This document shows positions 1 through 64,000 of a stretch of DNA of 64,000 nt, piece by piece; positions within the stretch are counted from its first letter, which is position 1; each line of letters opens with the position of its first letter. Origin of the DNA: Isosphaera pallida ATCC 43644. GTDB lineage: Bacteria > Planctomycetota > Planctomycetia > Isosphaerales > Isosphaeraceae. The stretch covers positions 4,058,450 through 4,122,449 of the forward strand of contig NC_014962.1 of assembly GCF_000186345.1 (NCBI RefSeq). Reading direction: 5' to 3'. The notes below the pieces were generated by a model. It searched no databases and had not been told where the DNA came from. It saw only the letters and a list, made by a program, of their open reading frames with translations. Both the position numbers and the translations under genes were made by a program.

Positions 1-721
1 ACAATCCCCCCTGCCCAACTTCCATCGAACCCCGTTTGCCGAATACATTCGTCTCGCATCGGCCAACCGCCTTTTCGATCTGACTCCCAACCAACGCCAG
101 CTAATCAACGAACGTTTGAATCAGTTTTACAACACCGTGCGTGATCTCTACCTCGTTGGAGCCTTTAATACTCCCGACCAGCCACCGCTGGATCGCCTGC
201 CGGCTCCTAATCGACCGCTGGACGGCACCTTGATGGTGTCGATCGGGGCACTGCGCGAGCTTTTCCAGCCTGGGGCTAACAGCCCGACCGGCGAGGACTC
301 GGTTTTGGGTCTGAATTTGCCCGGCATTGAGGACGTGGGCAACACGTTAGGGTTCCCCGGTCGTCTCGAAGTGGGTTACGTGTTCGATCGCCAAGGCAAC
401 TTCGGCCTGGCGATCTCCGTCCGCAACCCGCTGACCAACACCATTCCCGGCCTTCAGGAGGCCAACAAGATCGTCGGCGACATCGCGGTGGAAGTTTCCA
501 ACGCGCGGCACATCCGTGAACTTTCTGGCTATCGGGGGGTCGAGGGGATCACGGTGGGAACCGCGATTTCCGGCGGAATCTTGGCCTCCGACTCCAACGG
601 GGTTCAAACCTATTCCATTGCCAGCGGCTACGGAGCGGGCCTCGAGTTGGGCGTAGGGGCGCGGTTCACTGAAATCATTCCCTTGGGCAACGTCCTGCAA
701 CCTCGCTTTGGCAGACGCTGA
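1..721 (+). CDS. Unknown protein, 3' part only
   Basis: The reading frame is open from base 2 to the TGA at 719-721, so the gene begins before the window and about 239 residues are visible. I do not recognise the family. The visible part starts with a polar, probably helical stretch (AEYIRLASANRLF), then a proline-rich turn region, then alternating hydrophobic and glycine-rich strands ending in GAGLELGVGARF and a basic tail (RFGRR). The Gly/Val/Ile pattern suggests a beta-rich, possibly exported protein, but no signal peptide can be judged because the N-terminus is missing. A large inverted repeat lies 40 bases downstream, between this gene and the convergent zinc-ribbon gene. The frame is supported by codon use typical of the neighbouring genes and by its length without stops; function is unknown. 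Confidence 0.7.
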   Translation, partial: QSPLPNFHRTPFAEYIRLASANRLFDLTPNQRQLINERLNQFYNTVRDLYLVGAFNTPDQPPLDRLPAPNRPLDGTLMVSIGALRELFQPGANSPTGEDSVLGLNLPGIEDVGNTLGFPGRLEVGYVFDRQGNFGLAISVRNPLTNTIPGLQEANKIVGDIAVEVSNARHIRELSGYRGVEGITVGTAISGGILASDSNGVQTYSIASGYGAGLELGVGARFTEIIPLGNVLQPRFGRR

Positions 722-760
722 TCACCCCGGGCTTTCGCCGCGCCACGTAACGACCGCAGA

Positions 761-811
761 CCACATTCCACGGTCTTGAAGCCCTCTTCAATTCAAGACC
801 GTGGAACGTGG
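761..811. terminator. Long inverted repeat between convergent genes
   Basis: Arms of 20 bases at 761-780 and 792-811 match at 19 of 20 positions, around an 11-base loop. It lies between the ends of two convergent genes, so a shared, bidirectional terminator or RNA 3'-end stabiliser is the natural reading. There is no T-run on either side, so it is not a classical intrinsic terminator. Confidence 0.5.
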
Positions 812-944
812 AACACCGGTTTGAATGGATTCTCGTTGCAACGGCGTTGACGGGAAAGCGACACGACGTTGGGCCGCGGGATTGAGATGGCGTGAGCGAA
901 CCGAGTGGAGTCTGCCAAACACTCGCATCGAGAAAAACCAAGGT

Positions 945-2903
945 TTAGAAGTCGTCAAACCCCAATTGGTTTAGAGCGGCATCGGTGAGAACGACCCGGG
1001 TCTCTTCAGGAATCTTGGGTTTGTTGGAGGTGTCGCTGGATTCCTCGTCGGGTTTCTTGAGGCGGAGTTGGAGTTTTTCGAGCCGCCGTTCCAACTCGGC
1101 CCGCATCTCGTCGATCGACTCCCGGGTGGTCTTGGCGTCGTTGAGCGTTGAGTTTGGGGTGGCGCGAGCCTGGGCGGCCACCGCGACCGCCGCGGCTCCG
1201 CGTCCCTCGACGGCCGGCTTCGTGGTCATCTCTTCTCTCACCGGTAAGGCCACTGAGGGAGCGGAAACCATCGGAGCGACGGGCGGCATGACGGGATCGG
1301 GCATCGGGGGACTCATCGTAGTCATTGCAACGTTGCGCCCAAACTCCTGATACAACGATTCCCGCTTGGCCGCGGCCATCTGACGGCTCATCTGAGCCAA
1401 CTGCTCCCGCAAACGGTTCACCTCTTGGGATAACGCCGTATTACGTTGAGTCAAGATCTCCACATGTTGTTGGGCTTTCTGGAAAATCTGATTGCCCCGC
1501 GCGACCATTTCATGGTAGCGACGCTCGGCCTCAGCGCGGGACTGATCGCTAAGGTTCTTCTGCTTGAGGAGTTCGTCACGCTGCTGGGCCGCCAGTTGAA
1601 GCTGGCCCCGCAAGCGATCAAGTTCGGCCATCCACTCGACCGAGGCGGCTTGGTTGAGCCGCGACTTGAGTTCGTCCCGTTCCTCGGCCAACGCTTTGCG
1701 GTCGCGGGCCAGGGTTTCGTGGGCCTTGCGTAGTTCCTCCAGTTGCTCGGCGTCGGCCCAGAGGCGTCGGCTTTGCTCGCGGATGACCCGCACGTCGTGC
1801 CTGAGACGATCGCGCTCGGCGGCGGCGGTGTCCAATTCGACCGCCAATTGTCCCAGCTGCACGGCTGAAAGGGAGGTCGTCGGTGCTGTGGAACCAATCT
1901 CGATCGCCGCCGTGTTGCCGACGGAACCGCTCTCGCTCACGCTGTGCTGTAGCTGCTCAAGTCGGTTGACTAAGTCATCCCGTTCGGCTCGAAGGGTTTC
2001 ATACATCTCGACCAGACGCCCCGCCCGCTGGATTTCGTCCTTGAGCTCATCCACCTGGGAGCGGGTCCGGTCAAGCTGAGCGGCCAACTCGTCCCGTTCG
2101 GCCCGAAGCGCAAGGACGCGCTCGGGATCGAATCCCTCGGGCAACTCGGCGAGACGACGCTCTAAAGCCTGAGCTTGTGCTTCAACACGCTGTTTCTCGA
2201 CGAGGGCGGCCTGGTGTTCAAGACGAAGCTGATCCAACCGATCGGTCTCGTCGCGGAGCGCCTCCAAGGTCGAACCTAGGTCGAGTACCTCGTCGCGGAG
2301 ACGATCGCGTTCCGCTCGAATCGCCTCCAGTTCCGTGAGCTGGGCGCGGGCTCGCTCAGCCTCCTGGCGAAGCGCTTCGGATTGAGCCCGCGAGTTGTGG
2401 GCTTCTCGTTCCAAGCGATCGCGTTCGGCTTTGAGAGCGGCCAACTCGGCCAGTTGTCTTCGTGCCTCCTCGGCCTCGGCCCGCAGCCGATCGCGCTCTT
2501 GAGCCAACTCGATCACCCGGCGATTGAGCTCGTCCGCCGCAACTGTGGACACCGGCTCGGGAACCGACCGTGGCTCCAAGGCCGCTGCCGAAGGCGAAAA
2601 CGGCGGTGACTGAGCCGCAGCGGACGTGACCGCCGCGTCCTGCGCGGTCGGCGGAATCTGCAACGCGATGTCAAGTTTGAAGGGATGCGAACAGAACTTG
2701 CACGACGCTTTACGGCCCAAAACTTCGGTTCGGACCTTGAGCGGTTTTCTGCAATTCGGGCATGCCAAAGTCACCTTTTCGGGCGCGGTGAAGGTGTGGT
2801 CGCAATACTTGCATCCCACCATTTTCCCCGCGTAGCTGAGGGGAATCCGCAGAACGCGGTGACAATTGGGACACTGGGCCTGCATCGCTTTGACGTTTGC
2901 CAT
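945..2903 (-). CDS. Zinc-ribbon and coiled-coil protein
   Basis: A 652-residue protein from the ATG at 2903; the frame stays open to 3122, but the extra 73 residues look non-coding and the zinc fingers start right after this ATG. Two zinc ribbons are visible: CPNC at 11-14 with CKYC at 31-34, and CPNC at 48-51 with CKFC at 68-71. After a short Ala/Pro-rich linker, residues from about 125 to 490 form a very long predicted coiled coil full of repeated RDRLR, LEAIRAE and RDEL units. A Pro/Met/Ala-rich linker follows, then a second short coiled coil (RAELERRLEKLQ) and an acidic tail. I see no signal peptide or membrane segment, so it should be cytoplasmic. A structural or scaffolding role is possible; the function is unknown. 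Confidence 0.85.
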   Translation of the reverse strand: MANVKAMQAQCPNCHRVLRIPLSYAGKMVGCKYCDHTFTAPEKVTLACPNCRKPLKVRTEVLGRKASCKFCSHPFKLDIALQIPPTAQDAAVTSAAAQSPPFSPSAAALEPRSVPEPVSTVAADELNRRVIELAQERDRLRAEAEEARRQLAELAALKAERDRLEREAHNSRAQSEALRQEAERARAQLTELEAIRAERDRLRDEVLDLGSTLEALRDETDRLDQLRLEHQAALVEKQRVEAQAQALERRLAELPEGFDPERVLALRAERDELAAQLDRTRSQVDELKDEIQRAGRLVEMYETLRAERDDLVNRLEQLQHSVSESGSVGNTAAIEIGSTAPTTSLSAVQLGQLAVELDTAAAERDRLRHDVRVIREQSRRLWADAEQLEELRKAHETLARDRKALAEERDELKSRLNQAASVEWMAELDRLRGQLQLAAQQRDELLKQKNLSDQSRAEAERRYHEMVARGNQIFQKAQQHVEILTQRNTALSQEVNRLREQLAQMSRQMAAAKRESLYQEFGRNVAMTTMSPPMPDPVMPPVAPMVSAPSVALPVREEMTTKPAVEGRGAAAVAVAAQARATPNSTLNDAKTTRESIDEMRAELERRLEKLQLRLKKPDEESSDTSNKPKIPEETRVVLTDAALNQLGFDDF

Positions 2904-3332
2904 GTCCAACGCGCTCCGCTCGGCAGGACGAAAGAAGAGGAAAGAAAAGAAACGAGGAACTGGCCTCAAGCCAAGGTCGAAGGAGAGAACGCCCCAGGTA
3001 GAAAACCCGGTCAAATCGTGTGATCGACAGCCGCAGCCGTGGGATTCGCCCCGTCTTGACGAACTCAACGATTCGGAACCGTCGATCGAGCGGGAAGCCC
3101 CGTCGGACGCGCCATATGACATTGTAGGACGCGCCCCAGCTTAAACCGTACCCTCAAAGGGGGGCAGCTTCTGAAGGTTCCCCTGTCACGATCGCTGTTT
3201 TGAGCCAAATCCCCAAAATGCTCAAGTCCAACTCCGCTCGAACCGATCCTGTCCTTGAACAAGTCCATCTCCAGTCAGGAGCGATTGGATTGGAGCGATC
3301 GGAGCAATCAAAAACCAGGGAAAGGGTTCATC
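2904..3332. other. Intergenic region between divergent genes
   Basis: It must hold the promoters of the zinc-ribbon gene (-) and the LESRTLLT gene (+). I see no clear -35/-10 pair and no supported gene. Confidence 0.4.
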
Positions 3333-4211
3333 ATGGCGCATTTGTGGACTGGCTCCGACTCTCGGCAACTTCGGACCCGGCGGGTGTCGAAGCAGCGAAT
3401 CCTTGCGACCGACGGTCTGGAAAGCCGAACGCTCCTAACCATCTCCGCTCCCTTGGAACTGGAGCCTCCCGCGGTCGTCGTTGCGGTGGCCACGCCGGAA
3501 CCGGCACCACCACCGCCCACGGACGCGATGGTGGATGTGGTCGCCCTGTCGGACGTGGTCACCTCGACCGATTCACCTCACATTACGGAAAGCCCGGTGT
3601 CGCCCGTCGCTGATCCGACCTCAGCTCCGGTTCGTCCCAACTCATCACCGCTTCCCCCTCCCCCCTCCGCTCCAGGGCGCTCGATGCCAACCAACCGTTT
3701 GGAGTCGGCAGTGTTGCCCCACGATCGACCGGCCCGTGATCCCGCCTTCGGAGCGGCCCGACCCAACGAGTGGAGTCAACCACTCGATCCCGCCGCCTTT
3801 CGTGCCTACCGTGAGCAGGCTGAACTCAACCGCGATCCCGAACAACGCGACAAGCCCTTACGCGTCCGTCCCAGTTTGCGGGTGAACACGCCCTGGATTC
3901 AGCCAGGACAACAACGAATCGGGCGATCCTCCGAGCGACTGATTCCCATCGAACGTCTCCAGCCGGGGGAATTTCGCGCTATGACCCCTCAAGAGCGATC
4001 GGTGTGGCTAGCCGATCAGCGCGACGCGCGGAACCGCCCCCGACTCACCGGCAATCCCGAGACCGACCGGGCGATCCTGGCGGCTAGTCAAAATGGATGG
4101 TCCCGGCACCAACCTCCCAAGTCTCAATCCGATTTGGAGAAGTTCGGCAAGCGTGTGGGCGAATTTTTCGAGGATTCCTGGGAGTCGCTCAAGAGCGTCT
4201 TTGGCGCATGA
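3333..4211 (+). CDS. Exported protein with LESRTLLT motif
   Basis: A 292-residue protein from ATG 3333, preceded by a purine-rich GGGAAAGGG ribosome site; the frame is open upstream to 3255. The N-terminus is basic (RQLRTRRVSKQR) and runs into LESRTLLT at residues 29-36. This kind of short motif (LExRxLLS/T) is frequent near the start of planctomycete surface and secreted proteins, where it is thought to mark export or sorting. Residues 40-130 are rich in Pro, Val and Ala; the rest is hydrophilic with many Arg, Pro and Asp. The C-terminus is a short amphipathic helix (LEKFGKRVGEFFEDSWESL). No catalytic motif is visible. Its codon use matches the neighbours. Export is inferred only from the motif; the function is unknown. 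Confidence 0.75.
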   Translation: MAHLWTGSDSRQLRTRRVSKQRILATDGLESRTLLTISAPLELEPPAVVVAVATPEPAPPPPTDAMVDVVALSDVVTSTDSPHITESPVSPVADPTSAPVRPNSSPLPPPPSAPGRSMPTNRLESAVLPHDRPARDPAFGAARPNEWSQPLDPAAFRAYREQAELNRDPEQRDKPLRVRPSLRVNTPWIQPGQQRIGRSSERLIPIERLQPGEFRAMTPQERSVWLADQRDARNRPRLTGNPETDRAILAASQNGWSRHQPPKSQSDLEKFGKRVGEFFEDSWESLKSVFGA

Positions 4212-4300
4212 GCCATCCGTTGATGAAATCATGCTCAACCCAGGTTGGATCAACCATCTGACATGACGCGACGAAGCCGACCAAGAGCCTGACCTCACCT

Positions 4301-4345
4301 CCGCCGCGCCGGGACACTGTGGTGCGGCGGGGCGGATGAGCCGCC
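4301..4345. terminator. Two adjacent GC hairpins between convergent genes
   Basis: Arms at 4301-4310 and 4321-4330 pair over 10 positions with one G:T pair and a 10-base loop. Directly after it a second small hairpin, GGCGG-ATGAG-CCGCC, occupies 4331-4345. They lie between the stop of the LESRTLLT gene and the stop of lpdA. No T-run follows. Confidence 0.45.
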
Positions 4346-4403
4346 GTGGGGTTTGAGGGAGGAATGGGCGATCCAAACGGTTGGATCGCGTCGATCGTTC
4401 TCG

Positions 4404-5822
4404 TCAATAATGCACGGACTGGCCGAACGCCAGACCGGCCGCCTCCATGACCGCCTCGGAATAAGTGGGGTGGGGGTGCATGGCGTGGAACAGGTCTTCG
4501 GCGGTGGCTTCCAGGCGACGAGCCATGACCAGCTCGGAGATCATCTCGGTGGCCTGGGTTCCCAAGATGTGGGCACCGAGGAGTTCGCCGTGTTCGGCGT
4601 CGAAGATCAGTTTGACGAATCCCTCGGGTTCGTCGGACGCCAAGGCGCGGCCGATCGCCATGAAGGGGAACTTGCCCACCTTGATGGGACGGCCCCGTTT
4701 CTTGGCCTGAGCTTCGGTCAGACCGATCGAGGCGACTCCCGGCTCAGTGTAGGTGCAGCCGGGGATATTCTCATAATCGACGTAACGGTCGGAGTGGCCG
4801 CAAATCCGTTCGATGCAGACATCGGCCTCATGGTGCGCCACGTGCGCCAGCCACGGCGGGCCGATCACGTCCCCCACCGCGTAGATTCCTGGGATACTCG
4901 TTTCGTACTTCTTGTTGACTTTGATGTGATTCTTCTCAATTGCCACCTTGACGTCGGGACCAAACAGGTTTTCCACGTTGCCCACCACGCCGATGGCGAC
5001 GAGAACCACGTCGCCCTCCAACGTGCGGATTCCCTGTGGCGTCTCGACTGTGACCACCGCGCCTTGGGCGGTCTTCTCGATCTGGGTGGTTTTCGAGGAG
5101 GTGAGAATTTCCAGACCCTTCTTACGCAGGATGTTGGTGAGTTCTTTGGAGACCTCTTCATCCTCGTTGGGCAGGATGCGGTCGAGCATTTCAACCACGG
5201 TGACCTTGGAGCCGATGGTGTTGTAGAAGTAGCCAAACTCCATGCCGATGGCTCCCGCCCCGATGATGACCATACGCTTAGGCACCTCGGGCAGCACCAT
5301 CGCCTCCTTGGAGGAGATGATTGTTTTGCCGTCGAATTCGACCCCCGGCAAACCGCGGGGACGGGCCCCAGTGGCGATAACGATCGCCCCGGCCGTGACT
5401 TTGCGGGTTTCTCCCTCTTTGGTTTGAATCGCGACGGTGCGAGGACCGACCACCTTGGCCGTTCCCATGATGTGATTGACTTTGTACTTCTTGAAGAGTC
5501 CCGCGATCCCCTGGTTGAGCCGGTCGGCCACCGAGCGGCTTCGCTTGATCATCTGGTGAAAGTCCCACCCTGGCTGGTTCTGAACGCCGAAACGGTCGCC
5601 ATGCGCGCCGACCATCTCGACAAGGTGGGCATTGCTCAGGAGCGCCTTGGTGGGAATGCAGCCCCAGTTGAGGCAAACGCCGCCCAAATGCTCTTTCTCG
5701 ACGCACAACACCTTTTTACCGAGCTTGGCTCCGCGAATGGCACCTGCGTAGCCGCCGGGACCGCCGCCGATGATGACAATGTCGTAATGCGAATCGGCCG
5801 AGCCACTTGAGGAATTGGACAT
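4404..5822 (-). CDS. lpdA: Dihydrolipoyl dehydrogenase (E3)
   Basis: A 472-residue flavoprotein disulfide reductase that reoxidises dihydrolipoamide with NAD+ in 2-oxoacid dehydrogenase or glycine cleavage complexes. The FAD-binding GGGPGG is at residues 19-24, the redox-active disulfide is C50 and C55 in GGVCLNWGC, and a second nucleotide-binding fold (IIGAGAIGMEFG) lies near residue 180. The FAD-contacting IYAVGDV is near residue 310. The C-terminal HPHPTYSE carries the His/Glu pair (about H451 and E456) that acts on the partner subunit. Length is normal for the family. No E1 or E2 genes are nearby, so the complex it serves cannot be told from this window. The start has no strong ribosome site. 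A long antisense frame covers the gene but is a GC-codon shadow. Confidence 0.97.
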   Translation of the reverse strand: MSNSSSGSADSHYDIVIIGGGPGGYAGAIRGAKLGKKVLCVEKEHLGGVCLNWGCIPTKALLSNAHLVEMVGAHGDRFGVQNQPGWDFHQMIKRSRSVADRLNQGIAGLFKKYKVNHIMGTAKVVGPRTVAIQTKEGETRKVTAGAIVIATGARPRGLPGVEFDGKTIISSKEAMVLPEVPKRMVIIGAGAIGMEFGYFYNTIGSKVTVVEMLDRILPNEDEEVSKELTNILRKKGLEILTSSKTTQIEKTAQGAVVTVETPQGIRTLEGDVVLVAIGVVGNVENLFGPDVKVAIEKNHIKVNKKYETSIPGIYAVGDVIGPPWLAHVAHHEADVCIERICGHSDRYVDYENIPGCTYTEPGVASIGLTEAQAKKRGRPIKVGKFPFMAIGRALASDEPEGFVKLIFDAEHGELLGAHILGTQATEMISELVMARRLEATAEDLFHAMHPHPTYSEAVMEAAGLAFGQSVHY

Positions 5823-6130
5823 CGTTTTTCAGTCACTCAACGAATCATGGTTCGACCCGACGTGGTTCCCCCACGGAACCCCTCCGCCGAACCGTCGGGA
5901 CGAGCAAACCACGGCGCGCCCCCTTTGGACCAAGGCGTCCCAAAGGGGGACACACACTGCGTGGTGACGGTCCTGGAGGAGAGGAAACCGGCGCGTCGTC
6001 AGAGCATGATCCTATCCGACCATGCCACCAGGGGAAAGACCCCGCCCAGAGCAGGGTTGGCGGTCGTGGTCGCGGCATGAATGACGAAGCATTGGGTGAA
6101 CCAAGGCGGAACGCGCCGCGAACCGGACGG
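5823..6130. other. Intergenic region upstream of lpdA
   Basis: Holds the inverted repeat at 5919-5949 and presumably the lpdA promoter. No gene is supported here. Confidence 0.4.
5919..5949. terminator. Perfect 10-bp inverted repeat
   Basis: Arms CCCCCTTTGG (5919-5928) and CCAAAGGGGG (5940-5949) pair perfectly around 11 bases. On the minus strand it follows the phosphoesterase gene and precedes lpdA by about 100 bases, so it may end the upstream transcript or fold in the lpdA leader. No T-run is present. Confidence 0.4.
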
Positions 6131-8101
6131 TCAGCGACCGCCTTGGTTTTGGTCCCGAGCTGCCTCGTCGGCCAATCCAGGGGTGGGGGGAACGTCGGGC
6201 TTGACCAGCGTGAAGGTGTCGAAAAGCCGGTTTTCCAGGTCGAAGGCCCGCAATTCTAAAGACCGACCGTTGATCGCCACCATGACGTAGTGGTGACCGC
6301 GTCGCACGTTGTTCTGGAACCAGGTCTTGATCGGGCCGGGATTTTCAAGGTTGCCACCACCGCCGCCGACGATCATGTAAGTCGTCCCGCCGCGTTCGAC
6401 CGTCTTGCCCTGAAAAATTGGCCAGGTTCGCTCATAGGAGTGGATGTGACCGTTCCACACGAGATCCACCCCATACTTGTCGAACAAGGAAGTCAACGCC
6501 CGAACCCGCAGGTCGCCGTGCAACGATTTACCCTTCCACATGTTGCCGTAGTCGTCCTCGTCCGAGGAATAGACCGGGTGGTGAAACGCCACGAATTTCC
6601 ACGTCGCCTTGGAACCGGCCAACGCTGACTCCAACCAGCGGTATTGCTCCGAACCAGGCAGGACATTCTTGTTGGAGTCGATCACGAAGAAGTGCGAATT
6701 ACCGTAGGTGAATTCATAATAGTATTCGGGTTTGGGCAGCGACATGTAGTCGTAATAGAACTTGGCGTCGCATTCGTGGTTGCCTAGCACCGGGAAGAAG
6801 GCGACCCGCTCGATCAGTGGACGCATGTTCGGAAAGAAATGGTCGGTCCAGTGCGACTTGATGGTGCCGGTGGTCACCAAGTCGCCGGGGATCAGCAGGA
6901 AGTTGGGCCGTTGGCCCCAGGCAGCTTGGGCAATCGTTTTGACGACCTCGGGGTTGGCCTGGGTGTCGGAGATGACCGCGAAGGCGTAGGCAGTCGTCTC
7001 GCGCACCGCCGTTTGGAACGACAGCACCTCGCTTTTGAGGGTTTGGCCCTCGGCGTCGGTGGTCACCACCTGATAGAAGTAGCCGGTCTCCGGCTTGAGT
7101 CCCTCCAGCTTGACCTCATGCAGCAGTCGGTTGCCGTCGAGCTTGGCCTCCCGGTCGAAGTTGGCGGTCTCGCCGTAGCGGACCAGGGTGGAGGAAGCCC
7201 GCGAGGTCTCCCACATCACGACGATCCCGGTTGGGGTGACGAATTGCAGATAGGGTGCGACCACCCAACGCAACTCGGCTTCTTCCTCCACGAGGTCAAT
7301 CGCGTCGAGCTTGGCGAGGTCGGCGTTGTGTTCGAATTGACGCCGGACCCACTGCTCGGGGGCGCACCGGTCGTAGAGCGCGACCTCACGGAGACGTCCG
7401 TGCATCCGAAAATCCTCGTTGTCGTCTTTGTAACCTCCCAGCACGAACCAGCCGTGGTCGATGTGCAGAATGTCGCCGTGCTGGTCGGTCGTCGCGGCGT
7501 CGAGTTGACCGTTGACATATAACCGGGCCTCTGCGCCGTCGAACGTGGCCACCACGTGATACAAACGCCCCAGCTCGTAGCGGGTCTTGCCCTTGAGATA
7601 GGTCATGACGCCGTCGCCGTCGGGGTCGTTCCGGTTCGCGCCAGTTGTCGAAAGACCGAAGGTAAAGACCTGGTCATCGTAGCCCAAGACAAAACCTTTC
7701 TCGAGGCCGCCGTTGTCCTGCAAGGCCGAGACGATGCCGCCGTCTTTCAGAGGGGTGTGAATTGCGACCCAGGCGGCCAGGGTCAGAGACCTTGTGGGCA
7801 GGAGCCCGGCCTGGGCGGCTTGGTCGATCGAGTCGGCCACCACCAGACCATCGAGACGGCCATCCAGCTTGAGCGAGACGCCCAGCGGGTCGCAGACCAG
7901 TTGGGGAGCGCCTTGGATCACAGCGTCGGGACCCAGACGGGCCTTCCAGCGCCCCTCTTGAATCGCTTGGGGACCAGCGACCCAGTGGGCCACCGGGTTG
8001 GGTCCATCGTGACCTCGCGCGTCGGGCATGAACCCGCCGATTGCCCACGCCATCACCAAACAGATCGATATGTTTATGTCACGATTTTCTTTTACATTCA
8101 T
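6131..8101 (-). CDS. Secreted LamG/purple acid phosphatase-like phosphoesterase
   Basis: A 656-residue exported protein. The ATG at 8101 is chosen because a GGAG lies 9 bases upstream; a GTG six codons earlier is possible. A short signal peptide (about residues 1-29, ending near DARGHDG) leads into a LamG/concanavalin-like domain at roughly 45-265 (LTLAAWVAIH, ARLYVNGQLD). A fibronectin-like N-terminal domain of purple acid phosphatases follows (about 275-370, ETGYFYQVVT). The calcineurin-type metallophosphoesterase domain begins near 380 with the metal-site motifs SDTQ, GDLV, GNHE, FHHPVYSS and GHIHSYER in order. The first motif is DxQ instead of the usual DxH. The family hydrolyses phosphate esters outside the cytoplasm; the LamG domain may bind glycans. 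The substrate is unknown. It lies downstream of trpA on the same strand. Confidence 0.9.
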   Translation of the reverse strand: MNVKENRDINISICLVMAWAIGGFMPDARGHDGPNPVAHWVAGPQAIQEGRWKARLGPDAVIQGAPQLVCDPLGVSLKLDGRLDGLVVADSIDQAAQAGLLPTRSLTLAAWVAIHTPLKDGGIVSALQDNGGLEKGFVLGYDDQVFTFGLSTTGANRNDPDGDGVMTYLKGKTRYELGRLYHVVATFDGAEARLYVNGQLDAATTDQHGDILHIDHGWFVLGGYKDDNEDFRMHGRLREVALYDRCAPEQWVRRQFEHNADLAKLDAIDLVEEEAELRWVVAPYLQFVTPTGIVVMWETSRASSTLVRYGETANFDREAKLDGNRLLHEVKLEGLKPETGYFYQVVTTDAEGQTLKSEVLSFQTAVRETTAYAFAVISDTQANPEVVKTIAQAAWGQRPNFLLIPGDLVTTGTIKSHWTDHFFPNMRPLIERVAFFPVLGNHECDAKFYYDYMSLPKPEYYYEFTYGNSHFFVIDSNKNVLPGSEQYRWLESALAGSKATWKFVAFHHPVYSSDEDDYGNMWKGKSLHGDLRVRALTSLFDKYGVDLVWNGHIHSYERTWPIFQGKTVERGGTTYMIVGGGGGNLENPGPIKTWFQNNVRRGHHYVMVAINGRSLELRAFDLENRLFDTFTLVKPDVPPTPGLADEAARDQNQGGR

Positions 8102-8315
8102 AACCGTTCGCTCCGACACGGTTGGATTCCTAGACTTGTCCTATCTGCCCGCCTAGGAGGGCGGGGCGGTGGACGCTTTGGCGAAGCGATTGTCGAAACC
8201 GCGGCTGAGCGATGTCAAGCCAAACCAAGCGGCTTCCTCGATCTTTCAACGAGGTTCATCGAAGTTTCACGATCCCGACTTAAGTTTGGACGTGTGGCAG
8301 TTGAGACTGGGAGGG

Positions 8316-9254
8316 TCAACTCTGCGGGTTGCGGGGCAGCGCTTGAGCCAGCGTGGCGACGAAGTCACCGATCTCTTCGACCAAAGGAGCCATACCAGCG
8401 GCGCGGTCGTGGGCTTCAGCCAGACGACGCACCAAGGCACTGCCGACGATCAGACCATCGGCGGAGGTGCCGATGGCGGCGATCTGGTCGGGCCGGCCGA
8501 TGCCGAACCCCACGCAGATTGGCAGTGTGGTGAGACTCCGCAACCGGGCGACATTCTCGAGCAGGTCGGGCGGCAATTCGTGGCGTTCGCCGGTGGTGCC
8601 GGCTACCGAGACGTAGTAAACGAAGCCAGAGCAGGAAGCGACGATTCGCGCGGCCCGTTCGTGCGGGGTCGTGGGGGTTACCAATTGGATCAGGTCCAGA
8701 CCGACGGCGCGGGCTTTGTTCAACAGGCTCTCCGCCTCTTCGACTGGTAAATCTGGGGCGATGAGGCCATCCAAACCAGCAGCGTGGGCGTCGGCCAGGA
8801 ACCGTTCGGGTTCGCGTCGGTAGATAATCGAATAGGAACTCATCGCCACCATTGGGGTTGCCACCCCTTCGCTACGCAGAACGCGGACCATGTTGAGGAT
8901 CCTGTCGAGGCGGGTGCCCGACTTGAGCGCCCGGGTGTAACTGGCGGCAATGACCGGTCCGTCGGCGATCGGGTCGGAATAGGGAATCCCCAACTCGATC
9001 AAGTCGGCCCCGCGATCTCCGAGGACACGCAGCAACGCGGCGGTGGTCTCGAGGTTGGGGTCGCCCGCGGTCACAAACGGCATCAGTGCCGGCCGTCGAT
9101 TTCGAAGGCGATCGAATAGGGCGGCGATCCGCCCGTGGGCGGTCGTGGCGGTCGGTGCGGAGGAGAAGGAGACGCTCATCGTGGGACCAGCACCCGTTGA
9201 GGAAGGAAAGGGGCGAGTTGCTTGTGGGCTAACGCCGAAAAGAGGAGTCGTCAT
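8316..9254 (-). CDS. trpA: Tryptophan synthase alpha subunit
   Basis: This subunit cleaves indole-3-glycerol phosphate to indole and glyceraldehyde 3-phosphate; indole then passes to TrpB. The TIM-barrel signature ELGIPYSDPIADGP holds the two catalytic acids, E87 and D98 (spaced as in E. coli E49/D60). The YVSVAGTTGER loop and the phosphate-binding GFGIGRPDQ and GLIVGSALV follow. With the ATG at 9254 the protein has 312 residues, about 40 more than typical, all as a low-complexity N-terminal extension. An ATG at 9179 would give 287. I kept 9254 because it sits 14 bases after the upstream small gene and has a GGA-type site. The trp genes run trpB, small gene, trpA on the minus strand. Confidence 0.96.
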   Translation of the reverse strand: MTTPLFGVSPQATRPFPSSTGAGPTMSVSFSSAPTATTAHGRIAALFDRLRNRRPALMPFVTAGDPNLETTAALLRVLGDRGADLIELGIPYSDPIADGPVIAASYTRALKSGTRLDRILNMVRVLRSEGVATPMVAMSSYSIIYRREPERFLADAHAAGLDGLIAPDLPVEEAESLLNKARAVGLDLIQLVTPTTPHERAARIVASCSGFVYYVSVAGTTGERHELPPDLLENVARLRSLTTLPICVGFGIGRPDQIAAIGTSADGLIVGSALVRRLAEAHDRAAGMAPLVEEIGDFVATLAQALPRNPQS

Positions 9255-9268
9255 TCAATTCCGTGGGC

Positions 9269-9547
9269 TTAGAACAGATCGTCGTCATGGAGGTTGATTT
9301 CTTCGGACGAGCCTGGCTCGTCGCCTTCATCCTCCAGGGTGTGGGGATGACCCCGGCGTAGGACCACTAGGATCGCTGGTGCGCCTGGGGCGGCGGGGCC
9401 GGGTCCGCCAAAGGGGGTTTCGCGTACGGGACGCCACCCCCGGGCCAGAAGGTCGCGGAATTCGACCGGCTCACGGTCGTAGAGGTCGATGCAAAAGCCG
9501 TTAGACTGGATGATGAGATACTTATAATAGTCGTTGTAGTCGATCAC
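9269..9547 (-). CDS. Unknown 92-residue protein between trpB and trpA
   Basis: I do not recognise the family. The protein begins MIDYNDYYKYLIIQSNGFCI, a Tyr-rich stretch with alternating beta-type residues. It then has a charged middle (DREPVEFRDLLARGWRPVRE), a Gly/Pro/Ala loop, a hydrophobic strand (PAILVVLRR) and an acidic tail ending DDDLF. No signal peptide or membrane segment is visible. It is transcribed with trpA and stops 14 bases before the trpA start, so coupling to trpA is likely. The phrase with a conserved Trp (GWRPVRETPF) looks like a small alpha/beta fold. Whether it acts in tryptophan synthesis cannot be told; position alone links it. It is a real gene by composition and spacing rather than by homology. 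Confidence 0.65.
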   Translation of the reverse strand: MIDYNDYYKYLIIQSNGFCIDLYDREPVEFRDLLARGWRPVRETPFGGPGPAAPGAPAILVVLRRGHPHTLEDEGDEPGSSEEINLHDDDLF

Positions 9548-9918
9548 GCCTCCGGACCTCGCGCCGTGAGTTCGGGTCAGGCATCAGACCAAAGGTTATC
9601 AACCGCGTCCGAGATCGCGGCGAGGACATGCCAAATCCAAATGAGGTCCGAGGAACCAAGGACGTCTCAGGAGAGGTTGTCAACCCGGCGACAAGCCGGC
9701 GGGCGACCCGCGATGAAGTCTGAAGGGCTGGGATTTCGGTTCGCTCCGGGCGATCCATCAGGTTCGATCCAACAGTGGGGTGGCGGCGGAGCAATGAGGA
9801 ACCAGGCGGGCGACCATCCGGGCCGGTCCGGCCGAGGGGATGGGTCCGATCGGCCGGAACGGGCTTTCCGCCCAATAGGATGGAATCCATGACGAGGAAA
9901 TGAGGGGGGTTGAAAACG
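9548..9918. other. Gap between trpB and the small gene
   Basis: Holds the hairpin at 9827-9858 and otherwise nothing I can support as a gene. The gap suggests the small gene and trpA have their own promoter or are read through from trpB. Confidence 0.4.
9827..9858. terminator. 9-bp hairpin downstream of trpB
   Basis: Arms TCCGGCCGA (9827-9835) and TCGGCCGGA (9850-9858) pair perfectly around 14 bases, 60 bases past the trpB stop. No T-run. It may end or attenuate the trpB transcript before the small gene. Confidence 0.4.
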
Positions 9919-11202
9919 TCAGTGTCCCGTGGAGGGCGGGGGAATGGAATCGACCAGCGACTCACCCCGGATGCGGGCGATTTCGTAGGCATCCTTGTCG
10001 CCTCGACCGGACAAACAAACCAGTACGCGCTGGCCTGGTCCCAGCCGTTTGGCCTCCAGAAACGCCTGGGCGAGCGCGTGACTGGTCTCGAGCGCCGGCA
10101 AAATCCCGGCGAAGCGGGCGGTCAGGTCGTAGGCGGCTAGGGCTTGGGCGTCGGAGACGCTTTCATAGCGGACCCGTCCGGTCTCCTTCCAAAAGCTGTG
10201 TTCCGGGCCGACGCCGGGATAATCCAGCCCGGCCGAGATGGAGTGAACTTCTTGGGTTTGGCCGTCCTCGTCCTGGAGGACGTAGCTGAAGCTGCCGTGC
10301 AAGACCCCGGGTTGGCCTTGGGTCAGGCTAGCTGCGTGGCGTCCACATTCCAGCGTGATCCCACCGGCTTCGGCTCCCACAAGTTCCACCTCGATGTCCG
10401 CCACGAATGGATAAAACATCCCGGCCGCGTTGGAGCCGCCACCGACGCAGGCCACCACCACGTCGGGCAATCGTCCAAAGCTCTCCAAGCATTGGGAGCG
10501 GGCCTCCTGACCGATAATCGACTGGAAGTCGCGGACAATGCGGGGAAAGGGATGCGGCCCCACCACGCTGCCGATGATGTAGTGGGTCCAATCCGAGGTG
10601 GCCATCCAGTCCCGCATCGCCTCGTTCGTGGCGTCGCGGAGGGTCCGCGATCCGGAGGTCACCGGGCGGACTTCGGCTCCCATCGTCTTCATGTTGAAGA
10701 CGTTGAGTTTTTGACGCCGGATATCCTCCTCGCCCATATACACCACGCATTCCAAACCGAACAGAGCGCAGGCGGTGGCGGTGGCGACGCCGTGCTGACC
10801 TGCGCCGGTCTCGGCAATGATCCGTTTCTTGCCCAAACGCCGGGCCAACAACGCCTGTCCCAGCGCGTTATTGATCTTGTGCGCACCGGTGTGGTTGAGG
10901 TCCTCACGCTTGAACACGAGCTCGGCTCCGCCCAGGTGATCGGACAACCTTCGGGCGGTGAACAGTGGCGAGGGGCGTCCCACGTAGTCGCGCCAATACC
11001 CTTGCAACTCGGCTCGGAATGCGGGATCGAGCCGAACCCGTTCATATTCGTCGTTGAGTTCGGTGAGCGCTCGCATCAGGGTTTCGGGAACATACCGGCC
11101 GCCGAAGCGTCCGAAACGTCCCTGGAGGTCGGGAACCTGACGCAGGGTCTCGGGACTGATGGTCAAGGAGGGGGAGTTGGGTCCGCTCATCGTGAAGGAC
11201 AT
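9919..11202 (-). CDS. trpB: Tryptophan synthase beta subunit
   Basis: A PLP enzyme that joins indole and serine to make tryptophan. From the ATG at 11202 it has 427 residues; the frame is open to 11385 but the extra part is Pro/Arg-rich and unlike the family. [16 protein letters not shown] near residues 29-43 is the typical N-terminal motif. The PLP lysine is K109 in [13 protein letters not shown], followed by [10 protein letters not shown] and the phosphate-binding [18 protein letters not shown] and LSGRGDKD are the usual C-terminal motifs. An in-frame ATG at 11190 is an alternative. The gene is first of the trpB, small gene, trpA set. No trpC, D, E or F gene is in the window, so the pathway genes are scattered. 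Confidence 0.96.
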
Positions 11203-11821
11203 CGGCGCGTGGGTCCACTCCGGGACGGGGGGAAGGGGGCGTGGAGGATCAGGTCGGGGATTTTCCCCTGACCCGCCCATCATGTCCGACGAGGGGCGAG
11301 AAGGGGTTGAATCGAATCGAGCCCGACGGCAATCCTCCGCCGGATCGACGAACCCGGGCACGTGATCCGGTGGGGCGGTGGGCAAGCTGAGGGCGGGTCG
11401 GGTTGGGTCGAGGGGGGGGTCAACTCAGCCTCCCGGCAATTCGACTGGCGAACCCAAATGGCTCAAGCCGCTTGGTCCCGCGCGGCTCGACGTCGCGCCA
11501 TCGATTGGGAGCGTCAACCCGCCTCATCGTCGTATGATACGCTCGCGGGCGACGGTTGCAACACCCCCTCCGAATCAAGTGGAGTCGTCTCATGGCCATG
11601 TCCCCGGGTCCCCCTCGGCAAATACCCTTTGGGGATGGGAGAAGCCGAGTCCCTCCGGCCTCTTGGTTCTGGCGAGCGCGAGTTGAAACCGCGTCTTGTG
11701 GAACCGGATGTCGTTTGGGGCATGATCAACCAAGGCCAACCCCACAGAGTGAAAACCCAACGGCGAAATCCAAAACGGAACGGCGAAGACCGACACCCTA
11801 CACCAGAAAGGACCGCGCGTT
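11203..11821. other. Divergent intergenic region upstream of trpB
   Basis: About 620 bases between trpB (-) and the MEMO-like gene (+). The frame upstream of trpB is open but poor in coding character. I see no T-box, leader peptide with Trp codons or clear operator. No gene is supported. Confidence 0.4.
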
Positions 11822-12778
11822 GTGAAGTTCATGCGATCCACCTCTCCGCGACCGCCTCGCCTGGCCGGTCTTTCTTATCCGAACGATCCCCGCCAACTCG
11901 CCGCCCAGCTCGACACATGGTTCAACCAGGCTCTGGACAACCTGCCTGCCCTTTCGACCACCTGGCGCGCTGCCTTGTGTCCCCATATCGATTTCGCTCG
12001 AGGGGGGGCCGTCTACGCCACTGTCCATCGCGCGTTGAACCACCTCAACCAGCCTAGCAGCACTTATTTGATCTATGGCGTTTCGCATCGGGTCTGGTGT
12101 CGTCATCGCTTCGCGGCCACCCGGCGCGATTTCGCCACGCCTTTAGGACTGGTCCGGACCGATCAGCGGTTCCTTGATCATCTCGAACGGGTCTTTGGTC
12201 CCGAACTGTTTGTGGATGCCGACGCTCATGATCCTGAGTGGTCGATCGAATTTCAGGCGGTCTGGCTCCAACACCTGCTGGGGGGTCGCCGCGACTTCAC
12301 GATTGTGCCGATTTTGGTTGGATCATTTCACGACCTCATGGTTCGAGGGGTCGATCCTCTGGAGGATCCTTTGGTGCAACGGATGGTCGAGGCGATCGTG
12401 AGGGCCGAACGAGACCACGACCGCCCGGTGTTTCATCTGGCGTCGGTCGATTTCAGCCACATCGGACCCGAGTTCGGCGACCCCGAACCGCTCCGCGATC
12501 ACGACCTGGAGCAACTGCGGCAATTCGATCGCGCCATGCTCGACCACCTCGGGCGGCTCGACGCCCACGCCTGGTTCGCCGAGGCCGCCGCCATCAAGGA
12601 CCGCCATCGGGTTTGCGGACTGGCCGCCACCTACACCATGACGCGGATCCTTACCCGCCCCGACGCCGCCCGCGTCGCCCACGCCCGCGGACCGGCCCCG
12701 GTCTATCGTCAGGCGGTCAGCCACGACCGCGATTGTTGCGTCAGCTTCGCCGGCGTGCTGATTCCCGACGCAACCTGA
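11822..12778 (+). CDS. MEMO1 family protein (AmmeMemoRadiSam B type)
   Basis: A 318-residue protein of the MEMO/class III dioxygenase-like fold. The GTG start at 11822 has AAAGGA 9 bases upstream; an ATG lies three codons later. AGLSYPNDP near residue 14 and PHIDFARGG near 54 match the conserved N-terminal motifs. YGVSHRVW, the HDPEWSIEFQ segment and SVDFSHIGPEFGD give the histidines and acids that line the metal-like pocket in MEMO proteins. In many prokaryotes the protein is encoded with an AMMECR1 and a radical SAM protein as the AmmeMemoRadiSam system, but neither is nearby here. The reaction of the family is not settled in bacteria. The protein appears soluble and cytoplasmic. Confidence 0.88.
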   Translation: MKFMRSTSPRPPRLAGLSYPNDPRQLAAQLDTWFNQALDNLPALSTTWRAALCPHIDFARGGAVYATVHRALNHLNQPSSTYLIYGVSHRVWCRHRFAATRRDFATPLGLVRTDQRFLDHLERVFGPELFVDADAHDPEWSIEFQAVWLQHLLGGRRDFTIVPILVGSFHDLMVRGVDPLEDPLVQRMVEAIVRAERDHDRPVFHLASVDFSHIGPEFGDPEPLRDHDLEQLRQFDRAMLDHLGRLDAHAWFAEAAAIKDRHRVCGLAATYTMTRILTRPDAARVAHARGPAPVYRQAVSHDRDCCVSFAGVLIPDAT

Positions 12779-12856
12779 CCTGTTTGTTACACCCCCCCCT
12801 GGTCATCCGATCGGCCCCCACTTCTCGGTTGGGAGCCGCTTCCCATTCACTCTTTA

Positions 12857-13816
12857 ATGAACCCTTCCCACACCACAATGAGCTCGGCGAGTTCAACTCC
12901 CCCATCTCGGCGCGAGCAATCGCACTGCCTGAGTCGTCCGTTCCTGGAGGAGGTCGCCGCCTATGAACGAATGGTGCAGGTGATCCAACGTCCCTGGAGG
13001 ACGGGGCAAGTGACCGCGCGTCGTGTGGGAAACGGGCCGCCGTTGGTGATTTTGCCGGGGATCGCGGCCACCTATCGGGGCTACGCGGCCCTCGTCAATC
13101 GTTTGGCCCGGTCAGGGACCATCATTCTGTTAGATTATCCCGGCGACGACCCAGAGGATGGTCTCGATTTAACCCAGATCGACCATGACGACCTGACGCG
13201 TTTGGTCGTGGACTGGCTCGATCACCTCGAACTGGCCGAAGTGGGGGTCTTGGGAATCTCGTTCGGCTCGACGTTGACGCTCAAACTCGCAAGCCACCAT
13301 CCCGACCGGGTCAGCCGCGCGGCGATCCAGGGCGGATTCGCCCGACGCCCTCTCAACCCCTTGGAAGCCCTCGCTTTGAAGTGGGGACGCGGTCTGTTTG
13401 GGGGACCGCAACGCCGGGTTGAACGCTTACCCTTGCGGGAATTCGTGCTCGCCTGGAAGCATCGGGCCGACTTTCCCCGCCACGACCCAGCGCGTTGGCG
13501 GCACTATGTCGCAGAGAACGGCGCAACGTTGATTGACCCGCTTTGTCACCGCTTGAGCCTGCTCGAACACCTCGATCTCCGCCCCCTCCTTCCGAATGTC
13601 CCTCACCCGATCCTCCTTATCCAGGGAGCCAACGATACCTTGATTCCCCGCCGCTTCTTCGAGGAACTCCGGTTGGGTCTACCCCGCGCGGAGGTCTACA
13701 TCATCGAGGAATGCGGCCACCAACCCCACTACACCCACCCTGAGCTCATGGCCGACGCGATTCTCGGCTGGATAACGCGGGACGCGAACCCCCCCAGGCG
13801 AGCTGAACTGAAGTGA
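12857..13816 (+). CDS. Alpha/beta hydrolase
   Basis: A 319-residue protein with the alpha/beta hydrolase fold. An oxyanion-type segment (PPLVILPGIAATYRG) is near residue 60. The nucleophile elbow GISFGST is near 137, with Ser as the nucleophile. The acid is probably the Asp in GANDTLIP near 265, and the His lies in ECGHQPHYTHPE near 295, so the triad appears complete. There is no signal peptide. A start seven codons later (MSSASS) is possible. The gene ends 9 bases from the end of the convergent CrtI-like gene. Substrate is unknown; the family includes esterases, haloperoxidase-like enzymes and C-C hydrolases. It follows the MEMO gene by 78 bases on the same strand. Confidence 0.9.
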   Translation: MNPSHTTMSSASSTPPSRREQSHCLSRPFLEEVAAYERMVQVIQRPWRTGQVTARRVGNGPPLVILPGIAATYRGYAALVNRLARSGTIILLDYPGDDPEDGLDLTQIDHDDLTRLVVDWLDHLELAEVGVLGISFGSTLTLKLASHHPDRVSRAAIQGGFARRPLNPLEALALKWGRGLFGGPQRRVERLPLREFVLAWKHRADFPRHDPARWRHYVAENGATLIDPLCHRLSLLEHLDLRPLLPNVPHPILLIQGANDTLIPRRFFEELRLGLPRAEVYIIEECGHQPHYTHPELMADAILGWITRDANPPRRAELK

Positions 13817-13825
13817 AAATGACGA

Positions 13826-15478
13826 TCAGACCACCGCAGGCGCGAGGTTGTGCGGAGTCGCGCGCAGTTGCGACCAGGAGCGGCCGGTAAGGCGCTCGAT
13901 CAAGCGGATCGCCGAGAGAACCACTGCCATCGTGCCCTGACCAGGGAAGACCGAATCCCCCACCAGCCAAAGGTTGCGGCCCAGAGCGTCCTGAGGCACC
14001 GCGAAGAAGTTGCTGTTGCCGCGGCGAACCGGAGGACCGCCCACCGCCCCCAGAGTGCGACGGGTATAGCGGGCCCAACTGCGGGGGGTTGAGAACTCGG
14101 CGTGGACCAAACGTTCGGATGCCTCCGGCAGGGCCCGACGGAAGGCGTCGCGCATTCGCTCAACCATCTCAGCTTTGCGTTGGTCGTAAGCCGCCCGGTC
14201 GGTTGTCTCGGCCCAAACCTTGGGGTCGGTGTGGGTCGAGAGGGTGGCTACCCGCAAGTGAGCCGGCGCGTATCCTAGATCCCCCGGGGCGGAAAGTGAA
14301 ATCAGAACATTGTTGCCGTCGTGGATCGGCGCGTCGTAATCGCGCAACACGTGGTGAAACAGCGGAGCCCGATCCTCGACCGCCTCGCGGGGAAACACCA
14401 GGTAACCGGTGAACGCGGACCACTCGGCGCGTCCTCGGCGCTCGTCGCGGGCGAGGCGTCCTTGAAGCGAACGCCCCAGCAGCGCCGCGGCCAAGTCAAG
14501 CGGCAGGTTGAAGGCCACGTGGCGAGCCGCGATGCGATGACGACGGCGGGTCACCACGAGGAAGGTGCCGTCGTCGCGGGCTTCAACCCGATCCACCTTG
14601 GTGGCCGCGCGCACATCGGCCCCGAGTTCCCCAGCGCGGGTGGCGAGACCTTCGGCTAAGGCCCTCATCCCCCCTTTGGGGCGCCTCAAACCGAAGCGGT
14701 AGGCTTGTAGCGCGGCCGAGGCGTTGGCGAAGGGAGCCGATTCTGGGCCAGTCTGGGTGGTATCCTGCAACAGCATCGCCACTAAGGTGCGGAAGGGTTG
14801 AACCGACTTGAGTCCCAGGAGCCTCAACACGTCGTCCACCGTCAGCGCCCAAGTCGCGGCCGAGGCCAGGCCGAGCGGTCCCAAGAGACCAAGGGTGTGC
14901 CATAAGTCGGCGGGTTGAGCCACCGGCAACCTGGGAACGCCGTTGGCGGCCTGAAACAGACGTTGGCCTACTGCTCCCTGGAGTTTCCAGAACCACCGCT
15001 GGGCCTGAACACGAATCGGAATCGCCTTGGCGACCACCTCAGACCAGTCGTCCCGGCCCGCTCGGGCGGTGAAGACGCGGTCGGGCATGATCACGCGGTA
15101 AGGCGTCTCAACGGTCTCGAAGCTCAGGCCGGTCCAACCAAGGGTGGCCCCCAGGGGTTCGTCGGCTCCCATCCCCATTAATGCGGTGGCCCCAGCGTCG
15201 AAGACGCAGTCGTGGCGATCGAAATAACCGGCGCACCCACCAAACCCGGTGTGCGACTCACAGAGCGTGACACTCAGCCCCGCACGCGCCGCCAGGGCCG
15301 CAGCGGCCAACCCACCCATGCCTCCGCCGACGATCACCAGATCGCGGATCGATTCCTCGCTCCGGAGCGAGGAGGAGCCTCCCAGCGTCGCCTCGACCTG
15401 CCCGACCGCCAGGGTTGGGGAGCCTAGCGGTGTAGGGGGTGCCGACGTCGCCGCCGTCGCTTGGGTTGTTGCATCCAT
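13826..15478 (-). CDS. CrtI/CrtISO-like FAD oxidoreductase
   Basis: A 550-residue flavoprotein of the phytoene desaturase/carotene isomerase superfamily, from the ATG at 15478. A TTG at 15541 would add 21 residues. After about 45 low-complexity residues comes the dinucleotide-binding motif VIVGGGMGGLAAAALAARAG and GFGGCAGYF, the typical FAD-binding start. The C-terminal part holds the second FAD contact, NLWLVGDSVFPGQGTMAVV, which is characteristic of CrtI/CrtISO-like and related desaturases. Members desaturate or isomerise carotenoids or saturate related lipids. No phytoene synthase or other carotenoid gene is adjacent, so the substrate cannot be named. No signal peptide is seen; the family associates with membranes. 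Confidence 0.85.
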   Translation of the reverse strand: MDATTQATAATSAPPTPLGSPTLAVGQVEATLGGSSSLRSEESIRDLVIVGGGMGGLAAAALAARAGLSVTLCESHTGFGGCAGYFDRHDCVFDAGATALMGMGADEPLGATLGWTGLSFETVETPYRVIMPDRVFTARAGRDDWSEVVAKAIPIRVQAQRWFWKLQGAVGQRLFQAANGVPRLPVAQPADLWHTLGLLGPLGLASAATWALTVDDVLRLLGLKSVQPFRTLVAMLLQDTTQTGPESAPFANASAALQAYRFGLRRPKGGMRALAEGLATRAGELGADVRAATKVDRVEARDDGTFLVVTRRRHRIAARHVAFNLPLDLAAALLGRSLQGRLARDERRGRAEWSAFTGYLVFPREAVEDRAPLFHHVLRDYDAPIHDGNNVLISLSAPGDLGYAPAHLRVATLSTHTDPKVWAETTDRAAYDQRKAEMVERMRDAFRRALPEASERLVHAEFSTPRSWARYTRRTLGAVGGPPVRRGNSNFFAVPQDALGRNLWLVGDSVFPGQGTMAVVLSAIRLIERLTGRSWSQLRATPHNLAPAVV

Positions 15479-15805
15479 CGTCTCGATTCCACTGGCGACA
15501 CGCAAAAAGAACAAGCCGTCTTCAGTGTAGACGACTCGCAAGCCCCTCGCCCGATTGGCCGAGAACCCCGATGTTCAGGTTGTTTCGCCGCCGGTCGCCG
15601 CGTACAATCGAGTCCTGAGCGAGCCCAACACGCGCGATGGCATCGCGGGATAACGTAAGGTTGCGTGTTCACGTTGATCCCCATGCCGACCTAGGGGTTT
15701 GGAAGGGCCGGCTGGATCGCTGCTGCGTTGGTGCTCTTCTCGCTTGCGAACCGCGATCCGCTCGCGTCAAGCGGATCTCTTCCGTTTCGTCGAACCGAGT
15801 CGAGC
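15479..15805. other. Divergent intergenic region
   Basis: Lies between the CrtI-like gene (-) and the metallo-beta-lactamase-fold gene (+). No supported gene; it should hold both promoters. Confidence 0.35.
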
Positions 15806-16588
15806 ATGTTCGAGCGACATTATCTGTTTCCGGGCGTCATCGAACTCAATGTTCAGGCCCGGCGACGCTTCGGGGTCAACATTTATTTGATCGACGGCGG
15901 CACTGAGTACGCTCTGATCGACATTGGCTACCTCGACGAGTTAAGCGAGGTGCTAGAGTTGATCCGTCGGATGAATTTTAGCCTGTCGAACTGCAAAATG
16001 ATCATCGCCACCCACGCCGACCTCGACCACACCCAGGGTCTAGCTCGGGCCCGCGAACTGCTCAAGTGCAAGGTGGCGGCCCATTCCGCCAGCGTCCGGC
16101 CGCTGGAGGAGGGGGACGAAATCATGACCTACGCCCGGATCGACGCTCAGAACATCCGCGAGGAAATGCCGCCTTGCAAGGTCGATTTGGTGTTGGAGGA
16201 CGGCGATCAACTGACGATCGGCAACCGCACCCTGACCGTCTGGAGTACGCCCGGTCACACCCCCGGCCAATTGGCCTTCCGCATGGGCGACCTTCTGTTC
16301 TGCGGCGACAATCTCTTCCGCGACGGCGGCGTGGGCGTCATTGACGCCCACCACGGCTCCAACATCCCTGACTATATCCGGAGTTTGCAACGCATCCGCG
16401 AATGCGACGCTAAATATCTCCTGCCCTCGCACGGCCCAATTTTCCGCAAAGACAACGACCTCATCGACCGCACCATCGCCCGTCTCCAGGGCTACGCCCA
16501 CCTCTCCGACTTTGGCACCTGTGCAGTGGATTGGCCACTCATGGACGAATGGGAGGAAGAGCTGGCTGAGGGACGTGTGGTTCTCTAA
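15806..16588 (+). CDS. Metallo-beta-lactamase-fold hydrolase
   Basis: A 260-residue protein starting at ATG 15806 ([10 protein letters not shown]); the frame is open 26 codons further upstream but that part does not look coding. The metal-site motif is [10 protein letters not shown], with Asp in place of the second His of the usual HxHx[14 protein letters not shown] carries the next His, CGDNLF the bridging Asp and LPSHGP the last His. This layout fits glyoxalase II-like hydrolases of thioesters or related substrates. No signal peptide is seen. The protein is probably cytoplasmic and binds one or two metal ions. It precedes the kinase gene by 278 bases. The true substrate is unknown. Confidence 0.88.
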
Positions 16589-16866
16589 TCCCTCTCATCT
16601 CATATCAAATCCACCTCAGACGAGATCCACTCAACACCGTCCAATCCTAAACGACGCCTCTCGTCGCTCAGGTCGTCTCTCATTCCCCCACGTCTCCTTG
16701 CTCCCGCCCGGCGTGGGGATGGTGAGTTTGGTGTCTCACGGTCGCAGCGTGTCCGCGTGCCCAATGATGATCTCCTTCCACCCCTGGCGACGCATCTCGG
16801 CGAGGTTCATTAAAGCCGACTGTCTGCGGCTCGACTTCGTCGGGACGCCATGAGAGACCCGACCAC

Positions 16867-19800
16867 ATGGCTCCTTCGATCAATCTCCGCGAGATCAAGC
16901 TTCGTCGCGCTTGCGTTGAACTGGAGACCAGCCTCAAAACCCACCCCCACCTCACCGCGCGGACCCTGTTGGACCGCGACCCCGAGTTGGCCGGGCAGAT
17001 CGAAGACGCGATTGAACTGATCTACACTGAATACGTGGTGTTGGAACGTCTGGGCCGCAGTCCCTCGGTCGAGGACTTCGTTGGACGTTACCCCGAATAC
17101 GCTGGCCGGATCAGGCGGCTTCTAGCGATCCACCTTCTGCTAGACGAGTCCCCCTTTTCACGCGATCCAACCGAAGAAGAACCCACCCCTACCCCCACCC
17201 CCACCCCGAGCCCCACGCCCATCGTCGCGGCTTTGGAGACGTTCTCGGGACAAGCCAGCCAAGCGGGTAGCGCCTTGGATGCGTCGAACCCATTGCCAAA
17301 CCACCCACTTACGGCGTCGCCACCACTGGCCAGCCTCCCCCAACCCGCAACCAATGGCGACAGTTTTCTGGAGGAGGAAGCCCCCTTCGACGTGATCGAA
17401 GAGATCGGACGAGGCGGTATGGGGGTCGTGTACAAAGCCCGACATCGACGACTCGATAAATTCGTCGCCGTCAAGATGTTGCTGACCGCTAACGCCAATC
17501 CGACCCGTCAATGGCGTGAGTTCCGCCGCGAGGCGATGGCCCTGGCGCGGTTGGACCATCCCCACATCGTCCGCATTCTACACGCCGGCTTGGAGTTGGG
17601 TTCGCCTTACCTGATGTTAGAGTATGTCGATGGGGTTTCGTTGGATCAGAAGGTGGGCGGTCCCTGGCCGATCCGCGAGGCGGTGGAACTGGTAGAACGG
17701 CTCGCTTTGGCGGTTCAACACGCTCATTCCAAAGGGATCATCCACCGCGACCTCAAGCCTGCCAACGTGCTTTTGAGCAAGGATGGCGTCCCCAAGATCA
17801 CCGATTTTGGTCTGGCTCGGATTGTCGAAACCATCTCCCCGCCGGGCGGCTCCGAACTCGATCCCTCCTGGATGATTCCGAACTCGGAGCGTACCGAGGC
17901 CCACTCGACCCACTTACTCCACGACGCGGCTCCCGCCTCGGGTTCCACCGCCCATCGCCTTGCCAGACCCCAACTCGCCGGCACCCTCTGCTACATGGCC
18001 CCCGAACAAATCGAAGGGGATCCCCGATTGATCGGTCCCTCTGTGGATCTTCATGCCCTGGGAGTCCTTCTCTTCGAGCTTTTGATTGGCCAACCGCCTT
18101 TCCGCGGCCGCACCTTGCCGGAAACCCTCAGACAAATTCAAACTCAAGATCCTCCCGACCCGGAGATCCTTCGCCCCGGCCTGGACCATGACCTGGCGGC
18201 CATTCTTCGCAAAGCGCTGGCCAAATCTCCCCAGGACCGCTACTCCACCGCCGACGCCCTGGCGATGGACCTCAGGCGGTTCTTGGAGGGACGACCGGTT
18301 GAGGCTTTGGTGGGACGCGCAGCCCTTCGAGCTGACCGAATCGCAACTCGCGCTGCGGGACACACTCGAAGACGCGAAGCTTTGGCCTACGCCGCGGCCC
18401 TGGTGGGCCTGACTTACGGCGTGATCGCTCGGATCAACGCCCCCCCGGACCAATCATCTCCTCCTTCTCCCCCCTTGGCCACGTCAACCGCTCCCCCTCC
18501 CGCTCCTCAAACCGACCATTTCGACCAGCCTCCCACACTTCGGGAACTCTGGACTCAAGCCGCCCTCGCGCTGGATCGTCAGAGCCCAGTGGATGCCTCT
18601 TGGTGGATCCACCAGGCGAAACGCCGGGAACGCGATAGCTGCGCCCTCTCCACCCACCACGGCTCCCACGCGGAACTGCCCGACGATCCGCGAAACCCAG
18701 GACGCCCCCGCCCCCAACCCGGACGCTTCGTCACCGGCTGGATCATTCGCAACGCCGCAACCGCTCACCTCCGGCCAGCGGCGTCTCACCGCGATTGGCG
18801 CGCGCCGGACCGCCTCCACAGCGTTCCAGACCAGATCGCCTCCAGCGACGAGGCCGACCTTCTCCACCTTGGGTTCGACCCCCAACGCCCCTCCTCCTTG
18901 ATTCTCCGGGGCGGACGGCAGGTCTGGCGTCTCGAAGAGGTGACCAACCTCTCGCCGGTTTGGACCGCCCTTCCCACTCCCACCCTCTCCGAGACCCAAA
19001 CCACCCCCCCCTCTCCAATCGAGCGACTCCAGCGCGAACCTCCATGTGCCGGAGGGGTTCGGACCTGGTTTGGGGAAGCGGAACTCTTGAAGAAACGTTC
19101 GCCCTCCTCGACGATCGCTGTTTCGTCGGGGTTGCTGATCCAACCGGTTCGAGAACCCTTGACTGGCCGTCTTCCCTCCTGGTGGGACGAAACGGCAACC
19201 TCTCACTCGTCCCCCCTTGCCTCATCGTCAGCGCTGCTGGCGTGCGATCGAGCAGGACGAATCCAGGCCCGACTCGATCGCAACGGACGCCTCGACATTG
19301 TTGCCTTGTCCGACGGAACGCCGATCTCGTTGGTTCAATACCAGCTCAATCCACAAGCGCGGGATCTGGTTGACATGCCGATCCATCGACCCGGTCTCTG
19401 GGTCGCGCCCGATGGGCAACGGGTGGCGTTGGCGACCCCCTCGCGTTGGGTTGCTGTTGAACTGGAACCGACCAAGCAAAACGAGGCCTCGCGTGTTTCG
19501 AGCGGTAGCGACTCGACGTGGCCCATCGTGACGGAGCGATGGCTTCGGAACGACTTCCCCCCGGACTCCTCCGGCTTGCCGTGGGTGGGTGACATCGGCT
19601 CAGATTGCGTCACCCTGGTTTGGGGGCGGGGCGAGGCTCTTCGGCTGGTTAGCCTCCATCCCTGGGCCGACGAATGGCCAGCCCCTAGGGTGCCGACGGG
19701 CTGGCAAGTGTGGGACTGTCGGTTCGGACCAGCCGATCTCTTTCTGGCGGCGTTGGTACGGCGCGTCTCTGACCCCAACACGCTTGCGGTGCTGATTTGG

Positions 19801-19893
19801 CGGGCCGACCACGTCTCAACCGAACCACCCGCCCCCAACGGCCTGGCCGTGCTTGGAGTTCCCCCTGCCGCATCCTCCGCCGCGCCGCGTTGA
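16867..19893 (+). CDS. PknB-type Ser/Thr protein kinase
   Basis: A 1008-residue Hanks-type kinase. Residues 1-110 are helical and charged. A linker at about 105-170 holds a Pro-Thr repeat (PTPTPTPTPSPTP). The kinase domain runs from about 172 to 475: glycine loop IGRGGMGVVY near 179, catalytic Lys in VAVKML, HRDLKPAN near 293, DFGLA near 312 and MAPEQ near 378. All catalytic residues are present. The activation segment from DFG to APE is about 66 residues, long for the family because of an inserted Ser/His/Pro-rich stretch. A weak hydrophobic segment (ALAYAAALVGLTYGVIA) near 505-520 may be a membrane anchor. The remaining 480 residues are Pro-rich with beta-propeller-like strands. It ends in a tight convergent junction with the TatD-like gene. 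Confidence 0.95.
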   Translation: MAPSINLREIKLRRACVELETSLKTHPHLTARTLLDRDPELAGQIEDAIELIYTEYVVLERLGRSPSVEDFVGRYPEYAGRIRRLLAIHLLLDESPFSRDPTEEEPTPTPTPTPSPTPIVAALETFSGQASQAGSALDASNPLPNHPLTASPPLASLPQPATNGDSFLEEEAPFDVIEEIGRGGMGVVYKARHRRLDKFVAVKMLLTANANPTRQWREFRREAMALARLDHPHIVRILHAGLELGSPYLMLEYVDGVSLDQKVGGPWPIREAVELVERLALAVQHAHSKGIIHRDLKPANVLLSKDGVPKITDFGLARIVETISPPGGSELDPSWMIPNSERTEAHSTHLLHDAAPASGSTAHRLARPQLAGTLCYMAPEQIEGDPRLIGPSVDLHALGVLLFELLIGQPPFRGRTLPETLRQIQTQDPPDPEILRPGLDHDLAAILRKALAKSPQDRYSTADALAMDLRRFLEGRPVEALVGRAALRADRIATRAAGHTRRREALAYAAALVGLTYGVIARINAPPDQSSPPSPPLATSTAPPPAPQTDHFDQPPTLRELWTQAALALDRQSPVDASWWIHQAKRRERDSCALSTHHGSHAELPDDPRNPGRPRPQPGRFVTGWIIRNAATAHLRPAASHRDWRAPDRLHSVPDQIASSDEADLLHLGFDPQRPSSLILRGGRQVWRLEEVTNLSPVWTALPTPTLSETQTTPPSPIERLQREPPCAGGVRTWFGEAELLKKRSPSSTIAVSSGLLIQPVREPLTGRLPSWWDETATSHSSPLASSSALLACDRAGRIQARLDRNGRLDIVALSDGTPISLVQYQLNPQARDLVDMPIHRPGLWVAPDGQRVALATPSRWVAVELEPTKQNEASRVSSGSDSTWPIVTERWLRNDFPPDSSGLPWVGDIGSDCVTLVWGRGEALRLVSLHPWADEWPAPRVPTGWQVWDCRFGPADLFLAALVRRVSDPNTLAVLIWRADHVSTEPPAPNGLAVLGVPPAASSAAPR

Positions 19894-19895
19894 TC

Positions 19896-19914
19896 CCGCG
19901 TTGATCAAACGCGG
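19896..19914. terminator. Hairpin over the convergent stop codons
   Basis: CCGCGTT (19896-19902) and AACGCGG (19908-19914) pair perfectly around GATCA. The kinase stop lies just before the hairpin, and the stop codon of the opposite gene (TCA at 19905-19907) is in its loop and edge. One structure could therefore end both transcripts. Confidence 0.5.
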
Positions 19915-20771
19915 ACGGTGGGAGATGCCGAAGCCGTTGCCTCGGCCACTTGCACTTGCTCGATGGCTGGCGTGAAGTTGAACCGGCGGCACTGGCGGAA
20001 GAAGCTCAGAGGGTTGTCGTACACCACCGTGCGGATGGTCGCCTCGTTATGGCCGCGTCGCTTCATCTCATAGATGAATTCCGGCACGGCCAGAGGGTCG
20101 GAATGGCCCCAATCGCCCGCCGAGTTGACCAAAATCCGCTCGGTCCCATACCGCTCAATCATGTCGGCGGCGCGCTGGGGGGTGCATTTGGTGATTGGGT
20201 AGAGGGTCATGCCAACCCAATGGCCGGCCTCCAACGCGGCCTGAATGGTGTGTTCCTCAACATGGTCGATGCAGACCCGCTCCGGCGGAATGCGGCCATC
20301 GAGCCGAATCATATCGAGAATCATGCGGGTTCCCATCAACTTATCTTCAAGATGGGGGGTATGGACCAGCACGAGTTCTCCCAGCCGGGCGGCGAGGTCG
20401 AGATGTTCAAGAAACACCACCGACTCGTTGCGGGTATTCTTGTTGAGACCAATCTCGCCGATTCCCAACACCTCGGGACTTTCCAGGAACTCAGGAATCA
20501 TGGCGATGACGGCGCGGGCGAGTTCGACGTTTTCGGCCTCCTTGGCGTTGATGCACAACCAAGTCCTGTGTTCGATCCCGTGAGCCAACGACCGCTTGCG
20601 TTCAAAGCTGGTAAGTTGGCGGAAATAGTCGCGGAACCCTTCAGGTCCGCTGCGATCGAACCCAGCCCAGAAGGCCGGCTCGGAGACCATCACGCACCCG
20701 GCCAGCGCCATGCGCTTATAGTCGTCGGTGGTGCGGGAGACCATGTGGATGTGGGGGTCGATGTAGTTCAT
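19905..20771 (-). CDS. TatD family, EboB-like metal-dependent hydrolase
   Basis: A 288-residue TIM-barrel hydrolase. The ATG at 20771 has AGGAG 10 bases upstream. The N-terminal YIDPHIHM supplies the first metal ligands (HxH); GIGEIGLNKN carries the Glu ligand, LVHTPHLE and CIDHVEEHT the next histidines, and NSAGDWGHSD the final Asp. The N-terminus (IDPHIHMVSRTTDDYKRMA) resembles the TatD-like member of the ebo gene cluster, which helps move isoprenoid-linked precursors in other bacteria. No eboA, eboC, eboD, eboE or eboF neighbour is present in this window, so that link is an inference from sequence only. It is probably cytoplasmic. A generic TatD nuclease-like function is the alternative. 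Confidence 0.85.
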   Translation of the reverse strand: MNYIDPHIHMVSRTTDDYKRMALAGCVMVSEPAFWAGFDRSGPEGFRDYFRQLTSFERKRSLAHGIEHRTWLCINAKEAENVELARAVIAMIPEFLESPEVLGIGEIGLNKNTRNESVVFLEHLDLAARLGELVLVHTPHLEDKLMGTRMILDMIRLDGRIPPERVCIDHVEEHTIQAALEAGHWVGMTLYPITKCTPQRAADMIERYGTERILVNSAGDWGHSDPLAVPEFIYEMKRRGHNEATIRTVVYDNPLSFFRQCRRFNFTPAIEQVQVAEATASASPTVRV

Positions 20772-21152
20772 ACGACTTCAACTCCTTGATCGGCTTGTCG
20801 TGACGCCACGAATCATGCCCAACTCCGGGTTTCCAAGCCTCCCGTTGGGCCGAAACACGTTCCTAGCGTCTCCCAACCCGCTCGCCGGAGTTTAACACAA
20901 TTCCTCGTTGGCGGTAACCCAACGCCCATCCCCATCACCTTCCATCAAGAGCGATCTCACCGGTTTGTGATGACAATCTGGTCTAACTTAAATTCTTAAT
21001 CAGAGTTTATTGAAAACATTGTTGTCAGAACTTGTGAATAGAGCGAGATTGGTTTTAAAATCCAAGACCTCCAAATCTACCTACCCATGTCGTTTCGCGC
21101 CAGGAGCTATCCTCTTGACCCCGTTCAGACCGACCACCTGATCAGCGTTTGT
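20772..21152. other. AT-rich intergenic region
   Basis: The part at about 20980-21075 is clearly richer in A and T than its surroundings. It may hold the promoter for the TatD-like gene, which reads leftwards. No gene is supported. Confidence 0.35.
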
Positions 21153-21479
21153 TCAGAACCGCCGCTGGGGGATACCGAAGGTGGTCATCCAATCGGGTTG
21201 GTAGGGACGGGAGAAGAGTTCTTGAATGCGTCGGGCGCGATCGGGGGTGGTGGAGGATTCGCTGAGGATTCGCAACGCCTGACGGATGCGTTCCAGCCGC
21301 GGGTCGTTGAATACCGCGCGGTGTCCGGGTTCGCCGTTGAGGGAGGAGTCGGAGGGATCGGGCGCGTGGTCCAGCCGATCGAGGGCCGCGGCCAATTCCA
21401 GAATCCTGCCGCGGATGATCAGGAACTCGTCGTCGAGGACACGGACCGCGTCGCGTGGGGCGGGTACGGCGGGGTTCAT
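21153..21479 (-). CDS. Unknown small protein
   Basis: A 108-residue protein from ATG 21479, which has GGAG 8 bases upstream; the frame stays open to 21551. It starts with a Pro/Ala stretch, then DDEFLIIRGRILELAAALDR, a helix of mixed character, a linker (DHAPDPSDSSLNGEPG), a second helical region (RLERIRQALRIL) and a final IQELFSRPYQPDW. No membrane segment, signal peptide or metal motif is visible. The helix-linker-helix layout suggests a small soluble helical protein. The family is not recognised. It is divergent from the outer-membrane barrel gene. Confidence 0.65.
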   Translation of the reverse strand: MNPAVPAPRDAVRVLDDEFLIIRGRILELAAALDRLDHAPDPSDSSLNGEPGHRAVFNDPRLERIRQALRILSESSTTPDRARRIQELFSRPYQPDWMTTFGIPQRRF

Positions 21480-21966
21480 GGAGAGGTCTCCGTCTCGAAC
21501 CGGGAAAGCGTCAACCAGCGATGGCGGTGATTCGAGGGATGGATCGACCACGCACGGGAGCCACCCTCGGGGTGATCTCTTGTCCCATGTGTTGTATCAC
21601 AACGGCTCGCCGGACGAAACGAGACACCGCCCCCAACGACGGCAACCGATCCCGCCTCACTTGATTCGGTTGGATGACCGCTCCCTCCTAGACAACCCAA
21701 CCAAGCTGCTCTTTCTAACAAACCGGCATAATCCACCTTTTTGATTAAGGCGCGCGAAATCCTAGGTCGATGGTTTTATGGACGATGACTTGACATCGAA
21801 TCACGTCCCGCTCGGTTTCGAGATCTCCTGGTGTGTTCGAGTCACCTTGGATGGACGGATCGACGCGGTGGCACGCAATGCTCGTCAAACCATAGTTGAA
21901 ACTTCTGGGCGAGCGGAGCGATGTTCGCCGTCTGGACACGACCTTTGGTCTGGCATGGAGACGGTC
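21480..21966. other. Divergent intergenic region upstream of the barrel gene
   Basis: About 490 bases. The frame of the barrel gene is open from 21778 but the part before 21967 lacks coding character. The 21690-21800 part is AT-richer and may hold promoters; no clear -35/-10 pair. No gene is supported. Confidence 0.35.
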
Positions 21967-24573
21967 ATGAACCCCACGCGCACAGTCACGCTGACTCCGC
22001 ATCAACAGCGAAAGCGATCCGTCTTGATGATCTCAGGCGCGTTGGCTCTTGGTGCACTCATGGCAGCGACAGGACGCGCGGCCCAACCGCCTGTTCCCCC
22101 CACGCCTCCTTCACGCGACTCAGCGCTGGTTCCTCCCCCCGCACCACCGCCCCGGACATTCGGAGCAGACATCCTTTTGTTTGAAAACATGATTTTAAGC
22201 GATAACGTCATCCTTCCTCCTCTTCCTTTCGAGCGGATCGACGAGATCAACAACCAAGACGCGGCCGATGAGCCAACGCTGATTCCCGAGGCGACACCAG
22301 GCCAGGGTGTTGATCAGGTGGATCCCCCCCTGCCATTCGCTTTGGCCGAACCAATGGCGGCTCCTCCAACGATCCTGAGAATTCCTCCCACAACTTCCCT
22401 GGCGTTTGGCGAGGGGGTGGCCCGGGTCAAGCCGGCGAAGATGGCCAGAGGTTTGCGGGTCGATCCGTTCGGAACCACGACGCGCGGCGTTGTGACGCCT
22501 CCCCGAGGGTTCCCCGCGGTTGTCTTTGAGCGTGATGCTGAGGGACGCCCGGTCCCCCGACCAATGCCGATTCCTGCCGGTCCCGTTCGAGAGGGGGTCG
22601 AGCTGGTCACGCCGCCCCAACCGATCGAACTTGGCGGGAATCGACGCTCCTTGAGCACTGCGGCAAACCAACCGATCACCGCGACCGACGCTGGCGGCTT
22701 GATCGAGGCGACCCCGCCTCTGGCCGGCACCGAGGCCGAGGCCAATCAGGAGCGGCTTGACCGCGCTCGGGAAACTCTGCCGGGGCTGTTGCGTCGTCCG
22801 GTCTTTGATGGTCCGCCACCTTCACCCCGCAACCTCCGGGCCGAAACTCGTCCCGACCTGGTGGAGACATTTCCGCCGTTGCAAACCCCGCGCGACCCTC
22901 CGTTGGGCTTCACCGGTCCCTCGGGCGTGCTGCCCACCGAGGTACAGGGACGCAGTGGCTTCGCGCCGATCGAGGATCGCTGGCGTTTGGGCTTCCCCGC
23001 CTGGGACCGATACGGCACCGAGTCTAAGTTGCTCAAGCCCGAGCCAGACAAGGACCGGCCCTACGAATTGGGACGATGGTGGGACCCCTACAACCAAAAT
23101 GTCTTCAAGGGCGATTATCCAATTCAAGGTCACCATCTTTTCTTTGAGGTGGACGCGACTAGCCTTACGATCAACGAGGCGCGGGACATCCCCACCGCGA
23201 CGACCCCGCGCGACTCGACAGTCCGTCCCGGTCAATTCGAGTTCTTTGGTCGAGGCGGTCAATATCTGTTCAATCAGTTTGGCTTCGTGAGGATGCGGTT
23301 GTTCCACGGCGCGGGGGCGTTCAAGCCGGTCGATTGGCAGGTGGTGTTGACCCCGGCGTTCAACGTCAACTACCTGCTGGCCCAGGAACTCGGCGTGGTC
23401 AGTCCCGACGTTCTGGCGGGCACCCAGCGGTTGCGTTCGTTCTTCACGTTGCAGGAGTGGTTCGTCGAGACCAAACTGGCTGACACGTCGCCTTATTTCG
23501 ATACATTGGCGCTTCGGGTCGGTCAGCAGTTTTTCAACGCCGACTTCCGGGGCCACATGTTCGTGGACGTCAACCGTGGCGTGCGGCTCTTCGGCAGCCG
23601 CAACGCCAACCGCGACCAGTTCAACCTGGCGGTCTTCCTTCAGGCCGAGAAGGACACCAATTCCGGGCTGAACACTTTTCACAACCGGGGTCAAACCCTG
23701 GTGATCGCCAACTACTACCGTCAGGATTTCGGCATTCCCGGCTACACCGCCTCCTGGAGTTTTCTGTATAACAACGACCAACCCTCGCTCAAGTTCGATA
23801 CCAACCGCTTCCTAGTGCGGCCCGACCCGGTGGGCGTGGCCCGTCCCCATGAAGTCAACGTGTTCTATCTCGGCTTCGGTGGCGACGGCCACCTCGGGCG
23901 CTACAACCTCAGCCACCAGTTTTATTGGGCGCTGGGATACGACGAACTCAATCCGCTGGCCAACCGCGCCACCAACATCAGCGCGCAGTTTTTCGCCTGC
24001 GAACTGTCCTATGACCGCGACTGGGCACGGTTCCGCACCTCGTTCCTCTACGCCTCGGGAGATGGCGACGCCAACGACGGACGGGCGGGCGGCTTCGATT
24101 CGATTCTCGACCTGCCCAACTTCGCTGGGGGCAGGTTCAGCTTCTTCCAGCGCCAGCCGTTGCCGTTATTCGGAGTCAACCTCACTCAGCGCGAGAGCTT
24201 CGTGACCAACCTACGCTCCAGCAAGACCCAGGGCCAAAGCAACTTTGTCAATCCCGGGTTGTTGATGCCCAACGTCGGTTTGGACATGGACCTCACGCCG
24301 CAGCTCAAGCTAATCAACAATTGCAATTTCCTCTGGTTTCACAAGATCGACCCGCTCAAGCAGTTCCTCTTCAGCTCCAACGTCAACCATTTCGTGGGGG
24401 TCGATCTCTCCACCGGTTTGGAATGGCGGCCCTTGCTGTCCAACAACATCATCGTCGAGGCGGGGGTCAACGGTCTGTTGCCGGGTTTGGGCTTCCGCAC
24501 CCTGTACAATGACCTTCAAAGTCCGGCCAACGCCTTGGTCTCCGGTTTTGTGGAAGTGATCTTGACCTATTGA
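21967..24573 (+). CDS. Outer-membrane beta-barrel (porin-like) protein
   Basis: An 868-residue exported protein. The ATG at 21967 is preceded by GGAG at 21957-21960, a clean ribosome site, and by a signal peptide (VLMISGALALGALMAA, cleaved after a small residue near ATGRAA). Residues 40-370 are Pro-rich and low in structure. From about 380 to the end the sequence alternates polar and aromatic residues in short strands with loops, as in outer-membrane barrels, and ends VSGFVEVILTY with a terminal Tyr, typical of the last strand. It most resembles porin or alginate-export type barrels in layout. The next gene, 362 bases on, is a multiheme cytochrome, so it could be the barrel of an electron-transfer conduit. 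Substrate and assignment are inferred. Confidence 0.8.
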   Translation: MNPTRTVTLTPHQQRKRSVLMISGALALGALMAATGRAAQPPVPPTPPSRDSALVPPPAPPPRTFGADILLFENMILSDNVILPPLPFERIDEINNQDAADEPTLIPEATPGQGVDQVDPPLPFALAEPMAAPPTILRIPPTTSLAFGEGVARVKPAKMARGLRVDPFGTTTRGVVTPPRGFPAVVFERDAEGRPVPRPMPIPAGPVREGVELVTPPQPIELGGNRRSLSTAANQPITATDAGGLIEATPPLAGTEAEANQERLDRARETLPGLLRRPVFDGPPPSPRNLRAETRPDLVETFPPLQTPRDPPLGFTGPSGVLPTEVQGRSGFAPIEDRWRLGFPAWDRYGTESKLLKPEPDKDRPYELGRWWDPYNQNVFKGDYPIQGHHLFFEVDATSLTINEARDIPTATTPRDSTVRPGQFEFFGRGGQYLFNQFGFVRMRLFHGAGAFKPVDWQVVLTPAFNVNYLLAQELGVVSPDVLAGTQRLRSFFTLQEWFVETKLADTSPYFDTLALRVGQQFFNADFRGHMFVDVNRGVRLFGSRNANRDQFNLAVFLQAEKDTNSGLNTFHNRGQTLVIANYYRQDFGIPGYTASWSFLYNNDQPSLKFDTNRFLVRPDPVGVARPHEVNVFYLGFGGDGHLGRYNLSHQFYWALGYDELNPLANRATNISAQFFACELSYDRDWARFRTSFLYASGDGDANDGRAGGFDSILDLPNFAGGRFSFFQRQPLPLFGVNLTQRESFVTNLRSSKTQGQSNFVNPGLLMPNVGLDMDLTPQLKLINNCNFLWFHKIDPLKQFLFSSNVNHFVGVDLSTGLEWRPLLSNNIIVEAGVNGLLPGLGFRTLYNDLQSPANALVSGFVEVILTY

Positions 24574-24935
24574 GCCGGACGGGTCATGCTCCCCATGCTC
24601 CATTCGCCGGAGGGGGCGGGGTCCGCACCGTCGGGACGGGGGAGGTTGGGCACCACGCGCTCGGGAACCGTGGCCCTGGCTTCTCGGACCTCGACCCCCT
24701 TCGTATGGCTCCCTTCCCAGTCTTGCAGCGCGTCGTTGTGAGCCTCCTTATAACAGCGCGGTCCAGGAAGAGATGACCTTGACCGCGTCTGCAGCGCCCG
24801 GCAGTCAGTTCCTTGGCCGGAGCTGCCGGACGCACCGAATCGTCCACGACGTTGGTCCGGCACCTCTCGTCGCATCCAGTTTGGTTGATCCCACCCCCCT
24901 ATCCGACTCGATCCGGTCAAGGAGGACCCATCGTC
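24574..24935. other. Gap between barrel and cytochrome genes
   Basis: No supported gene. The frame of the cytochrome gene is open from 24813, but the real start is 24936. It may hold a promoter for the cytochrome gene or merely join the two genes. Confidence 0.35.
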
Positions 24936-27900
24936 ATGTTTCCCGTTCGCGTGAGGGTTCATCGTTGCTGGAATCGTGCCCTGGTGATTGCCATCCTCGC
25001 GCTGGCGGCGGGAACTGTCCTCGGCCCTTGGATCAGCCGTGGGCTGGGTGTTGGTCCGGGCAACGCGATTAAACGGGTCGCGTTGGTTCCGAACAGCTTG
25101 CCGCAACCCGTTGCCGTCTTCGAGCCAGTCGAGGCCCCGGGTTCGACCCCCGCGCCGAACGCCCCAACCCCGCTGGCCGGTCCTCATTCTGGAGCCGGTT
25201 GGCGCGGCGTGAGGGGCCACGGTCACGGCTCGCCCCACGGCGGCGGGCGTCCCGACGACCTTGCGACGGGACCAATCGGCGATCCCTACCCGATGCCTCC
25301 CGAACTCGTCGGGGTCAGGCTCAACGAGCAGTCGGACGAGTCGATCGCCCTGAAAAGCGCGGGGTGCGTCCAGTGCCATCGAGGGGTGGGTAACCCCCAC
25401 GCCAAGGATACGGTGCGTTTAGGTTGCGTCGATTGTCACGGCGGCAACGCGCAAACCGATCAAATCGAACTGGCCCATGTGCAACCACGTCATCCCCACC
25501 TTTGGCCCTCCTCGGCCAACCCGGTGCGGTCCTACACCCTGTTGAACCAGGAGTCGCCGGAGTTCATCCGGTTCGTCAATCCCGGCGACTTGCGGATCGC
25601 CCACATCTCCTGCGGCACAGCCGGTTGCCACGCCGAAACCGTCCATGACGTTCGCAAGAGCATGATGACCCACGGGGCGATGCTTTGGGAAGCGGCGTTG
25701 TACAACAATGGGGCCGTCCCCTTCAAGCAAGCGCGTTACGGCGAAAGCTACAGCATGTTCGGCACGCCGCAACGTCTGCAAACCGTGCCGCCGCCGAGCC
25801 CTGAGGAGATTCGGGACAAGGGAATTTTGCCCTACCTCGACCCGTTGCCCAAATTCCAGGTGACGCAACCAGGGAATTTGCTGCGGATCTTCGAGCGCGG
25901 TGGGCGATTCGCCGCCGGAGAGATCGGCATCCCCGAACGTCTCGAGGAGACCGGACGCCCCCGCCAGCGTCTTTCAACCCGAGGTCTGGGAACCGGCACC
26001 CGCACCGACCCGGTCTTCCTTGGCTTACAGAAAACCCGTCTGCTTGACCCGACCCTCAACTTCTTGGGCACCAACGACCACGCCGGCGACTACCGCTCCA
26101 GCGGCTGTACCGCCTGCCATGTGGTCTACGCCAACGACCGCTCGCCGGTCCATTCCGGCCCCTTCGCCGTTTACGGCAACGAGGGCAAGAGTTTTTCCGT
26201 CGATCCGATGATCCCCAAGGACGAGCCCGGCCACCCAATCGAACACCGCTTCGTCTGGGCACCGCCCACCAGCCAGTGCAACGTCTGCCACATCCACCCC
26301 GGCACGACGGTCATGAATTCCTACGTCGGGTTCATGTGGTGGGATCTCGAAACCGACGGCAAGTTCATGTATCCGCCGGTTGAGCGAGAACTCACCGCCG
26401 AGGAATTCATCAAAGCGCAGATGTCCGACCCCAACGAAGCATCGGCCCGCGGTCTGTGGTCCAACCCTGAGTTCCTCAAGCGAGTCGCCGAACTCAACCC
26501 AATGCTTGAACATACCCAGTTTGCCGACTTCCACGGCCACGGCTGGGTCTATCGCGCAGTGTTCAAGAAAGACCGCAAGGGTCAATTGCTCGACGCGGCC
26601 GGCAACCTGATCGAGAAGAACACCACCGAACTGCTCAATGCGGCGATGGTCCCCCCCTCCCCCGACGAGATTCTCAACGGCAAGGAATGTCGCAACGGCG
26701 TGCCGCTGCATCTGATGGACATCCACATGGAAAAGGGGATGCACTGCGTCGATTGCCACTTCGCCATCTCGGGCCACGGTAATGGCAAACTCTACGGGGA
26801 AGTGCGCAACGCCATTGAAATTCAGTGCATCGATTGCCACGGCACCTCACGCGCCTACACCACCTTGAGGACCTCCGGCCCCGCCTCGCCGCCGGGTGGG
26901 ATGGACCTGGCCTCGTTGCGCTCCCCGTGGGGAGGCTTGCGGTTTGAGTGGATCGAGGGCAAGCTCTACCAGCGTTCGATGGTCACAGAGGGGTTGGAAT
27001 GGGAAGTGGTCCAGACCAAAGATTCAATCACCCCTGGCCATGAACACTACAACCAGAAGTCGCACCACGCCAAGACCGTTCGGTTCAATGACCAGGGCGA
27101 CATCGTCTGGGGCGACTTGCCCCCCGCCAACAGTCCGGCCCCATATGACGACGACCAGTGCGCCCACTCCTACAAGGAAATGAGTTGCATCGCCTGCCAC
27201 TCCTCCTGGAACCCCAGTTGCTACGGCTGCCACCTGCCCCAAAAGGCTAACCTCAAGCTGCCCGAACTGCACAACGAGGGAGACGTCAGCCGCAACGGCA
27301 TCGCCTACAACTGGCAGACTCTACGCGACGACGTGTACATGCTGGCCCGCGATGGCCATGTCACCGGCAACCGAATCGGCCCGTCACGCTCCAGCTGCGC
27401 CATTCACGTCGGCTCGTACAACGACAAGCGCGAGTCGATCTATGTCCAGCAGCAAACCATCTCCGCCGAAGGACTCAGCGGCATCGCCTTTTCGACCAAT
27501 GTGCCACACACCGTCCGCGGCGGCCCACCCACCGGTCCCGACGGTCGCGCGCTCAACCCCGCCAACTACCTGCCGGGTCGCAACGAAACCAAACAATGCA
27601 CTGATTGTCATGTATCTATCAACGATGACAACAACGCGATCATGGCTCAGCTGGTGATGCAGGGGACTGGTGCCCTCAACTTTATCGGTCGCTACGCCTG
27701 GGTGGCCGCCGGCGAGGAGGGCCTGCTGGCCGTTGCCGTCACCGAACGGGACGAACCCCAGACGGTCATCGGCTCCACCATGCACAGGATGGTTTATCCC
27801 CAGCGCTACGCCAAGCATCTTGCCAAGGGCAAGGAGCTGGAGAACGCCTATGAGCATCCTGGCGTCGATATCATCGATGGGTTGCTCAAGCGGTTCCGCC

Positions 27901-29099
27901 AAACCGAGATCTTGTCGGTCCAAGCGCGGGGTGAATACCTCTACGCCGCCTGCGGCGAGGGAGGAATGAGGGTCTTCGACATCGCTTTCATCGACCACAA
28001 AGGTTTCTCCGAGCGGATCACCACCGCGCCGGTGTCCCCGTTGGGCCAACGGTTCTTCGTTCGCACCAAGGATTGCCGCGACGTGGCCGCCCCCACCACG
28101 ATCGCGCCTGACCCAACGCGAACCCATCGCCCTGAAAACATGGAGCAAGCCGTTCATCCCGTTTACGCCTACCTCTATCTGGCCGACGCCGAGGAAGGGC
28201 TGATTCTGGTGGGGGCTGGAACCCTTCTGGACGGCGACCCTACCAATAACTTCCTGAAGCGCGACTTGACCTTCAACCCTGGCGGGCTGCTCCACGGGGC
28301 GCGACGGGTCAAGATCGTGGGTCATTACGCCTACGTCTGTTGCGACGCGGGCCTGGTGATCGTCGATCTGGACACCCCCACCGAACCCAAGATCACCGCG
28401 ATCCTCGGTCACGAGTCAGGAGTGCACCGTCCGGTCGATGTGGCGGTGCAGTTCCGCTACGCCTTCGTGGTGGACGCCGACGGTCTGCAAACCTTGGACG
28501 TCACCGACCTCGCCCATCCTCGGACGATTCCCGACGCCGAATTTCCCATCGACGACGCCCACCGCATCTATGTCGCCCGCACCTACGCTTACCTTGCCGC
28601 CGGACATCACGGCCTGGTGATCCTCGACGTAGAAAACCCCGAACGGCCCCGGCTCGACCAGATATTCAACGACGACGGCAAGATCAACGATTTACACGAC
28701 GTGCAACTCGGCATCACGTACAACAGCCAATTCGCCTATCTAGCCGACGGACGCAACGGCTTCGTGGTTGTCCAACTCACGTCGCCCGAAACCCCCGGCA
28801 ACGACGGCTTCTCGCCCCGACCGACTCCCGAAGTTGTCGCCCACCACGAGATCCCCAACGGCGGTCACGCCCTGGCCATCTCGCGTGGGCTGGACCGCGA
28901 CCGCGCCGTGGACGAATCGGGCCATCAAATCGCCGTCTTCGGGCGGATCGGCGCGCGGCCGCTCAACCGCGAGGAGCTGCATCGGCTTTACATCAAAAAC
29001 GGCTGGCTCTGGAAGGTCTCCGACGATCCCCAGGCTTCGATCTACCGCTACCAACCCCCGGCGGGCGAGACTAAGGTGACGGTTCCGCCCGCGCCTTGA
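24936..29099 (+). CDS. Multiheme cytochrome c with LVIVD beta-propeller
   Basis: A 1387-residue exported redox protein. ATG 24936 follows GGAGG at 24921-24925. A basic N-terminus and hydrophobic segment (ALVIAILALAAGTVLG) act as signal or anchor, followed by a Gly/His-rich stretch (HGHGSPHGGG). Nine CxxCH heme-binding motifs are visible between residues 144 and 892 (CVQCH, CVDCH, CTACH, CNVCH, CVDCH, CIDCH, CIACH, CYGCH, CTDCH), plus one CxxxCH (CGTAGCH) near 226. From about 900 the chain turns into repeated beta-propeller units with LVIVD-type strands (YVCCDAGLVIVDL, AAGHHGLVILDV) to about 1340. Such LVIVD fusions are known in planctomycetes. The protein should act outside the cytoplasmic membrane in electron transfer. 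Its partner and electron acceptor are unknown. Confidence 0.93.
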   Translation: MFPVRVRVHRCWNRALVIAILALAAGTVLGPWISRGLGVGPGNAIKRVALVPNSLPQPVAVFEPVEAPGSTPAPNAPTPLAGPHSGAGWRGVRGHGHGSPHGGGRPDDLATGPIGDPYPMPPELVGVRLNEQSDESIALKSAGCVQCHRGVGNPHAKDTVRLGCVDCHGGNAQTDQIELAHVQPRHPHLWPSSANPVRSYTLLNQESPEFIRFVNPGDLRIAHISCGTAGCHAETVHDVRKSMMTHGAMLWEAALYNNGAVPFKQARYGESYSMFGTPQRLQTVPPPSPEEIRDKGILPYLDPLPKFQVTQPGNLLRIFERGGRFAAGEIGIPERLEETGRPRQRLSTRGLGTGTRTDPVFLGLQKTRLLDPTLNFLGTNDHAGDYRSSGCTACHVVYANDRSPVHSGPFAVYGNEGKSFSVDPMIPKDEPGHPIEHRFVWAPPTSQCNVCHIHPGTTVMNSYVGFMWWDLETDGKFMYPPVERELTAEEFIKAQMSDPNEASARGLWSNPEFLKRVAELNPMLEHTQFADFHGHGWVYRAVFKKDRKGQLLDAAGNLIEKNTTELLNAAMVPPSPDEILNGKECRNGVPLHLMDIHMEKGMHCVDCHFAISGHGNGKLYGEVRNAIEIQCIDCHGTSRAYTTLRTSGPASPPGGMDLASLRSPWGGLRFEWIEGKLYQRSMVTEGLEWEVVQTKDSITPGHEHYNQKSHHAKTVRFNDQGDIVWGDLPPANSPAPYDDDQCAHSYKEMSCIACHSSWNPSCYGCHLPQKANLKLPELHNEGDVSRNGIAYNWQTLRDDVYMLARDGHVTGNRIGPSRSSCAIHVGSYNDKRESIYVQQQTISAEGLSGIAFSTNVPHTVRGGPPTGPDGRALNPANYLPGRNETKQCTDCHVSINDDNNAIMAQLVMQGTGALNFIGRYAWVAAGEEGLLAVAVTERDEPQTVIGSTMHRMVYPQRYAKHLAKGKELENAYEHPGVDIIDGLLKRFRQTEILSVQARGEYLYAACGEGGMRVFDIAFIDHKGFSERITTAPVSPLGQRFFVRTKDCRDVAAPTTIAPDPTRTHRPENMEQAVHPVYAYLYLADAEEGLILVGAGTLLDGDPTNNFLKRDLTFNPGGLLHGARRVKIVGHYAYVCCDAGLVIVDLDTPTEPKITAILGHESGVHRPVDVAVQFRYAFVVDADGLQTLDVTDLAHPRTIPDAEFPIDDAHRIYVARTYAYLAAGHHGLVILDVENPERPRLDQIFNDDGKINDLHDVQLGITYNSQFAYLADGRNGFVVVQLTSPETPGNDGFSPRPTPEVVAHHEIPNGGHALAISRGLDRDRAVDESGHQIAVFGRIGARPLNREELHRLYIKNGWLWKVSDDPQASIYRYQPPAGETKVTVPPAP

Positions 29100-29588
29100 T
29101 CGCGCGAAAGGCGGATCAGCTTCCACCTAACAACGTTCTTTGGTGCATGGCGTTTCACTTCAACTTACCCGCGCCGTGACTGATCATCGTAGAAGGGAAC
29201 ATGCTGATTGGCTTGAAAGTGAGGCGAAGAACGTGCTTATTCTCTTGAGGTCAACGGACCGGCGTTGGAGGTTAAGCTTGACCAAGTGCGCCTCCGTGGC
29301 GGCCGTTACCTCCGTCCGTTTGGCACCGGGGGATTGCGACAACGTGGATCAGGAGCAATCGATTCCTCGTTGTGATTCTGATCTCTCGCTTTCTTCCTTG
29401 GCGAGGATCGCGCGTTCGAGCGGGCTTGAGAAAGCGAAGTTTCGTCCCGGAGGTTGCGACACCACAACGACGGCGTTGGGGTTAAATCCCTGGGACGTCC
29501 CACGCGGCTTGGTGACACACACAGGGCGAACCCCCAAGCTCGTGATGGTTCCTCACTTCCCTTGACTCTCCTTTGGCGAGAACGCGCG
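29100..29588. other. Intergenic region
   Basis: Contains a 141-residue frame (29140-29565) of poor coding character, which I do not call a gene. Otherwise nothing supported. Confidence 0.35.
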
Positions 29589-30581
29589 ATGACCTCGTCC
29601 TTGCTCCCTTTGATTGCCGCCGGCGCGGTTTTCCTCCCCAATCCATCCACCGGGTCGATCCAACAACCGCCCGACAAGCCAACCCGACCCGCCTTCTATC
29701 AAGCCGATCCCGGACCCTTGGCGGTCAAGACCATCCCCAACCACACCCTGCGCGACCAGTCCCGAGCCGACAAGGAGGTCCCCATCCGCATCACATACCC
29801 CGACGCCGAGGGACCGTTTCCGCTCATCGTGTTCTGCCACGGCGCATGGGGTTCCAAAGACGGCTACCAGCCGTTGATTCGCCACTGGGTCGGCCACGGC
29901 TACGTGGTGATTCAGCCCACCCATGCCGACTCGATCGCCCTGGGTAACACCTTCCGCGATGAATCGGTGTTCCGATTCTGGAACGATCGACCACGTGACG
30001 TCAAACTCGTCTTCGACGCGCTTGATCTCCTGGAGAACGAGCTGCCCGTCCTCAAGGGTAAGATCGACCGACAGCGCCTGGCGGTGGCCGGTCACTCCTT
30101 CGGCGCGCACACGGCGCTTCTGGTGGGTGGCGCGCGGCCGCGGCTGTTGGGCCGGGACCTGCGGTACGACGACGAACGGGTTCAAGCGGTCATGGTCCTC
30201 TCAGGTCCAGCACCAAACCGTCTCTTAAACGAACAATCGTTCGCCCATCTGAAGAAGCCCACGTTTTTCATGTCGGGCAGTCGTGACATTGTTGACGTCG
30301 GCCCCAAGCTGGGTTCGGTGGACGACCGGAAGAAAGCTTATGAATTCGCCCCGGCAGGCGACAAGATTCTGGTCTGGGTCGAAGGACTCGATCATGGTTT
30401 CGGCGGCATCAGCGGTCGTCGTTTGTGGCCGCCTCACTCCGATCATCTTTCAATCAGCCGCTCGGTGACCCTGGCCTTTTGGGATGCCTACCTCAAAGGA
30501 AATTCCGCCGCGCAGGCGTTCCTTGCCTCCGACGACCTCGACAGCGCGTCGTCCTCGAAGGTGACGATCAGCCGCAAATAA
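29589..30581 (+). CDS. Exported alpha/beta hydrolase, esterase-like
   Basis: A 330-residue protein from ATG 29589; the frame is open further upstream to 29454 but the signal peptide begins here. The N-terminus (MTSSLLPLIAAGAVFLP) reads as a signal peptide. The oxyanion region is FPLIVFCHGAWGSKDG, the nucleophile is the Ser in VAGHSFGAHTALL near residue 164, and the final His is in GLDHGFGG. The acid is probably the Asp in SGSRDIVD. This arrangement resembles platelet-activating-factor acetylhydrolase and chlorophyllase-like esterases. A periplasmic esterase is the best reading. The substrate is unknown. Confidence 0.85.
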   Translation: MTSSLLPLIAAGAVFLPNPSTGSIQQPPDKPTRPAFYQADPGPLAVKTIPNHTLRDQSRADKEVPIRITYPDAEGPFPLIVFCHGAWGSKDGYQPLIRHWVGHGYVVIQPTHADSIALGNTFRDESVFRFWNDRPRDVKLVFDALDLLENELPVLKGKIDRQRLAVAGHSFGAHTALLVGGARPRLLGRDLRYDDERVQAVMVLSGPAPNRLLNEQSFAHLKKPTFFMSGSRDIVDVGPKLGSVDDRKKAYEFAPAGDKILVWVEGLDHGFGGISGRRLWPPHSDHLSISRSVTLAFWDAYLKGNSAAQAFLASDDLDSASSSKVTISRK

Positions 30582-30728
30582 GTTCGGAGTTCTTGGCGTC
30601 GTCTCAGGTCGTGTCGCGTCGCGCTCTTGCGTCCGATCCCGTCGTGACCCACAATCATCCATCGCGCGAATCGCTTCAACTGAACCGATTCGCACGGCTT
30701 TTGCTTGGATCACGCCGCGATACGAAGC

Positions 30729-31505
30729 ATGAATGCCATGAGCCTTCCGGACGACCCCAACCCAAGGTCCACTCCGATCCGCCGTGGAGGATTGATCCTC
30801 TGCGGCGGTCGGAGTCGGCGGATGGGACAGCCTAAGGCGTGGCTCGACTTCGGTGGCGAACCGCTGCTGGTCCGGGTGGCGCGTCGATTAGCGACTGCTT
30901 TGGAAAACCAGGGACTCCTCGTGGTCGTCGCTGCGCCCCATCAAAACCTTCCCGACCTTACCGCCGACCATCTTCGCCTCGGCGGCATGGAGATCCGTTT
31001 GGTCCACGACGACCGACCGGACCGCGGGCCTCTGGTTGGGTTAGCGGTTGGTTTGGCCGAGGCCGCTCGGCGGGGGATCCAACGGGTCTATGCCACCAGC
31101 GTCGACGTTCCGTTTCTGGCCGCCGACTGGGTTCGGTTTCTGTTCGATCGGGCTGAGGAGGAGGGCGGGTTCGATGTCGTCATGCCCGAAGCCCAGGGGT
31201 TCCGTCACCCCTTGGCAGCGGTCTATTGCGCCGCTTCGGTGGCGTGGGCGGCGGAGCGCCTCATCGCAGCCGACCGCATGAGGCCGGTCTTTCTGCTCGA
31301 CCAACCAGACTTGCGCGGGCGGACGATTCCTGAAGAGGAATTAAGGAGGGTAGACCCCGCGTTGGCCACGCTACGCAATCTCAATACCCCGGAGGATTAC
31401 GAGCGCGCGCTGGCCGACGAGTCGGCCGCCGGTTCGGTTGAGCGCGCCGCCTTGGCGGACTCGGCGGACCGCGACGATTCGGCGTCGGGTTGCGAGACGG
31501 GCTGA
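30729..31505 (+). CDS. mobA: Molybdenum cofactor guanylyltransferase
   Basis: MobA attaches GMP from GTP to molybdopterin to give the guanine dinucleotide form of the cofactor. The N-terminal nucleotidyltransferase motif LILCGGRSRRMGQPKAWLDF is clear and gives the nucleotide-binding loop, then TSVDVPFLAADW with the metal-binding Asp. From ATG 30729 the protein has 258 residues; the ATG at 30738 is an alternative and the TTG at 30705 a weaker one. The family is near 190-200 residues, so the C-terminal extension rich in Ser, Ala and Asp (DESAAGSVERAALADSADRD) is extra. That tail overlaps the end of lspA on the other strand. No other molybdenum cofactor gene is present, and no molybdoenzyme is seen nearby. 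Confidence 0.93.
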   Translation: MNAMSLPDDPNPRSTPIRRGGLILCGGRSRRMGQPKAWLDFGGEPLLVRVARRLATALENQGLLVVVAAPHQNLPDLTADHLRLGGMEIRLVHDDRPDRGPLVGLAVGLAEAARRGIQRVYATSVDVPFLAADWVRFLFDRAEEEGGFDVVMPEAQGFRHPLAAVYCAASVAWAAERLIAADRMRPVFLLDQPDLRGRTIPEEELRRVDPALATLRNLNTPEDYERALADESAAGSVERAALADSADRDDSASGCETG

Positions 31506-32038
31506 TCCCGAGGCGCTTCGGGTCTCAAGGCCAGGATGACCAGAATCGCCGCGCCCAGGAGCAACATATTGTCCGCGAAGTTGAAAATCGCGCAATCGAA
31601 GCCGATGGGGTCGATGTGGAAGTGGACGAAGTCGCGCACCTTGCCGAATACCAGACGGTCGTAGCAGTTGCCCAAGGCCCCGGCCGTGATGAGGGCCAGT
31701 CCCAGGGTCAGCCAGAAATCGCGTGCCGCGCCCCGGATGAATAACCAGTAGAGGACGAAAAGGGTGACCGCGACCGAAAGCAGGGCGAAGACCAGGGGAC
31801 TGTAACGCCAAGCGTTACCGAAGCCCCAAAGCGCTCCAGTGTTGTAGGTGGTGCGAAGTTCCAACATGTTGGGCACGATCGAAACGGCGGGCGACCCAGG
31901 TTCACCCACGAACCGGAACATCCATGCTTTGGTTGCCAAGTCGAAGGCCACGCCGCCTAGAGCCACCACGCCGAACAACAACCATCGGCTCTGGGGATAG
32001 GTCGAGCGACCCGGTTGCTGGGCGTGAACCTTGGTCAT
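31397..32038 (-). CDS. lspA: Lipoprotein signal peptidase
   Basis: LspA removes the signal peptide of prolipoproteins in the cytoplasmic membrane. The 213-residue protein has four transmembrane segments (about 19-37, 80-100, 105-120, 150-170). The catalytic aspartates are D127 in GNCYDRLV and D156 in FNFADN, both in the conserved setting; NTGALWGF is the usual motif ahead of the second segment. The start at 32038 has GAGGGG 10 bases upstream. The protein ends in a Ser/Ala/Arg-rich tail (SAESAKAARSTEPAADSS) about 30-40 residues longer than the family core, coded in the region shared with the mobA tail. It is a single gene with no ribosomal or other partner in view. Confidence 0.95.
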   Translation of the reverse strand: MTKVHAQQPGRSTYPQSRWLLFGVVALGGVAFDLATKAWMFRFVGEPGSPAVSIVPNMLELRTTYNTGALWGFGNAWRYSPLVFALLSVAVTLFVLYWLFIRGAARDFWLTLGLALITAGALGNCYDRLVFGKVRDFVHFHIDPIGFDCAIFNFADNMLLLGAAILVILALRPEAPRDQPVSQPDAESSRSAESAKAARSTEPAADSSASARS

Positions 32039-32446
32039 CCTGGTGTCCCCTCATCGTGTCGCAGCGTTTCGGAGCGGTGAACGGCCTTCAACGCGATTCG
32101 CCTAACGTGATGACGGCGAATCACACCCTGTCCCTTATCCTAGCAGGATCGTTCCAGTTGTCCTACCCGGAAAGGGAGGGTGATCGCGTCCCGCGACCGC
32201 CCAAGGATGAACTCGAAGACCAGCGGGAAGCGTGGCTTCGAAACGACCACGAACTCTACTCGATCCGTTCCACCCCCTTGCTCCCACTCGGCGGCGGCCT
32301 TAGCCTGGCGACAACGTGACCGGTCGGGGTTGTCCGGGCACGTCTCACGACCTCGCACGCGGGTACTCGAATGTGGTGGCGGTGATTGTGATCGCCCAGC
32401 CCTCTTTTGCCTCGCGTCACGCCGATTTGGGTTGGAGGAGATGGCC
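32039..32446. other. Divergent intergenic region
   Basis: Lies between lspA (-) and the MmgE/PrpD gene (+). The frame before the MmgE/PrpD start is open from 32180, but the Arg/Ser/Pro content is not coding-like. No supported gene. Confidence 0.35.
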
Positions 32447-33844
32447 ATGACGGCGGGAACCACCTTGGCCGACCGACTGGTCGAATTCACTCGGACGACA
32501 CGCTTCGAGACCCTGCCCCCGGCGGTCGTCGTGGAATCCCGCCGCCGTTGGATCGACTCGTTGGGTTGCGCCATCGGCGCGCTTGACGAACCGGCTCCGA
32601 CCTTCGCCCGTCGTCTCGCGGGACGGATCGGCTGGACCAGTGAGGAGACCACCGGCACTTCCTGTCGGCTCTTCGGTGGAGGACGATCGGCCCCGGATTG
32701 GGCTGCCTTCTCCAATGGAGTCCACATCCGTTATCTCGATTGCAACGACACTTATCTGTCTAAGGAACCGGCCCACCCCTCGGACAACTTCGCCGCTGTC
32801 ATGGCGGTGGGCGAGCATGTCCAGGCTCCGGGTACCCGCTGGATTGAAGCCGCGGCGATCGCCTACGAAGTCCAGTGCCGCCTGGCCGACGCCTTCTCCA
32901 TCCGCGCCCGGGGCTGGGACCACGTGACCTACGGCAACCTCTCCTCCTGCTTGGCCGCGGCCAAACTGCTCAACCTGGACGCCGACCAAACCCGTCACGC
33001 CCTGGGTATCGCCGGTACCACCGCCGCGGCGTTGCGGCTGACCCGCGCCGGCGAACTCTCGATGTGGAAAGGCTGCGCGTTCGCCCACGCCGCCCGCAAC
33101 GGCGTCTTCGCTGCCCTGCTGGCCCGCGAAGGCATCACCGGACCCGCTCCCCTCTTTGAAGGCGAAATGGGCTTCTGGCAACAAGTCTGCGGCGGACCCT
33201 TCGAGCTTGAGCAACTCGGCGGTCCAAACGACGGCGATTGGATGCTGCCTAAAACCTCAATCAAGTTCGTCCCCGCCGAATACCACAGCCAATCGGCAGT
33301 CGCCGCCGCTTATGAGCTGCGCCAACGGCTCGACGACCCCCGCCGCATCACGGCAATTCGGATCGACACCTTCAAAACCGCCGTCGAGATCATTGCCAAA
33401 GATCCCGAGAAGTGGCGTCCCAAGACCCGCGAAACCGCTGACCACAGCCTTCCCTACTGCTTTGTCGTGGCGCTTTTGGATGGCCAAGTGACCGCTGCCC
33501 AGTTCGCCGACGCCAAGCTGAACGACCCACTGGTACTTGATCTGGTCGCCAAAACCCAGGTGGTCGAAGACCCCGAACTGACCGCCCGCTACCCCAAGGG
33601 CATCCCCAACCGGATCACCCTCACCCTCGAGGACGGCTCCACCTTAGAGGCCTTCAACGAATTTCCCCCCGGCCACGACCAAAACCCGCTCAGCGACGAG
33701 CAACTCGCCGCGAAGTTCCACGGCCTGGCCGACCCGATCCTGGGTGAGGAGAAAGCCCAAGCGATCCTCGACCAAGCCGCTCGGCTGGACCAGGACGATC
33801 AACCTTGGAGCGTGGTCGATCATATCCGCCTCGACCATTCCTAG
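32447..33844 (+). CDS. MmgE/PrpD family protein
   Basis: A 465-residue protein of the 2-methylcitrate dehydratase/immune-responsive protein 1 superfamily. I chose ATG 32447 because GGAGGAG lies 7-13 bases upstream; an ATG two codons earlier sits too close to that site. LADRLVEFTRTTRFETLP is the typical start and SLGCAIGAL follows. The family motifs NGVHIRYLDCNDTY and HPSDNFAAVMA give the substrate-site Asp and His. MWKGCAFAHAARNG and FVPAEYHSQSAV are the conserved later motifs. The family dehydrates or decarboxylates hydroxy acids, with 2-methylcitrate and aconitate as known substrates. No prpB, prpC or methylcitrate gene is present, so the substrate is not assigned. Confidence 0.93.
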   Translation: MTAGTTLADRLVEFTRTTRFETLPPAVVVESRRRWIDSLGCAIGALDEPAPTFARRLAGRIGWTSEETTGTSCRLFGGGRSAPDWAAFSNGVHIRYLDCNDTYLSKEPAHPSDNFAAVMAVGEHVQAPGTRWIEAAAIAYEVQCRLADAFSIRARGWDHVTYGNLSSCLAAAKLLNLDADQTRHALGIAGTTAAALRLTRAGELSMWKGCAFAHAARNGVFAALLAREGITGPAPLFEGEMGFWQQVCGGPFELEQLGGPNDGDWMLPKTSIKFVPAEYHSQSAVAAAYELRQRLDDPRRITAIRIDTFKTAVEIIAKDPEKWRPKTRETADHSLPYCFVVALLDGQVTAAQFADAKLNDPLVLDLVAKTQVVEDPELTARYPKGIPNRITLTLEDGSTLEAFNEFPPGHDQNPLSDEQLAAKFHGLADPILGEEKAQAILDQAARLDQDDQPWSVVDHIRLDHS

Positions 33845-33970
33845 GCCGCCTTCCCCATCCTCTTCACCTCCGGGAGACAACCAGACCGTTTGACCATCCC
33901 CACCTCCCCGATTTCCCTCCTCTTGGATTCCGTCCCTCCCTCGCCTCTCTCTCCGTTAGGAGTCCCTCGT

Positions 33971-35311
33971 ATGAACTTGCAACCCCGTGGAACCCTGTCT
34001 CGTCGTGGATTCGTGGAACGCTCGCTGATGGCGCTGACGGCAGCTGGTCTGCCCATGTGGGCCGCCCGCGAGACCCTAGCCGCTCAACAGGCCGCGTCCC
34101 GTTCCAAACCTCGCCCCTTCGGCACCCGCGTCTCGCGGATGGACAACCTGCGTTTGGGAGCCATTGCTACCGGCTCGCGGGGTATTCCGGTGATGATGGA
34201 CGCCCTGAAGCAACCGGGGGTCGAATGCGTGGCGATCTGCGACGTCGATCAACGTCACATCGACAAAGGCTTGGAAGCCCTCCGCAAAAAGAACATCACC
34301 GACGTCCAGACCTATCGGGACTTCCGGGAACTGCTCGACCGCGACGACATTGACATCGTCACCATCGTCACTCCCGACCATTGGCACGCCCTCATCGCCA
34401 TCGAAGCGATGAAGCGAGGCAAGGATGTCTACTGTGAAAAACCGCTGACCCTCACCGTGGCCGAAGGTCAGGCTATGGTCAAGGTGGCCCGACGCCAAGG
34501 CACCGTGTTCCAGACCGGCAGCCAGCAACGCTCCGACGCTCGCTTCCGTCTGGCGTGCGAACTGGTGCGCAATGGACGCATCGGCAAAGTCAAGCGGGTC
34601 GAAGCGAGGATCGGTCAAAATCCCGTGGGCGGCCCCTTCCCCGAATTACCGATCCCCAAGGAACTCGACTGGAACTTCTGGCTGGGGCCAACCCCCGAAG
34701 TCCCCTACCGCGAGAAAAACTGCCATTACGAGTTCCGCTGGTGGCAAGCCTACTCCGGCGGCAAGATGACCGACTGGGGCGCCCACCACAACGACATCGC
34801 CCAATGGGGCCTAGGACGCGACGGCGACGGCCCGGTGAGCGTCGAAGGCCAAGCCACCCCCTTCTCCACCGCGCCGGATTGCTACAACTGGCACCCCGAC
34901 TTCACCGTCACCTGCACCTATGACGACGGTATCCAACTCGTCACCATGGCTAAAGGGGAAAACGGCGTCAAGTTCGAAGGTGAGGACGGCTGGATCTTCG
35001 TCAACCGCTCCAAGATCGAAGCCAGCGACCCCAAACTCATCGACGAACCCCTGCCTCGAACCGCAGTGCGGTTGGAAGTCTCCACTGACCACATGGGCGA
35101 CTTCATCAACTGCGTGCGGACCCGCAAGCGGCCGATTTGCGACGTGGAAATTGGCCACCGCTCGGTGACAGTCTGCCACATCGAGAACATCGCGCTGTTG
35201 CTGGGCCGCCAACTCCAGTGGGATCCCAAGGCCGAACGATTCGTCAACGACGACGAAGCCAATGCCATGCTCAGCCGCGAGATGCGTTCCCCCTGGAAGC
35301 TCGAAGTCTAA
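33971..35311 (+). CDS. Tat-exported Gfo/Idh/MocA family oxidoreductase
   Basis: A 446-residue NAD(P)-dependent oxidoreductase. ATG 33971 follows TAGGAG by 8 bases. The twin-arginine signal is SRRGFVERSLMALTAAGLP near residues 10-30, so the protein should be exported folded, with its cofactor bound. The Rossmann part begins LRLGAIATGSRG, then CDVDQRHIDKG. The family motif CEKPLTLTVAEG has the Lys-Pro that marks the catalytic Lys, followed by QTGSQQR. The C-terminal domain has DWGAHHNDIAQWGLG, with the His of the active site. Many planctomycetes carry large numbers of these and they are thought to act on sugars or inositols in the periplasm. Substrate is unknown. It follows the MmgE/PrpD gene by 126 bases on the same strand. 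Confidence 0.95.
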   Translation: MNLQPRGTLSRRGFVERSLMALTAAGLPMWAARETLAAQQAASRSKPRPFGTRVSRMDNLRLGAIATGSRGIPVMMDALKQPGVECVAICDVDQRHIDKGLEALRKKNITDVQTYRDFRELLDRDDIDIVTIVTPDHWHALIAIEAMKRGKDVYCEKPLTLTVAEGQAMVKVARRQGTVFQTGSQQRSDARFRLACELVRNGRIGKVKRVEARIGQNPVGGPFPELPIPKELDWNFWLGPTPEVPYREKNCHYEFRWWQAYSGGKMTDWGAHHNDIAQWGLGRDGDGPVSVEGQATPFSTAPDCYNWHPDFTVTCTYDDGIQLVTMAKGENGVKFEGEDGWIFVNRSKIEASDPKLIDEPLPRTAVRLEVSTDHMGDFINCVRTRKRPICDVEIGHRSVTVCHIENIALLLGRQLQWDPKAERFVNDDEANAMLSREMRSPWKLEV

Positions 35312-35625
35312 ATCCAACCCCAGGATAGGGAATGGAACCTGGCCCGCAGGCCGGACGCGGACCTCGCCGGCAACCCTCCACGCGGACCACACTTCCATCC
35401 GTCTTCTTGGCGGCATGATGCCTCCGCGCGACTGGAGATTGCCCGTCTAGTCGCGCGGGCAGCTCTCCTGTGCGAACCACGTCGCCCCACCAGCGCTCCA
35501 AACTGGCGAGTCTGCGAATTTGCGCGGAGATCCCTTGAAACCACGTCTTGCCGGTCTTATCATGGCCCACGTCAGCCAACCGATCGGCGAGCGAATGCGC
35601 ACCTCCCCGATCTCGCTCCGATCCC
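35312..35625. other. Gap between the oxidoreductase gene and tRNA-Lys
   Basis: Holds the strong hairpin at 35424-35458, and then the tRNA promoter region. No gene. Confidence 0.35.
35424..35458. terminator. Strong hairpin after the oxidoreductase gene
   Basis: Arms of 13 bases (35424-35436 and 35446-35458) pair with one G:T pair around 9 bases. It lies about 110 bases past the stop at 35311 and before the tRNA. No T-run. Likely terminator or 3'-end stabiliser. Confidence 0.5.
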
Positions 35626-35698
<73 letters not shown>

Positions 35699-36058
35699 TT
35701 CTCAACATTCCACCTTGTCTCCTCTAAGACTTGCGCGATCATCCTGACGGGGTCACGTCGGCCTCATTTCATCCTCGACGGCCAAGCGGGGAATCCCAAG
35801 CCAGTCCGTCTCTTTCGACAACCCCAAGCAGTTGAACCACGGAGAGGGTCATCGCCGTGATCGTCACACCTTCATCATTCAAGCAACCACTTGTGAATCA
35901 CTAAGTTCGAGGTTAGGATTTCTAAGCCACAGAGGCTTGCCCGACTCGATGGAGACGTCCAGCGTGTGGTGATGCTTTGATCATCTCGCGTTGCCATCGG
36001 CCTTGATTCGATCGATCGATATGATTTGGTTTTTCGTTTGCGCTGCGTGCGAGGTTTA
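35699..36058. other. Intergenic region after tRNA-Lys
   Basis: Lies between the tRNA and the end of the glutaminyl cyclase-like gene. It has a short GATC-rich run near 36005-36022 and nothing I can support as a gene. Confidence 0.35.
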
Positions 36059-36982
36059 TCATCGTCCGCCCCCGGTTGCGAGTTCGACCTGAAAGAGTTT
36101 GGGCCAGTTCTTGCCAGTGACCCAAAGACGTTTGGTCGCGGGGTCGTAGGCGATGCCGTTGAGGACCATTTCGCGGTCGGGACGTTCGGTGGCCGTGAGC
36201 AATCCGCGCAGGTCGATCCAGCCCAAGACCCGACCGGTAGCCGGATCGATGCGGGCCACGAAATCTTCGTACCAGACGTTGGCTAGGATTTCACCGTTCA
36301 CATATTCAAGTTCATTAATATTTTCGATGGGACGGCGGCCATCGCGCACTCGAACACGTCGAAGTGTTTTGAAGTCGGCAGGGTCAATCACCTTGAGGAT
36401 TGACGACCCATCCGACATGTAGAGCGTTTTGCCGTCGGTGGTCAATCCCCACCCTTCGCCGGTGTAGCTGAACCGTTTGGATCGGGGTTGCAAGGTGGTC
36501 TTGTCGTACACCAGGCAGACCCGATTTTGCCAGGTGAGTTGATAGAGGTCGTCGCCGAGCACTTCGATCCCCTCGCCGAAGATGCGGGGGTCGCACTCGA
36601 CCTCGGCAAGGGTCCTGCCGGTCGCGGGATCGATCTTTTTGAGCCGTGTCTGGCCATAGCGTCCGGTCCCCTCGAACAATACTCCGTTGTCGAAGGTGAG
36701 CCCCTGGGTGAAGGCGGTGGGGTCATGGGGCAGCACCTTGACCACCTTGACCTTCCAGATTGGCAACGCGCCGGCTTCGGGATTCAGGGCGTTCCACTTC
36801 CAACCTGCCCAGGCTGCGCCCAAAGCAATGACGCCCAACGCCGCCAGCCCCCCAAACTTCCTTCCCCTTCCCCTGGGCGTTGCAGCGGGAAGGGGCCTTG
36901 TGGGTTCCGCCGACTCCCAAGTCCTCCCGGCAACCGGGGCGACGGAATCGGTCGAGTGAGACGGAGACGTGTTTGCGACCAT
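36059..36982 (-). CDS. Glutaminyl-peptide cyclotransferase-like protein
   Basis: A 307-residue protein of the plant/bacterial glutamine cyclotransferase type, a five-bladed beta-propeller. It closes N-terminal Gln to pyroglutamate in target proteins. ATG 36982 has GAGGAG about 10 bases upstream; the frame is open a further 23 codons. A membrane segment (FGGLAALGVIALGAAWAG) lies near 45-62, so it is anchored with the rest outside. The propeller starts near 80 with HDPTAFTQGLTF, then GEGIEVLGDDLYQLTWQ, YTGEGWGLTTDG and INELEYVNGEILANVW, all typical motifs of this family with the acidic active-site residues. Target proteins are not known. Confidence 0.9.
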   Translation of the reverse strand: MVANTSPSHSTDSVAPVAGRTWESAEPTRPLPAATPRGRGRKFGGLAALGVIALGAAWAGWKWNALNPEAGALPIWKVKVVKVLPHDPTAFTQGLTFDNGVLFEGTGRYGQTRLKKIDPATGRTLAEVECDPRIFGEGIEVLGDDLYQLTWQNRVCLVYDKTTLQPRSKRFSYTGEGWGLTTDGKTLYMSDGSSILKVIDPADFKTLRRVRVRDGRRPIENINELEYVNGEILANVWYEDFVARIDPATGRVLGWIDLRGLLTATERPDREMVLNGIAYDPATKRLWVTGKNWPKLFQVELATGGGR

Positions 36983-37555
36983 TGCGTTGACTCCTCCTCT
37001 GCAACGTCGGACAACCCTATTGGTGGTGTTCTTCCAGGGTAGCCAACCCAAGGGTTCGCACGCAAACCAACCACTCCTTGTGAGGATTCCTTGACTGATG
37101 CCAGGAATACTGGAGAGCGAAAAAGGTAACCCTCAAGGCGGGGGTCCCGATTTTTGAGGTCACTCGGCGGTCGAGAGCTTATTCACCAGTCAACCGACAA
37201 GAACCACCGCGTTGTCCCAAACTTGGGTAATTTGCCACACGAGTGATATGATGGGCCAAACGTCTACAAACGGATCCCCTAGCCACGGGTTCGGGTCGCA
37301 GATTGCGAACAGCTTCCAGAGGGTCTTGGCGTATCAACCACCCCGGAGATGAGATTTGCGGGATCAGGGTTGACATAATCGACTCATTGTCACCATCAGT
37401 TAGGATGAGCGTTTTGGTCGGAATCGAGCGTCTTACCGCTTCTGCCGAACCACGCCGGTTTTTTTACCTTCTGTCGAGGACTGCGGGTCGATCCTTTGTG
37501 ATAGTAAAATTTGGCTTTCATTTGACTTGTCAGGCGTGCGTCAGGAGACCACGCC
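36983..37555. other. Divergent upstream region of the two-component genes
   Basis: About 570 bases between the glutaminyl cyclase-like gene (-) and the AlgB-like gene (+). It is AT-richer than the surroundings and holds one candidate promoter (separate entry). I see no -24/-12 sigma-54 site. No gene supported. Confidence 0.35.
37223..37252 (+). promoter_or_regulatory. Candidate sigma-70-type promoter
   Basis: TTGGGT (37223-37228) and TATGAT (37247-37252) lie 18 bases apart. The -10 matches 5 of 6 consensus bases, the -35 only 3 or 4. It is about 300 bases upstream of the response-regulator gene and reads towards it. This is weak and planctomycete promoters may differ. Confidence 0.25.
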
Positions 37556-38932
37556 ATGGGTAGGGACATGAGGACTTCCAGTCTTCCGTTCACAGCGCTC
37601 GTTGTTGATGACGATCCGTCGATTCGTCAGTCGCTACGCTTGTGTATTGAGTCCGAGAATGGCCGGGTTCATCAGGCCGGCACGGCATCCGGCTGCCTCG
37701 ACGCTCTCGACCGCTCCCGATTTGACGTGATCCTGCTTGATCTTTGGCTCGGCTCGGACTCGGGACTCAACGTGCTTCCGGAGATCCTACGACGCCAGCC
37801 GGGCAGCGGAGTGATTGTGGTGACGGCGTATGCCACCTACGAATCCGCGGTCGAGGCGATGCGTCTTGGGGCAGTAGACTACCTTCCCAAGCCATTCACT
37901 CCCGAGCAGGTTCGCACCTCTATCCGGCGGGTCATTACCACGGGGCTTCTCCGTCGCCAGTTCAACGAACTGCAAGATCGACTCAATGAAACGGAAAGCG
38001 AGAACAGCTTTGAGACTTGCAGCCCAGTCTACGCGGCCTTCCTGCAAACCGCCGTCCGTGCCGCCGCGTCGAACGCCGTCGTTCTTCTGCGAGGTGAAAG
38101 CGGCACCGGTAAAACGGTGCTCGCCCGCTGGATCCGCAAACATAGCCTTCGGCCTGATGGTCCGTTCGTCACCGTTCACTGCCCAATGCTCTCCAACGAG
38201 TTGATGGCCAGCGTGCTGTTCGGCCACAAGAAGGGCGCGTTCACTGGAGCCGTGACCGACGCGGTGGGCAAAGTCGAGGAAGCCGAGAACGGAACGCTGT
38301 TTCTGGACGAGGTTGGCGACTTGAACGCCGACGCCCAGGCTCGGGTGTTGCGGTTTCTCAACGACCGGACTTATGAACGCGTCGGCGAGGCGAAGGAGCG
38401 ACGGGGCAACGTCAGGCTGATCGCAGCGACTAATCGCGCCCTCGAAGAAGACGTGCGGGCTGGACGGTTTCGGGAAGACCTGTTTTTCCGTCTCAACGTC
38501 ATCACCCTCATTGTTCCCGCTTTGCGGGACCGGCCGGAAGATGTTCTGCCGATGGCGCACCACTACCTGAGTTACTTTGAGCGCAGGCAGGGGCGGCGGA
38601 ATCTCATCTTCTCGAACTCGTGCGAAACGGCCATCAAGGCTCACACCTGGCCAGGCAACTTGCGTGAGCTTCGGAACGCCGTCGAGCGCGCCACGATCCT
38701 TTGCCCCTCCTCGGTGATCGAAGCCCACGATCTTGGTCTGGTCTGGAGGTCCGCCCATCCAGGCCAGGGAGATGAACTCGTTTTGGGTGGGGACGTCTCT
38801 CTTAGGGAAATCGAGCGGGAACACATCGCGCGGGTGGTCGCACGGGCCGGCTCTTTCGAGGCGGCGGCTCGGATTCTGGGAATCAACTCGACCACGCTTC
38901 AGCGAAAGCGTAAGAGGTACGGCCTGTCGTGA
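37556..38932 (+). CDS. AlgB-like NtrC-family response regulator
   Basis: A 458-residue sigma-54 activator. ATG 37556 follows AGGAG by 8 bases. The receiver domain (about 15-130) has VVDDDPS, the phospho-acceptor D62 in VILLDLWLG, VTAYA and the Lys in YLPKPF. The AAA+ domain has the Walker A GESGTGKT near residue 180, the sigma-54 loop GAFTGA and the Walker B LFLDEVGDLN. The C-terminus is a Fis-type helix-turn-helix (AARILGINSTTLQRKRKRYG). The domain order and wording resemble Pseudomonas AlgB, in particular the C-terminal STTLQRKRKRYG. The gene shares a 4-base overlap (GTGA) with the next gene, its probable sensor kinase. It may activate sigma-54 promoters. Confidence 0.93.
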   Translation: MGRDMRTSSLPFTALVVDDDPSIRQSLRLCIESENGRVHQAGTASGCLDALDRSRFDVILLDLWLGSDSGLNVLPEILRRQPGSGVIVVTAYATYESAVEAMRLGAVDYLPKPFTPEQVRTSIRRVITTGLLRRQFNELQDRLNETESENSFETCSPVYAAFLQTAVRAAASNAVVLLRGESGTGKTVLARWIRKHSLRPDGPFVTVHCPMLSNELMASVLFGHKKGAFTGAVTDAVGKVEEAENGTLFLDEVGDLNADAQARVLRFLNDRTYERVGEAKERRGNVRLIAATNRALEEDVRAGRFREDLFFRLNVITLIVPALRDRPEDVLPMAHHYLSYFERRQGRRNLIFSNSCETAIKAHTWPGNLRELRNAVERATILCPSSVIEAHDLGLVWRSAHPGQGDELVLGGDVSLREIEREHIARVVARAGSFEAAARILGINSTTLQRKRKRYGLS

Positions 38933-40803
38933 GGAGTCGCCTGCAAACCCGGTTTCTCCTCGTCGGCGGCCTGTTGGTCGCAACCGCGACTGGCGGAAGC
39001 GTCTGGAGCGCGCTGACGTTCCTCCGCCTGAAACAGGTCATGGACGAGGCGATCCAAGCTAGCCAGGAAATCATCGACCTCGGCGCGGCGCTACATAGTT
39101 CACTGGAACGGGAGGACGATGCTTTACTGCTCTTTCTAAGCGGAGATTTCCTAAAGGCCCAAAACGATCTGAAGATCGAACGACAGCGGGGCGACGCGCG
39201 GTTTGAGAGACTGGCGAATCAAGTTGAAATTAAAGAGCAACGCGCCCTGGTGGTCGCGCTGCGTCGGCGGATCGACGAATACCGGGCGGCTGGGGATGCC
39301 CTGCTGAATCCAAACGCTCAACCAGGGGGCTTGGAACAATATCACCTGCGGGTCAACCCATTGCTTCGCCAAGCGGTCCTGGGTTGCGACCAACTTCGCG
39401 AGATGAACTTCCGCTCGATGCGGGAAGCCAGCTTGCGGGTGCGGGACGAGGCGGCCCGCAACATACGATTGGTGTTGGCGATCTCGGTGTCAATGATTGG
39501 GTTGGGTGTCGCGGTTTCGGTTTGGTTGGCTCGAACCATCCTGGTTCCGATCCGGGATCTGATCGAGTCGGTCGAGGCGATCCGCAGGGGGGACTTTGAC
39601 CGTCGGGTTCAACCCGTTTCAAGAGACGAACTCGGGCAACTGGGGATGGGATTCAACCGGATGGCCGAAACCCTCTCCGAATACCGCCGCTCCAGCGTGG
39701 GTACGTTGTTGGCCGCCAAAACCACCTTGGAAGCCACGTTGAACGCTTTGCCCGACGCCGTGATGGTCTTCGAGCCGGACGGCACACTCGCCTCCGCCAA
39801 TCCACTGGCCAAACGAATTCTGGCGGCGCGGGGCTTCCAAGCATCCGGCCGGCTCGAGAATCTCACCATCTCGTCGGACTTCGTGGCATCGGTTCGCTCG
39901 GCTCTGTCAGGACGACCGCCCGCGGCTCGTCGCATGGATTTCGCTGGATCGCTCTGCGTCCTCCTCGACAGCGAAAAGCGGCGGTTTGTCGTGACCGCCG
40001 CGCCCATTGCCGAGTTCACTCCCGGACGATTCGGGGCCGTTGTAGTCATGGACGACGTGACCGAATTTGCACGTCTCGACGAATTGCGCAGCGAACTGAT
40101 CGGAGTCGCCTCCCACGAACTCAAATCGCCCCTCACCACGTTGCTGATGAACCTCCTGATGCTCCGCGAGGGAGCCGCAGATCTTGCAAAGCGGCACCAA
40201 GAAATTCTAGAGGCGGCCGTCGCGGGGTGTGAGGAACTTGGGCAGATCATTGACGAGTTGTTAGACCTTACTCGGATCGAGGCGGGCCAACTCCGGCTTG
40301 CGACTGTTCCGGTCGAACTCGGCGCGCTGATTGCCGCGGCTCGCCAACCCCTTCAAGCACGGTTCGAGGATGCTGGGATTCGGCTGGAGGTGAGGATGCC
40401 ACCCACCTCGGTGGTTCTGATTGGCGACCCGAAACGACTTCAAAGCGTCCTGATCAACATCCTCAACAACGCATTGAAATATTCCCCAGCCGGTGGCGTG
40501 ATCGTTGTCGAGGTTGAGGTGCCGTCCCCGCAAAATGCCCGACTTCCCAACCAAAGGGTCGTGCAGATGACCGTGACGGATCGGGGACCAGGGGTGCCTG
40601 CGGAGTTCTGTGAGCGGATTTTCGAGAAATTTTTTCGCGTGGAACATTACCGCCCGTCTAGTGGAAACATCGTGTGGGGCTCGGGAATCGGCCTGTATTT
40701 GTGCCATCAAATCATCAAGTCGCACGGTGGCCGGATCACTTGCGAGACTGGCCCCGACGGTGTTGGCACGCGAATTGTAGTGACTCTTCCTCTCAAGTCG
40801 TAA
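38929..40803 (+). CDS. KinB-like sensor histidine kinase
   Basis: A 624-residue membrane kinase. GTG 38929 overlaps the end of the regulator gene by 4 bases, which suggests translational coupling. The first transmembrane segment is at about 9-30 (FLLVGGLLVATATGG), then a periplasmic helical domain to about 180, a second segment (LVLAISVSMIGLGVAVSVWLA) near 182-202 and a HAMP linker. A PAS-like domain follows (AVMVFEPDGTLASANPLA). The HisKA motif VASHELKSPLTT gives the phospho-acceptor His near residue 395. The ATPase domain has ILNNALKYSPAG (N box), DRGPGVP (G1) and GSGIGLYLC (G2). The layout equals KinB and fits the AlgB-like partner before it. The signal is unknown. Confidence 0.95.
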   Translation: MRSRLQTRFLLVGGLLVATATGGSVWSALTFLRLKQVMDEAIQASQEIIDLGAALHSSLEREDDALLLFLSGDFLKAQNDLKIERQRGDARFERLANQVEIKEQRALVVALRRRIDEYRAAGDALLNPNAQPGGLEQYHLRVNPLLRQAVLGCDQLREMNFRSMREASLRVRDEAARNIRLVLAISVSMIGLGVAVSVWLARTILVPIRDLIESVEAIRRGDFDRRVQPVSRDELGQLGMGFNRMAETLSEYRRSSVGTLLAAKTTLEATLNALPDAVMVFEPDGTLASANPLAKRILAARGFQASGRLENLTISSDFVASVRSALSGRPPAARRMDFAGSLCVLLDSEKRRFVVTAAPIAEFTPGRFGAVVVMDDVTEFARLDELRSELIGVASHELKSPLTTLLMNLLMLREGAADLAKRHQEILEAAVAGCEELGQIIDELLDLTRIEAGQLRLATVPVELGALIAAARQPLQARFEDAGIRLEVRMPPTSVVLIGDPKRLQSVLINILNNALKYSPAGGVIVVEVEVPSPQNARLPNQRVVQMTVTDRGPGVPAEFCERIFEKFFRVEHYRPSSGNIVWGSGIGLYLCHQIIKSHGGRITCETGPDGVGTRIVVTLPLKS

Positions 40804-40887
40804 ATCCAACACCGCGAAACGCCGGCGATTGATCACTTTGGTCGACCAGCGTGGCCAGACTCATCAAATACCGCTTGGAGGCAAGCG

Positions 40888-43596
40888 ATGCCGATGCATA
40901 AAACCGCGCCGGAGCCACGATCAACTTCGGCTCGGTGGAACGACACCGAGTTGGTCGAGGCAGCGTCCAGCGACCTATTGTCCTTGTTGACCCGCCTCAA
41001 AACGTCGCCGGACGGTCTCAGCGAAGCGGAAGCGTCAGAACGCCGAACACGAATCGGCCTCAACGAAATCGCCGCCGAGCGGCCGCCGCGCTGGTACGTC
41101 CAACTGCTTCTCGCATTCCACACGCCGTTCACCTATCTCCTGATGACGCTGGCGGCGATCTCGCTTGGAACCGACGACCTGCCAGCCACCGTGGTGATCA
41201 GCGTGATGGTGGTGCTCAGCGGACTGCTGCGATTTTGGCAAGAGTATCGTTCGTGCTTGGCCGCTGAGCGACTCCGCTCGCTGGTCCGCACCACGGCGAC
41301 CGTTTCTCGCCCCGATGCCCAAAGTCACCTCCCGGAAGACGCGCTAACGGCCTTGGATTCGAAGACCCCGCTGTTGACCGCGCGACAACTAGAAGTCCCA
41401 ATTCGCGATCTCGTTCCAGGCGACGTGATTTTGCTCTCGGCCGGCGACCTCGTTCCAGGCGACGTGTGCCTCCTCAACGCTAAGGATCTATTCGTCAGCC
41501 AGGCTGCACTCACCGGCGAGTCGGTCCCGGTCGAGAAATCGGACGCCTCGCCAACCGAGATTGGCCGCCTGCTGGACACCTATTGCTCGCCTCTCGACCT
41601 GCCGAATCTGTGCTTCATGGGTACCACAGTGGTAAGCGGCACCGCCAAGGCGGTCGTGGTCACCACCGGGAGCCGCACATTTCTGGGTTCCCTGGCGGGT
41701 CACATTGTTGGAAAACGAGCTGAAACCGCTTTCGACCGCGGGGTCCGCGGGGTCAGCTGGCTGCTGATCCGGTTCATGCTGGTGATGGTCCCGATCGTCT
41801 TCCTCCTCAATGGTCTCACTAAGGGCGATTGGACCGAAGCGTTTCTGTTCGGCGTAGCCATCGCCGTCGGCCTCACCCCCGAGATGCTGCCGATGATCGT
41901 CACCGCCAACCTCGCCCGAGGGGCTGTGTCAATGTCTCGCAGGAAGGTCATCGTCAAGAAGCTCCCAGCGATTCAAAACCTCGGCGCGATGGACGTGCTT
42001 TGCACTGACAAGACTGGAACTTTGACCCAGGACAAGGTCGCTTTGATCATGCACCTCGATCTCGAGGGCAACGAATGCGAGGAGGTTTTGGAATACGCTT
42101 ATCTCAACAGCTACTTCCAGACGGGACTCAAGAACCTGTTGGACCGCGCTGTTCTCGAACATGAAGATCTCACGGAGACCCGCGAACTGACCAAGCGGTT
42201 CATCAAGTCCGACGAAGTGCCGTTCGATTTCCAACGGCGGCGAATGTCGGTCGTTGTCCACGAGGTGTTCAAAGGCCGCGACCTGCTCATTTGCAAAGGA
42301 GCCGTTGAGGAACTGCTGACCATCTGCAACGAAGCCCGAGTCGGCGGACAGGTGATCCCGTTGACCGACGCCGTGCGCGATGAGGTCATGCGACTTTGCA
42401 CCTCGATGAACGAAGACGGTCTACGCGTGATCGCTGTGGCGGTAAAGCAGGTCTCGAGCCAACCCAACAAGCAGTATGGAGTCGGTGACGAGAACGAGTT
42501 GACTTTAATTGGGTTCATCGCGTTTCTGGACCCACCTAAGGAATCGGCTGCCCCAGCTCTGGCTGCGCTTGCGCGGCATGGAGTCACCGTCAAAATTTTG
42601 ACCGGAGACAACGAACTCGTCGCCCGAAAGGTGTGCCGCGACGTTGGCCTTGTCTCTCCCAGAACGTTGTTGGGTCGGCATATCGACGCAATGGACGACG
42701 TGGAACTGGAGCAAGCCGCGGAAGGAACCACCCTCTTCGCCAAGCTCAATCCGTCCCAGAAAGCCCGGATCATCACGGCTTTGAAGCAGCGAGGGCACAC
42801 CGTCGGCTTCCTCGGCGACGGGATCAACGACGCTCCGGCTTTACGCGAGGCCGACGCCGGGATCTCAGTGGACACCGGAGCCGACATCGCCAAAGAATCG
42901 GCCGACATCATCTTGCTGGAAAAAAGTCTCATGGTGTTGGAGGAGGGAGTTCTGTTGGGTCGGCAGACGTATGGGAATATTATCAAGTACATTAAAATGG
43001 CGGCCAGTTCCAACTTCGGTAACGTGTTCAGCGTTTTGGTTGCAAGCGTTTGGCTGCCGTTTCTGCCGATGCTTGCCATCCATCTACTCATTCAGAACCT
43101 GCTCTACGACATTTCGCAGACCGGCATCCCATTCGACAAAATGGACGAGGAGTATCTCCAAAAGCCCCGCAAGTGGCAGGTCAACGACCTAGGCCGGTTC
43201 ATGCTGTGCATTGGCCCCATCAGTTCGATTTTCGACATTACGACCTTCTGCGTGATGTATTTTGTGTTCCAAGCTAAGACGCTCGAGATGCAGTCGTTGT
43301 TTCAATCTGGTTGGTTCGTCGAAGGGCTGCTTTCTCAAACCCTCATCATTCACATGATCCGCACGTCCAAAGTGCCGTTTTTTCAAAGCAACGCCTCACT
43401 CCCTCTAACGGCACTGACGTTATGCGTGATGGCCATTGGAATCGCTGTGCCATTTACACCGCTTGGGGCGGCCGTCGAGATGGTCCCATTGCCGCTTGCG
43501 TACTTCCCTTGGTTGGTCGCCACCCTGATCTGCTATTGGCTTCTGACACAAATCGTGAAGTCCTGGTACATCCATCGCTTTGGTATGTGGTTGTGA
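40888..43596 (+). CDS. mgtA: Magnesium-transporting P-type ATPase
   Basis: A 902-residue class III P-type ATPase. ATG 40888 follows GGAGG by about 7 bases. The phosphorylated Asp is D374 in CTDKTGTLTQD. The TGES-type actuator motif ALTGESVPVEK, the KGA nucleotide-binding motif (CKGAVEELL), LTGDNELVARKV and the hinge GDGINDAP are all present, and about ten transmembrane segments are arranged as in MgtA. The family imports Mg2+ at low external magnesium. A repeated 18-base unit encodes LVPGDV twice (41410-41427 and 41449-41466). It lies 84 bases after the sensor-kinase gene and 17 bases before the mgtC gene, so it may form one operon with them. Confidence 0.95.
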   Translation: MPMHKTAPEPRSTSARWNDTELVEAASSDLLSLLTRLKTSPDGLSEAEASERRTRIGLNEIAAERPPRWYVQLLLAFHTPFTYLLMTLAAISLGTDDLPATVVISVMVVLSGLLRFWQEYRSCLAAERLRSLVRTTATVSRPDAQSHLPEDALTALDSKTPLLTARQLEVPIRDLVPGDVILLSAGDLVPGDVCLLNAKDLFVSQAALTGESVPVEKSDASPTEIGRLLDTYCSPLDLPNLCFMGTTVVSGTAKAVVVTTGSRTFLGSLAGHIVGKRAETAFDRGVRGVSWLLIRFMLVMVPIVFLLNGLTKGDWTEAFLFGVAIAVGLTPEMLPMIVTANLARGAVSMSRRKVIVKKLPAIQNLGAMDVLCTDKTGTLTQDKVALIMHLDLEGNECEEVLEYAYLNSYFQTGLKNLLDRAVLEHEDLTETRELTKRFIKSDEVPFDFQRRRMSVVVHEVFKGRDLLICKGAVEELLTICNEARVGGQVIPLTDAVRDEVMRLCTSMNEDGLRVIAVAVKQVSSQPNKQYGVGDENELTLIGFIAFLDPPKESAAPALAALARHGVTVKILTGDNELVARKVCRDVGLVSPRTLLGRHIDAMDDVELEQAAEGTTLFAKLNPSQKARIITALKQRGHTVGFLGDGINDAPALREADAGISVDTGADIAKESADIILLEKSLMVLEEGVLLGRQTYGNIIKYIKMAASSNFGNVFSVLVASVWLPFLPMLAIHLLIQNLLYDISQTGIPFDKMDEEYLQKPRKWQVNDLGRFMLCIGPISSIFDITTFCVMYFVFQAKTLEMQSLFQSGWFVEGLLSQTLIIHMIRTSKVPFFQSNASLPLTALTLCVMAIGIAVPFTPLGAAVEMVPLPLAYFPWLVATLICYWLLTQIVKSWYIHRFGMWL

Positions 43597-43613
43597 TCAA
43601 AGGAGAAGAAAGC

Positions 43614-44303
43614 ATGATTTTTCTGATCTTTGCGTTCAACACTGCGATCGCTCTTCTGATGGGCGTCTTGATCGGCGTGGAACGACAGTGGCGACAACAC
43701 GCCGCTGGGTTGCGGACCAATGCCCTCGTGGCTCTCGGAGCGTCACTCTTTGTCGGCATGTCCACCCTCTTTGATAGCGAGGCTAGCCCGTCTCGCATCG
43801 CCGCCCAGGTGGTAAGCGGATTGGGCTTTCTCGGCGGCGGGGTTATTTTGCGTGAGGGGCTGAACGTTCGCGGCCTCAACACCGCCGCCACGATTTGGTG
43901 TTCCGGCGCGGTAGGTTCGTTGGCCGGGGCGGGGTTTCCGCTGGAGGCCGTCATCGGTACGGCCGGAGTGCTTTTTGTCCATCTGGTGTTGCGATACCTC
44001 ACCCGATGGATCGACGCGCGCACCAAGATAGCGACGGATGTTGACACCGTCTATCGCCTGCAAATCGAGTGCGGGGCCCAACATGACGCCCATCTCCGCC
44101 ACATCTTGCTACGGCACGTCAATGGTTCATCCCGACTTACCCTCCAAAAGCTGGCCACTGAGGATACCGAGACCGGGGGGACAATCGTGACAGCCGACAT
44201 CTTCGCCATGGAACGGAACGATCGGGCGATCGAGGAGATCGTGGCCCGCGTCAGCATCGAACCCGAGGTGAAAGCGGTCGGTTGGCAAAGGACCACGGCG
44301 TAA
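43614..44303 (+). CDS. mgtC: MgtC/SapB family protein
   Basis: A 229-residue membrane protein. ATG 43614 has AAAGGAG about 9 bases upstream; the frame is open further 5' but runs inside mgtA. Transmembrane segments lie at about 1-22, 38-55, 67-85 and 98-122. The family signature is the glycine-rich AQVVSGLGFLGGGVILREG, followed by NVRGLNTAATIWCSGAVGSLAGAG. The C-terminal 90 residues form a soluble domain of the ACT-like type found in MgtC. In other bacteria MgtC limits ATP synthase and supports growth at low Mg2+; here the link to magnesium is the gene order mgtA-mgtC. The gap after mgtA is 17 bases, so the two are co-transcribed. Confidence 0.92.
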   Translation: MIFLIFAFNTAIALLMGVLIGVERQWRQHAAGLRTNALVALGASLFVGMSTLFDSEASPSRIAAQVVSGLGFLGGGVILREGLNVRGLNTAATIWCSGAVGSLAGAGFPLEAVIGTAGVLFVHLVLRYLTRWIDARTKIATDVDTVYRLQIECGAQHDAHLRHILLRHVNGSSRLTLQKLATEDTETGGTIVTADIFAMERNDRAIEEIVARVSIEPEVKAVGWQRTTA

Positions 44304-44567
44304 CATCATTATTGAACCATACGCCTGCCTTCAAGTGGTTTTCGAGGACTAGACTAAGGCGAATCATGCAACCCACGCTCAAATCCTCCACCAAAACCAC
44401 AATCCCAACTCTGTCGAGCAAGCCGCAAGCTCTGCCGATCCATGCTTGACGGAACGCGCGCCAGGCGGTTAGTCTGAGCGGCGTCCGCGTCGTGAGGGGG
44501 TGGAGTCATCCCGCGGAAGCAACGATTCGGCTCAATTTTTATGGATCTTGGAAAGAAGGCGTACCCT

Positions 44568-47249
44568 ATGGCCACAGCGACGGCGACCGCAACCAAAAAG
44601 TTCGTTTATTCGTTCGGAGGAGGCGTGGCCGAAGGCAAGGCCGATATGAAAGCCCTGCTGGGCGGCAAAGGGGCCAACCTGGCCGAAATGAGTATGCTAG
44701 GCATCCCCGTCCCGCCCGGTTTCACCATCACCACCGAAGTCTGTGCCGAATATTACAAGAATGATCGCCACATCCCCGAAGACGTGATTCCCCAAATCGT
44801 CGAGGGAATCGCCAAAGTGGAAGCGTTGGTTGGCAAGAAACTGGGTGACCCCGCGGATCCCCTGCTCGTCTCGGTGCGCTCGGGTGCGGCGCTTTCAATG
44901 CCGGGGATGATGAACACGATCCTCAACCTTGGTCTGACCGACGAGTCGGTCGAAGGTTTAGCCGCCAAGACCAACAATCCCCGGTTTGCCTACGACAGTT
45001 ACCGTCGATTCATCGACATGTTCGGCTCCACCGCGATGGGCTTGGAACACGAACTGTTCGAACACGCCCTCTCGGCGATGAAGACCGAACGAGGGGTCAA
45101 GCTGGACACCGAGTTGACCGCTGACGACCTGAAGGAACTGGTGATCCGCTACAAGGCGATCTATCGCGCCCACACCTCGCCGTCGCACGACTTCCCGCAA
45201 GACCCCAAGGATCAGTTGATGAAGGCGATCAATGCCGTCTTCAACTCCTGGATGGGCAAGAAAGCCCGCGAATACCGCCGGATCGAGAAGATCGAAGGGC
45301 TGCTGGGCACCGCCGTCAACGTGCAGGCGATGGTCTTCGGCAACATGGGGAACAACTCGGGCACCGGCGTGGCGTTCACCCGCGACCCCAATACTGGTGA
45401 AAACGTGTTCTATGGGGACTACCTCATCAACGCCCAGGGTGAGGACGTCGTCGCCGGCATCCGCACCCCCGAACCGATCAGTCGGCTCCAGGAGGAAATG
45501 CCTCAGGTCTACGACCAACTTCTGGCCATCCGCGAGAAGCTGGAACGGCACTATAAGGATATGCAGGACATCGAGTTCACGGTCCAGGAAGGCGTGCTGT
45601 ACATGCTTCAAACCCGCAACGGCAAACGGACCGGCACCGCGGCAGTGCGGATCGCCGTGGAAATGGCCCGCGAAGGGCTGATCGACCACCAGACCGCCGT
45701 GCAGCGGGTCAGCCCCGACAGCCTCAACCACCTGCTCCTGCCCCGCCTGGATCCCAAAGCCAAAGAACGCCCGGTCGCCCGCGGCATCGCCGCCAGCCCC
45801 GGAGCCGCCGCCGGCAAAGTCGTCTTCTCGGCCGAGGACGCCGTTCACCTGCACGATGTCCACCCCAGCGACCCGATTCTGCTGGTCCGCAAGGAAACCT
45901 CACCGGAGGATGTCGCCGGCATGAACCTGGCGCGGGGGATCCTCACCTCGACCGGCGGCAAGGCCAGTCACGCAGCAGTGGTCGCCCGCGGTTGGGGCAA
46001 ACCGTGCGTGGTCGGTTGCGACGCTCTGGTCATTGACGAGGAGGCCAAACAAGCCAGCATTCAGGGCCACATCGTCCGGGAACACGACTTCATCACCATC
46101 GACGGCACCACCGGCGACGTGTACATCGGCAAAGTCCCCACCGTCGATCCCGAAATGACCGGCGACTTCGCCACCTTGATGGAATGGGCCGACGAGTACC
46201 GCACCCTCAAGGTCCGCACTAACGCCGATACTCCCCGCGATGCCCGTCGCGCCCGTGAATTCGGCGCGGAAGGGATCGGCCTATGCCGTACCGAACACAT
46301 GTTCTTCGAGGATCAGCGCATCGTCGATATGCGCAAAATGATCCTGGCCGACACCACCGAGGCCCGTGTCAAAGCCCTCAACGACCTCTTGCCCCACCAA
46401 CGGGCCGACTTCATCGGACTGTTCGAGGCGATGGACGGCTGCCCGGTGACCATCCGTTTGCTCGACCCACCGCTCCACGAATTCCTGCCCCATGACGACT
46501 CTGGCCAACTCGAAGTCGCCAAGCAGCTGGGCATCCCGGTCGAAAAGGTCCGTCAGCGGGTCGCCCAACTTCACGAGCAAAATCCGATGCTCGGCTTTCG
46601 AGGCTGCCGTCTGCCGATCCTCTACCCCGAAATCGGCGACATGCAGGTACGGGCCATCATGGAGGCCGCCATCGACTGCGCTAAGCGGGGCGTTTCAGTC
46701 CACCCCGAAATCATGATTCCGCTGATCGGCACCGTCGAGGAACTCAAAATCCTCAAAGAGCGTGCCCAAGCACTCTGCGAGCAACTTTTGAGCGAAGCCG
46801 GCCTGTCAATTCCCTACCTGATCGGCACCATGATCGAGGTTCCCCGCGCCGCTTTGACCGCCGACGAAGTTGCCACTGAAGCCGAATTCTTCTCATTCGG
46901 CACCAACGACCTAACCCAAATGACCCTGGGCCTATCTCGCGACGACATCACGTTGTTCATGCCCACCTATCTTGAAAAGAAAATCTACAAGATCGATCCG
47001 TTCCAATCGATCGACATCGCGGGCGTGGGTCAACTCATCGAGATGGGGGTCCGCAAAGGCCGCCAGACCCGCCCCAACCTCAAGATCGGCATCTGCGGCG
47101 AACATGGTGGCGACCCCGACTCGGTCGCCTTCTGCCAGTCGGTCGGGATGGATTACGTCTCCTGCTCCCCGTTTCGCGTCCCCTTGGCCCGTCTGGCCGC
47201 TGCGCAGGCCGCGTTAACCAACGGCGGCAAGGTCCAACGCGACAAGTAA
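44568..47249 (+). CDS. ppdK: Pyruvate, phosphate dikinase
   Basis: A 893-residue enzyme that makes PEP from pyruvate, ATP and phosphate, reversibly. ATG 44568 has AGAAGG 8 bases upstream; an ATG nine codons earlier is the alternative. The N-terminal ATP-grasp domain holds LGGKGANLAEM and RSGAALSMPGMMNT. The phosphohistidine domain has STGGKASHAAVVARG with the active His at 468. The TIM-barrel C-terminal domain holds RTEHMFFE, IEVPRAALTAD and SFGTNDLTQM, with the catalytic Cys in GICGEHGGDP near the end. Length is normal for bacterial PPDK. It stands alone between mgtC and the pilus locus. It may serve glycolysis or gluconeogenesis; regulation is not evident. Confidence 0.97.
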   Translation: MATATATATKKFVYSFGGGVAEGKADMKALLGGKGANLAEMSMLGIPVPPGFTITTEVCAEYYKNDRHIPEDVIPQIVEGIAKVEALVGKKLGDPADPLLVSVRSGAALSMPGMMNTILNLGLTDESVEGLAAKTNNPRFAYDSYRRFIDMFGSTAMGLEHELFEHALSAMKTERGVKLDTELTADDLKELVIRYKAIYRAHTSPSHDFPQDPKDQLMKAINAVFNSWMGKKAREYRRIEKIEGLLGTAVNVQAMVFGNMGNNSGTGVAFTRDPNTGENVFYGDYLINAQGEDVVAGIRTPEPISRLQEEMPQVYDQLLAIREKLERHYKDMQDIEFTVQEGVLYMLQTRNGKRTGTAAVRIAVEMAREGLIDHQTAVQRVSPDSLNHLLLPRLDPKAKERPVARGIAASPGAAAGKVVFSAEDAVHLHDVHPSDPILLVRKETSPEDVAGMNLARGILTSTGGKASHAAVVARGWGKPCVVGCDALVIDEEAKQASIQGHIVREHDFITIDGTTGDVYIGKVPTVDPEMTGDFATLMEWADEYRTLKVRTNADTPRDARRAREFGAEGIGLCRTEHMFFEDQRIVDMRKMILADTTEARVKALNDLLPHQRADFIGLFEAMDGCPVTIRLLDPPLHEFLPHDDSGQLEVAKQLGIPVEKVRQRVAQLHEQNPMLGFRGCRLPILYPEIGDMQVRAIMEAAIDCAKRGVSVHPEIMIPLIGTVEELKILKERAQALCEQLLSEAGLSIPYLIGTMIEVPRAALTADEVATEAEFFSFGTNDLTQMTLGLSRDDITLFMPTYLEKKIYKIDPFQSIDIAGVGQLIEMGVRKGRQTRPNLKIGICGEHGGDPDSVAFCQSVGMDYVSCSPFRVPLARLAAAQAALTNGGKVQRDK

Positions 47250-47905
47250 CCCCTCTTCGTGATTTCATCGTCCCCCCGGGAGCCTCCCGCGCACCCAAAC
47301 CTCAACGTCAACTCCGTCCCCTCTCCAGCCGGGATTGCCTTCGCGCGAAGGTGGTCCCGGCTGGTCGCGTCTGCCGGCCTCACCTCCCCGGTCGCCCATC
47401 CCACCCCCTCGGCGACTTGATCCAATGAAAGAATCAGAGTGGCCTCTCCGATTCTTGAGAGCAACCTCGTCGCGCGTTAGAATCCTTGATGGTTCCAAGC
47501 CTTTCGCCCATCCAACGGCGGGCGGCAGCAAGCGGATCCAATTCCTTCGTTCGCGTCGTTCACGATTGTCAAAATTGTCACGATCGTCCTCCCGATCCGC
47601 CTGAGTCCTCCCTCTCTCCGTCCCTCCTTCATCCATCCGTCTTGATGTTCGCCGTGGTACCAAACCCAAGCCTGTTTGGACTCGAAACCCCGCCGCTCCC
47701 TCGAATCACGTCTTGGCCTCGTTCGTTCGAGCGACTCATTCGTGCATGACTCATGGCTGGGGTTGGATCAGCTCGGAGATTCCTCCACTCGTCGCGTGGA
47801 CCATCCAGCTCGCTTGGTCACGCCACCCAAGTTGTTCCCGTTCCCCTGTCACTGTGAGTTTCCCCCGTTTCTTTCCTGACCTTCCCTTCGGGAGTTCCGC
47901 CGATC
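47250..47905. other. Intergenic region between ppdK and pilB
   Basis: About 650 bases. The hairpin at 47325-47364 lies early in it. Several frames are open by GC bias, none with coding character. The pilB promoter should lie in the second half. Confidence 0.35.
47325..47364. terminator. Double inverted repeat after ppdK
   Basis: CCAGCCGGGA (47325-47334) and TCCCGGCTGG (47355-47364) pair perfectly, and between them CCTTCGCGCGAAGG is itself palindromic. It lies 75 bases past the ppdK stop. No T-run. Probably a terminator or 3'-end structure. Confidence 0.5.
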
Positions 47906-49621
47906 ATGGCCACAGTCAAAGGCGATTGGACCGATATCCTCGTCAAACGAGGGGTGGTCGGACCCGATCAAATCCGGGAAGCCCAGCGCATGGGTGGGGT
48001 GGAGGTCGAAGAGGCCCTCGTCAAGCTGGGCTACGCCACCCCCGAGGAGATCACCAAAGCCAAAGCGCTTCAATACGGTGTACCCTACGTCTCGCTGAAC
48101 GAGATCACCATTCCCCCCTCGGTGATCGAACTGGTCCCCGAGTCAATCGCCCGGGAGAACCTGGTTATGCCCATCGCCGAAGCCGGCAGCGCGATCCAGG
48201 TGGCGATGTGGAATCCGGTCGATTTTGAGACCATCGACAAGCTCCGGTTCGTCCTCAACCGCGACATCGAAATCGCCCTCGCGCCCAAGGAGACGATTCT
48301 GGAGGCGATCGACCAATATTACGGCAACACCACCTCCGAGACCGAGTCGGTGGACTCGATGCTCCAGGAATTCACCGATACCGCGATCGACTACATCGAC
48401 GACGGCGGCGGCTCCAAGAGCCTGATGTCGGGCGTGGCGATGGAGGAAGGGGACGCGCCGGTGATCCGGCTGACCCACATGATCATCCAGGAGGCGGTCA
48501 ACATGCGGGCCTCCGACATCCACATCGAACCCTTCGAGGATCGGGTCCGCATCCGCTACCGGATTGATGGAGTCTGCATCGAGCGCGAAAACCTGCCCCG
48601 GCGTCTGTTGGGCTCGGTCATCAGCCGGCTCAAGATCATGGGTTCGATCGACATCGCCGAGAAACGACGACCCCAGGACGGCCGGATTAAGCTTCAACTT
48701 CAACAGAAGGAAATCGACCTGCGGGTCTCAATCATCCCCACCTCGCACGGCCAGTCGTGCGTCATGCGGATCCTCGACCGGGACAACATCAAGGTCGGCC
48801 TCCGCGACCTCGGCTTCGGCGAGGAGGACTGGAAACGGTTCTCCCAACTCATCCGCCGACCCAACGGCATTCTGCTGGTCACCGGCCCCACAGGTTCAGG
48901 GAAAACCACCACCCTCTACGCCGCCCTCAACGAACTCAACCGCCCCGACACCAAAATCATCACCGCCGAGGACCCCGTCGAATACTACCTGCCCGGCATC
49001 AATCAGTGCGAAGTCAAAGCCAAAATCGGCATGACCTTCGCCCGGATCATCCGCGCTATGCTGCGGCAGAATCCCAACATCCTGTTGGTCGGAGAAATCC
49101 GCGATAAAGAGACCGCCGAAACGGCGATTCAAGCCTCCTTGACCGGACACTTGGTTTTCAGTACGCTGCATACGAACGACGCGCCCAGCGCCATTACACG
49201 GATGGTGGATATCGGGGTGCAGCCGTTCCTGGTGGCAAGCTCGGTCATGGGGATCATGGCCCAACGTCTGGTCCGCAAGGTCTGCCCCAAGTGCAAGGCC
49301 CGCTACGAACCACCCGCTAGCCTCTTGAAGTCGCTGGGTCTGCGTCCCGAACTGGCCAAGAAGGCCAACTTCATGAAAGGCAAAGGCTGCACCCACTGCA
49401 ACGGCACTGGCTACCGCGGCCGAATGGGTATCTACGAACTGATGACGATGACCAGCCAAGTCCGCGAACTGACGTTCAAGGGCGCGCCTACTCAGGACAT
49501 CCGTAAACTCGCCCGCCAACAAGGGATGCGCACGCTGTTCGAGGACGGGATGATCAAGGCCATCAAGGGTCTGACCACCATCGAGGAGGTGTTGCGAATC
49601 ACCAACCGCACCGAAGCTTGA
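47906..49621 (+). CDS. pilB: PilB/GspE-type assembly ATPase
   Basis: A 571-residue hexameric ATPase that drives pilus or pseudopilus assembly. Residues 1-160 form an N-terminal MshEN/GspE_N domain (EEALVKLGYATPEEITKAKA). The catalytic part begins near 190 with ASDIHIEPFEDRVRIRYRID. The Walker A is GPTGSGKTTTLY near 330, the Asp box is AEDPVEYYLPG, the Walker B LLVGEIRDKETAE and the His box HTNDAPSAITR. Four cysteines, CPKC near 460 and CTHC near 495, form the zinc-binding arm typical of PilB and GspE. It is first of the locus and has GGGAG upstream. The next gene, pilT, follows after 707 bases, so it is probably a separate transcript. Confidence 0.95.
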   Translation: MATVKGDWTDILVKRGVVGPDQIREAQRMGGVEVEEALVKLGYATPEEITKAKALQYGVPYVSLNEITIPPSVIELVPESIARENLVMPIAEAGSAIQVAMWNPVDFETIDKLRFVLNRDIEIALAPKETILEAIDQYYGNTTSETESVDSMLQEFTDTAIDYIDDGGGSKSLMSGVAMEEGDAPVIRLTHMIIQEAVNMRASDIHIEPFEDRVRIRYRIDGVCIERENLPRRLLGSVISRLKIMGSIDIAEKRRPQDGRIKLQLQQKEIDLRVSIIPTSHGQSCVMRILDRDNIKVGLRDLGFGEEDWKRFSQLIRRPNGILLVTGPTGSGKTTTLYAALNELNRPDTKIITAEDPVEYYLPGINQCEVKAKIGMTFARIIRAMLRQNPNILLVGEIRDKETAETAIQASLTGHLVFSTLHTNDAPSAITRMVDIGVQPFLVASSVMGIMAQRLVRKVCPKCKARYEPPASLLKSLGLRPELAKKANFMKGKGCTHCNGTGYRGRMGIYELMTMTSQVRELTFKGAPTQDIRKLARQQGMRTLFEDGMIKAIKGLTTIEEVLRITNRTEA

Positions 49622-50328
49622 GTCGCCCCGCGTCTCCAGGATCCGCCTTCAAGGCCCTAATCGCGCTCTCGCCGCGTGGCGCTTCCTCGGTCGCGGGATC
49701 AACCGGACACCACCCCCCGGGCGTGGAGCTGCGCGGCGGATCGCCGCCCTGCCCCGCCAGCGTCGTGGTGGCAAGCTGATCGGCTCGCAACAGAGCCGGG
49801 GCCGGTAGGACCAGCGGTCGAGGCTCCAACGTTCAATTTCCGAGTCGGTTTTGCCCAGGTCGATGGGCATCGCCATAATGGGGGTGTGGCGGGCTGAACT
49901 CGTCGCGGGTTCCACCCTCCCACTCCCTTCTCGCGTGTCGTGCAGCAGGTGGATTCAAGACCACGGACGACCGGGCCGAGGTTGATTGTCCACCCAAGCC
50001 CCGACGCGAACGCTCCTCTCTCTCAATTCGATTCGTTTGTTCTGGTCTTCGTTCTCCATGACGCCCGATTGGTCCGCCGGGTCGCCACCCTCTCCGCCTC
50101 GACGAGAGGTCGAGGCGGCTGCGTTGGTGCTGTTTTCGTCGTCCATTCCGCGACCCAACGACGGTCCGCCACGCTCTGGATCCCGCACGACCGTTGGATG
50201 GGGTGGGTCGCCGCGCCACCCGTCACGCGAGCGGGTCGCTGGATCGTTGGGACTGCCCGATCGGCCCGGACGACGAAACGGGAGGCATGGTTCTCACGCG
50301 ACAACGCGGAAGGAAGGATGAATCTGTC
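49622..50328. other. Gap between pilB and pilT
   Basis: The largest gap in the window. It has a small hairpin, CGGCTC-GCAACA-GAGCCG, at 49781-49798, and several GC-driven open frames without coding character. No gene supported. Confidence 0.35.
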
Positions 50329-51459
50329 ATGGGTACGGTACTCATCGACAAGCTGCTCCAGGCGGTTGTCAACTTCAAGGCCAGCGACCTGCACCTCACG
50401 GTCGGCCAACAGCCGACCCTACGGTTGCACGGCCACATGAAGCAACTCAACACCAAGGTGTTGGAGCCGGCCGACACGGTCGGCCTGATGAAGTCGATTA
50501 CCCCGGAACGCTGTCAGCAGGAACTTCAAGAGGTCGGCGGGACCGACTTCGGCTTCGCCTTTGGTGACCAAGCCCGCTTTCGAGTCGCCGTCTTCAAACA
50601 GCGCGGTAATGTAGGGCTGGTGCTGCGACGCATCCCCAACGAGTTCCTCACCTTCGAGCAACTCGGCCTGCCCACCGTCATCACCGACCTCATCCAGCGT
50701 CCCCGCGGCCTCATCCTGGTCACCGGCCCCACCGGCTCGGGCAAGACCACCAGCCTGGCCTCGATGATCAATTGGCTCAACAACAACCTCGACCGTCACA
50801 TCATCACCATCGAAGACCCCATCGAGTATTATCACAAACACAATAAGTCGCTGGTCAACCAACGCGAGATCGGTGTGGATGTGCCCGACTTCCCCGAAGC
50901 GATCCGCCGCGCCCTGCGGATGGACCCGGATATCATCCTCGTCGGCGAGATGCGCGACCTGGCCACCATCCAAGCCGCGATCACTGCCGCCGAAACCGGC
51001 CACATCGTGTTCGGTACCCTCCACACCAACTCCGCCGAAGGGACCGTCAACCGGATCATTGACGTGTTCCCGAAGGAACAGCAGGACCAAATCCGCACCC
51101 AACTCTCGGTGGCGATTATCGGTATCCTCGCCCAAACCCTGCTGCCCCGCAAACCTAAGGGCCTCATCGCCGCCTACGAAATGCTCGTCGTCACCCCCGC
51201 CGTCGCCAACCTCATCCGGGAAAACAAAACCTACCGCATTGACTCCATGATCCAAACCGGACGCAAATACGGCATGATCCTCATGGACGACTCACTCTAC
51301 AACCTTTGGCGGCAGGGACTCGTGGACGAACACGAAATCATCTTCAAAGCCCGCAAACCCAACGAATTGCGGCAACGGATCGAAAACGCCAAAAAAGGCA
51401 TCTTCGAAGAAGAACCCGAGGAACAAGATCAGGAGGATGTCAACTCCAAACGGCGCTAA
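50329..51459 (+). CDS. pilT: PilT-type retraction ATPase
   Basis: A 376-residue ATPase that depolymerises type IV pili and powers twitching. ATG 50329 is chosen because AAGGAAGG lies about 11 bases upstream and because MGTVLIDKLLQAVVNFKAS is the normal PilT start; the frame is open 45 codons further. KASDLHLTVGQQPTLR is the family N-domain. Walker A is GPTGSGKTTSLAS near 140, the Asp box EDPIEYYHKH, the Walker B LVGEMRDLATI and the His box TLHTNSAEGTVNR. A C-terminal acidic extension (EEEPEEQDQEDVNSKR) is longer than usual. It lies between two PilB-type genes. Its presence points to a dynamic type IV pilus rather than a plain secretion system. Confidence 0.95.
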   Translation: MGTVLIDKLLQAVVNFKASDLHLTVGQQPTLRLHGHMKQLNTKVLEPADTVGLMKSITPERCQQELQEVGGTDFGFAFGDQARFRVAVFKQRGNVGLVLRRIPNEFLTFEQLGLPTVITDLIQRPRGLILVTGPTGSGKTTSLASMINWLNNNLDRHIITIEDPIEYYHKHNKSLVNQREIGVDVPDFPEAIRRALRMDPDIILVGEMRDLATIQAAITAAETGHIVFGTLHTNSAEGTVNRIIDVFPKEQQDQIRTQLSVAIIGILAQTLLPRKPKGLIAAYEMLVVTPAVANLIRENKTYRIDSMIQTGRKYGMILMDDSLYNLWRQGLVDEHEIIFKARKPNELRQRIENAKKGIFEEEPEEQDQEDVNSKRR

Positions 51460-51691
51460 AGTCAACGACCACCCCGACTTCTCCACCCACCCGGTTGAGT
51501 GCCACCACTTGGTATCCCTCGCGCGATCCAGCCCCCCCGGGAACCAAGCGGCTTGATCACCCACCAACGCCAACCTCCAACCCGTTCGTTCGTCCTTCAC
51601 GACGACAACAACGACGACGCGAACGCAACCGCAGATCAAAACCAGATCGAATGAGACCCTTTTCCTTCACCCTGGATCCGAGGCGTTCCCG

Positions 51692-53410
51692 ATGGCCCGC
51701 AAACTCGGCACCATCCTCATGGACATGGGATACATCGACGAGGACGCCCTTTGGAAGATCCTCGACGCCCAAAAAGCCTCCCCGACCGGCGAACTGACCG
51801 GCCAGGTCGCGGTGCGCCTGGGTTTGGTCACCGAGGAACAGGTGCTCAAAGCCCTGTCCGAACAACTCGGCATGAAGGTTCAGCGGCTACCCAGCGACCT
51901 GACCATCCCCCAGGAGGCCGTCGCAGCCATCGATAAGACGATGGCCCAAGCCTTCAAGGTGGTGCCATTCACCGTCTCCAAGAAGGATAAGTCGGTCACC
52001 GTGGTCATGGCCGAACCCCAAAACCCCGCCACCCTCGAAAGCCTCTCCACCTTCCTCGGCGTGCCGGTCCACGGCCTCATCGGCCTGGAGCAGGAGGTCA
52101 AGGACGCTCAAGAACGCATCTACGCTGGTAAACAAGAAACCTTCGCCGACGTCATCCAGGAAATCGCCAACGACAAGAACCTCGCCCAATACGCCAACCG
52201 CAACGAAAACACCATCGACATCGAAGCGATCGAGGAAATGGCCGAAGCCGCCCCGGTCCGCAAGCTGATCAACATGGTGTTGTTGCTCTCAATCCGCGAC
52301 AAAGCCTCCGACATCCACTTCGAACCCTTCGAAGAGGAATACAAGATGCGCTACCGGGTGGACGGCGTCCTCTACGAACTGGTGCCCCCCCCCCGCCACC
52401 TCGCCCCGGCGATCGCCTCGCGGATCAAAGTTATGTCCAACCTGGATATCGCCGAACGACGGTTGCCTCAAGACGGCCGCATCCAACTGGCCCTGGGCGG
52501 CAACGCCGTGGACATCCGGGTCTCCACCCTGCCCACCCTCTTTGGCGAAAGCGTGGTGCTGCGGATCCTCGACCGCACTGTGGTCAACCTCGACCTGCGC
52601 AAAATCGGCATGCCGTCGGACACCCTGGCGCAATGGATGGAACTCATCAAGAAACCCAACGGCATCATCCTAGTCACCGGCCCCACCTCCTCAGGCAAAA
52701 CCACCACGCTTTACGCCACCCTCAACGAACTCAACAGCATCGAGGATAAAATCATCACCACCGAAGAGCCCGTCGAGTACGACATCGACGGCCTGATCCA
52801 AATCCCAGTCAACCCAGAAATCGGCGTCACCTTCGCCGCCTGTCTGCGGGCCATTCTGCGTCAAGACCCTGACAAGATCCTGGTGGGCGAAATCCGCGAC
52901 CTCGAAACCCTGGAAATCGCCGTCCAAGCCTCGCTCACCGGCCACATCGTCTTCTCCACCCTGCACACCAACGACGCCCCCTCCGCCGTCACCCGGCTGC
53001 GCGACATGGGCCTGCCCACCTTCCTCATCACCGCCACCACCGAAGCGGTCCTGGCCCAACGTCTGGTCCGCAAAATCTGCCAGTTCTGCAAAACCGAATT
53101 CACCCCCAGCCCCGAACAACTCATGGAACTGGGCTACTCCCCCGAAGAAGGAGCCACCAAGAAGTTCTACTACGGCCGGGGCTGCGACAAGTGCAACAAC
53201 ACCGGCTTCAAAGGCCGCATGGGGATCTTCGAACTCCTCATCATGAACGAGACCCTGCGGGATATGATCGTCTCCGAATGCTCGCTTGACGAATTCCGCA
53301 ACGCCTGCCGCAAATTCGGCATGCGCACCCTGCGCGAGGCAGGCCTCAAAGCCATCCATGAAGGCGAAACCACCATCGAGGAGGTCGTCCGCGAAACCAT
53401 CATCGACTAA
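51692..53410 (+). CDS. Second PilB/GspE-type ATPase with MshEN motif
   Basis: A 572-residue ATPase, paralogous to the one at 47906. ATG 51692 has GAGG 8 bases upstream. The N-terminal part, RKLGTILMDMGYIDEDALW followed by ILDAQK, fits the MshEN consensus that in other ATPases binds cyclic di-GMP; a second similar unit, RLGLVTEEQVLKALSEQLG, follows. The catalytic part has Walker A GPTSSGKTTTLY (Ser in place of the usual third Gly), EEPVEYDIDG, LVGEIRDLETLE and HTNDAPSAVTR. The zinc arm is CQFC near 465 and CDKC near 500. It is next to pilC, 388 bases upstream. Which ATPase serves the pseudopilins downstream is not known. Confidence 0.94.
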   Translation: MARKLGTILMDMGYIDEDALWKILDAQKASPTGELTGQVAVRLGLVTEEQVLKALSEQLGMKVQRLPSDLTIPQEAVAAIDKTMAQAFKVVPFTVSKKDKSVTVVMAEPQNPATLESLSTFLGVPVHGLIGLEQEVKDAQERIYAGKQETFADVIQEIANDKNLAQYANRNENTIDIEAIEEMAEAAPVRKLINMVLLLSIRDKASDIHFEPFEEEYKMRYRVDGVLYELVPPPRHLAPAIASRIKVMSNLDIAERRLPQDGRIQLALGGNAVDIRVSTLPTLFGESVVLRILDRTVVNLDLRKIGMPSDTLAQWMELIKKPNGIILVTGPTSSGKTTTLYATLNELNSIEDKIITTEEPVEYDIDGLIQIPVNPEIGVTFAACLRAILRQDPDKILVGEIRDLETLEIAVQASLTGHIVFSTLHTNDAPSAVTRLRDMGLPTFLITATTEAVLAQRLVRKICQFCKTEFTPSPEQLMELGYSPEEGATKKFYYGRGCDKCNNTGFKGRMGIFELLIMNETLRDMIVSECSLDEFRNACRKFGMRTLREAGLKAIHEGETTIEEVVRETIID

Positions 53411-53798
53411 GCCCCCGGCCCGCCCCGACCCGCCCTCCGGCATTCGTCCCAACTTTCCCCCCAACGCCGCGTCACGACCCCCACGCCGCCGCGTAATCAA
53501 GGCGTGGGAACCTCGCTCGGGACGCCCTTACGGGCTCACCCTGGCCCCATCCTCCTCGCCGGAGGGATCCCTGGTTCCATCGGTCGTTGCCGTATCCTTC
53601 ATCGTTACCGTTGGTCCCGCCCGGTCGTTCCGGGACCCGTTTCCTCAACACCTGGTTATCCCCGCAAAGCGCCCCGCATCGTCTGAACGACCGCCCGATC
53701 ATTCCGCCTCCATCGACACAAGCTGATTCTCGGTTCATTTCATTTCATTCATCCCGGCCCAAGACATTCCCACCCCTCCGGCGAGGAGAACCCGGCCC
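53411..53798. other. Gap before pilC
   Basis: No gene supported. It should hold the pilC promoter or a leader; the site GAGGAG lies just before the pilC start. Confidence 0.35.
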
Positions 53799-55046
53799 AT
53801 GCCGACCTATCAATATGAAGCCCTCGACGCGACCACCGGCAAGGAGGTCAAGGGCACCATCGAAGCGGCGAACCCCAACGAAGCCCAAACCCTCATCAAG
53901 CAGAAACAGTATTTCGTCACCAAGCTCACCGAACGGACCGTCAAGGCCACCAAGTCGACCAAGACCCAGAAAGTCGGCCGCAAGCGGAAGAAGTCCTTTA
54001 CCATCGGCGGCCTGTCCAACAAGAAACTGTGCCTCTTCACCCGCCAACTCTCCACCCTCCAGGACGCCGGCCTGCCGATCCTCCGCTCGCTCAAAATCCT
54101 GGAAAACCAAGCCAAGCCCGGCGTACTCAAAAACGTGCTGGGCGACGTGGTCGAAGACATCGAATCCGGCTCGACCCTCTCGGAGGCGATGGCCAAACAC
54201 CCCAAAGCCTTCGACCGCCTCTACTGCAACATGATCAAGGCCGGTGAGGCCGGCGGCGCACTAGAGACCATCCTCCAACGCCTCGCCGACTTCAAGGAAA
54301 AAGCCCAAAGCCTTCGCCGACGCATCAAAGGCGCGATGGTCTACCCCATCGTGGTCATCTTCGTTGCCTTCGTCATCGTTGGCTTCATCCTCTACTTCAT
54401 CATCCCCAAGTTCGAAGCGATCTTCAAAGACTTCGACGTGGACCTGCCCCAAATGACCATCTGGCTGATCGAAGCCAGCCACATCATCATCGAATACGCC
54501 CCCCTTGTGATCCTCTCGCCAGTCTTCTTTTGGCTCTTCATCAAGCTGCTATACAAGATGCGCTGGGGTGCCTATATGTGCGACTGGATCCTCTTGCGCA
54601 TCCCGGTCCTGGGCCAGATTGCCGGTAAATCGACCGTGGCCCGCACCATGCGGACCTTGGGCACCCTGGTGCAATCCGGCGTGCCGATCCTGGAATCGCT
54701 CAACATCGTCCGCGACACCGCAGGCAACGCGGTCTACGAACGGGCCTTCACTAAGGTCTACGAGTCGATCCGCGAAGGGGAAACCATCGCCCAGCCGCTC
54801 AAGGAAGCCCGGGTGGTGGACGACATCGTCATCAACATGATCGACGTGGGCGAGGAGACCGGCGACCTTGATACCATGCTGATGAAAATCGCCGACAACT
54901 ACGAGGAAGAGGTCGAAACCTTGGTCGAGTCGCTGGTGAGCCTGCTTGAACCCGTCATGATCGTCGTGTTGGGCGGCATCATCGGCTTCATCGTGATCGC
55001 CCTCTTCCTGCCGTTGATCCAACTCATCACCAAGCTGTCCGGTTGA
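53799..55046 (+). CDS. pilC: PilC/GspF-type platform protein
   Basis: A 415-residue inner-membrane platform protein for pilus or pseudopilus assembly. The N-terminal start MPTYQYEALDATTGKEVKG is typical. Two GspF domains are seen: LCLFTRQLSTLQDAGLPILR near 80 and VARTMRTLGTLVQSGVPILE near 280, each followed by helical segments. Three transmembrane segments lie near 185 (VVIFVAFVIVGFILYFII), 235 (LVILSPVFFWLFIKLLY) and the C-terminus (MIVVLGGIIGFIVIALFL). A basic linker (KSTKTQKVGRKRKKSF) is at about 50-65. ATG 53799 has GAGGAG about 11 bases upstream. A strong hairpin follows the gene. Confidence 0.95.
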   Translation: MPTYQYEALDATTGKEVKGTIEAANPNEAQTLIKQKQYFVTKLTERTVKATKSTKTQKVGRKRKKSFTIGGLSNKKLCLFTRQLSTLQDAGLPILRSLKILENQAKPGVLKNVLGDVVEDIESGSTLSEAMAKHPKAFDRLYCNMIKAGEAGGALETILQRLADFKEKAQSLRRRIKGAMVYPIVVIFVAFVIVGFILYFIIPKFEAIFKDFDVDLPQMTIWLIEASHIIIEYAPLVILSPVFFWLFIKLLYKMRWGAYMCDWILLRIPVLGQIAGKSTVARTMRTLGTLVQSGVPILESLNIVRDTAGNAVYERAFTKVYESIREGETIAQPLKEARVVDDIVINMIDVGEETGDLDTMLMKIADNYEEEVETLVESLVSLLEPVMIVVLGGIIGFIVIALFLPLIQLITKLSG

Positions 55047-55064
55047 CCCCCCCGCCCTCACCCC

Positions 55065-55108
55065 CCAACGGACGCAGGCGGGGCACGCCCCCCCCCCGCG
55101 TCCGTTGG
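55065..55108. terminator. Strong hairpin between pilC and first pseudopilin
   Basis: CCAACGGACGC (55065-55075) and GCGTCCGTTGG (55098-55108) pair perfectly over 11 bases. Inside it GGCGGGG and a C-run can pair again. It lies 18 bases past the pilC stop and 95 before the next start. No T-run. It could end pilC transcription or lower the expression of the pseudopilin genes relative to it. Confidence 0.55.
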
Positions 55109-55202
55109 ACTTGACCCTCATGGGACGACTCCCGAGGGATCGGTCCTCACGTCCCATCGCCCTTTTTTCACGGACCTTGTCTTGACGAGCGAGGATGACG
55201 CG

Positions 55203-56300
55203 ATGAACTGTCCGGGAGAACCGCACCAACCCCCGAACCTCCGCCGACGGGCCGGGTTCACTCTGGTCGAACTGCTGGTGGTCATCACGATCATCGGCAT
55301 CCTGATTGCGCTCTTGGTCCCGGCGATCTCTGGCGTGGTCCGCAACGCCAACGAAGGGTCGGTCATTTCCGAAATCAACGCGCTGGGCCAGGCCCTGGCC
55401 GACTTCAAGGCCAAGTACGGCGAATATCCCCCCAGCCGGATCATCATTCCGGCCAATGGCAACTACACGCCGCTTCGGGCGATGACCACGAACCCGATCG
55501 ATCCGAGCGTCTTCTTCGGCACCGTGCCGCCGGTCGTCGGCATCGGACCCAATGAGTCCATCGCCGCTCTGGCGGAACGCTCCGAACGATTTATGCGCAA
55601 GTTCTTCCCGCGCGGTTACATGACCTCGATCACCCAAGTGAACAACGACACCAGGGTGTTCTACCTCACCGGCGACGAATGCCTGGTCTTCTTCCTGGGC
55701 GGCATCCCGGTCAACAACGGCGGCACCTGGGAACTGACCGGCTTCAACAACAACCCCCAACAGCCCTTCCGGCCCGGCGGCAACCGCTCCGAACCTTTCT
55801 TCGAGTTCAAACCCAACCGCCTGGTGGACCTCGACGGCGACGGCTTCCCCTCCTACATCGACAACCTCGGCACCGACTCCGACGCCCGTCCCTACGCCTA
55901 CTTCGTCTCCTACGGCAACGGCGACTACGACCCCAACGACGTCAACTTCGGCCCCGACTTTGTGGGCGAAGCCTTCGGGGTCCCGTTCTCGGTCGGCGGC
56001 ACAACCAGCAACCCCGTCCTACTCGGATCGCCCGGCCCTAACCCTTACACCTCTTCACGTAACGTCGTCGTCAACGGCATGGCGCTGGCCCGTCCCGCCT
56101 ACCTCAACCCCAACTCGTTCCAGATCATCTCCGCCGGCCTGGATCGGTTCTACGGCTTCGGCGGGGCGTTCCTCAGCAACTCCTCCGAGAAGTTCCCCTT
56201 CGTTAACAACAACGCCCAAGACTTGCCCAACGAGTCGGCCTTCCGCGTCACCGTCGAGGCCGACAATCTGACCAACTTCAACACCTCCCGGCTCGACTAA
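55203..56300 (+). CDS. GspG-like pseudopilin, large
   Basis: A 365-residue prepilin-like protein. ATG 55203 has GAGG 8 bases upstream. The leader MNCPGEPHQPPNLRRRAG ends at G18; cleavage before F19 leaves FTLVELLVVITIIGILIAL with the conserved E at position 5, so it is a class III signal for a PilD/GspO-type peptidase. The mature protein has one N-terminal hydrophobic helix and a large globular domain, about twice the size of usual GspG. Residues 209-220 read DLDGDGFPSYID, a calcium-loop type sequence, followed by PYAYFVSYGNGDYD and FQIISAGLDRFYG, which match the GspG C-terminal region. It begins the pseudopilin set. Confidence 0.88.
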   Translation: MNCPGEPHQPPNLRRRAGFTLVELLVVITIIGILIALLVPAISGVVRNANEGSVISEINALGQALADFKAKYGEYPPSRIIIPANGNYTPLRAMTTNPIDPSVFFGTVPPVVGIGPNESIAALAERSERFMRKFFPRGYMTSITQVNNDTRVFYLTGDECLVFFLGGIPVNNGGTWELTGFNNNPQQPFRPGGNRSEPFFEFKPNRLVDLDGDGFPSYIDNLGTDSDARPYAYFVSYGNGDYDPNDVNFGPDFVGEAFGVPFSVGGTTSNPVLLGSPGPNPYTSSRNVVVNGMALARPAYLNPNSFQIISAGLDRFYGFGGAFLSNSSEKFPFVNNNAQDLPNESAFRVTVEADNLTNFNTSRLD

Positions 56301-56583
56301 GTGATGAAGTGACGCCTCCGGTCACATCCCAACAGGTTCTCCGTTGTGATGATGACCTTGGGCTGGAAACCCTCAGGCCACCTTGGCCAACCCCGCCATG
56401 GGAGGAGCTCGGCAGGCGATTCCTCCCTGGCCATTCCCCGCTCGCTTTTCCACCGTCGGTGCGTCGGTTTCTCCACCGCGCCGATCGGTCGGAGAGCGAC
56501 CAAACTACGGGCCCCACGGCCCCACCCCATCTTGTCCTGACCCATTTTTCCTTTCAACCCCCCGCGTGGGAGTGACCCAAGCG

Positions 56584-58479
56584 ATGCCCTGCGAGCCTCC
56601 TCTCCCCCAACCACGCCCCAGGCCAGGACGGCGCGCGGTCCCCTCAACGCGGTCGCGCCGCGGGTTCACGCTGGTGGAACTGCTCATCGTGATCGCCGTC
56701 ATTGGCATCCTGGTGGGCCTGGTGGTTGTCGCCTCCGCCGGCGCGGTCCGCACCGCCGAACTCCGCGCTACCCAGTCGCTCATCTCCAAGCTCTCGGTCG
56801 CCGTCAACGACCGGCTCCAGGCGCTCCAGACCTCCCCCGTCCAACCCAATGGTGCGCATCGCTACCTCGCGGCCACGCTGCCGGGCCCAGGATTGGCTTA
56901 CACTCGGCCCGACCTCACCGGCCCGGGGCCAGGTCAGGTTCTCCCCGTCTTCAATCCCAACCAGGTCTACGCGGCGGTCAAAGTGGACAACAGCCCGATC
57001 GGCGCGCTGTCGTGGGGCCTCATCAACGAGGATCGGGCCAAGGTGTTGGCGCTGATGGACTTCATCCGCATGGAGATGCCGGACACCTTCTTCGTGCAGG
57101 CGGACCAGCCTGGTGCGCCCTATCCGCTCAACTTTGGCGGCTGGGTGTATCCTAATCCCAACGCCTTCGTGAACGTCAATGAGATCAATCCCACCTTGTC
57201 CAATGCCATCCTGCCCCTGGGCAACTCGGCGATCGTGAGCGCTCCTGGTTTGCCGCCCCCCTTCCCAGTTCAGACACCCGCGGGGACCTTCCCCGTACAA
57301 CTCACCTCCTACCTGCCCAACCTGCGGCTCGACATCCCTGGCGGACCCATGGGATTGTCGCAGGCCGGTCCCAGCGGGTGCAACCTGCTGAACGGCACCC
57401 CCTTTCCACCTCTTATCAACATCAACGGATCGCCCGATCAGACCTGGGAGCGCACCGGACGCGGCATCTTCGGCGCGAGCTATTCCGCCGCCGCCAGCAT
57501 CTACAAGAACCTCCGCTACGCCACTGCGGCGCTCGACGGCGTGGACAACTCCCCGGCCAACACTGCAGGAAGCGGCTTCGCCGACGAATTTGGCGAGAAC
57601 GGCACCGCCGCCGCTCAAGCTCAGTCCGCGTTGCAACGATTCTACGTCAACCACGACCCCATCACCGCCCGCTCCGAAATGCTCTACGCCCTGCTCGTCG
57701 AAGGGGTCGGTCCCTTCGGCAGCGTCTTCTCGCCCGACGACTTCACCGAACGCGAAGTTCAGGACACCGACGGCGACGGCCTGCCCGAGTTTGTGGACGC
57801 CTGGGGTCGCCCGCTCCAGTTCTATCGCAACCCCGTCTTCTACAACGAATACACCCTCGTCAACGGCATCCTCACCAGCGATGTCCGCAACCCCCTGGGC
57901 GTGCTGGGCTACACCCCGTTCGAGGAACGCCAACGCAACCCGCTCGACCCCCGCAACCAACTCATGGCCATCGATTGGTGGGGAGAGACGAATACGGTCA
58001 ACGGCAGTGTCGCCGTCGGTGGGTCCGTGTTCAATCCGATTGACGGTACCATTCCCATGAGCGCCCGCGCCCGCGCGGTTCAAGCGTTCCTGGGGCCGCT
58101 GTCGTTGTTCCAGACACCGGCGGGACGCTGGGAAGGCTCGTCGAACATCAATGACCAGACGCCCAGCTTGCGACGTCGCGCCTTCGCCGCCAAGCCGTTG
58201 ATCCTCTCCGCCGGGCCCGATGGTGAAACCGGCCTCTACGCCGCTCACCGCGATCCACAATGGATCACGTCCAACCCCGCCCAGAAAGTGCGAATGCTGA
58301 TCGGTGTGCCCCCCTATCAGTTCAATGGATTCACCTTTGGCAATTTCGGTGGCTTCGTGGGTGAGAACAACGCCGCGCCCGACTTCCTAGCTCCCTTCGG
58401 GATTGGACAGGCGCTAGAACGCATGACCGACAACATCACCAACTATCGGCTCGAATCGACTGGCGGAGGGTTGTATTGA
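56584..58479 (+). CDS. GspG-like pseudopilin, very large
   Basis: A 631-residue prepilin-like protein from ATG 56584; GTG at 56572 is an alternative and the frame runs open to 56383. The basic leader ends at G27 (RSRRG), with mature start FTLVELLIVIAVIGILVGL and E at position 5. The mature domain is Pro/Asn/Gly-rich with many short beta-type strands. Residues 394-405 are DTDGDGLPEFVD, a calcium-loop type sequence, running directly into AWGRPLQFYR, which matches the DxWGxPxxY region of GspG. A usual GspG has about 140 residues, so most of this protein is an insertion between helix and the C-terminal motif. It overlaps the next gene by one base (TGATG), so the genes are coupled. Confidence 0.85.
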   Translation: MPCEPPLPQPRPRPGRRAVPSTRSRRGFTLVELLIVIAVIGILVGLVVVASAGAVRTAELRATQSLISKLSVAVNDRLQALQTSPVQPNGAHRYLAATLPGPGLAYTRPDLTGPGPGQVLPVFNPNQVYAAVKVDNSPIGALSWGLINEDRAKVLALMDFIRMEMPDTFFVQADQPGAPYPLNFGGWVYPNPNAFVNVNEINPTLSNAILPLGNSAIVSAPGLPPPFPVQTPAGTFPVQLTSYLPNLRLDIPGGPMGLSQAGPSGCNLLNGTPFPPLININGSPDQTWERTGRGIFGASYSAAASIYKNLRYATAALDGVDNSPANTAGSGFADEFGENGTAAAQAQSALQRFYVNHDPITARSEMLYALLVEGVGPFGSVFSPDDFTEREVQDTDGDGLPEFVDAWGRPLQFYRNPVFYNEYTLVNGILTSDVRNPLGVLGYTPFEERQRNPLDPRNQLMAIDWWGETNTVNGSVAVGGSVFNPIDGTIPMSARARAVQAFLGPLSLFQTPAGRWEGSSNINDQTPSLRRRAFAAKPLILSAGPDGETGLYAAHRDPQWITSNPAQKVRMLIGVPPYQFNGFTFGNFGGFVGENNAAPDFLAPFGIGQALERMTDNITNYRLESTGGGLY

Positions 58480-60107
58480 TGAACCGTCCAACCCAGTTCC
58501 ACCCGTCCGGCGGGGTGCGACCGGCTTCCTTCCGTCGCCGCGACTTGCAGGGCTTCACCCTCGTGGAGTTGCTGGTGGTCGTGACGATCATCTCGATCAC
58601 CACCGTCATCGCCATCGCGGTGGTGCTGCCGGCGATCAACAACCGGCGGGTCAGCGAAGCGGCGCGGGTGCTTCAGGCCCAACTCGCCCTGGCGCGCGAC
58701 GAAGCGGTGCGGACTAACAGCGTCCGCGGCGTGCGACTCCTGCCCGACACCACCCTGCTGCCTACCTTTATCGCTTCCAACCCCAACGCCCCCCTTGCTT
58801 ATGACCGCATGGTGAACCTCCAGGTGCCCAGCGTCCACAACGAGGGCCGCATCACCACCGACCTGCGGGAGTTGGGGAGGGCGCTTCCGTTGCTAGGTGG
58901 GCAATCGATTCTCACCTCATCGTTTCGCCCCTACATCCTTCCACCGCCTGGTCCACTTCTCAACCAGATTGGCGCGCGGATGATCGTGATCGAGAAGAAG
59001 TCGCGGTACATCCCGGTTGCCGGTGGAGGCCGCATCGCCGTGCCCAACCCGCCAGTGGGCTGGTTCGGTCGGGTAAGACTGGGCGATAAGCTCTTCATCC
59101 CCGCGACCGGGCGAACTTACACCATCGTGGGGCCGTTGCCGAACGATCATCTCAGCAATAACCCGGAAGGCTTGATCCTTGCCCGACCGGCACCTTTCAC
59201 CAACACCAACAACCCCTATGAAATCTTGGACCCCACCAATCCGACTCGTCCCCCCGAGTTCCTGATCCTCGCCAACGGCATCGACGACAACGGCAATGGG
59301 TTGGTGGATGAAACCGTCGAACCACTGACGGGAACTGACTCCAACTCCAACAACATGATCGATGAAAGCGGCGAAAAGGAAGCCGACCCCGGCGGGGAGT
59401 GGTCCTACTACACCGGTAATCCCATCCAAGACATCTTCCCCACTTCAGTTGGCCTCCCCTTTACCTCCCTCGCGCTGGGGCTGGACACCTCACCCAACGG
59501 TCTGACCGAGAACGAAGGCTACGAGTATCGGATCATCCGTCAGCCGGTGCCCGATGTCGGTAGCGGCGAGATTGTCCTGCCTGGCTCGGTGGTGATCGAT
59601 GTAACCACCTCCGACCGACTTTACTCACAACTGCCCAATAACACCCCTGTAGACCCCCGCTCGCTCAACCAGCGCTCGCGGCTTCCAATCAACCCGAACA
59701 ACCTCACGATTGACATCCTCATCGCACCGAATGGTCAGATCTACAGCTACGACTTCGGCCCGCGGTTGACAACCTCCGTGGGGCCGGCCCAGATCGGCGG
59801 GCTTGGCAGCGACGCGCCGCCGAGCGATTTGCCGTTTTACCAGTTCTTCCTGGCCGAACGGGAGGATGTGCTGGCCCCTCGGAACGTCAATGGGTTTTTG
59901 GTGCTGACCGACTCGGTTCCGCCGCTGAGGCGCGAGCGTCGGTTGGTGACGATCAACCCCCGGTCGGGTCAGGTGACCAGCACGGTCGTGGCCGACGAGG
60001 ATTTTCAGCCAGTCATCAACCCTCTGGCTCCGCCCAGCCCTGCCAATCCGACGGTTCCGCTCAACGCTTTTCTCCGCAGCCAACGCGGCGAAAGGGATGT
60101 GCCATGA
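58479..60107 (+). CDS. GspH/FimT-like pseudopilin, large
   Basis: A 542-residue prepilin-like protein. ATG 58479 overlaps the stop of the gene before by one base and has GGAGGG 6-11 bases upstream. The leader ends at G25 with mature start FTLVELLVVVTIISITTVIA. The next segment, AARVLQAQLALARDEAVRTN, is typical for GspH/FimT. The mature part then has a long Pro/Asn/Thr-rich extension. Asp-rich loops occur at DDNGNGLVDE (residues 269-278) and TDSNSNNMIDE shortly after. Length is two to three times that of GspH. Its end overlaps the next start in ATGA (60104-60107). The protein fits the H position of a GspH-I-J-K set. Confidence 0.87.
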   Translation: MNRPTQFHPSGGVRPASFRRRDLQGFTLVELLVVVTIISITTVIAIAVVLPAINNRRVSEAARVLQAQLALARDEAVRTNSVRGVRLLPDTTLLPTFIASNPNAPLAYDRMVNLQVPSVHNEGRITTDLRELGRALPLLGGQSILTSSFRPYILPPPGPLLNQIGARMIVIEKKSRYIPVAGGGRIAVPNPPVGWFGRVRLGDKLFIPATGRTYTIVGPLPNDHLSNNPEGLILARPAPFTNTNNPYEILDPTNPTRPPEFLILANGIDDNGNGLVDETVEPLTGTDSNSNNMIDESGEKEADPGGEWSYYTGNPIQDIFPTSVGLPFTSLALGLDTSPNGLTENEGYEYRIIRQPVPDVGSGEIVLPGSVVIDVTTSDRLYSQLPNNTPVDPRSLNQRSRLPINPNNLTIDILIAPNGQIYSYDFGPRLTTSVGPAQIGGLGSDAPPSDLPFYQFFLAEREDVLAPRNVNGFLVLTDSVPPLRRERRLVTINPRSGQVTSTVVADEDFQPVINPLAPPSPANPTVPLNAFLRSQRGERDVP

Positions 60108-61615
60108 TGATCCCCGCAAGCGCGGCCGCGCCCAACCCCAAGCGACGGCGGGCCGGCATCACCTTGACCGAAATCCTGATCTCGCTGTTGATCTTCGGAG
60201 TGGGCCTAGTCTCGCTGGCCACCCTGTTCCCGCTGGCGTTGCTGCGGATCAAGTCGGCCAGCGACTACAACCGTTCGGCGCTGCTGGCGCAATCGGCGTT
60301 CAACGACCTCGCGGCCCGCGAGTTGCTCAAACCCGAAACCTTCTCCTCGACCTGGTATCACGCCGTGGCCATCCGTCCGTTCGGCGGCCCGGCGGTGGTG
60401 CCGTTCAACCCCTTAACTCATGACGTGACCCCCGGCACCGGCCAGTTGCTGCCGCCTCTGTTGCCCAACGGCGCGCCCAACCCGGCTGCGGCGGTCTTCC
60501 GGGGCAAGATGCACCCCGCGTTCCGCATCGGTCAGGATCAAGGGTTCAACATCCAACCTGGTCCTGGTCTGCCGGTCTGCTACGACCCGATGTGGTGGGC
60601 TCAAGTGCGGTTCAACCAACCGATCGCCAATCCCGCCGACGCCCGCCGCCCCAATTACGCCACGGAAATGGCGATCGACGACCAAGCGCGGTTCGGCAAC
60701 GGTACGGGCCTGGTTCGCCCCGGTGCCACAGGCAGCTCGATCTGGGCCGCCTACGGCCTGCGCCGGATCACCAATTTCCTGCCGTTCAACCCCAACACGG
60801 TCGAACGGTTCTGGCCGCTGACCTTCCCGACCGCCGACGGCAACCCTGGCGCCTTCAACATGCCCGAAGACATCTTCGTTTCCAAGGAGGATGTGGTCTG
60901 GCAGCCCGATCGCCAGAACAGCAACCCGATCGTGCCCGACCTCTCGGGCGGCTCGGTGACCCGCGACTGGGTCTTCTCCTGGATGCTGACCGGCCAGGTC
61001 TCCGACGCTGGTTCGCAAACGGTCTTCGAAGGGGACGTGGTGGTGTTCCGCAACCGCCTGTTCGGCTTCGATCAGGTTCCCGGCCTCGGTCGGTTCGTCC
61101 CCGCCGGCGAGGAGGTGCTGGAAGCGGTCTTCGGCTACAACACCCCCAGCAACACCGACTTCAACCCCAACACCCCGCTGCCGTTCTATCCCCGTGGCGA
61201 TGGCCGGGTCATCCTGCTGCGCTGGCCCGCCAACCAGCCCGACCCCCAAATCCGCATTGGCGGCTGGATCGCCGACGCGACCTATCAACGTCTCGCTGGG
61301 TTCGACCTGGCCAGCTATCCGCCGGGAACCTCCCGCTCGCCCGGTCAACGGATCGCCTGGTATCAAATTATCCGCAAGTCGCCAATTGAGAATGAGATCG
61401 GCCCCCCTGGCTCCCCTGGCGCCTCCAGCCCACCCGCGGAGAATGGCTATCGCCGAATGACGATCACGGTCAACACCCCGGTGAAGTACCGCACCGGTTG
61501 GATTAACGCGACGACCCCCCTGATCGAAACGGCGGTGTGGGTTCCCAGCGTGGTCAACGTGTTCCCGCGCGTCATTCCGATCAACACCAGCCGCCCCGCG
61601 CAATCGGGCGACTGA
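60104..61615 (+). CDS. GspI/PilV-like pseudopilin, large
   Basis: A 503-residue prepilin-like protein. The start is the ATGATG at 60104, in a 4-base overlap with the gene before. The leader PKRRRAG ends at G18 and the mature start is ITLTEILISLLIFGVGLVSL, with E at position 5; Gly-Leu after the hydrophobic stretch (IFGVGLVSLATL) is typical of GspI/PilV. The mature region is large, with tracts such as FNPNTVERFWPLTF and YNTPSNTDFNPNTPLPF. Unlike the other pseudopilins here it has no clear DxDGDG-type loop. Its length is about four times that of a usual GspI. Role: minor pseudopilin, probably in the tip complex; the cargo is unknown. Confidence 0.87.
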   Translation: MMIPASAAAPNPKRRRAGITLTEILISLLIFGVGLVSLATLFPLALLRIKSASDYNRSALLAQSAFNDLAARELLKPETFSSTWYHAVAIRPFGGPAVVPFNPLTHDVTPGTGQLLPPLLPNGAPNPAAAVFRGKMHPAFRIGQDQGFNIQPGPGLPVCYDPMWWAQVRFNQPIANPADARRPNYATEMAIDDQARFGNGTGLVRPGATGSSIWAAYGLRRITNFLPFNPNTVERFWPLTFPTADGNPGAFNMPEDIFVSKEDVVWQPDRQNSNPIVPDLSGGSVTRDWVFSWMLTGQVSDAGSQTVFEGDVVVFRNRLFGFDQVPGLGRFVPAGEEVLEAVFGYNTPSNTDFNPNTPLPFYPRGDGRVILLRWPANQPDPQIRIGGWIADATYQRLAGFDLASYPPGTSRSPGQRIAWYQIIRKSPIENEIGPPGSPGASSPPAENGYRRMTITVNTPVKYRTGWINATTPLIETAVWVPSVVNVFPRVIPINTSRPAQSGD

Positions 61616-61715
61616 TCTGATCTGATCCGTTTTCATCGCGTTTCACCGCGTCCCCTTCCATCTTCCTCTTCCCCCACGATCCACCCTGTCCCCGCGAAGC
61701 GAAGGACGACCGTCT

Positions 61716-63746
61716 ATGGTTGCCATCCGCCGCCCCCCGACGCCGCCCATCCTCCCCAACCGCGGAGCGCCACATCGCCACCGCCGGGGCGTCACCCTGG
61801 TGGAAATGCTGGTGGTCGTGGGGTTGTTGACCCTCATGATGTCGCTGATCGCGGTGATCTTTCAGGGCGCGACCCAGGCGGTCAACGTGGCTCAGGTCAC
61901 GCAAGACCTCGACGCCCAACTCCGCCGCCTCGACGCGCTGATCCGCGACGACCTCGAAGGGGCCACCGCGCGGTTCACCCCGCCGCTCAACCCCCGGGAC
62001 AACCTCGGCTACTTCGAGTACGGCGAGAACGAGTTCGCCGACGACCAGGAAGAAGACACCGACGACTACATCGCCTTCACCGCCAAGGCCCCGCCGGGTC
62101 GTCCCTTCACTGGGCGGCTGTGGGTGCCGATCGTGCCGCCGGCCACCGGCTTCACCCCTCCCGGAGCCAACGCGACCGCCGTGGCAGCCATCCTCGAACG
62201 TTTCATGCCGATCACCGTCACCAGCGAGTTCGCCGAGATCATTTATTTCATGCGCTGGGATGTGACCACCGGGACCGGCAAACTCTATCGCCGCGTGCTG
62301 CTGATCGACCCCAAGCGGACCGAGATGTACGCCGCCGCGGTTGGTCCGCCCAGCGTGTTGCGGCCTTTCGGTAACGCGCTGGGACCGCAGCCCAACAGTT
62401 CGCTCAACACGCCGGGGTTCTACCTCTGGAACCTCATCCGTCAGGCTCCGGTGGACACCAGCCTCGGCCTGCCGCAGGTGGAGTATCTTGCGAGCTGGAT
62501 GGGGGTCAACGACCTGTCGGTGCGGCCCGGCCCGGCCACCACGGCGCTGGTGACAACGCCCGATGTGTTCATGCCGGTGGGCAACACCCTGGGCGATCTG
62601 ACCGACCGCCACAACCGCTTCATGCGTCCCCGCTTCACGGATGATTACATCACCAACGACGGCGGCGCTCCGGCTCCCGACGGCAAGGCGGACGACACGA
62701 ACTTCGACGGCCTGCCCGACTATTACCCCACGCTTTATCCCGGCGCGCCAAATGTCCGGGTACCAGTGGGAGCGAGAAACACGTTGGACGCCAAGCCGTT
62801 CCCCTACATCTATCGCGGCATGGATGTGAGCAAACCCGGTGGGGTGACGCTCACCAGTCCTCTCCTGAGCTTGCCGTATGCGAATAATCGCCCGGAAGAC
62901 CTCGCGTTACGCCTAAACCATGCTCCTTTATCCTTTGGGGAAAGTTCGCGATACGGAGTTCCCCGCAACTCCTGGCTCGGTTTCCCCACCTGGAGGGAAA
63001 CCGCCGTGGGTCAATTGTCGGTGGCGGGTGGCAGTCCCATTCCCTCTCCGCTTGCTTTTCATTCGCTCCATCCGATCAACGACCCCAATAATACCTTTGG
63101 CTCGACAGGTTCCCAAGTGCGGGGGGTCTCCTGGGAGGGGCTCGCCGTCTTTCCCGACCGGATGTTCGCCGCTACTCCACAGGCTCAGGATCAACTGCTC
63201 CGAGGCGTCTGGGAAGACGACCTAATCATGACCGGCGTGCGGTCGTTCGACGTCAAGGCGCTCGATCCCAACATCAAACTGTTCGACGAACTTTCGGGCG
63301 GCGCGTTTCCCAACGTCGCCTCCACGTATGTCGATCTCGGTTACGCCGACGGCTTCCTTGATAGCGTGTTGGGTGGCCTCAACGGCTTTCAGCGCCTTCG
63401 GATCAAAAACGAAACCTTCGCCCACAACGGCTGGACCCCGCCGCGAATCATCGACGGCGTGTTGGACCCCAACTTCCCTCAGAACGTCGGCGACAACAAC
63501 ACGGCCATCCCCCGGCTGTGCCGGGTCTGGGATAGCTGGTCCACCACCTACACCCGCGCCCCTCAGTATCCCCTGAGTGTGCCGGACATCGCCGGTCTGA
63601 ACCAGATTCCCCCCGCGATGCCCAGCTACCCCGCGCCTTATCCCCAAGCGCTTCGGGGCATTCAGATCAACATTCGCGTGGTCGATCCCCGCGAAAGCCG
63701 GGTGCGGAGCCTGACGATTCGTCACGACTTCTCGTCCAAGCTGTAA
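61716..63746 (+). CDS. GspJ/PilW-like pseudopilin, very large
   Basis: A 676-residue prepilin-like protein. ATG 61716 has GAAGGA about 12 bases upstream. The leader PHRHRRG ends at G25; the mature start is VTLVEMLVVVGLLTLMMSL with E30 at position 5 of the mature chain. QDLDAQLRRLDALIRDDLEGA follows, a typical GspJ/PilW helix. The rest is Pro/Asn/Arg-rich beta-type sequence. An Asp-rich loop, DDTNFDGLPDYY, is at residues 326-337. It is three times the size of a usual GspJ. The gene follows the I-like gene by 100 bases and precedes the K-like gene, the order found in type II secretion loci. Confidence 0.86.
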   Translation: MVAIRRPPTPPILPNRGAPHRHRRGVTLVEMLVVVGLLTLMMSLIAVIFQGATQAVNVAQVTQDLDAQLRRLDALIRDDLEGATARFTPPLNPRDNLGYFEYGENEFADDQEEDTDDYIAFTAKAPPGRPFTGRLWVPIVPPATGFTPPGANATAVAAILERFMPITVTSEFAEIIYFMRWDVTTGTGKLYRRVLLIDPKRTEMYAAAVGPPSVLRPFGNALGPQPNSSLNTPGFYLWNLIRQAPVDTSLGLPQVEYLASWMGVNDLSVRPGPATTALVTTPDVFMPVGNTLGDLTDRHNRFMRPRFTDDYITNDGGAPAPDGKADDTNFDGLPDYYPTLYPGAPNVRVPVGARNTLDAKPFPYIYRGMDVSKPGGVTLTSPLLSLPYANNRPEDLALRLNHAPLSFGESSRYGVPRNSWLGFPTWRETAVGQLSVAGGSPIPSPLAFHSLHPINDPNNTFGSTGSQVRGVSWEGLAVFPDRMFAATPQAQDQLLRGVWEDDLIMTGVRSFDVKALDPNIKLFDELSGGAFPNVASTYVDLGYADGFLDSVLGGLNGFQRLRIKNETFAHNGWTPPRIIDGVLDPNFPQNVGDNNTAIPRLCRVWDSWSTTYTRAPQYPLSVPDIAGLNQIPPAMPSYPAPYPQALRGIQINIRVVDPRESRVRSLTIRHDFSSKL

Positions 63747-63747
63747 A

Positions 63748-63779
63748 CCGGTCGGAAGGGTCGTCAGCACGACGACCGG
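63748..63779. terminator. Hairpin after the GspJ-like gene
   Basis: CCGGTC (63748-63753) pairs with GACCGG (63774-63779), and inside GTCGT-CAGC-ACGAC makes a further stem, with a 6-base bulge on the 5' side. It follows the GspJ-like stop at once. No T-run. Confidence 0.4.
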
Positions 63780-63889
63780 CCCGTTTCCCGCAACCGCTCG
63801 CCTTGCCTGCCGTCCATCGCCCCGTTTGAGTTTGAATTGATTGAATTCACTTCGGTTCCGGTCTCGTTTTGATGAGGAGCCTTCTCGCT

Positions 63890-64000
63890 ATGCGCCCGGC
63901 TCGACCCCCGTTTCCCGACTCCGCCGCCTCGCCGCCGATCCCGGCTCCGGCCACCGGTTCGCCCGAGCGTCGGGGGGTGGTGCTGATCCTGGTCCTGGCG
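63890..64000 (+). CDS. GspK-like pseudopilin, 5' part
   Basis: The gene starts at ATG 63890, with GAGGAG about 10 bases upstream, and is cut by the window end after 37 residues. The N-terminus is Pro-rich, then ERRGVVLILVLA. The Gly followed by Val and a hydrophobic run resembles the leader end of GspK (RGVALL-type), which lacks the FTLVE of other pseudopilins. Position after H-, I- and J-like genes supports a GspK-like minor pseudopilin, the tip of the pseudopilus. Its length and the rest of its sequence cannot be seen. Confidence 0.6.
   Translation, partial: MRPARPPFPDSAASPPIPAPATGSPERRGVVLILVLA

Follow-up and report, generated by a model that had tools for sequence, protein, structure and literature searches.

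The outer-membrane beta-barrel gene and the adjoining gene for a decaheme c-type cytochrome with a C-terminal LVIVD propeller, here termed BAR and CYT, probably encode the outer-membrane end of an electron-transfer system that spans the cell envelope and resembles PCC4, a reading drawn from gene content to which we assign a probability of roughly 0.6. Both genes lie in the window (the whole stretch of 64,000 nt that was analysed), which corresponds to C2:4058450-4122449 of a genome of 5,529,304 bases in two contigs, C2 comprising 5,472,964 bases. An electron-conduit role had been proposed in an earlier note on this DNA; it is now much likelier than from adjacency alone because an inner-membrane and periplasmic heme chain is supplied by the neighbours of related genes and by two other main loci of the same genome, whereas the AlgE-like fold of the barrel, with approximately 18 strands in its model, speaks against it. 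If the reading is correct, many supposed ordinary heterotrophs (planctomycetes, acidobacteria and Sphingobium) would possess a complete line for electron exchange with the outside, and its barrel would be of a type different from that of the conduits compared here.

Structure of the barrel and of the decaheme cytochrome

BAR is encoded on the forward strand at 21967..24573 (868 aa from this ATG), within an ORF of 21778-24573 (+), and is represented by homologues in other genomes. The ATG at 21967 precedes a putative signal peptide (MNPTRT...GRAAQ, assigned by eye), which is followed by a Pro-rich stretch of about 290 aa, the barrel domain (23137..24570, +) and a terminal Tyr; the long Pro-rich N-terminus and the terminal Tyr that had been described earlier are thus both present in the translated ORF. 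The AF2 model, for which all 37 rows of the alignment were used, reached a pLDDT of 83.5 and a pTM of 0.82 and displays approximately 18 long strands by our own count from the DSSP string. Its top structure match was AlgE (PDB 5d5d; Z 28.9, rmsd 2.9, 360 residues aligned), and the fold is common to BAR and this alginate exporter (5d5d, 3rbh), although the two share only 12% identity and BAR, unlike AlgE, has a partner cytochrome. AlgE is an export barrel, and the AlgE/OprD-like fold is known from exporters and substrate channels. In sequence searches with BAR (P0001), neither Pfam, its Alginate_exp family (PF13372) included, nor NCBIfam gave a match at E<=1, and PDB sequence matches were at chance level only (E 0.17), while PF13372 was matched by 6/37 members of the BAR family at E<=1 (best E 4.1e-5). 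The designation of the barrel as 'porin-like' therefore holds for its AlgE/OprD-like fold but not as a family match.

According to its model, BAR is an AlgE-type barrel of about 18 strands and not of the MtrB type, and an MtrB-type sheath was rejected on account of the strand number and the best match. MtrB and other conduit proteins were absent among the 50 structure matches listed for BAR, an absence that in itself excludes nothing. Since BAR is too unlike the MtrB sheath, the MtrB mechanism cannot be borrowed for it; furthermore, the AlgE-type fold calls for caution, as BAR may instead admit a substrate of CYT, or display CYT.

CYT (24936..29099, +; 1387 aa), defined by its motifs, Pfam match, relatives and AF2 model, gave a single match when the window's genome was searched with it. 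Its ten-heme region (residues 144-892; 25365..27611, +) carries nine CxxCH motifs, in agreement with the earlier note, and a tenth that had been miscounted as CxxxCH and is in fact CxxxxCH (C226-x4-C231-H232; 25611..25631, +). All ten motifs are conserved. This irregular motif is likely a real heme site, because its two Cys and its His are invariant in an 18-row alignment and most rows from outside the Isosphaeraceae have CxxCH in the same columns. Within the heme region, which holds about 75 residues per heme, 13 His residues outside the motifs are conserved at >=0.85 (155, 181, 433, 437, 454, 533, 535, 592, 597, 614, 744, 779 and 858); these would suffice for bis-His ligation of all ten hemes, as an upper-bound argument and not as proof. 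A lipobox was detected in 13/76 homologues by a crude regular expression, from which over-extended ORF starts may hide true lipoboxes.

The C-terminal propeller (approximately residues 918-1322; 27687..28901, +) that had been recognised earlier is supported both by a match to LVIVD (PF08309) of 72.5 bits, above the gathering cut-off of 20.2, and by the AF2 model of residues 141-1340 (pLDDT 85.4, pTM 0.90), which was built from 56 of the 77 available rows, loci with less than 93% coverage having been left out of this alignment and of that for BAR. The propeller matches the YVTN propeller 1l0q (Z 18.9, rmsd 2.2, 276 residues), and all Foldseek and VIA matches listed for the CYT model are propellers and repeats.

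Two identities were considered for CYT and rejected. Octaheme and pentaheme nitrite reductases have a CxxCK catalytic heme. The CYT profile matches octaheme nitrite reductase weakly (E 1.1e-4) and in short stretches only, and it matches both this enzyme and NrfA weakly around one heme pair; no CxxCK-type motif occurs in CYT, ten of its ten motifs ending in CH, and a pentaheme or octaheme nitrite reductase identity was discarded on these grounds. ExtM (NCBIfam NF040943) is similar to short stretches of CYT, but the score of 59.5 bits falls far below the curated cut-off of 800 bits, and membership of that family was likewise dismissed.

Pairing and distribution of the two genes

BAR lies directly before CYT on the same strand, as had been noted, with 362 bases between the genes. 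Strong CYT relatives were detected in 23/45 genomes of the family (Isosphaeraceae) and in 36/343 genomes of the Planctomycetota, some of them matched partly or in pieces, mostly on short contigs; 'strong' in the phylum denotes E<=1e-150, a cut-off chosen once the break between 1.1e-154 and 7.7e-26 was apparent. BAR was found in 22/45 family genomes and in the identical 36/343 phylum genomes, in phylum searches that scored only a few candidates in each genome (2 with protein queries and 6 with the IMP alignment, see below). Both genes are present in 21 of the 24 family genomes that have either; CYT occurs without BAR in G020 and G035 and BAR without CYT in G022, three assemblies of approximately 490-590 contigs and at most 89% completeness. 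Where both are present, BAR is located immediately upstream of CYT on the same strand in 16/21 family and 32/36 phylum genomes. Of the remaining genomes, four have the genes on other contigs, four have them 5-8 kb from each other on one strand and one has them in divergent orientation. The Fisher p values for this co-occurrence (1.4e-9 in the family, 1.3e-49 in the phylum) are inflated by shared ancestry. Additionally, the distances among BAR and among CYT sequences correlate (Mantel r 0.868, n=56 pairs, 0/2000 permutations), the pairs being those with both HMM scores above 600 plus the window and two plasmids.

In a wider scan of genome contigs, at least 585 CYT relatives were found. The best 80 of these belong, by their record titles, to Planctomycetota, Acidobacteria, Rokubacteria, Binatia, Nitrospirae, Verrucomicrobia, Ignavibacteriae and others, and BAR is present at 59 of these 80 loci, the other 21, often on short contigs, being without BAR in the available DNA. 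Among plasmids, CYT was matched over >=80% of its length in 13 records (12 Sphingobium and one Sphingopyxis) at 42-45% identity. The earlier note had held that its proposal would fall if the two genes failed to co-occur in other genomes; they are found together, and mostly adjacent, across phyla. The only point in favour of chance neighbours with unrelated roles is the 362-base gap without overlap, against which stand the identical distribution over 343 genomes and the direct adjacency in 32/36, so that coincidence has a negligible probability and is refuted by the shared distribution and conserved neighbourhood. The pair is no accident, chance being excluded because CYT is conserved across the family, the phylum and at least 585 relatives.

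Several further observations concern these sequences and the window itself. At 1e-10, CYT matches were obtained in 93/343 phylum genomes, of which the 57 beyond the strong 36 match in parts only, some by heme parts and some by the propeller alone; the heme-part matches often fall in open frames of approximately 800-1450 aa, which may represent a sister cytochrome family. At G040:C1:6243648-6250989, CYT is split into three pieces that lie apart, two of which contain an in-frame stop, pointing to a damaged copy or an error of assembly. Scans for promoters and terminators gave no clear excess over shuffled sequence (3 vs 1.5 and 8 vs 8.5, respectively). In the window, 47906-63746 holds a run that by eye resembles type IV pilus or type II secretion genes in translation, with two GspE/PilB-type ATPases, PilT, PilC and several prepilin-like proteins.

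Partner genes and the proposed electron line

The neighbourhoods of BAR and CYT share a recurrent set of genes. Its cytochromes are of the 4- and 5-heme c554 type and of a 10-heme type whose N-terminal part includes a hydrophobic stretch. The other products are an HbpS-like double-domain protein (PF03928), a di-heme-b-type, inner-membrane-type protein (IMP), a class III cyclase protein, a fused NuoEF and a NuoG-like Fe-S protein carrying cyclic-nucleotide (cNMP)-binding domains. Among the best 80 of at least 585 loci, counted from 40 bits and many of them cut by contig ends, the HbpS-like gene was found at 37, the 4/5-heme genes at 31, the 10-heme gene at 26, IMP at 24, the NuoG-like gene at 19 and NuoEF at 7; some neighbour ORFs are in the wrong frame owing to greedy picking, and the HbpS count above all is perhaps too high. 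The HMMs were built from 25 (BAR), 30 (CYT), 17 (HbpS), 12 (4/5-heme), 6 (10-heme), 6 (IMP), 5 (NuoG), 5 (cyclase) and 3 (NuoEF) members, and antisense matches of 'f2' to the window were treated as artefacts and left out. The HbpS-like gene is often divergent from BAR (L109, 4572-6707, and similar loci), and in some planctomycetes its product carries LExRxLL close to the N-terminus.

In the family, the 4/5-heme cytochromes are present in 22/23 CYT genomes and one other, and IMP in 21/23 CYT genomes and two others. In the phylum, at E<=1e-20 (a threshold chosen after inspecting the matches), IMP was found in 21/36 CYT genomes and two others, leaving 15/36 without it. As BAR and CYT occur without IMP in these 15 and IMP occurs without CYT elsewhere, the pair may work without IMP, or IMP was missed; IMP thus appears not to be obligatory, or is not always found. 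None of the partner genes lies within the 64,000-nt window. The window's genome has all of the cytochromes, IMP and the Fe-S/NAD(P)H module, and its three main loci are that of BAR and CYT, C2:4599-4610 kb with NuoEF-like, NuoG-like/cNMP, IMP, 10-heme and 4-heme genes, and C2:870-873 kb with a 4- and 5-heme pair; an HbpS-like gene, which scored 610.6 bits against the HbpS HMM, is found at C2:842 kb. The parts of the proposed line, their motifs, their co-occurrence and their linkage are in this way established at the level of genes.

A compact form occurs on a plasmid of S. herbicidovorans, where 4-heme, HbpS, BAR, CYT, 10-heme, IMP and cNMP/Fe-S genes lie within 17 kb, without a separate NuoEF. 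The Sphingopyxis plasmid carries the 4-heme, HbpS, BAR and CYT genes, and the 10-heme, IMP and Fe-S genes were not found within its 14 kb stretch. Since the set resides on plasmids of named Sphingobium strains, the function of a PCC4-like cluster is testable by gene deletion. On the S. herbicidovorans plasmid pMSHV (L265, 452-8605), a ShlB/FhaC-type two-partner-secretion transporter gene directly precedes the electron-transfer genes beside a gene for a 2092-aa protein without Pfam match, and a surface partner could be encoded there.

From these genes we infer the cofactors and places of the parts, the order of the chain and the position of CYT at or across the outer membrane. In the cytoplasm, NAD(P)H or a soluble pool would exchange electrons with the NuoEF-like flavoprotein and the NuoG-like Fe-S protein with its cyclic-nucleotide-binding domains, and this module in turn with the di-heme-b-type IMP in the inner membrane. 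IMP would pass electrons to and from the membrane-anchored 10-heme cytochrome, which would be connected through the 4- and 5-heme c554-type periplasmic cytochromes to CYT, which BAR would hold at the outer membrane. CYT would then exchange electrons with an extracellular partner in either sense, by uptake from or delivery to the outside; BAR would open the outer membrane for CYT or for its electrons, and the propeller may be a docking face for the extracellular partner or for BAR.

It is tentatively suggested that this line is gated by cyclic nucleotides, because cNMP-binding domains were present in 8/8 Fe-S proteins scanned (L113, L179, L226, L243, L265, L231, L209 and L251) and cyclase or phosphodiesterase genes occur in some clusters. 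The Fe-S proteins of L243 (Nitrospirae), L251 (Nitrospira) and L265 (Sphingobium) have a pyridine-nucleotide oxidoreductase domain in addition. Some planctomycete clusters have class III cyclase genes nearby; cyclase-family genes were seen at 5/41 first-round loci and at 10/80 loci by HMM (>40 bits; best 80 of at least 585), three being confirmed as Guanylate_cyc by Pfam and several of the 10 scoring only 94-174 bits, and none was seen in the examined stretches of the window's genome. On each of the two Sphingobium plasmids examined, the 10-heme gene adjoins a gene for a calcineurin-like phosphoesterase, annotated as CpdA in TomTYG65. The possible, though doubtful, outcome would be a widespread outer-membrane electron gate in which an AlgE-type barrel and a propeller-capped decaheme are fed by a cyclic-nucleotide-controlled Fe-S flavoprotein, with cAMP or cGMP opening and closing the envelope line.

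Against BAR and CYT as the terminus of such a line stand the AlgE-like fold, the IMP-less genomes (15/36), the occurrence of IMP without CYT (2 genomes in the phylum, 2 in the family), the short set on the Sphingopyxis plasmid, the lack of partner genes in the window and the presence of a lipobox in only 13/76 homologues. The main rival explanation is that CYT is a periplasmic redox enzyme that reduces or oxidises some small or humic-like compound, with BAR as its substrate porin and the heme chain simply supplying it from the inner membrane. The relation of the BAR fold to exporter and substrate-channel families is consistent with such a role, as are the low heme density of CYT (approximately 75 residues per heme) and its short similarity to ExtM, and the weak similarity to octaheme nitrite reductase, shared with NrfA around one heme pair, makes an enzymatic role conceivable. 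However, the CxxCK-type motif is absent and the conserved distal His candidates are enough for all hemes; furthermore, the inner-membrane set is that of the extracellular electron-transfer clusters proposed in the available text on PCC4, and we regard the enzyme explanation as rather unlikely.

BAR could also export or anchor CYT so that it is displayed at the cell surface, without forming a sheath around it, CYT itself bridging outward. That AlgE is an export barrel, that BAR and CYT diverge so closely together (Mantel r 0.87) and that some CYT homologues carry a lipobox (13/76, by regular expression) all agree with display, and the propeller would suit surface docking; yet a channel of about 18 strands would be too narrow for a folded protein of 1200 residues, and this explanation is accordingly rated improbable. 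The trans-envelope terminus is hence retained as the preferred reading of BAR and CYT.

Comparison with known systems

The MtrAB, MtoAB and PioAB conduits resemble BAR-CYT in that a barrel gene lies beside a ten-heme cytochrome gene and in the proposed flow of electrons across the outer membrane. MtrB is a barrel of 26 strands. It is thus a much larger barrel, sheathing a small decaheme, than the AlgE-like BAR with its approximately 18 strands. In the available text of He et al. 2017, MtrB is given 28 transmembrane regions and its compact, wire-like decaheme partner about 33 residues per heme (PMC5566968), in contrast to the 1387 aa, approximately 75 residues per heme and additional propeller of CYT; neither a 26-28-strand barrel nor a compact decaheme is therefore present here. 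The verrucomicrobial clusters, likewise from the PVC group, also place a porin next to multiheme cytochromes, which differ from CYT, by description only, in having eight heme sites and no propeller described in the available text (PMC5615132). In Desulfovibrio ferrophilus, multiheme cytochrome genes are likewise clustered with NHL beta-propeller genes, but the propeller is a separate gene and the available text reports no apparent porin-cytochrome conduit (PMC9769857). Within the text of the open-access literature, judged in part by listing, no fusion of a decaheme cytochrome to such a propeller was found, and neither was any text linking multiheme proteins, porins and extracellular electrons with cyclic-nucleotide binding, or Sphingobium with multiheme proteins and extracellular electrons.

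The closest counterpart is PCC4, a bioinformatic proposal comprising a porin, 4-, 5- and 10-heme cytochromes and an IMP of five transmembrane helices in which SGXXG is combined with two copies of WX3HX13H, a motif signature given for PCC3 and PCC4 alike; in its subgroup II the IMP gene has an Fe-S gene (pfam13247) on its upstream side, the carriers include Planctomycetes and no extracellular multiheme cytochrome belongs to it, according to the available text (He et al. 2017, PMC5566968). The available text names no propeller-fused decaheme and contains neither 'cyclic' nor 'cNMP', and the 10-heme protein of PCC4 may be either the membrane-anchored one or CYT (PMC5566968). As far as the same text goes, PCC4 and the BAR-CYT set have in common the porin gene, the 4-, 5- and 10-heme cytochromes, the IMP motifs and, putatively, a pfam13247-type Fe-S protein by IMP, a likeness of gene content and IMP motifs, and they differ in that the set is split over several loci in the window's genome. 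A porin gene beside a multiheme cytochrome gene is found in BAR-CYT itself, and other loci of the window's genome encode proteins with 4 and 5 heme motifs (C2:0.87 Mb) and proteins with 4 and 10 (C2:4.60-4.61 Mb). The IMP of that genome contains both WX3HX13H motifs and SGXXG by pattern search, as by eye does the alignment of six relatives. For PF13247, the Fe-S protein of the window's genome scored 24.7 bits and that of L113 scored 25.3, both slightly below the cut-off of 26.2; the domain reached 39-44 bits in L243, L251 and L265 and was not listed at E<=1e-6 for L226, L231 and L209. On this comparison of gene content, the barrel with its propeller-fused decaheme would be a variant of the PCC4-like kind already proposed.
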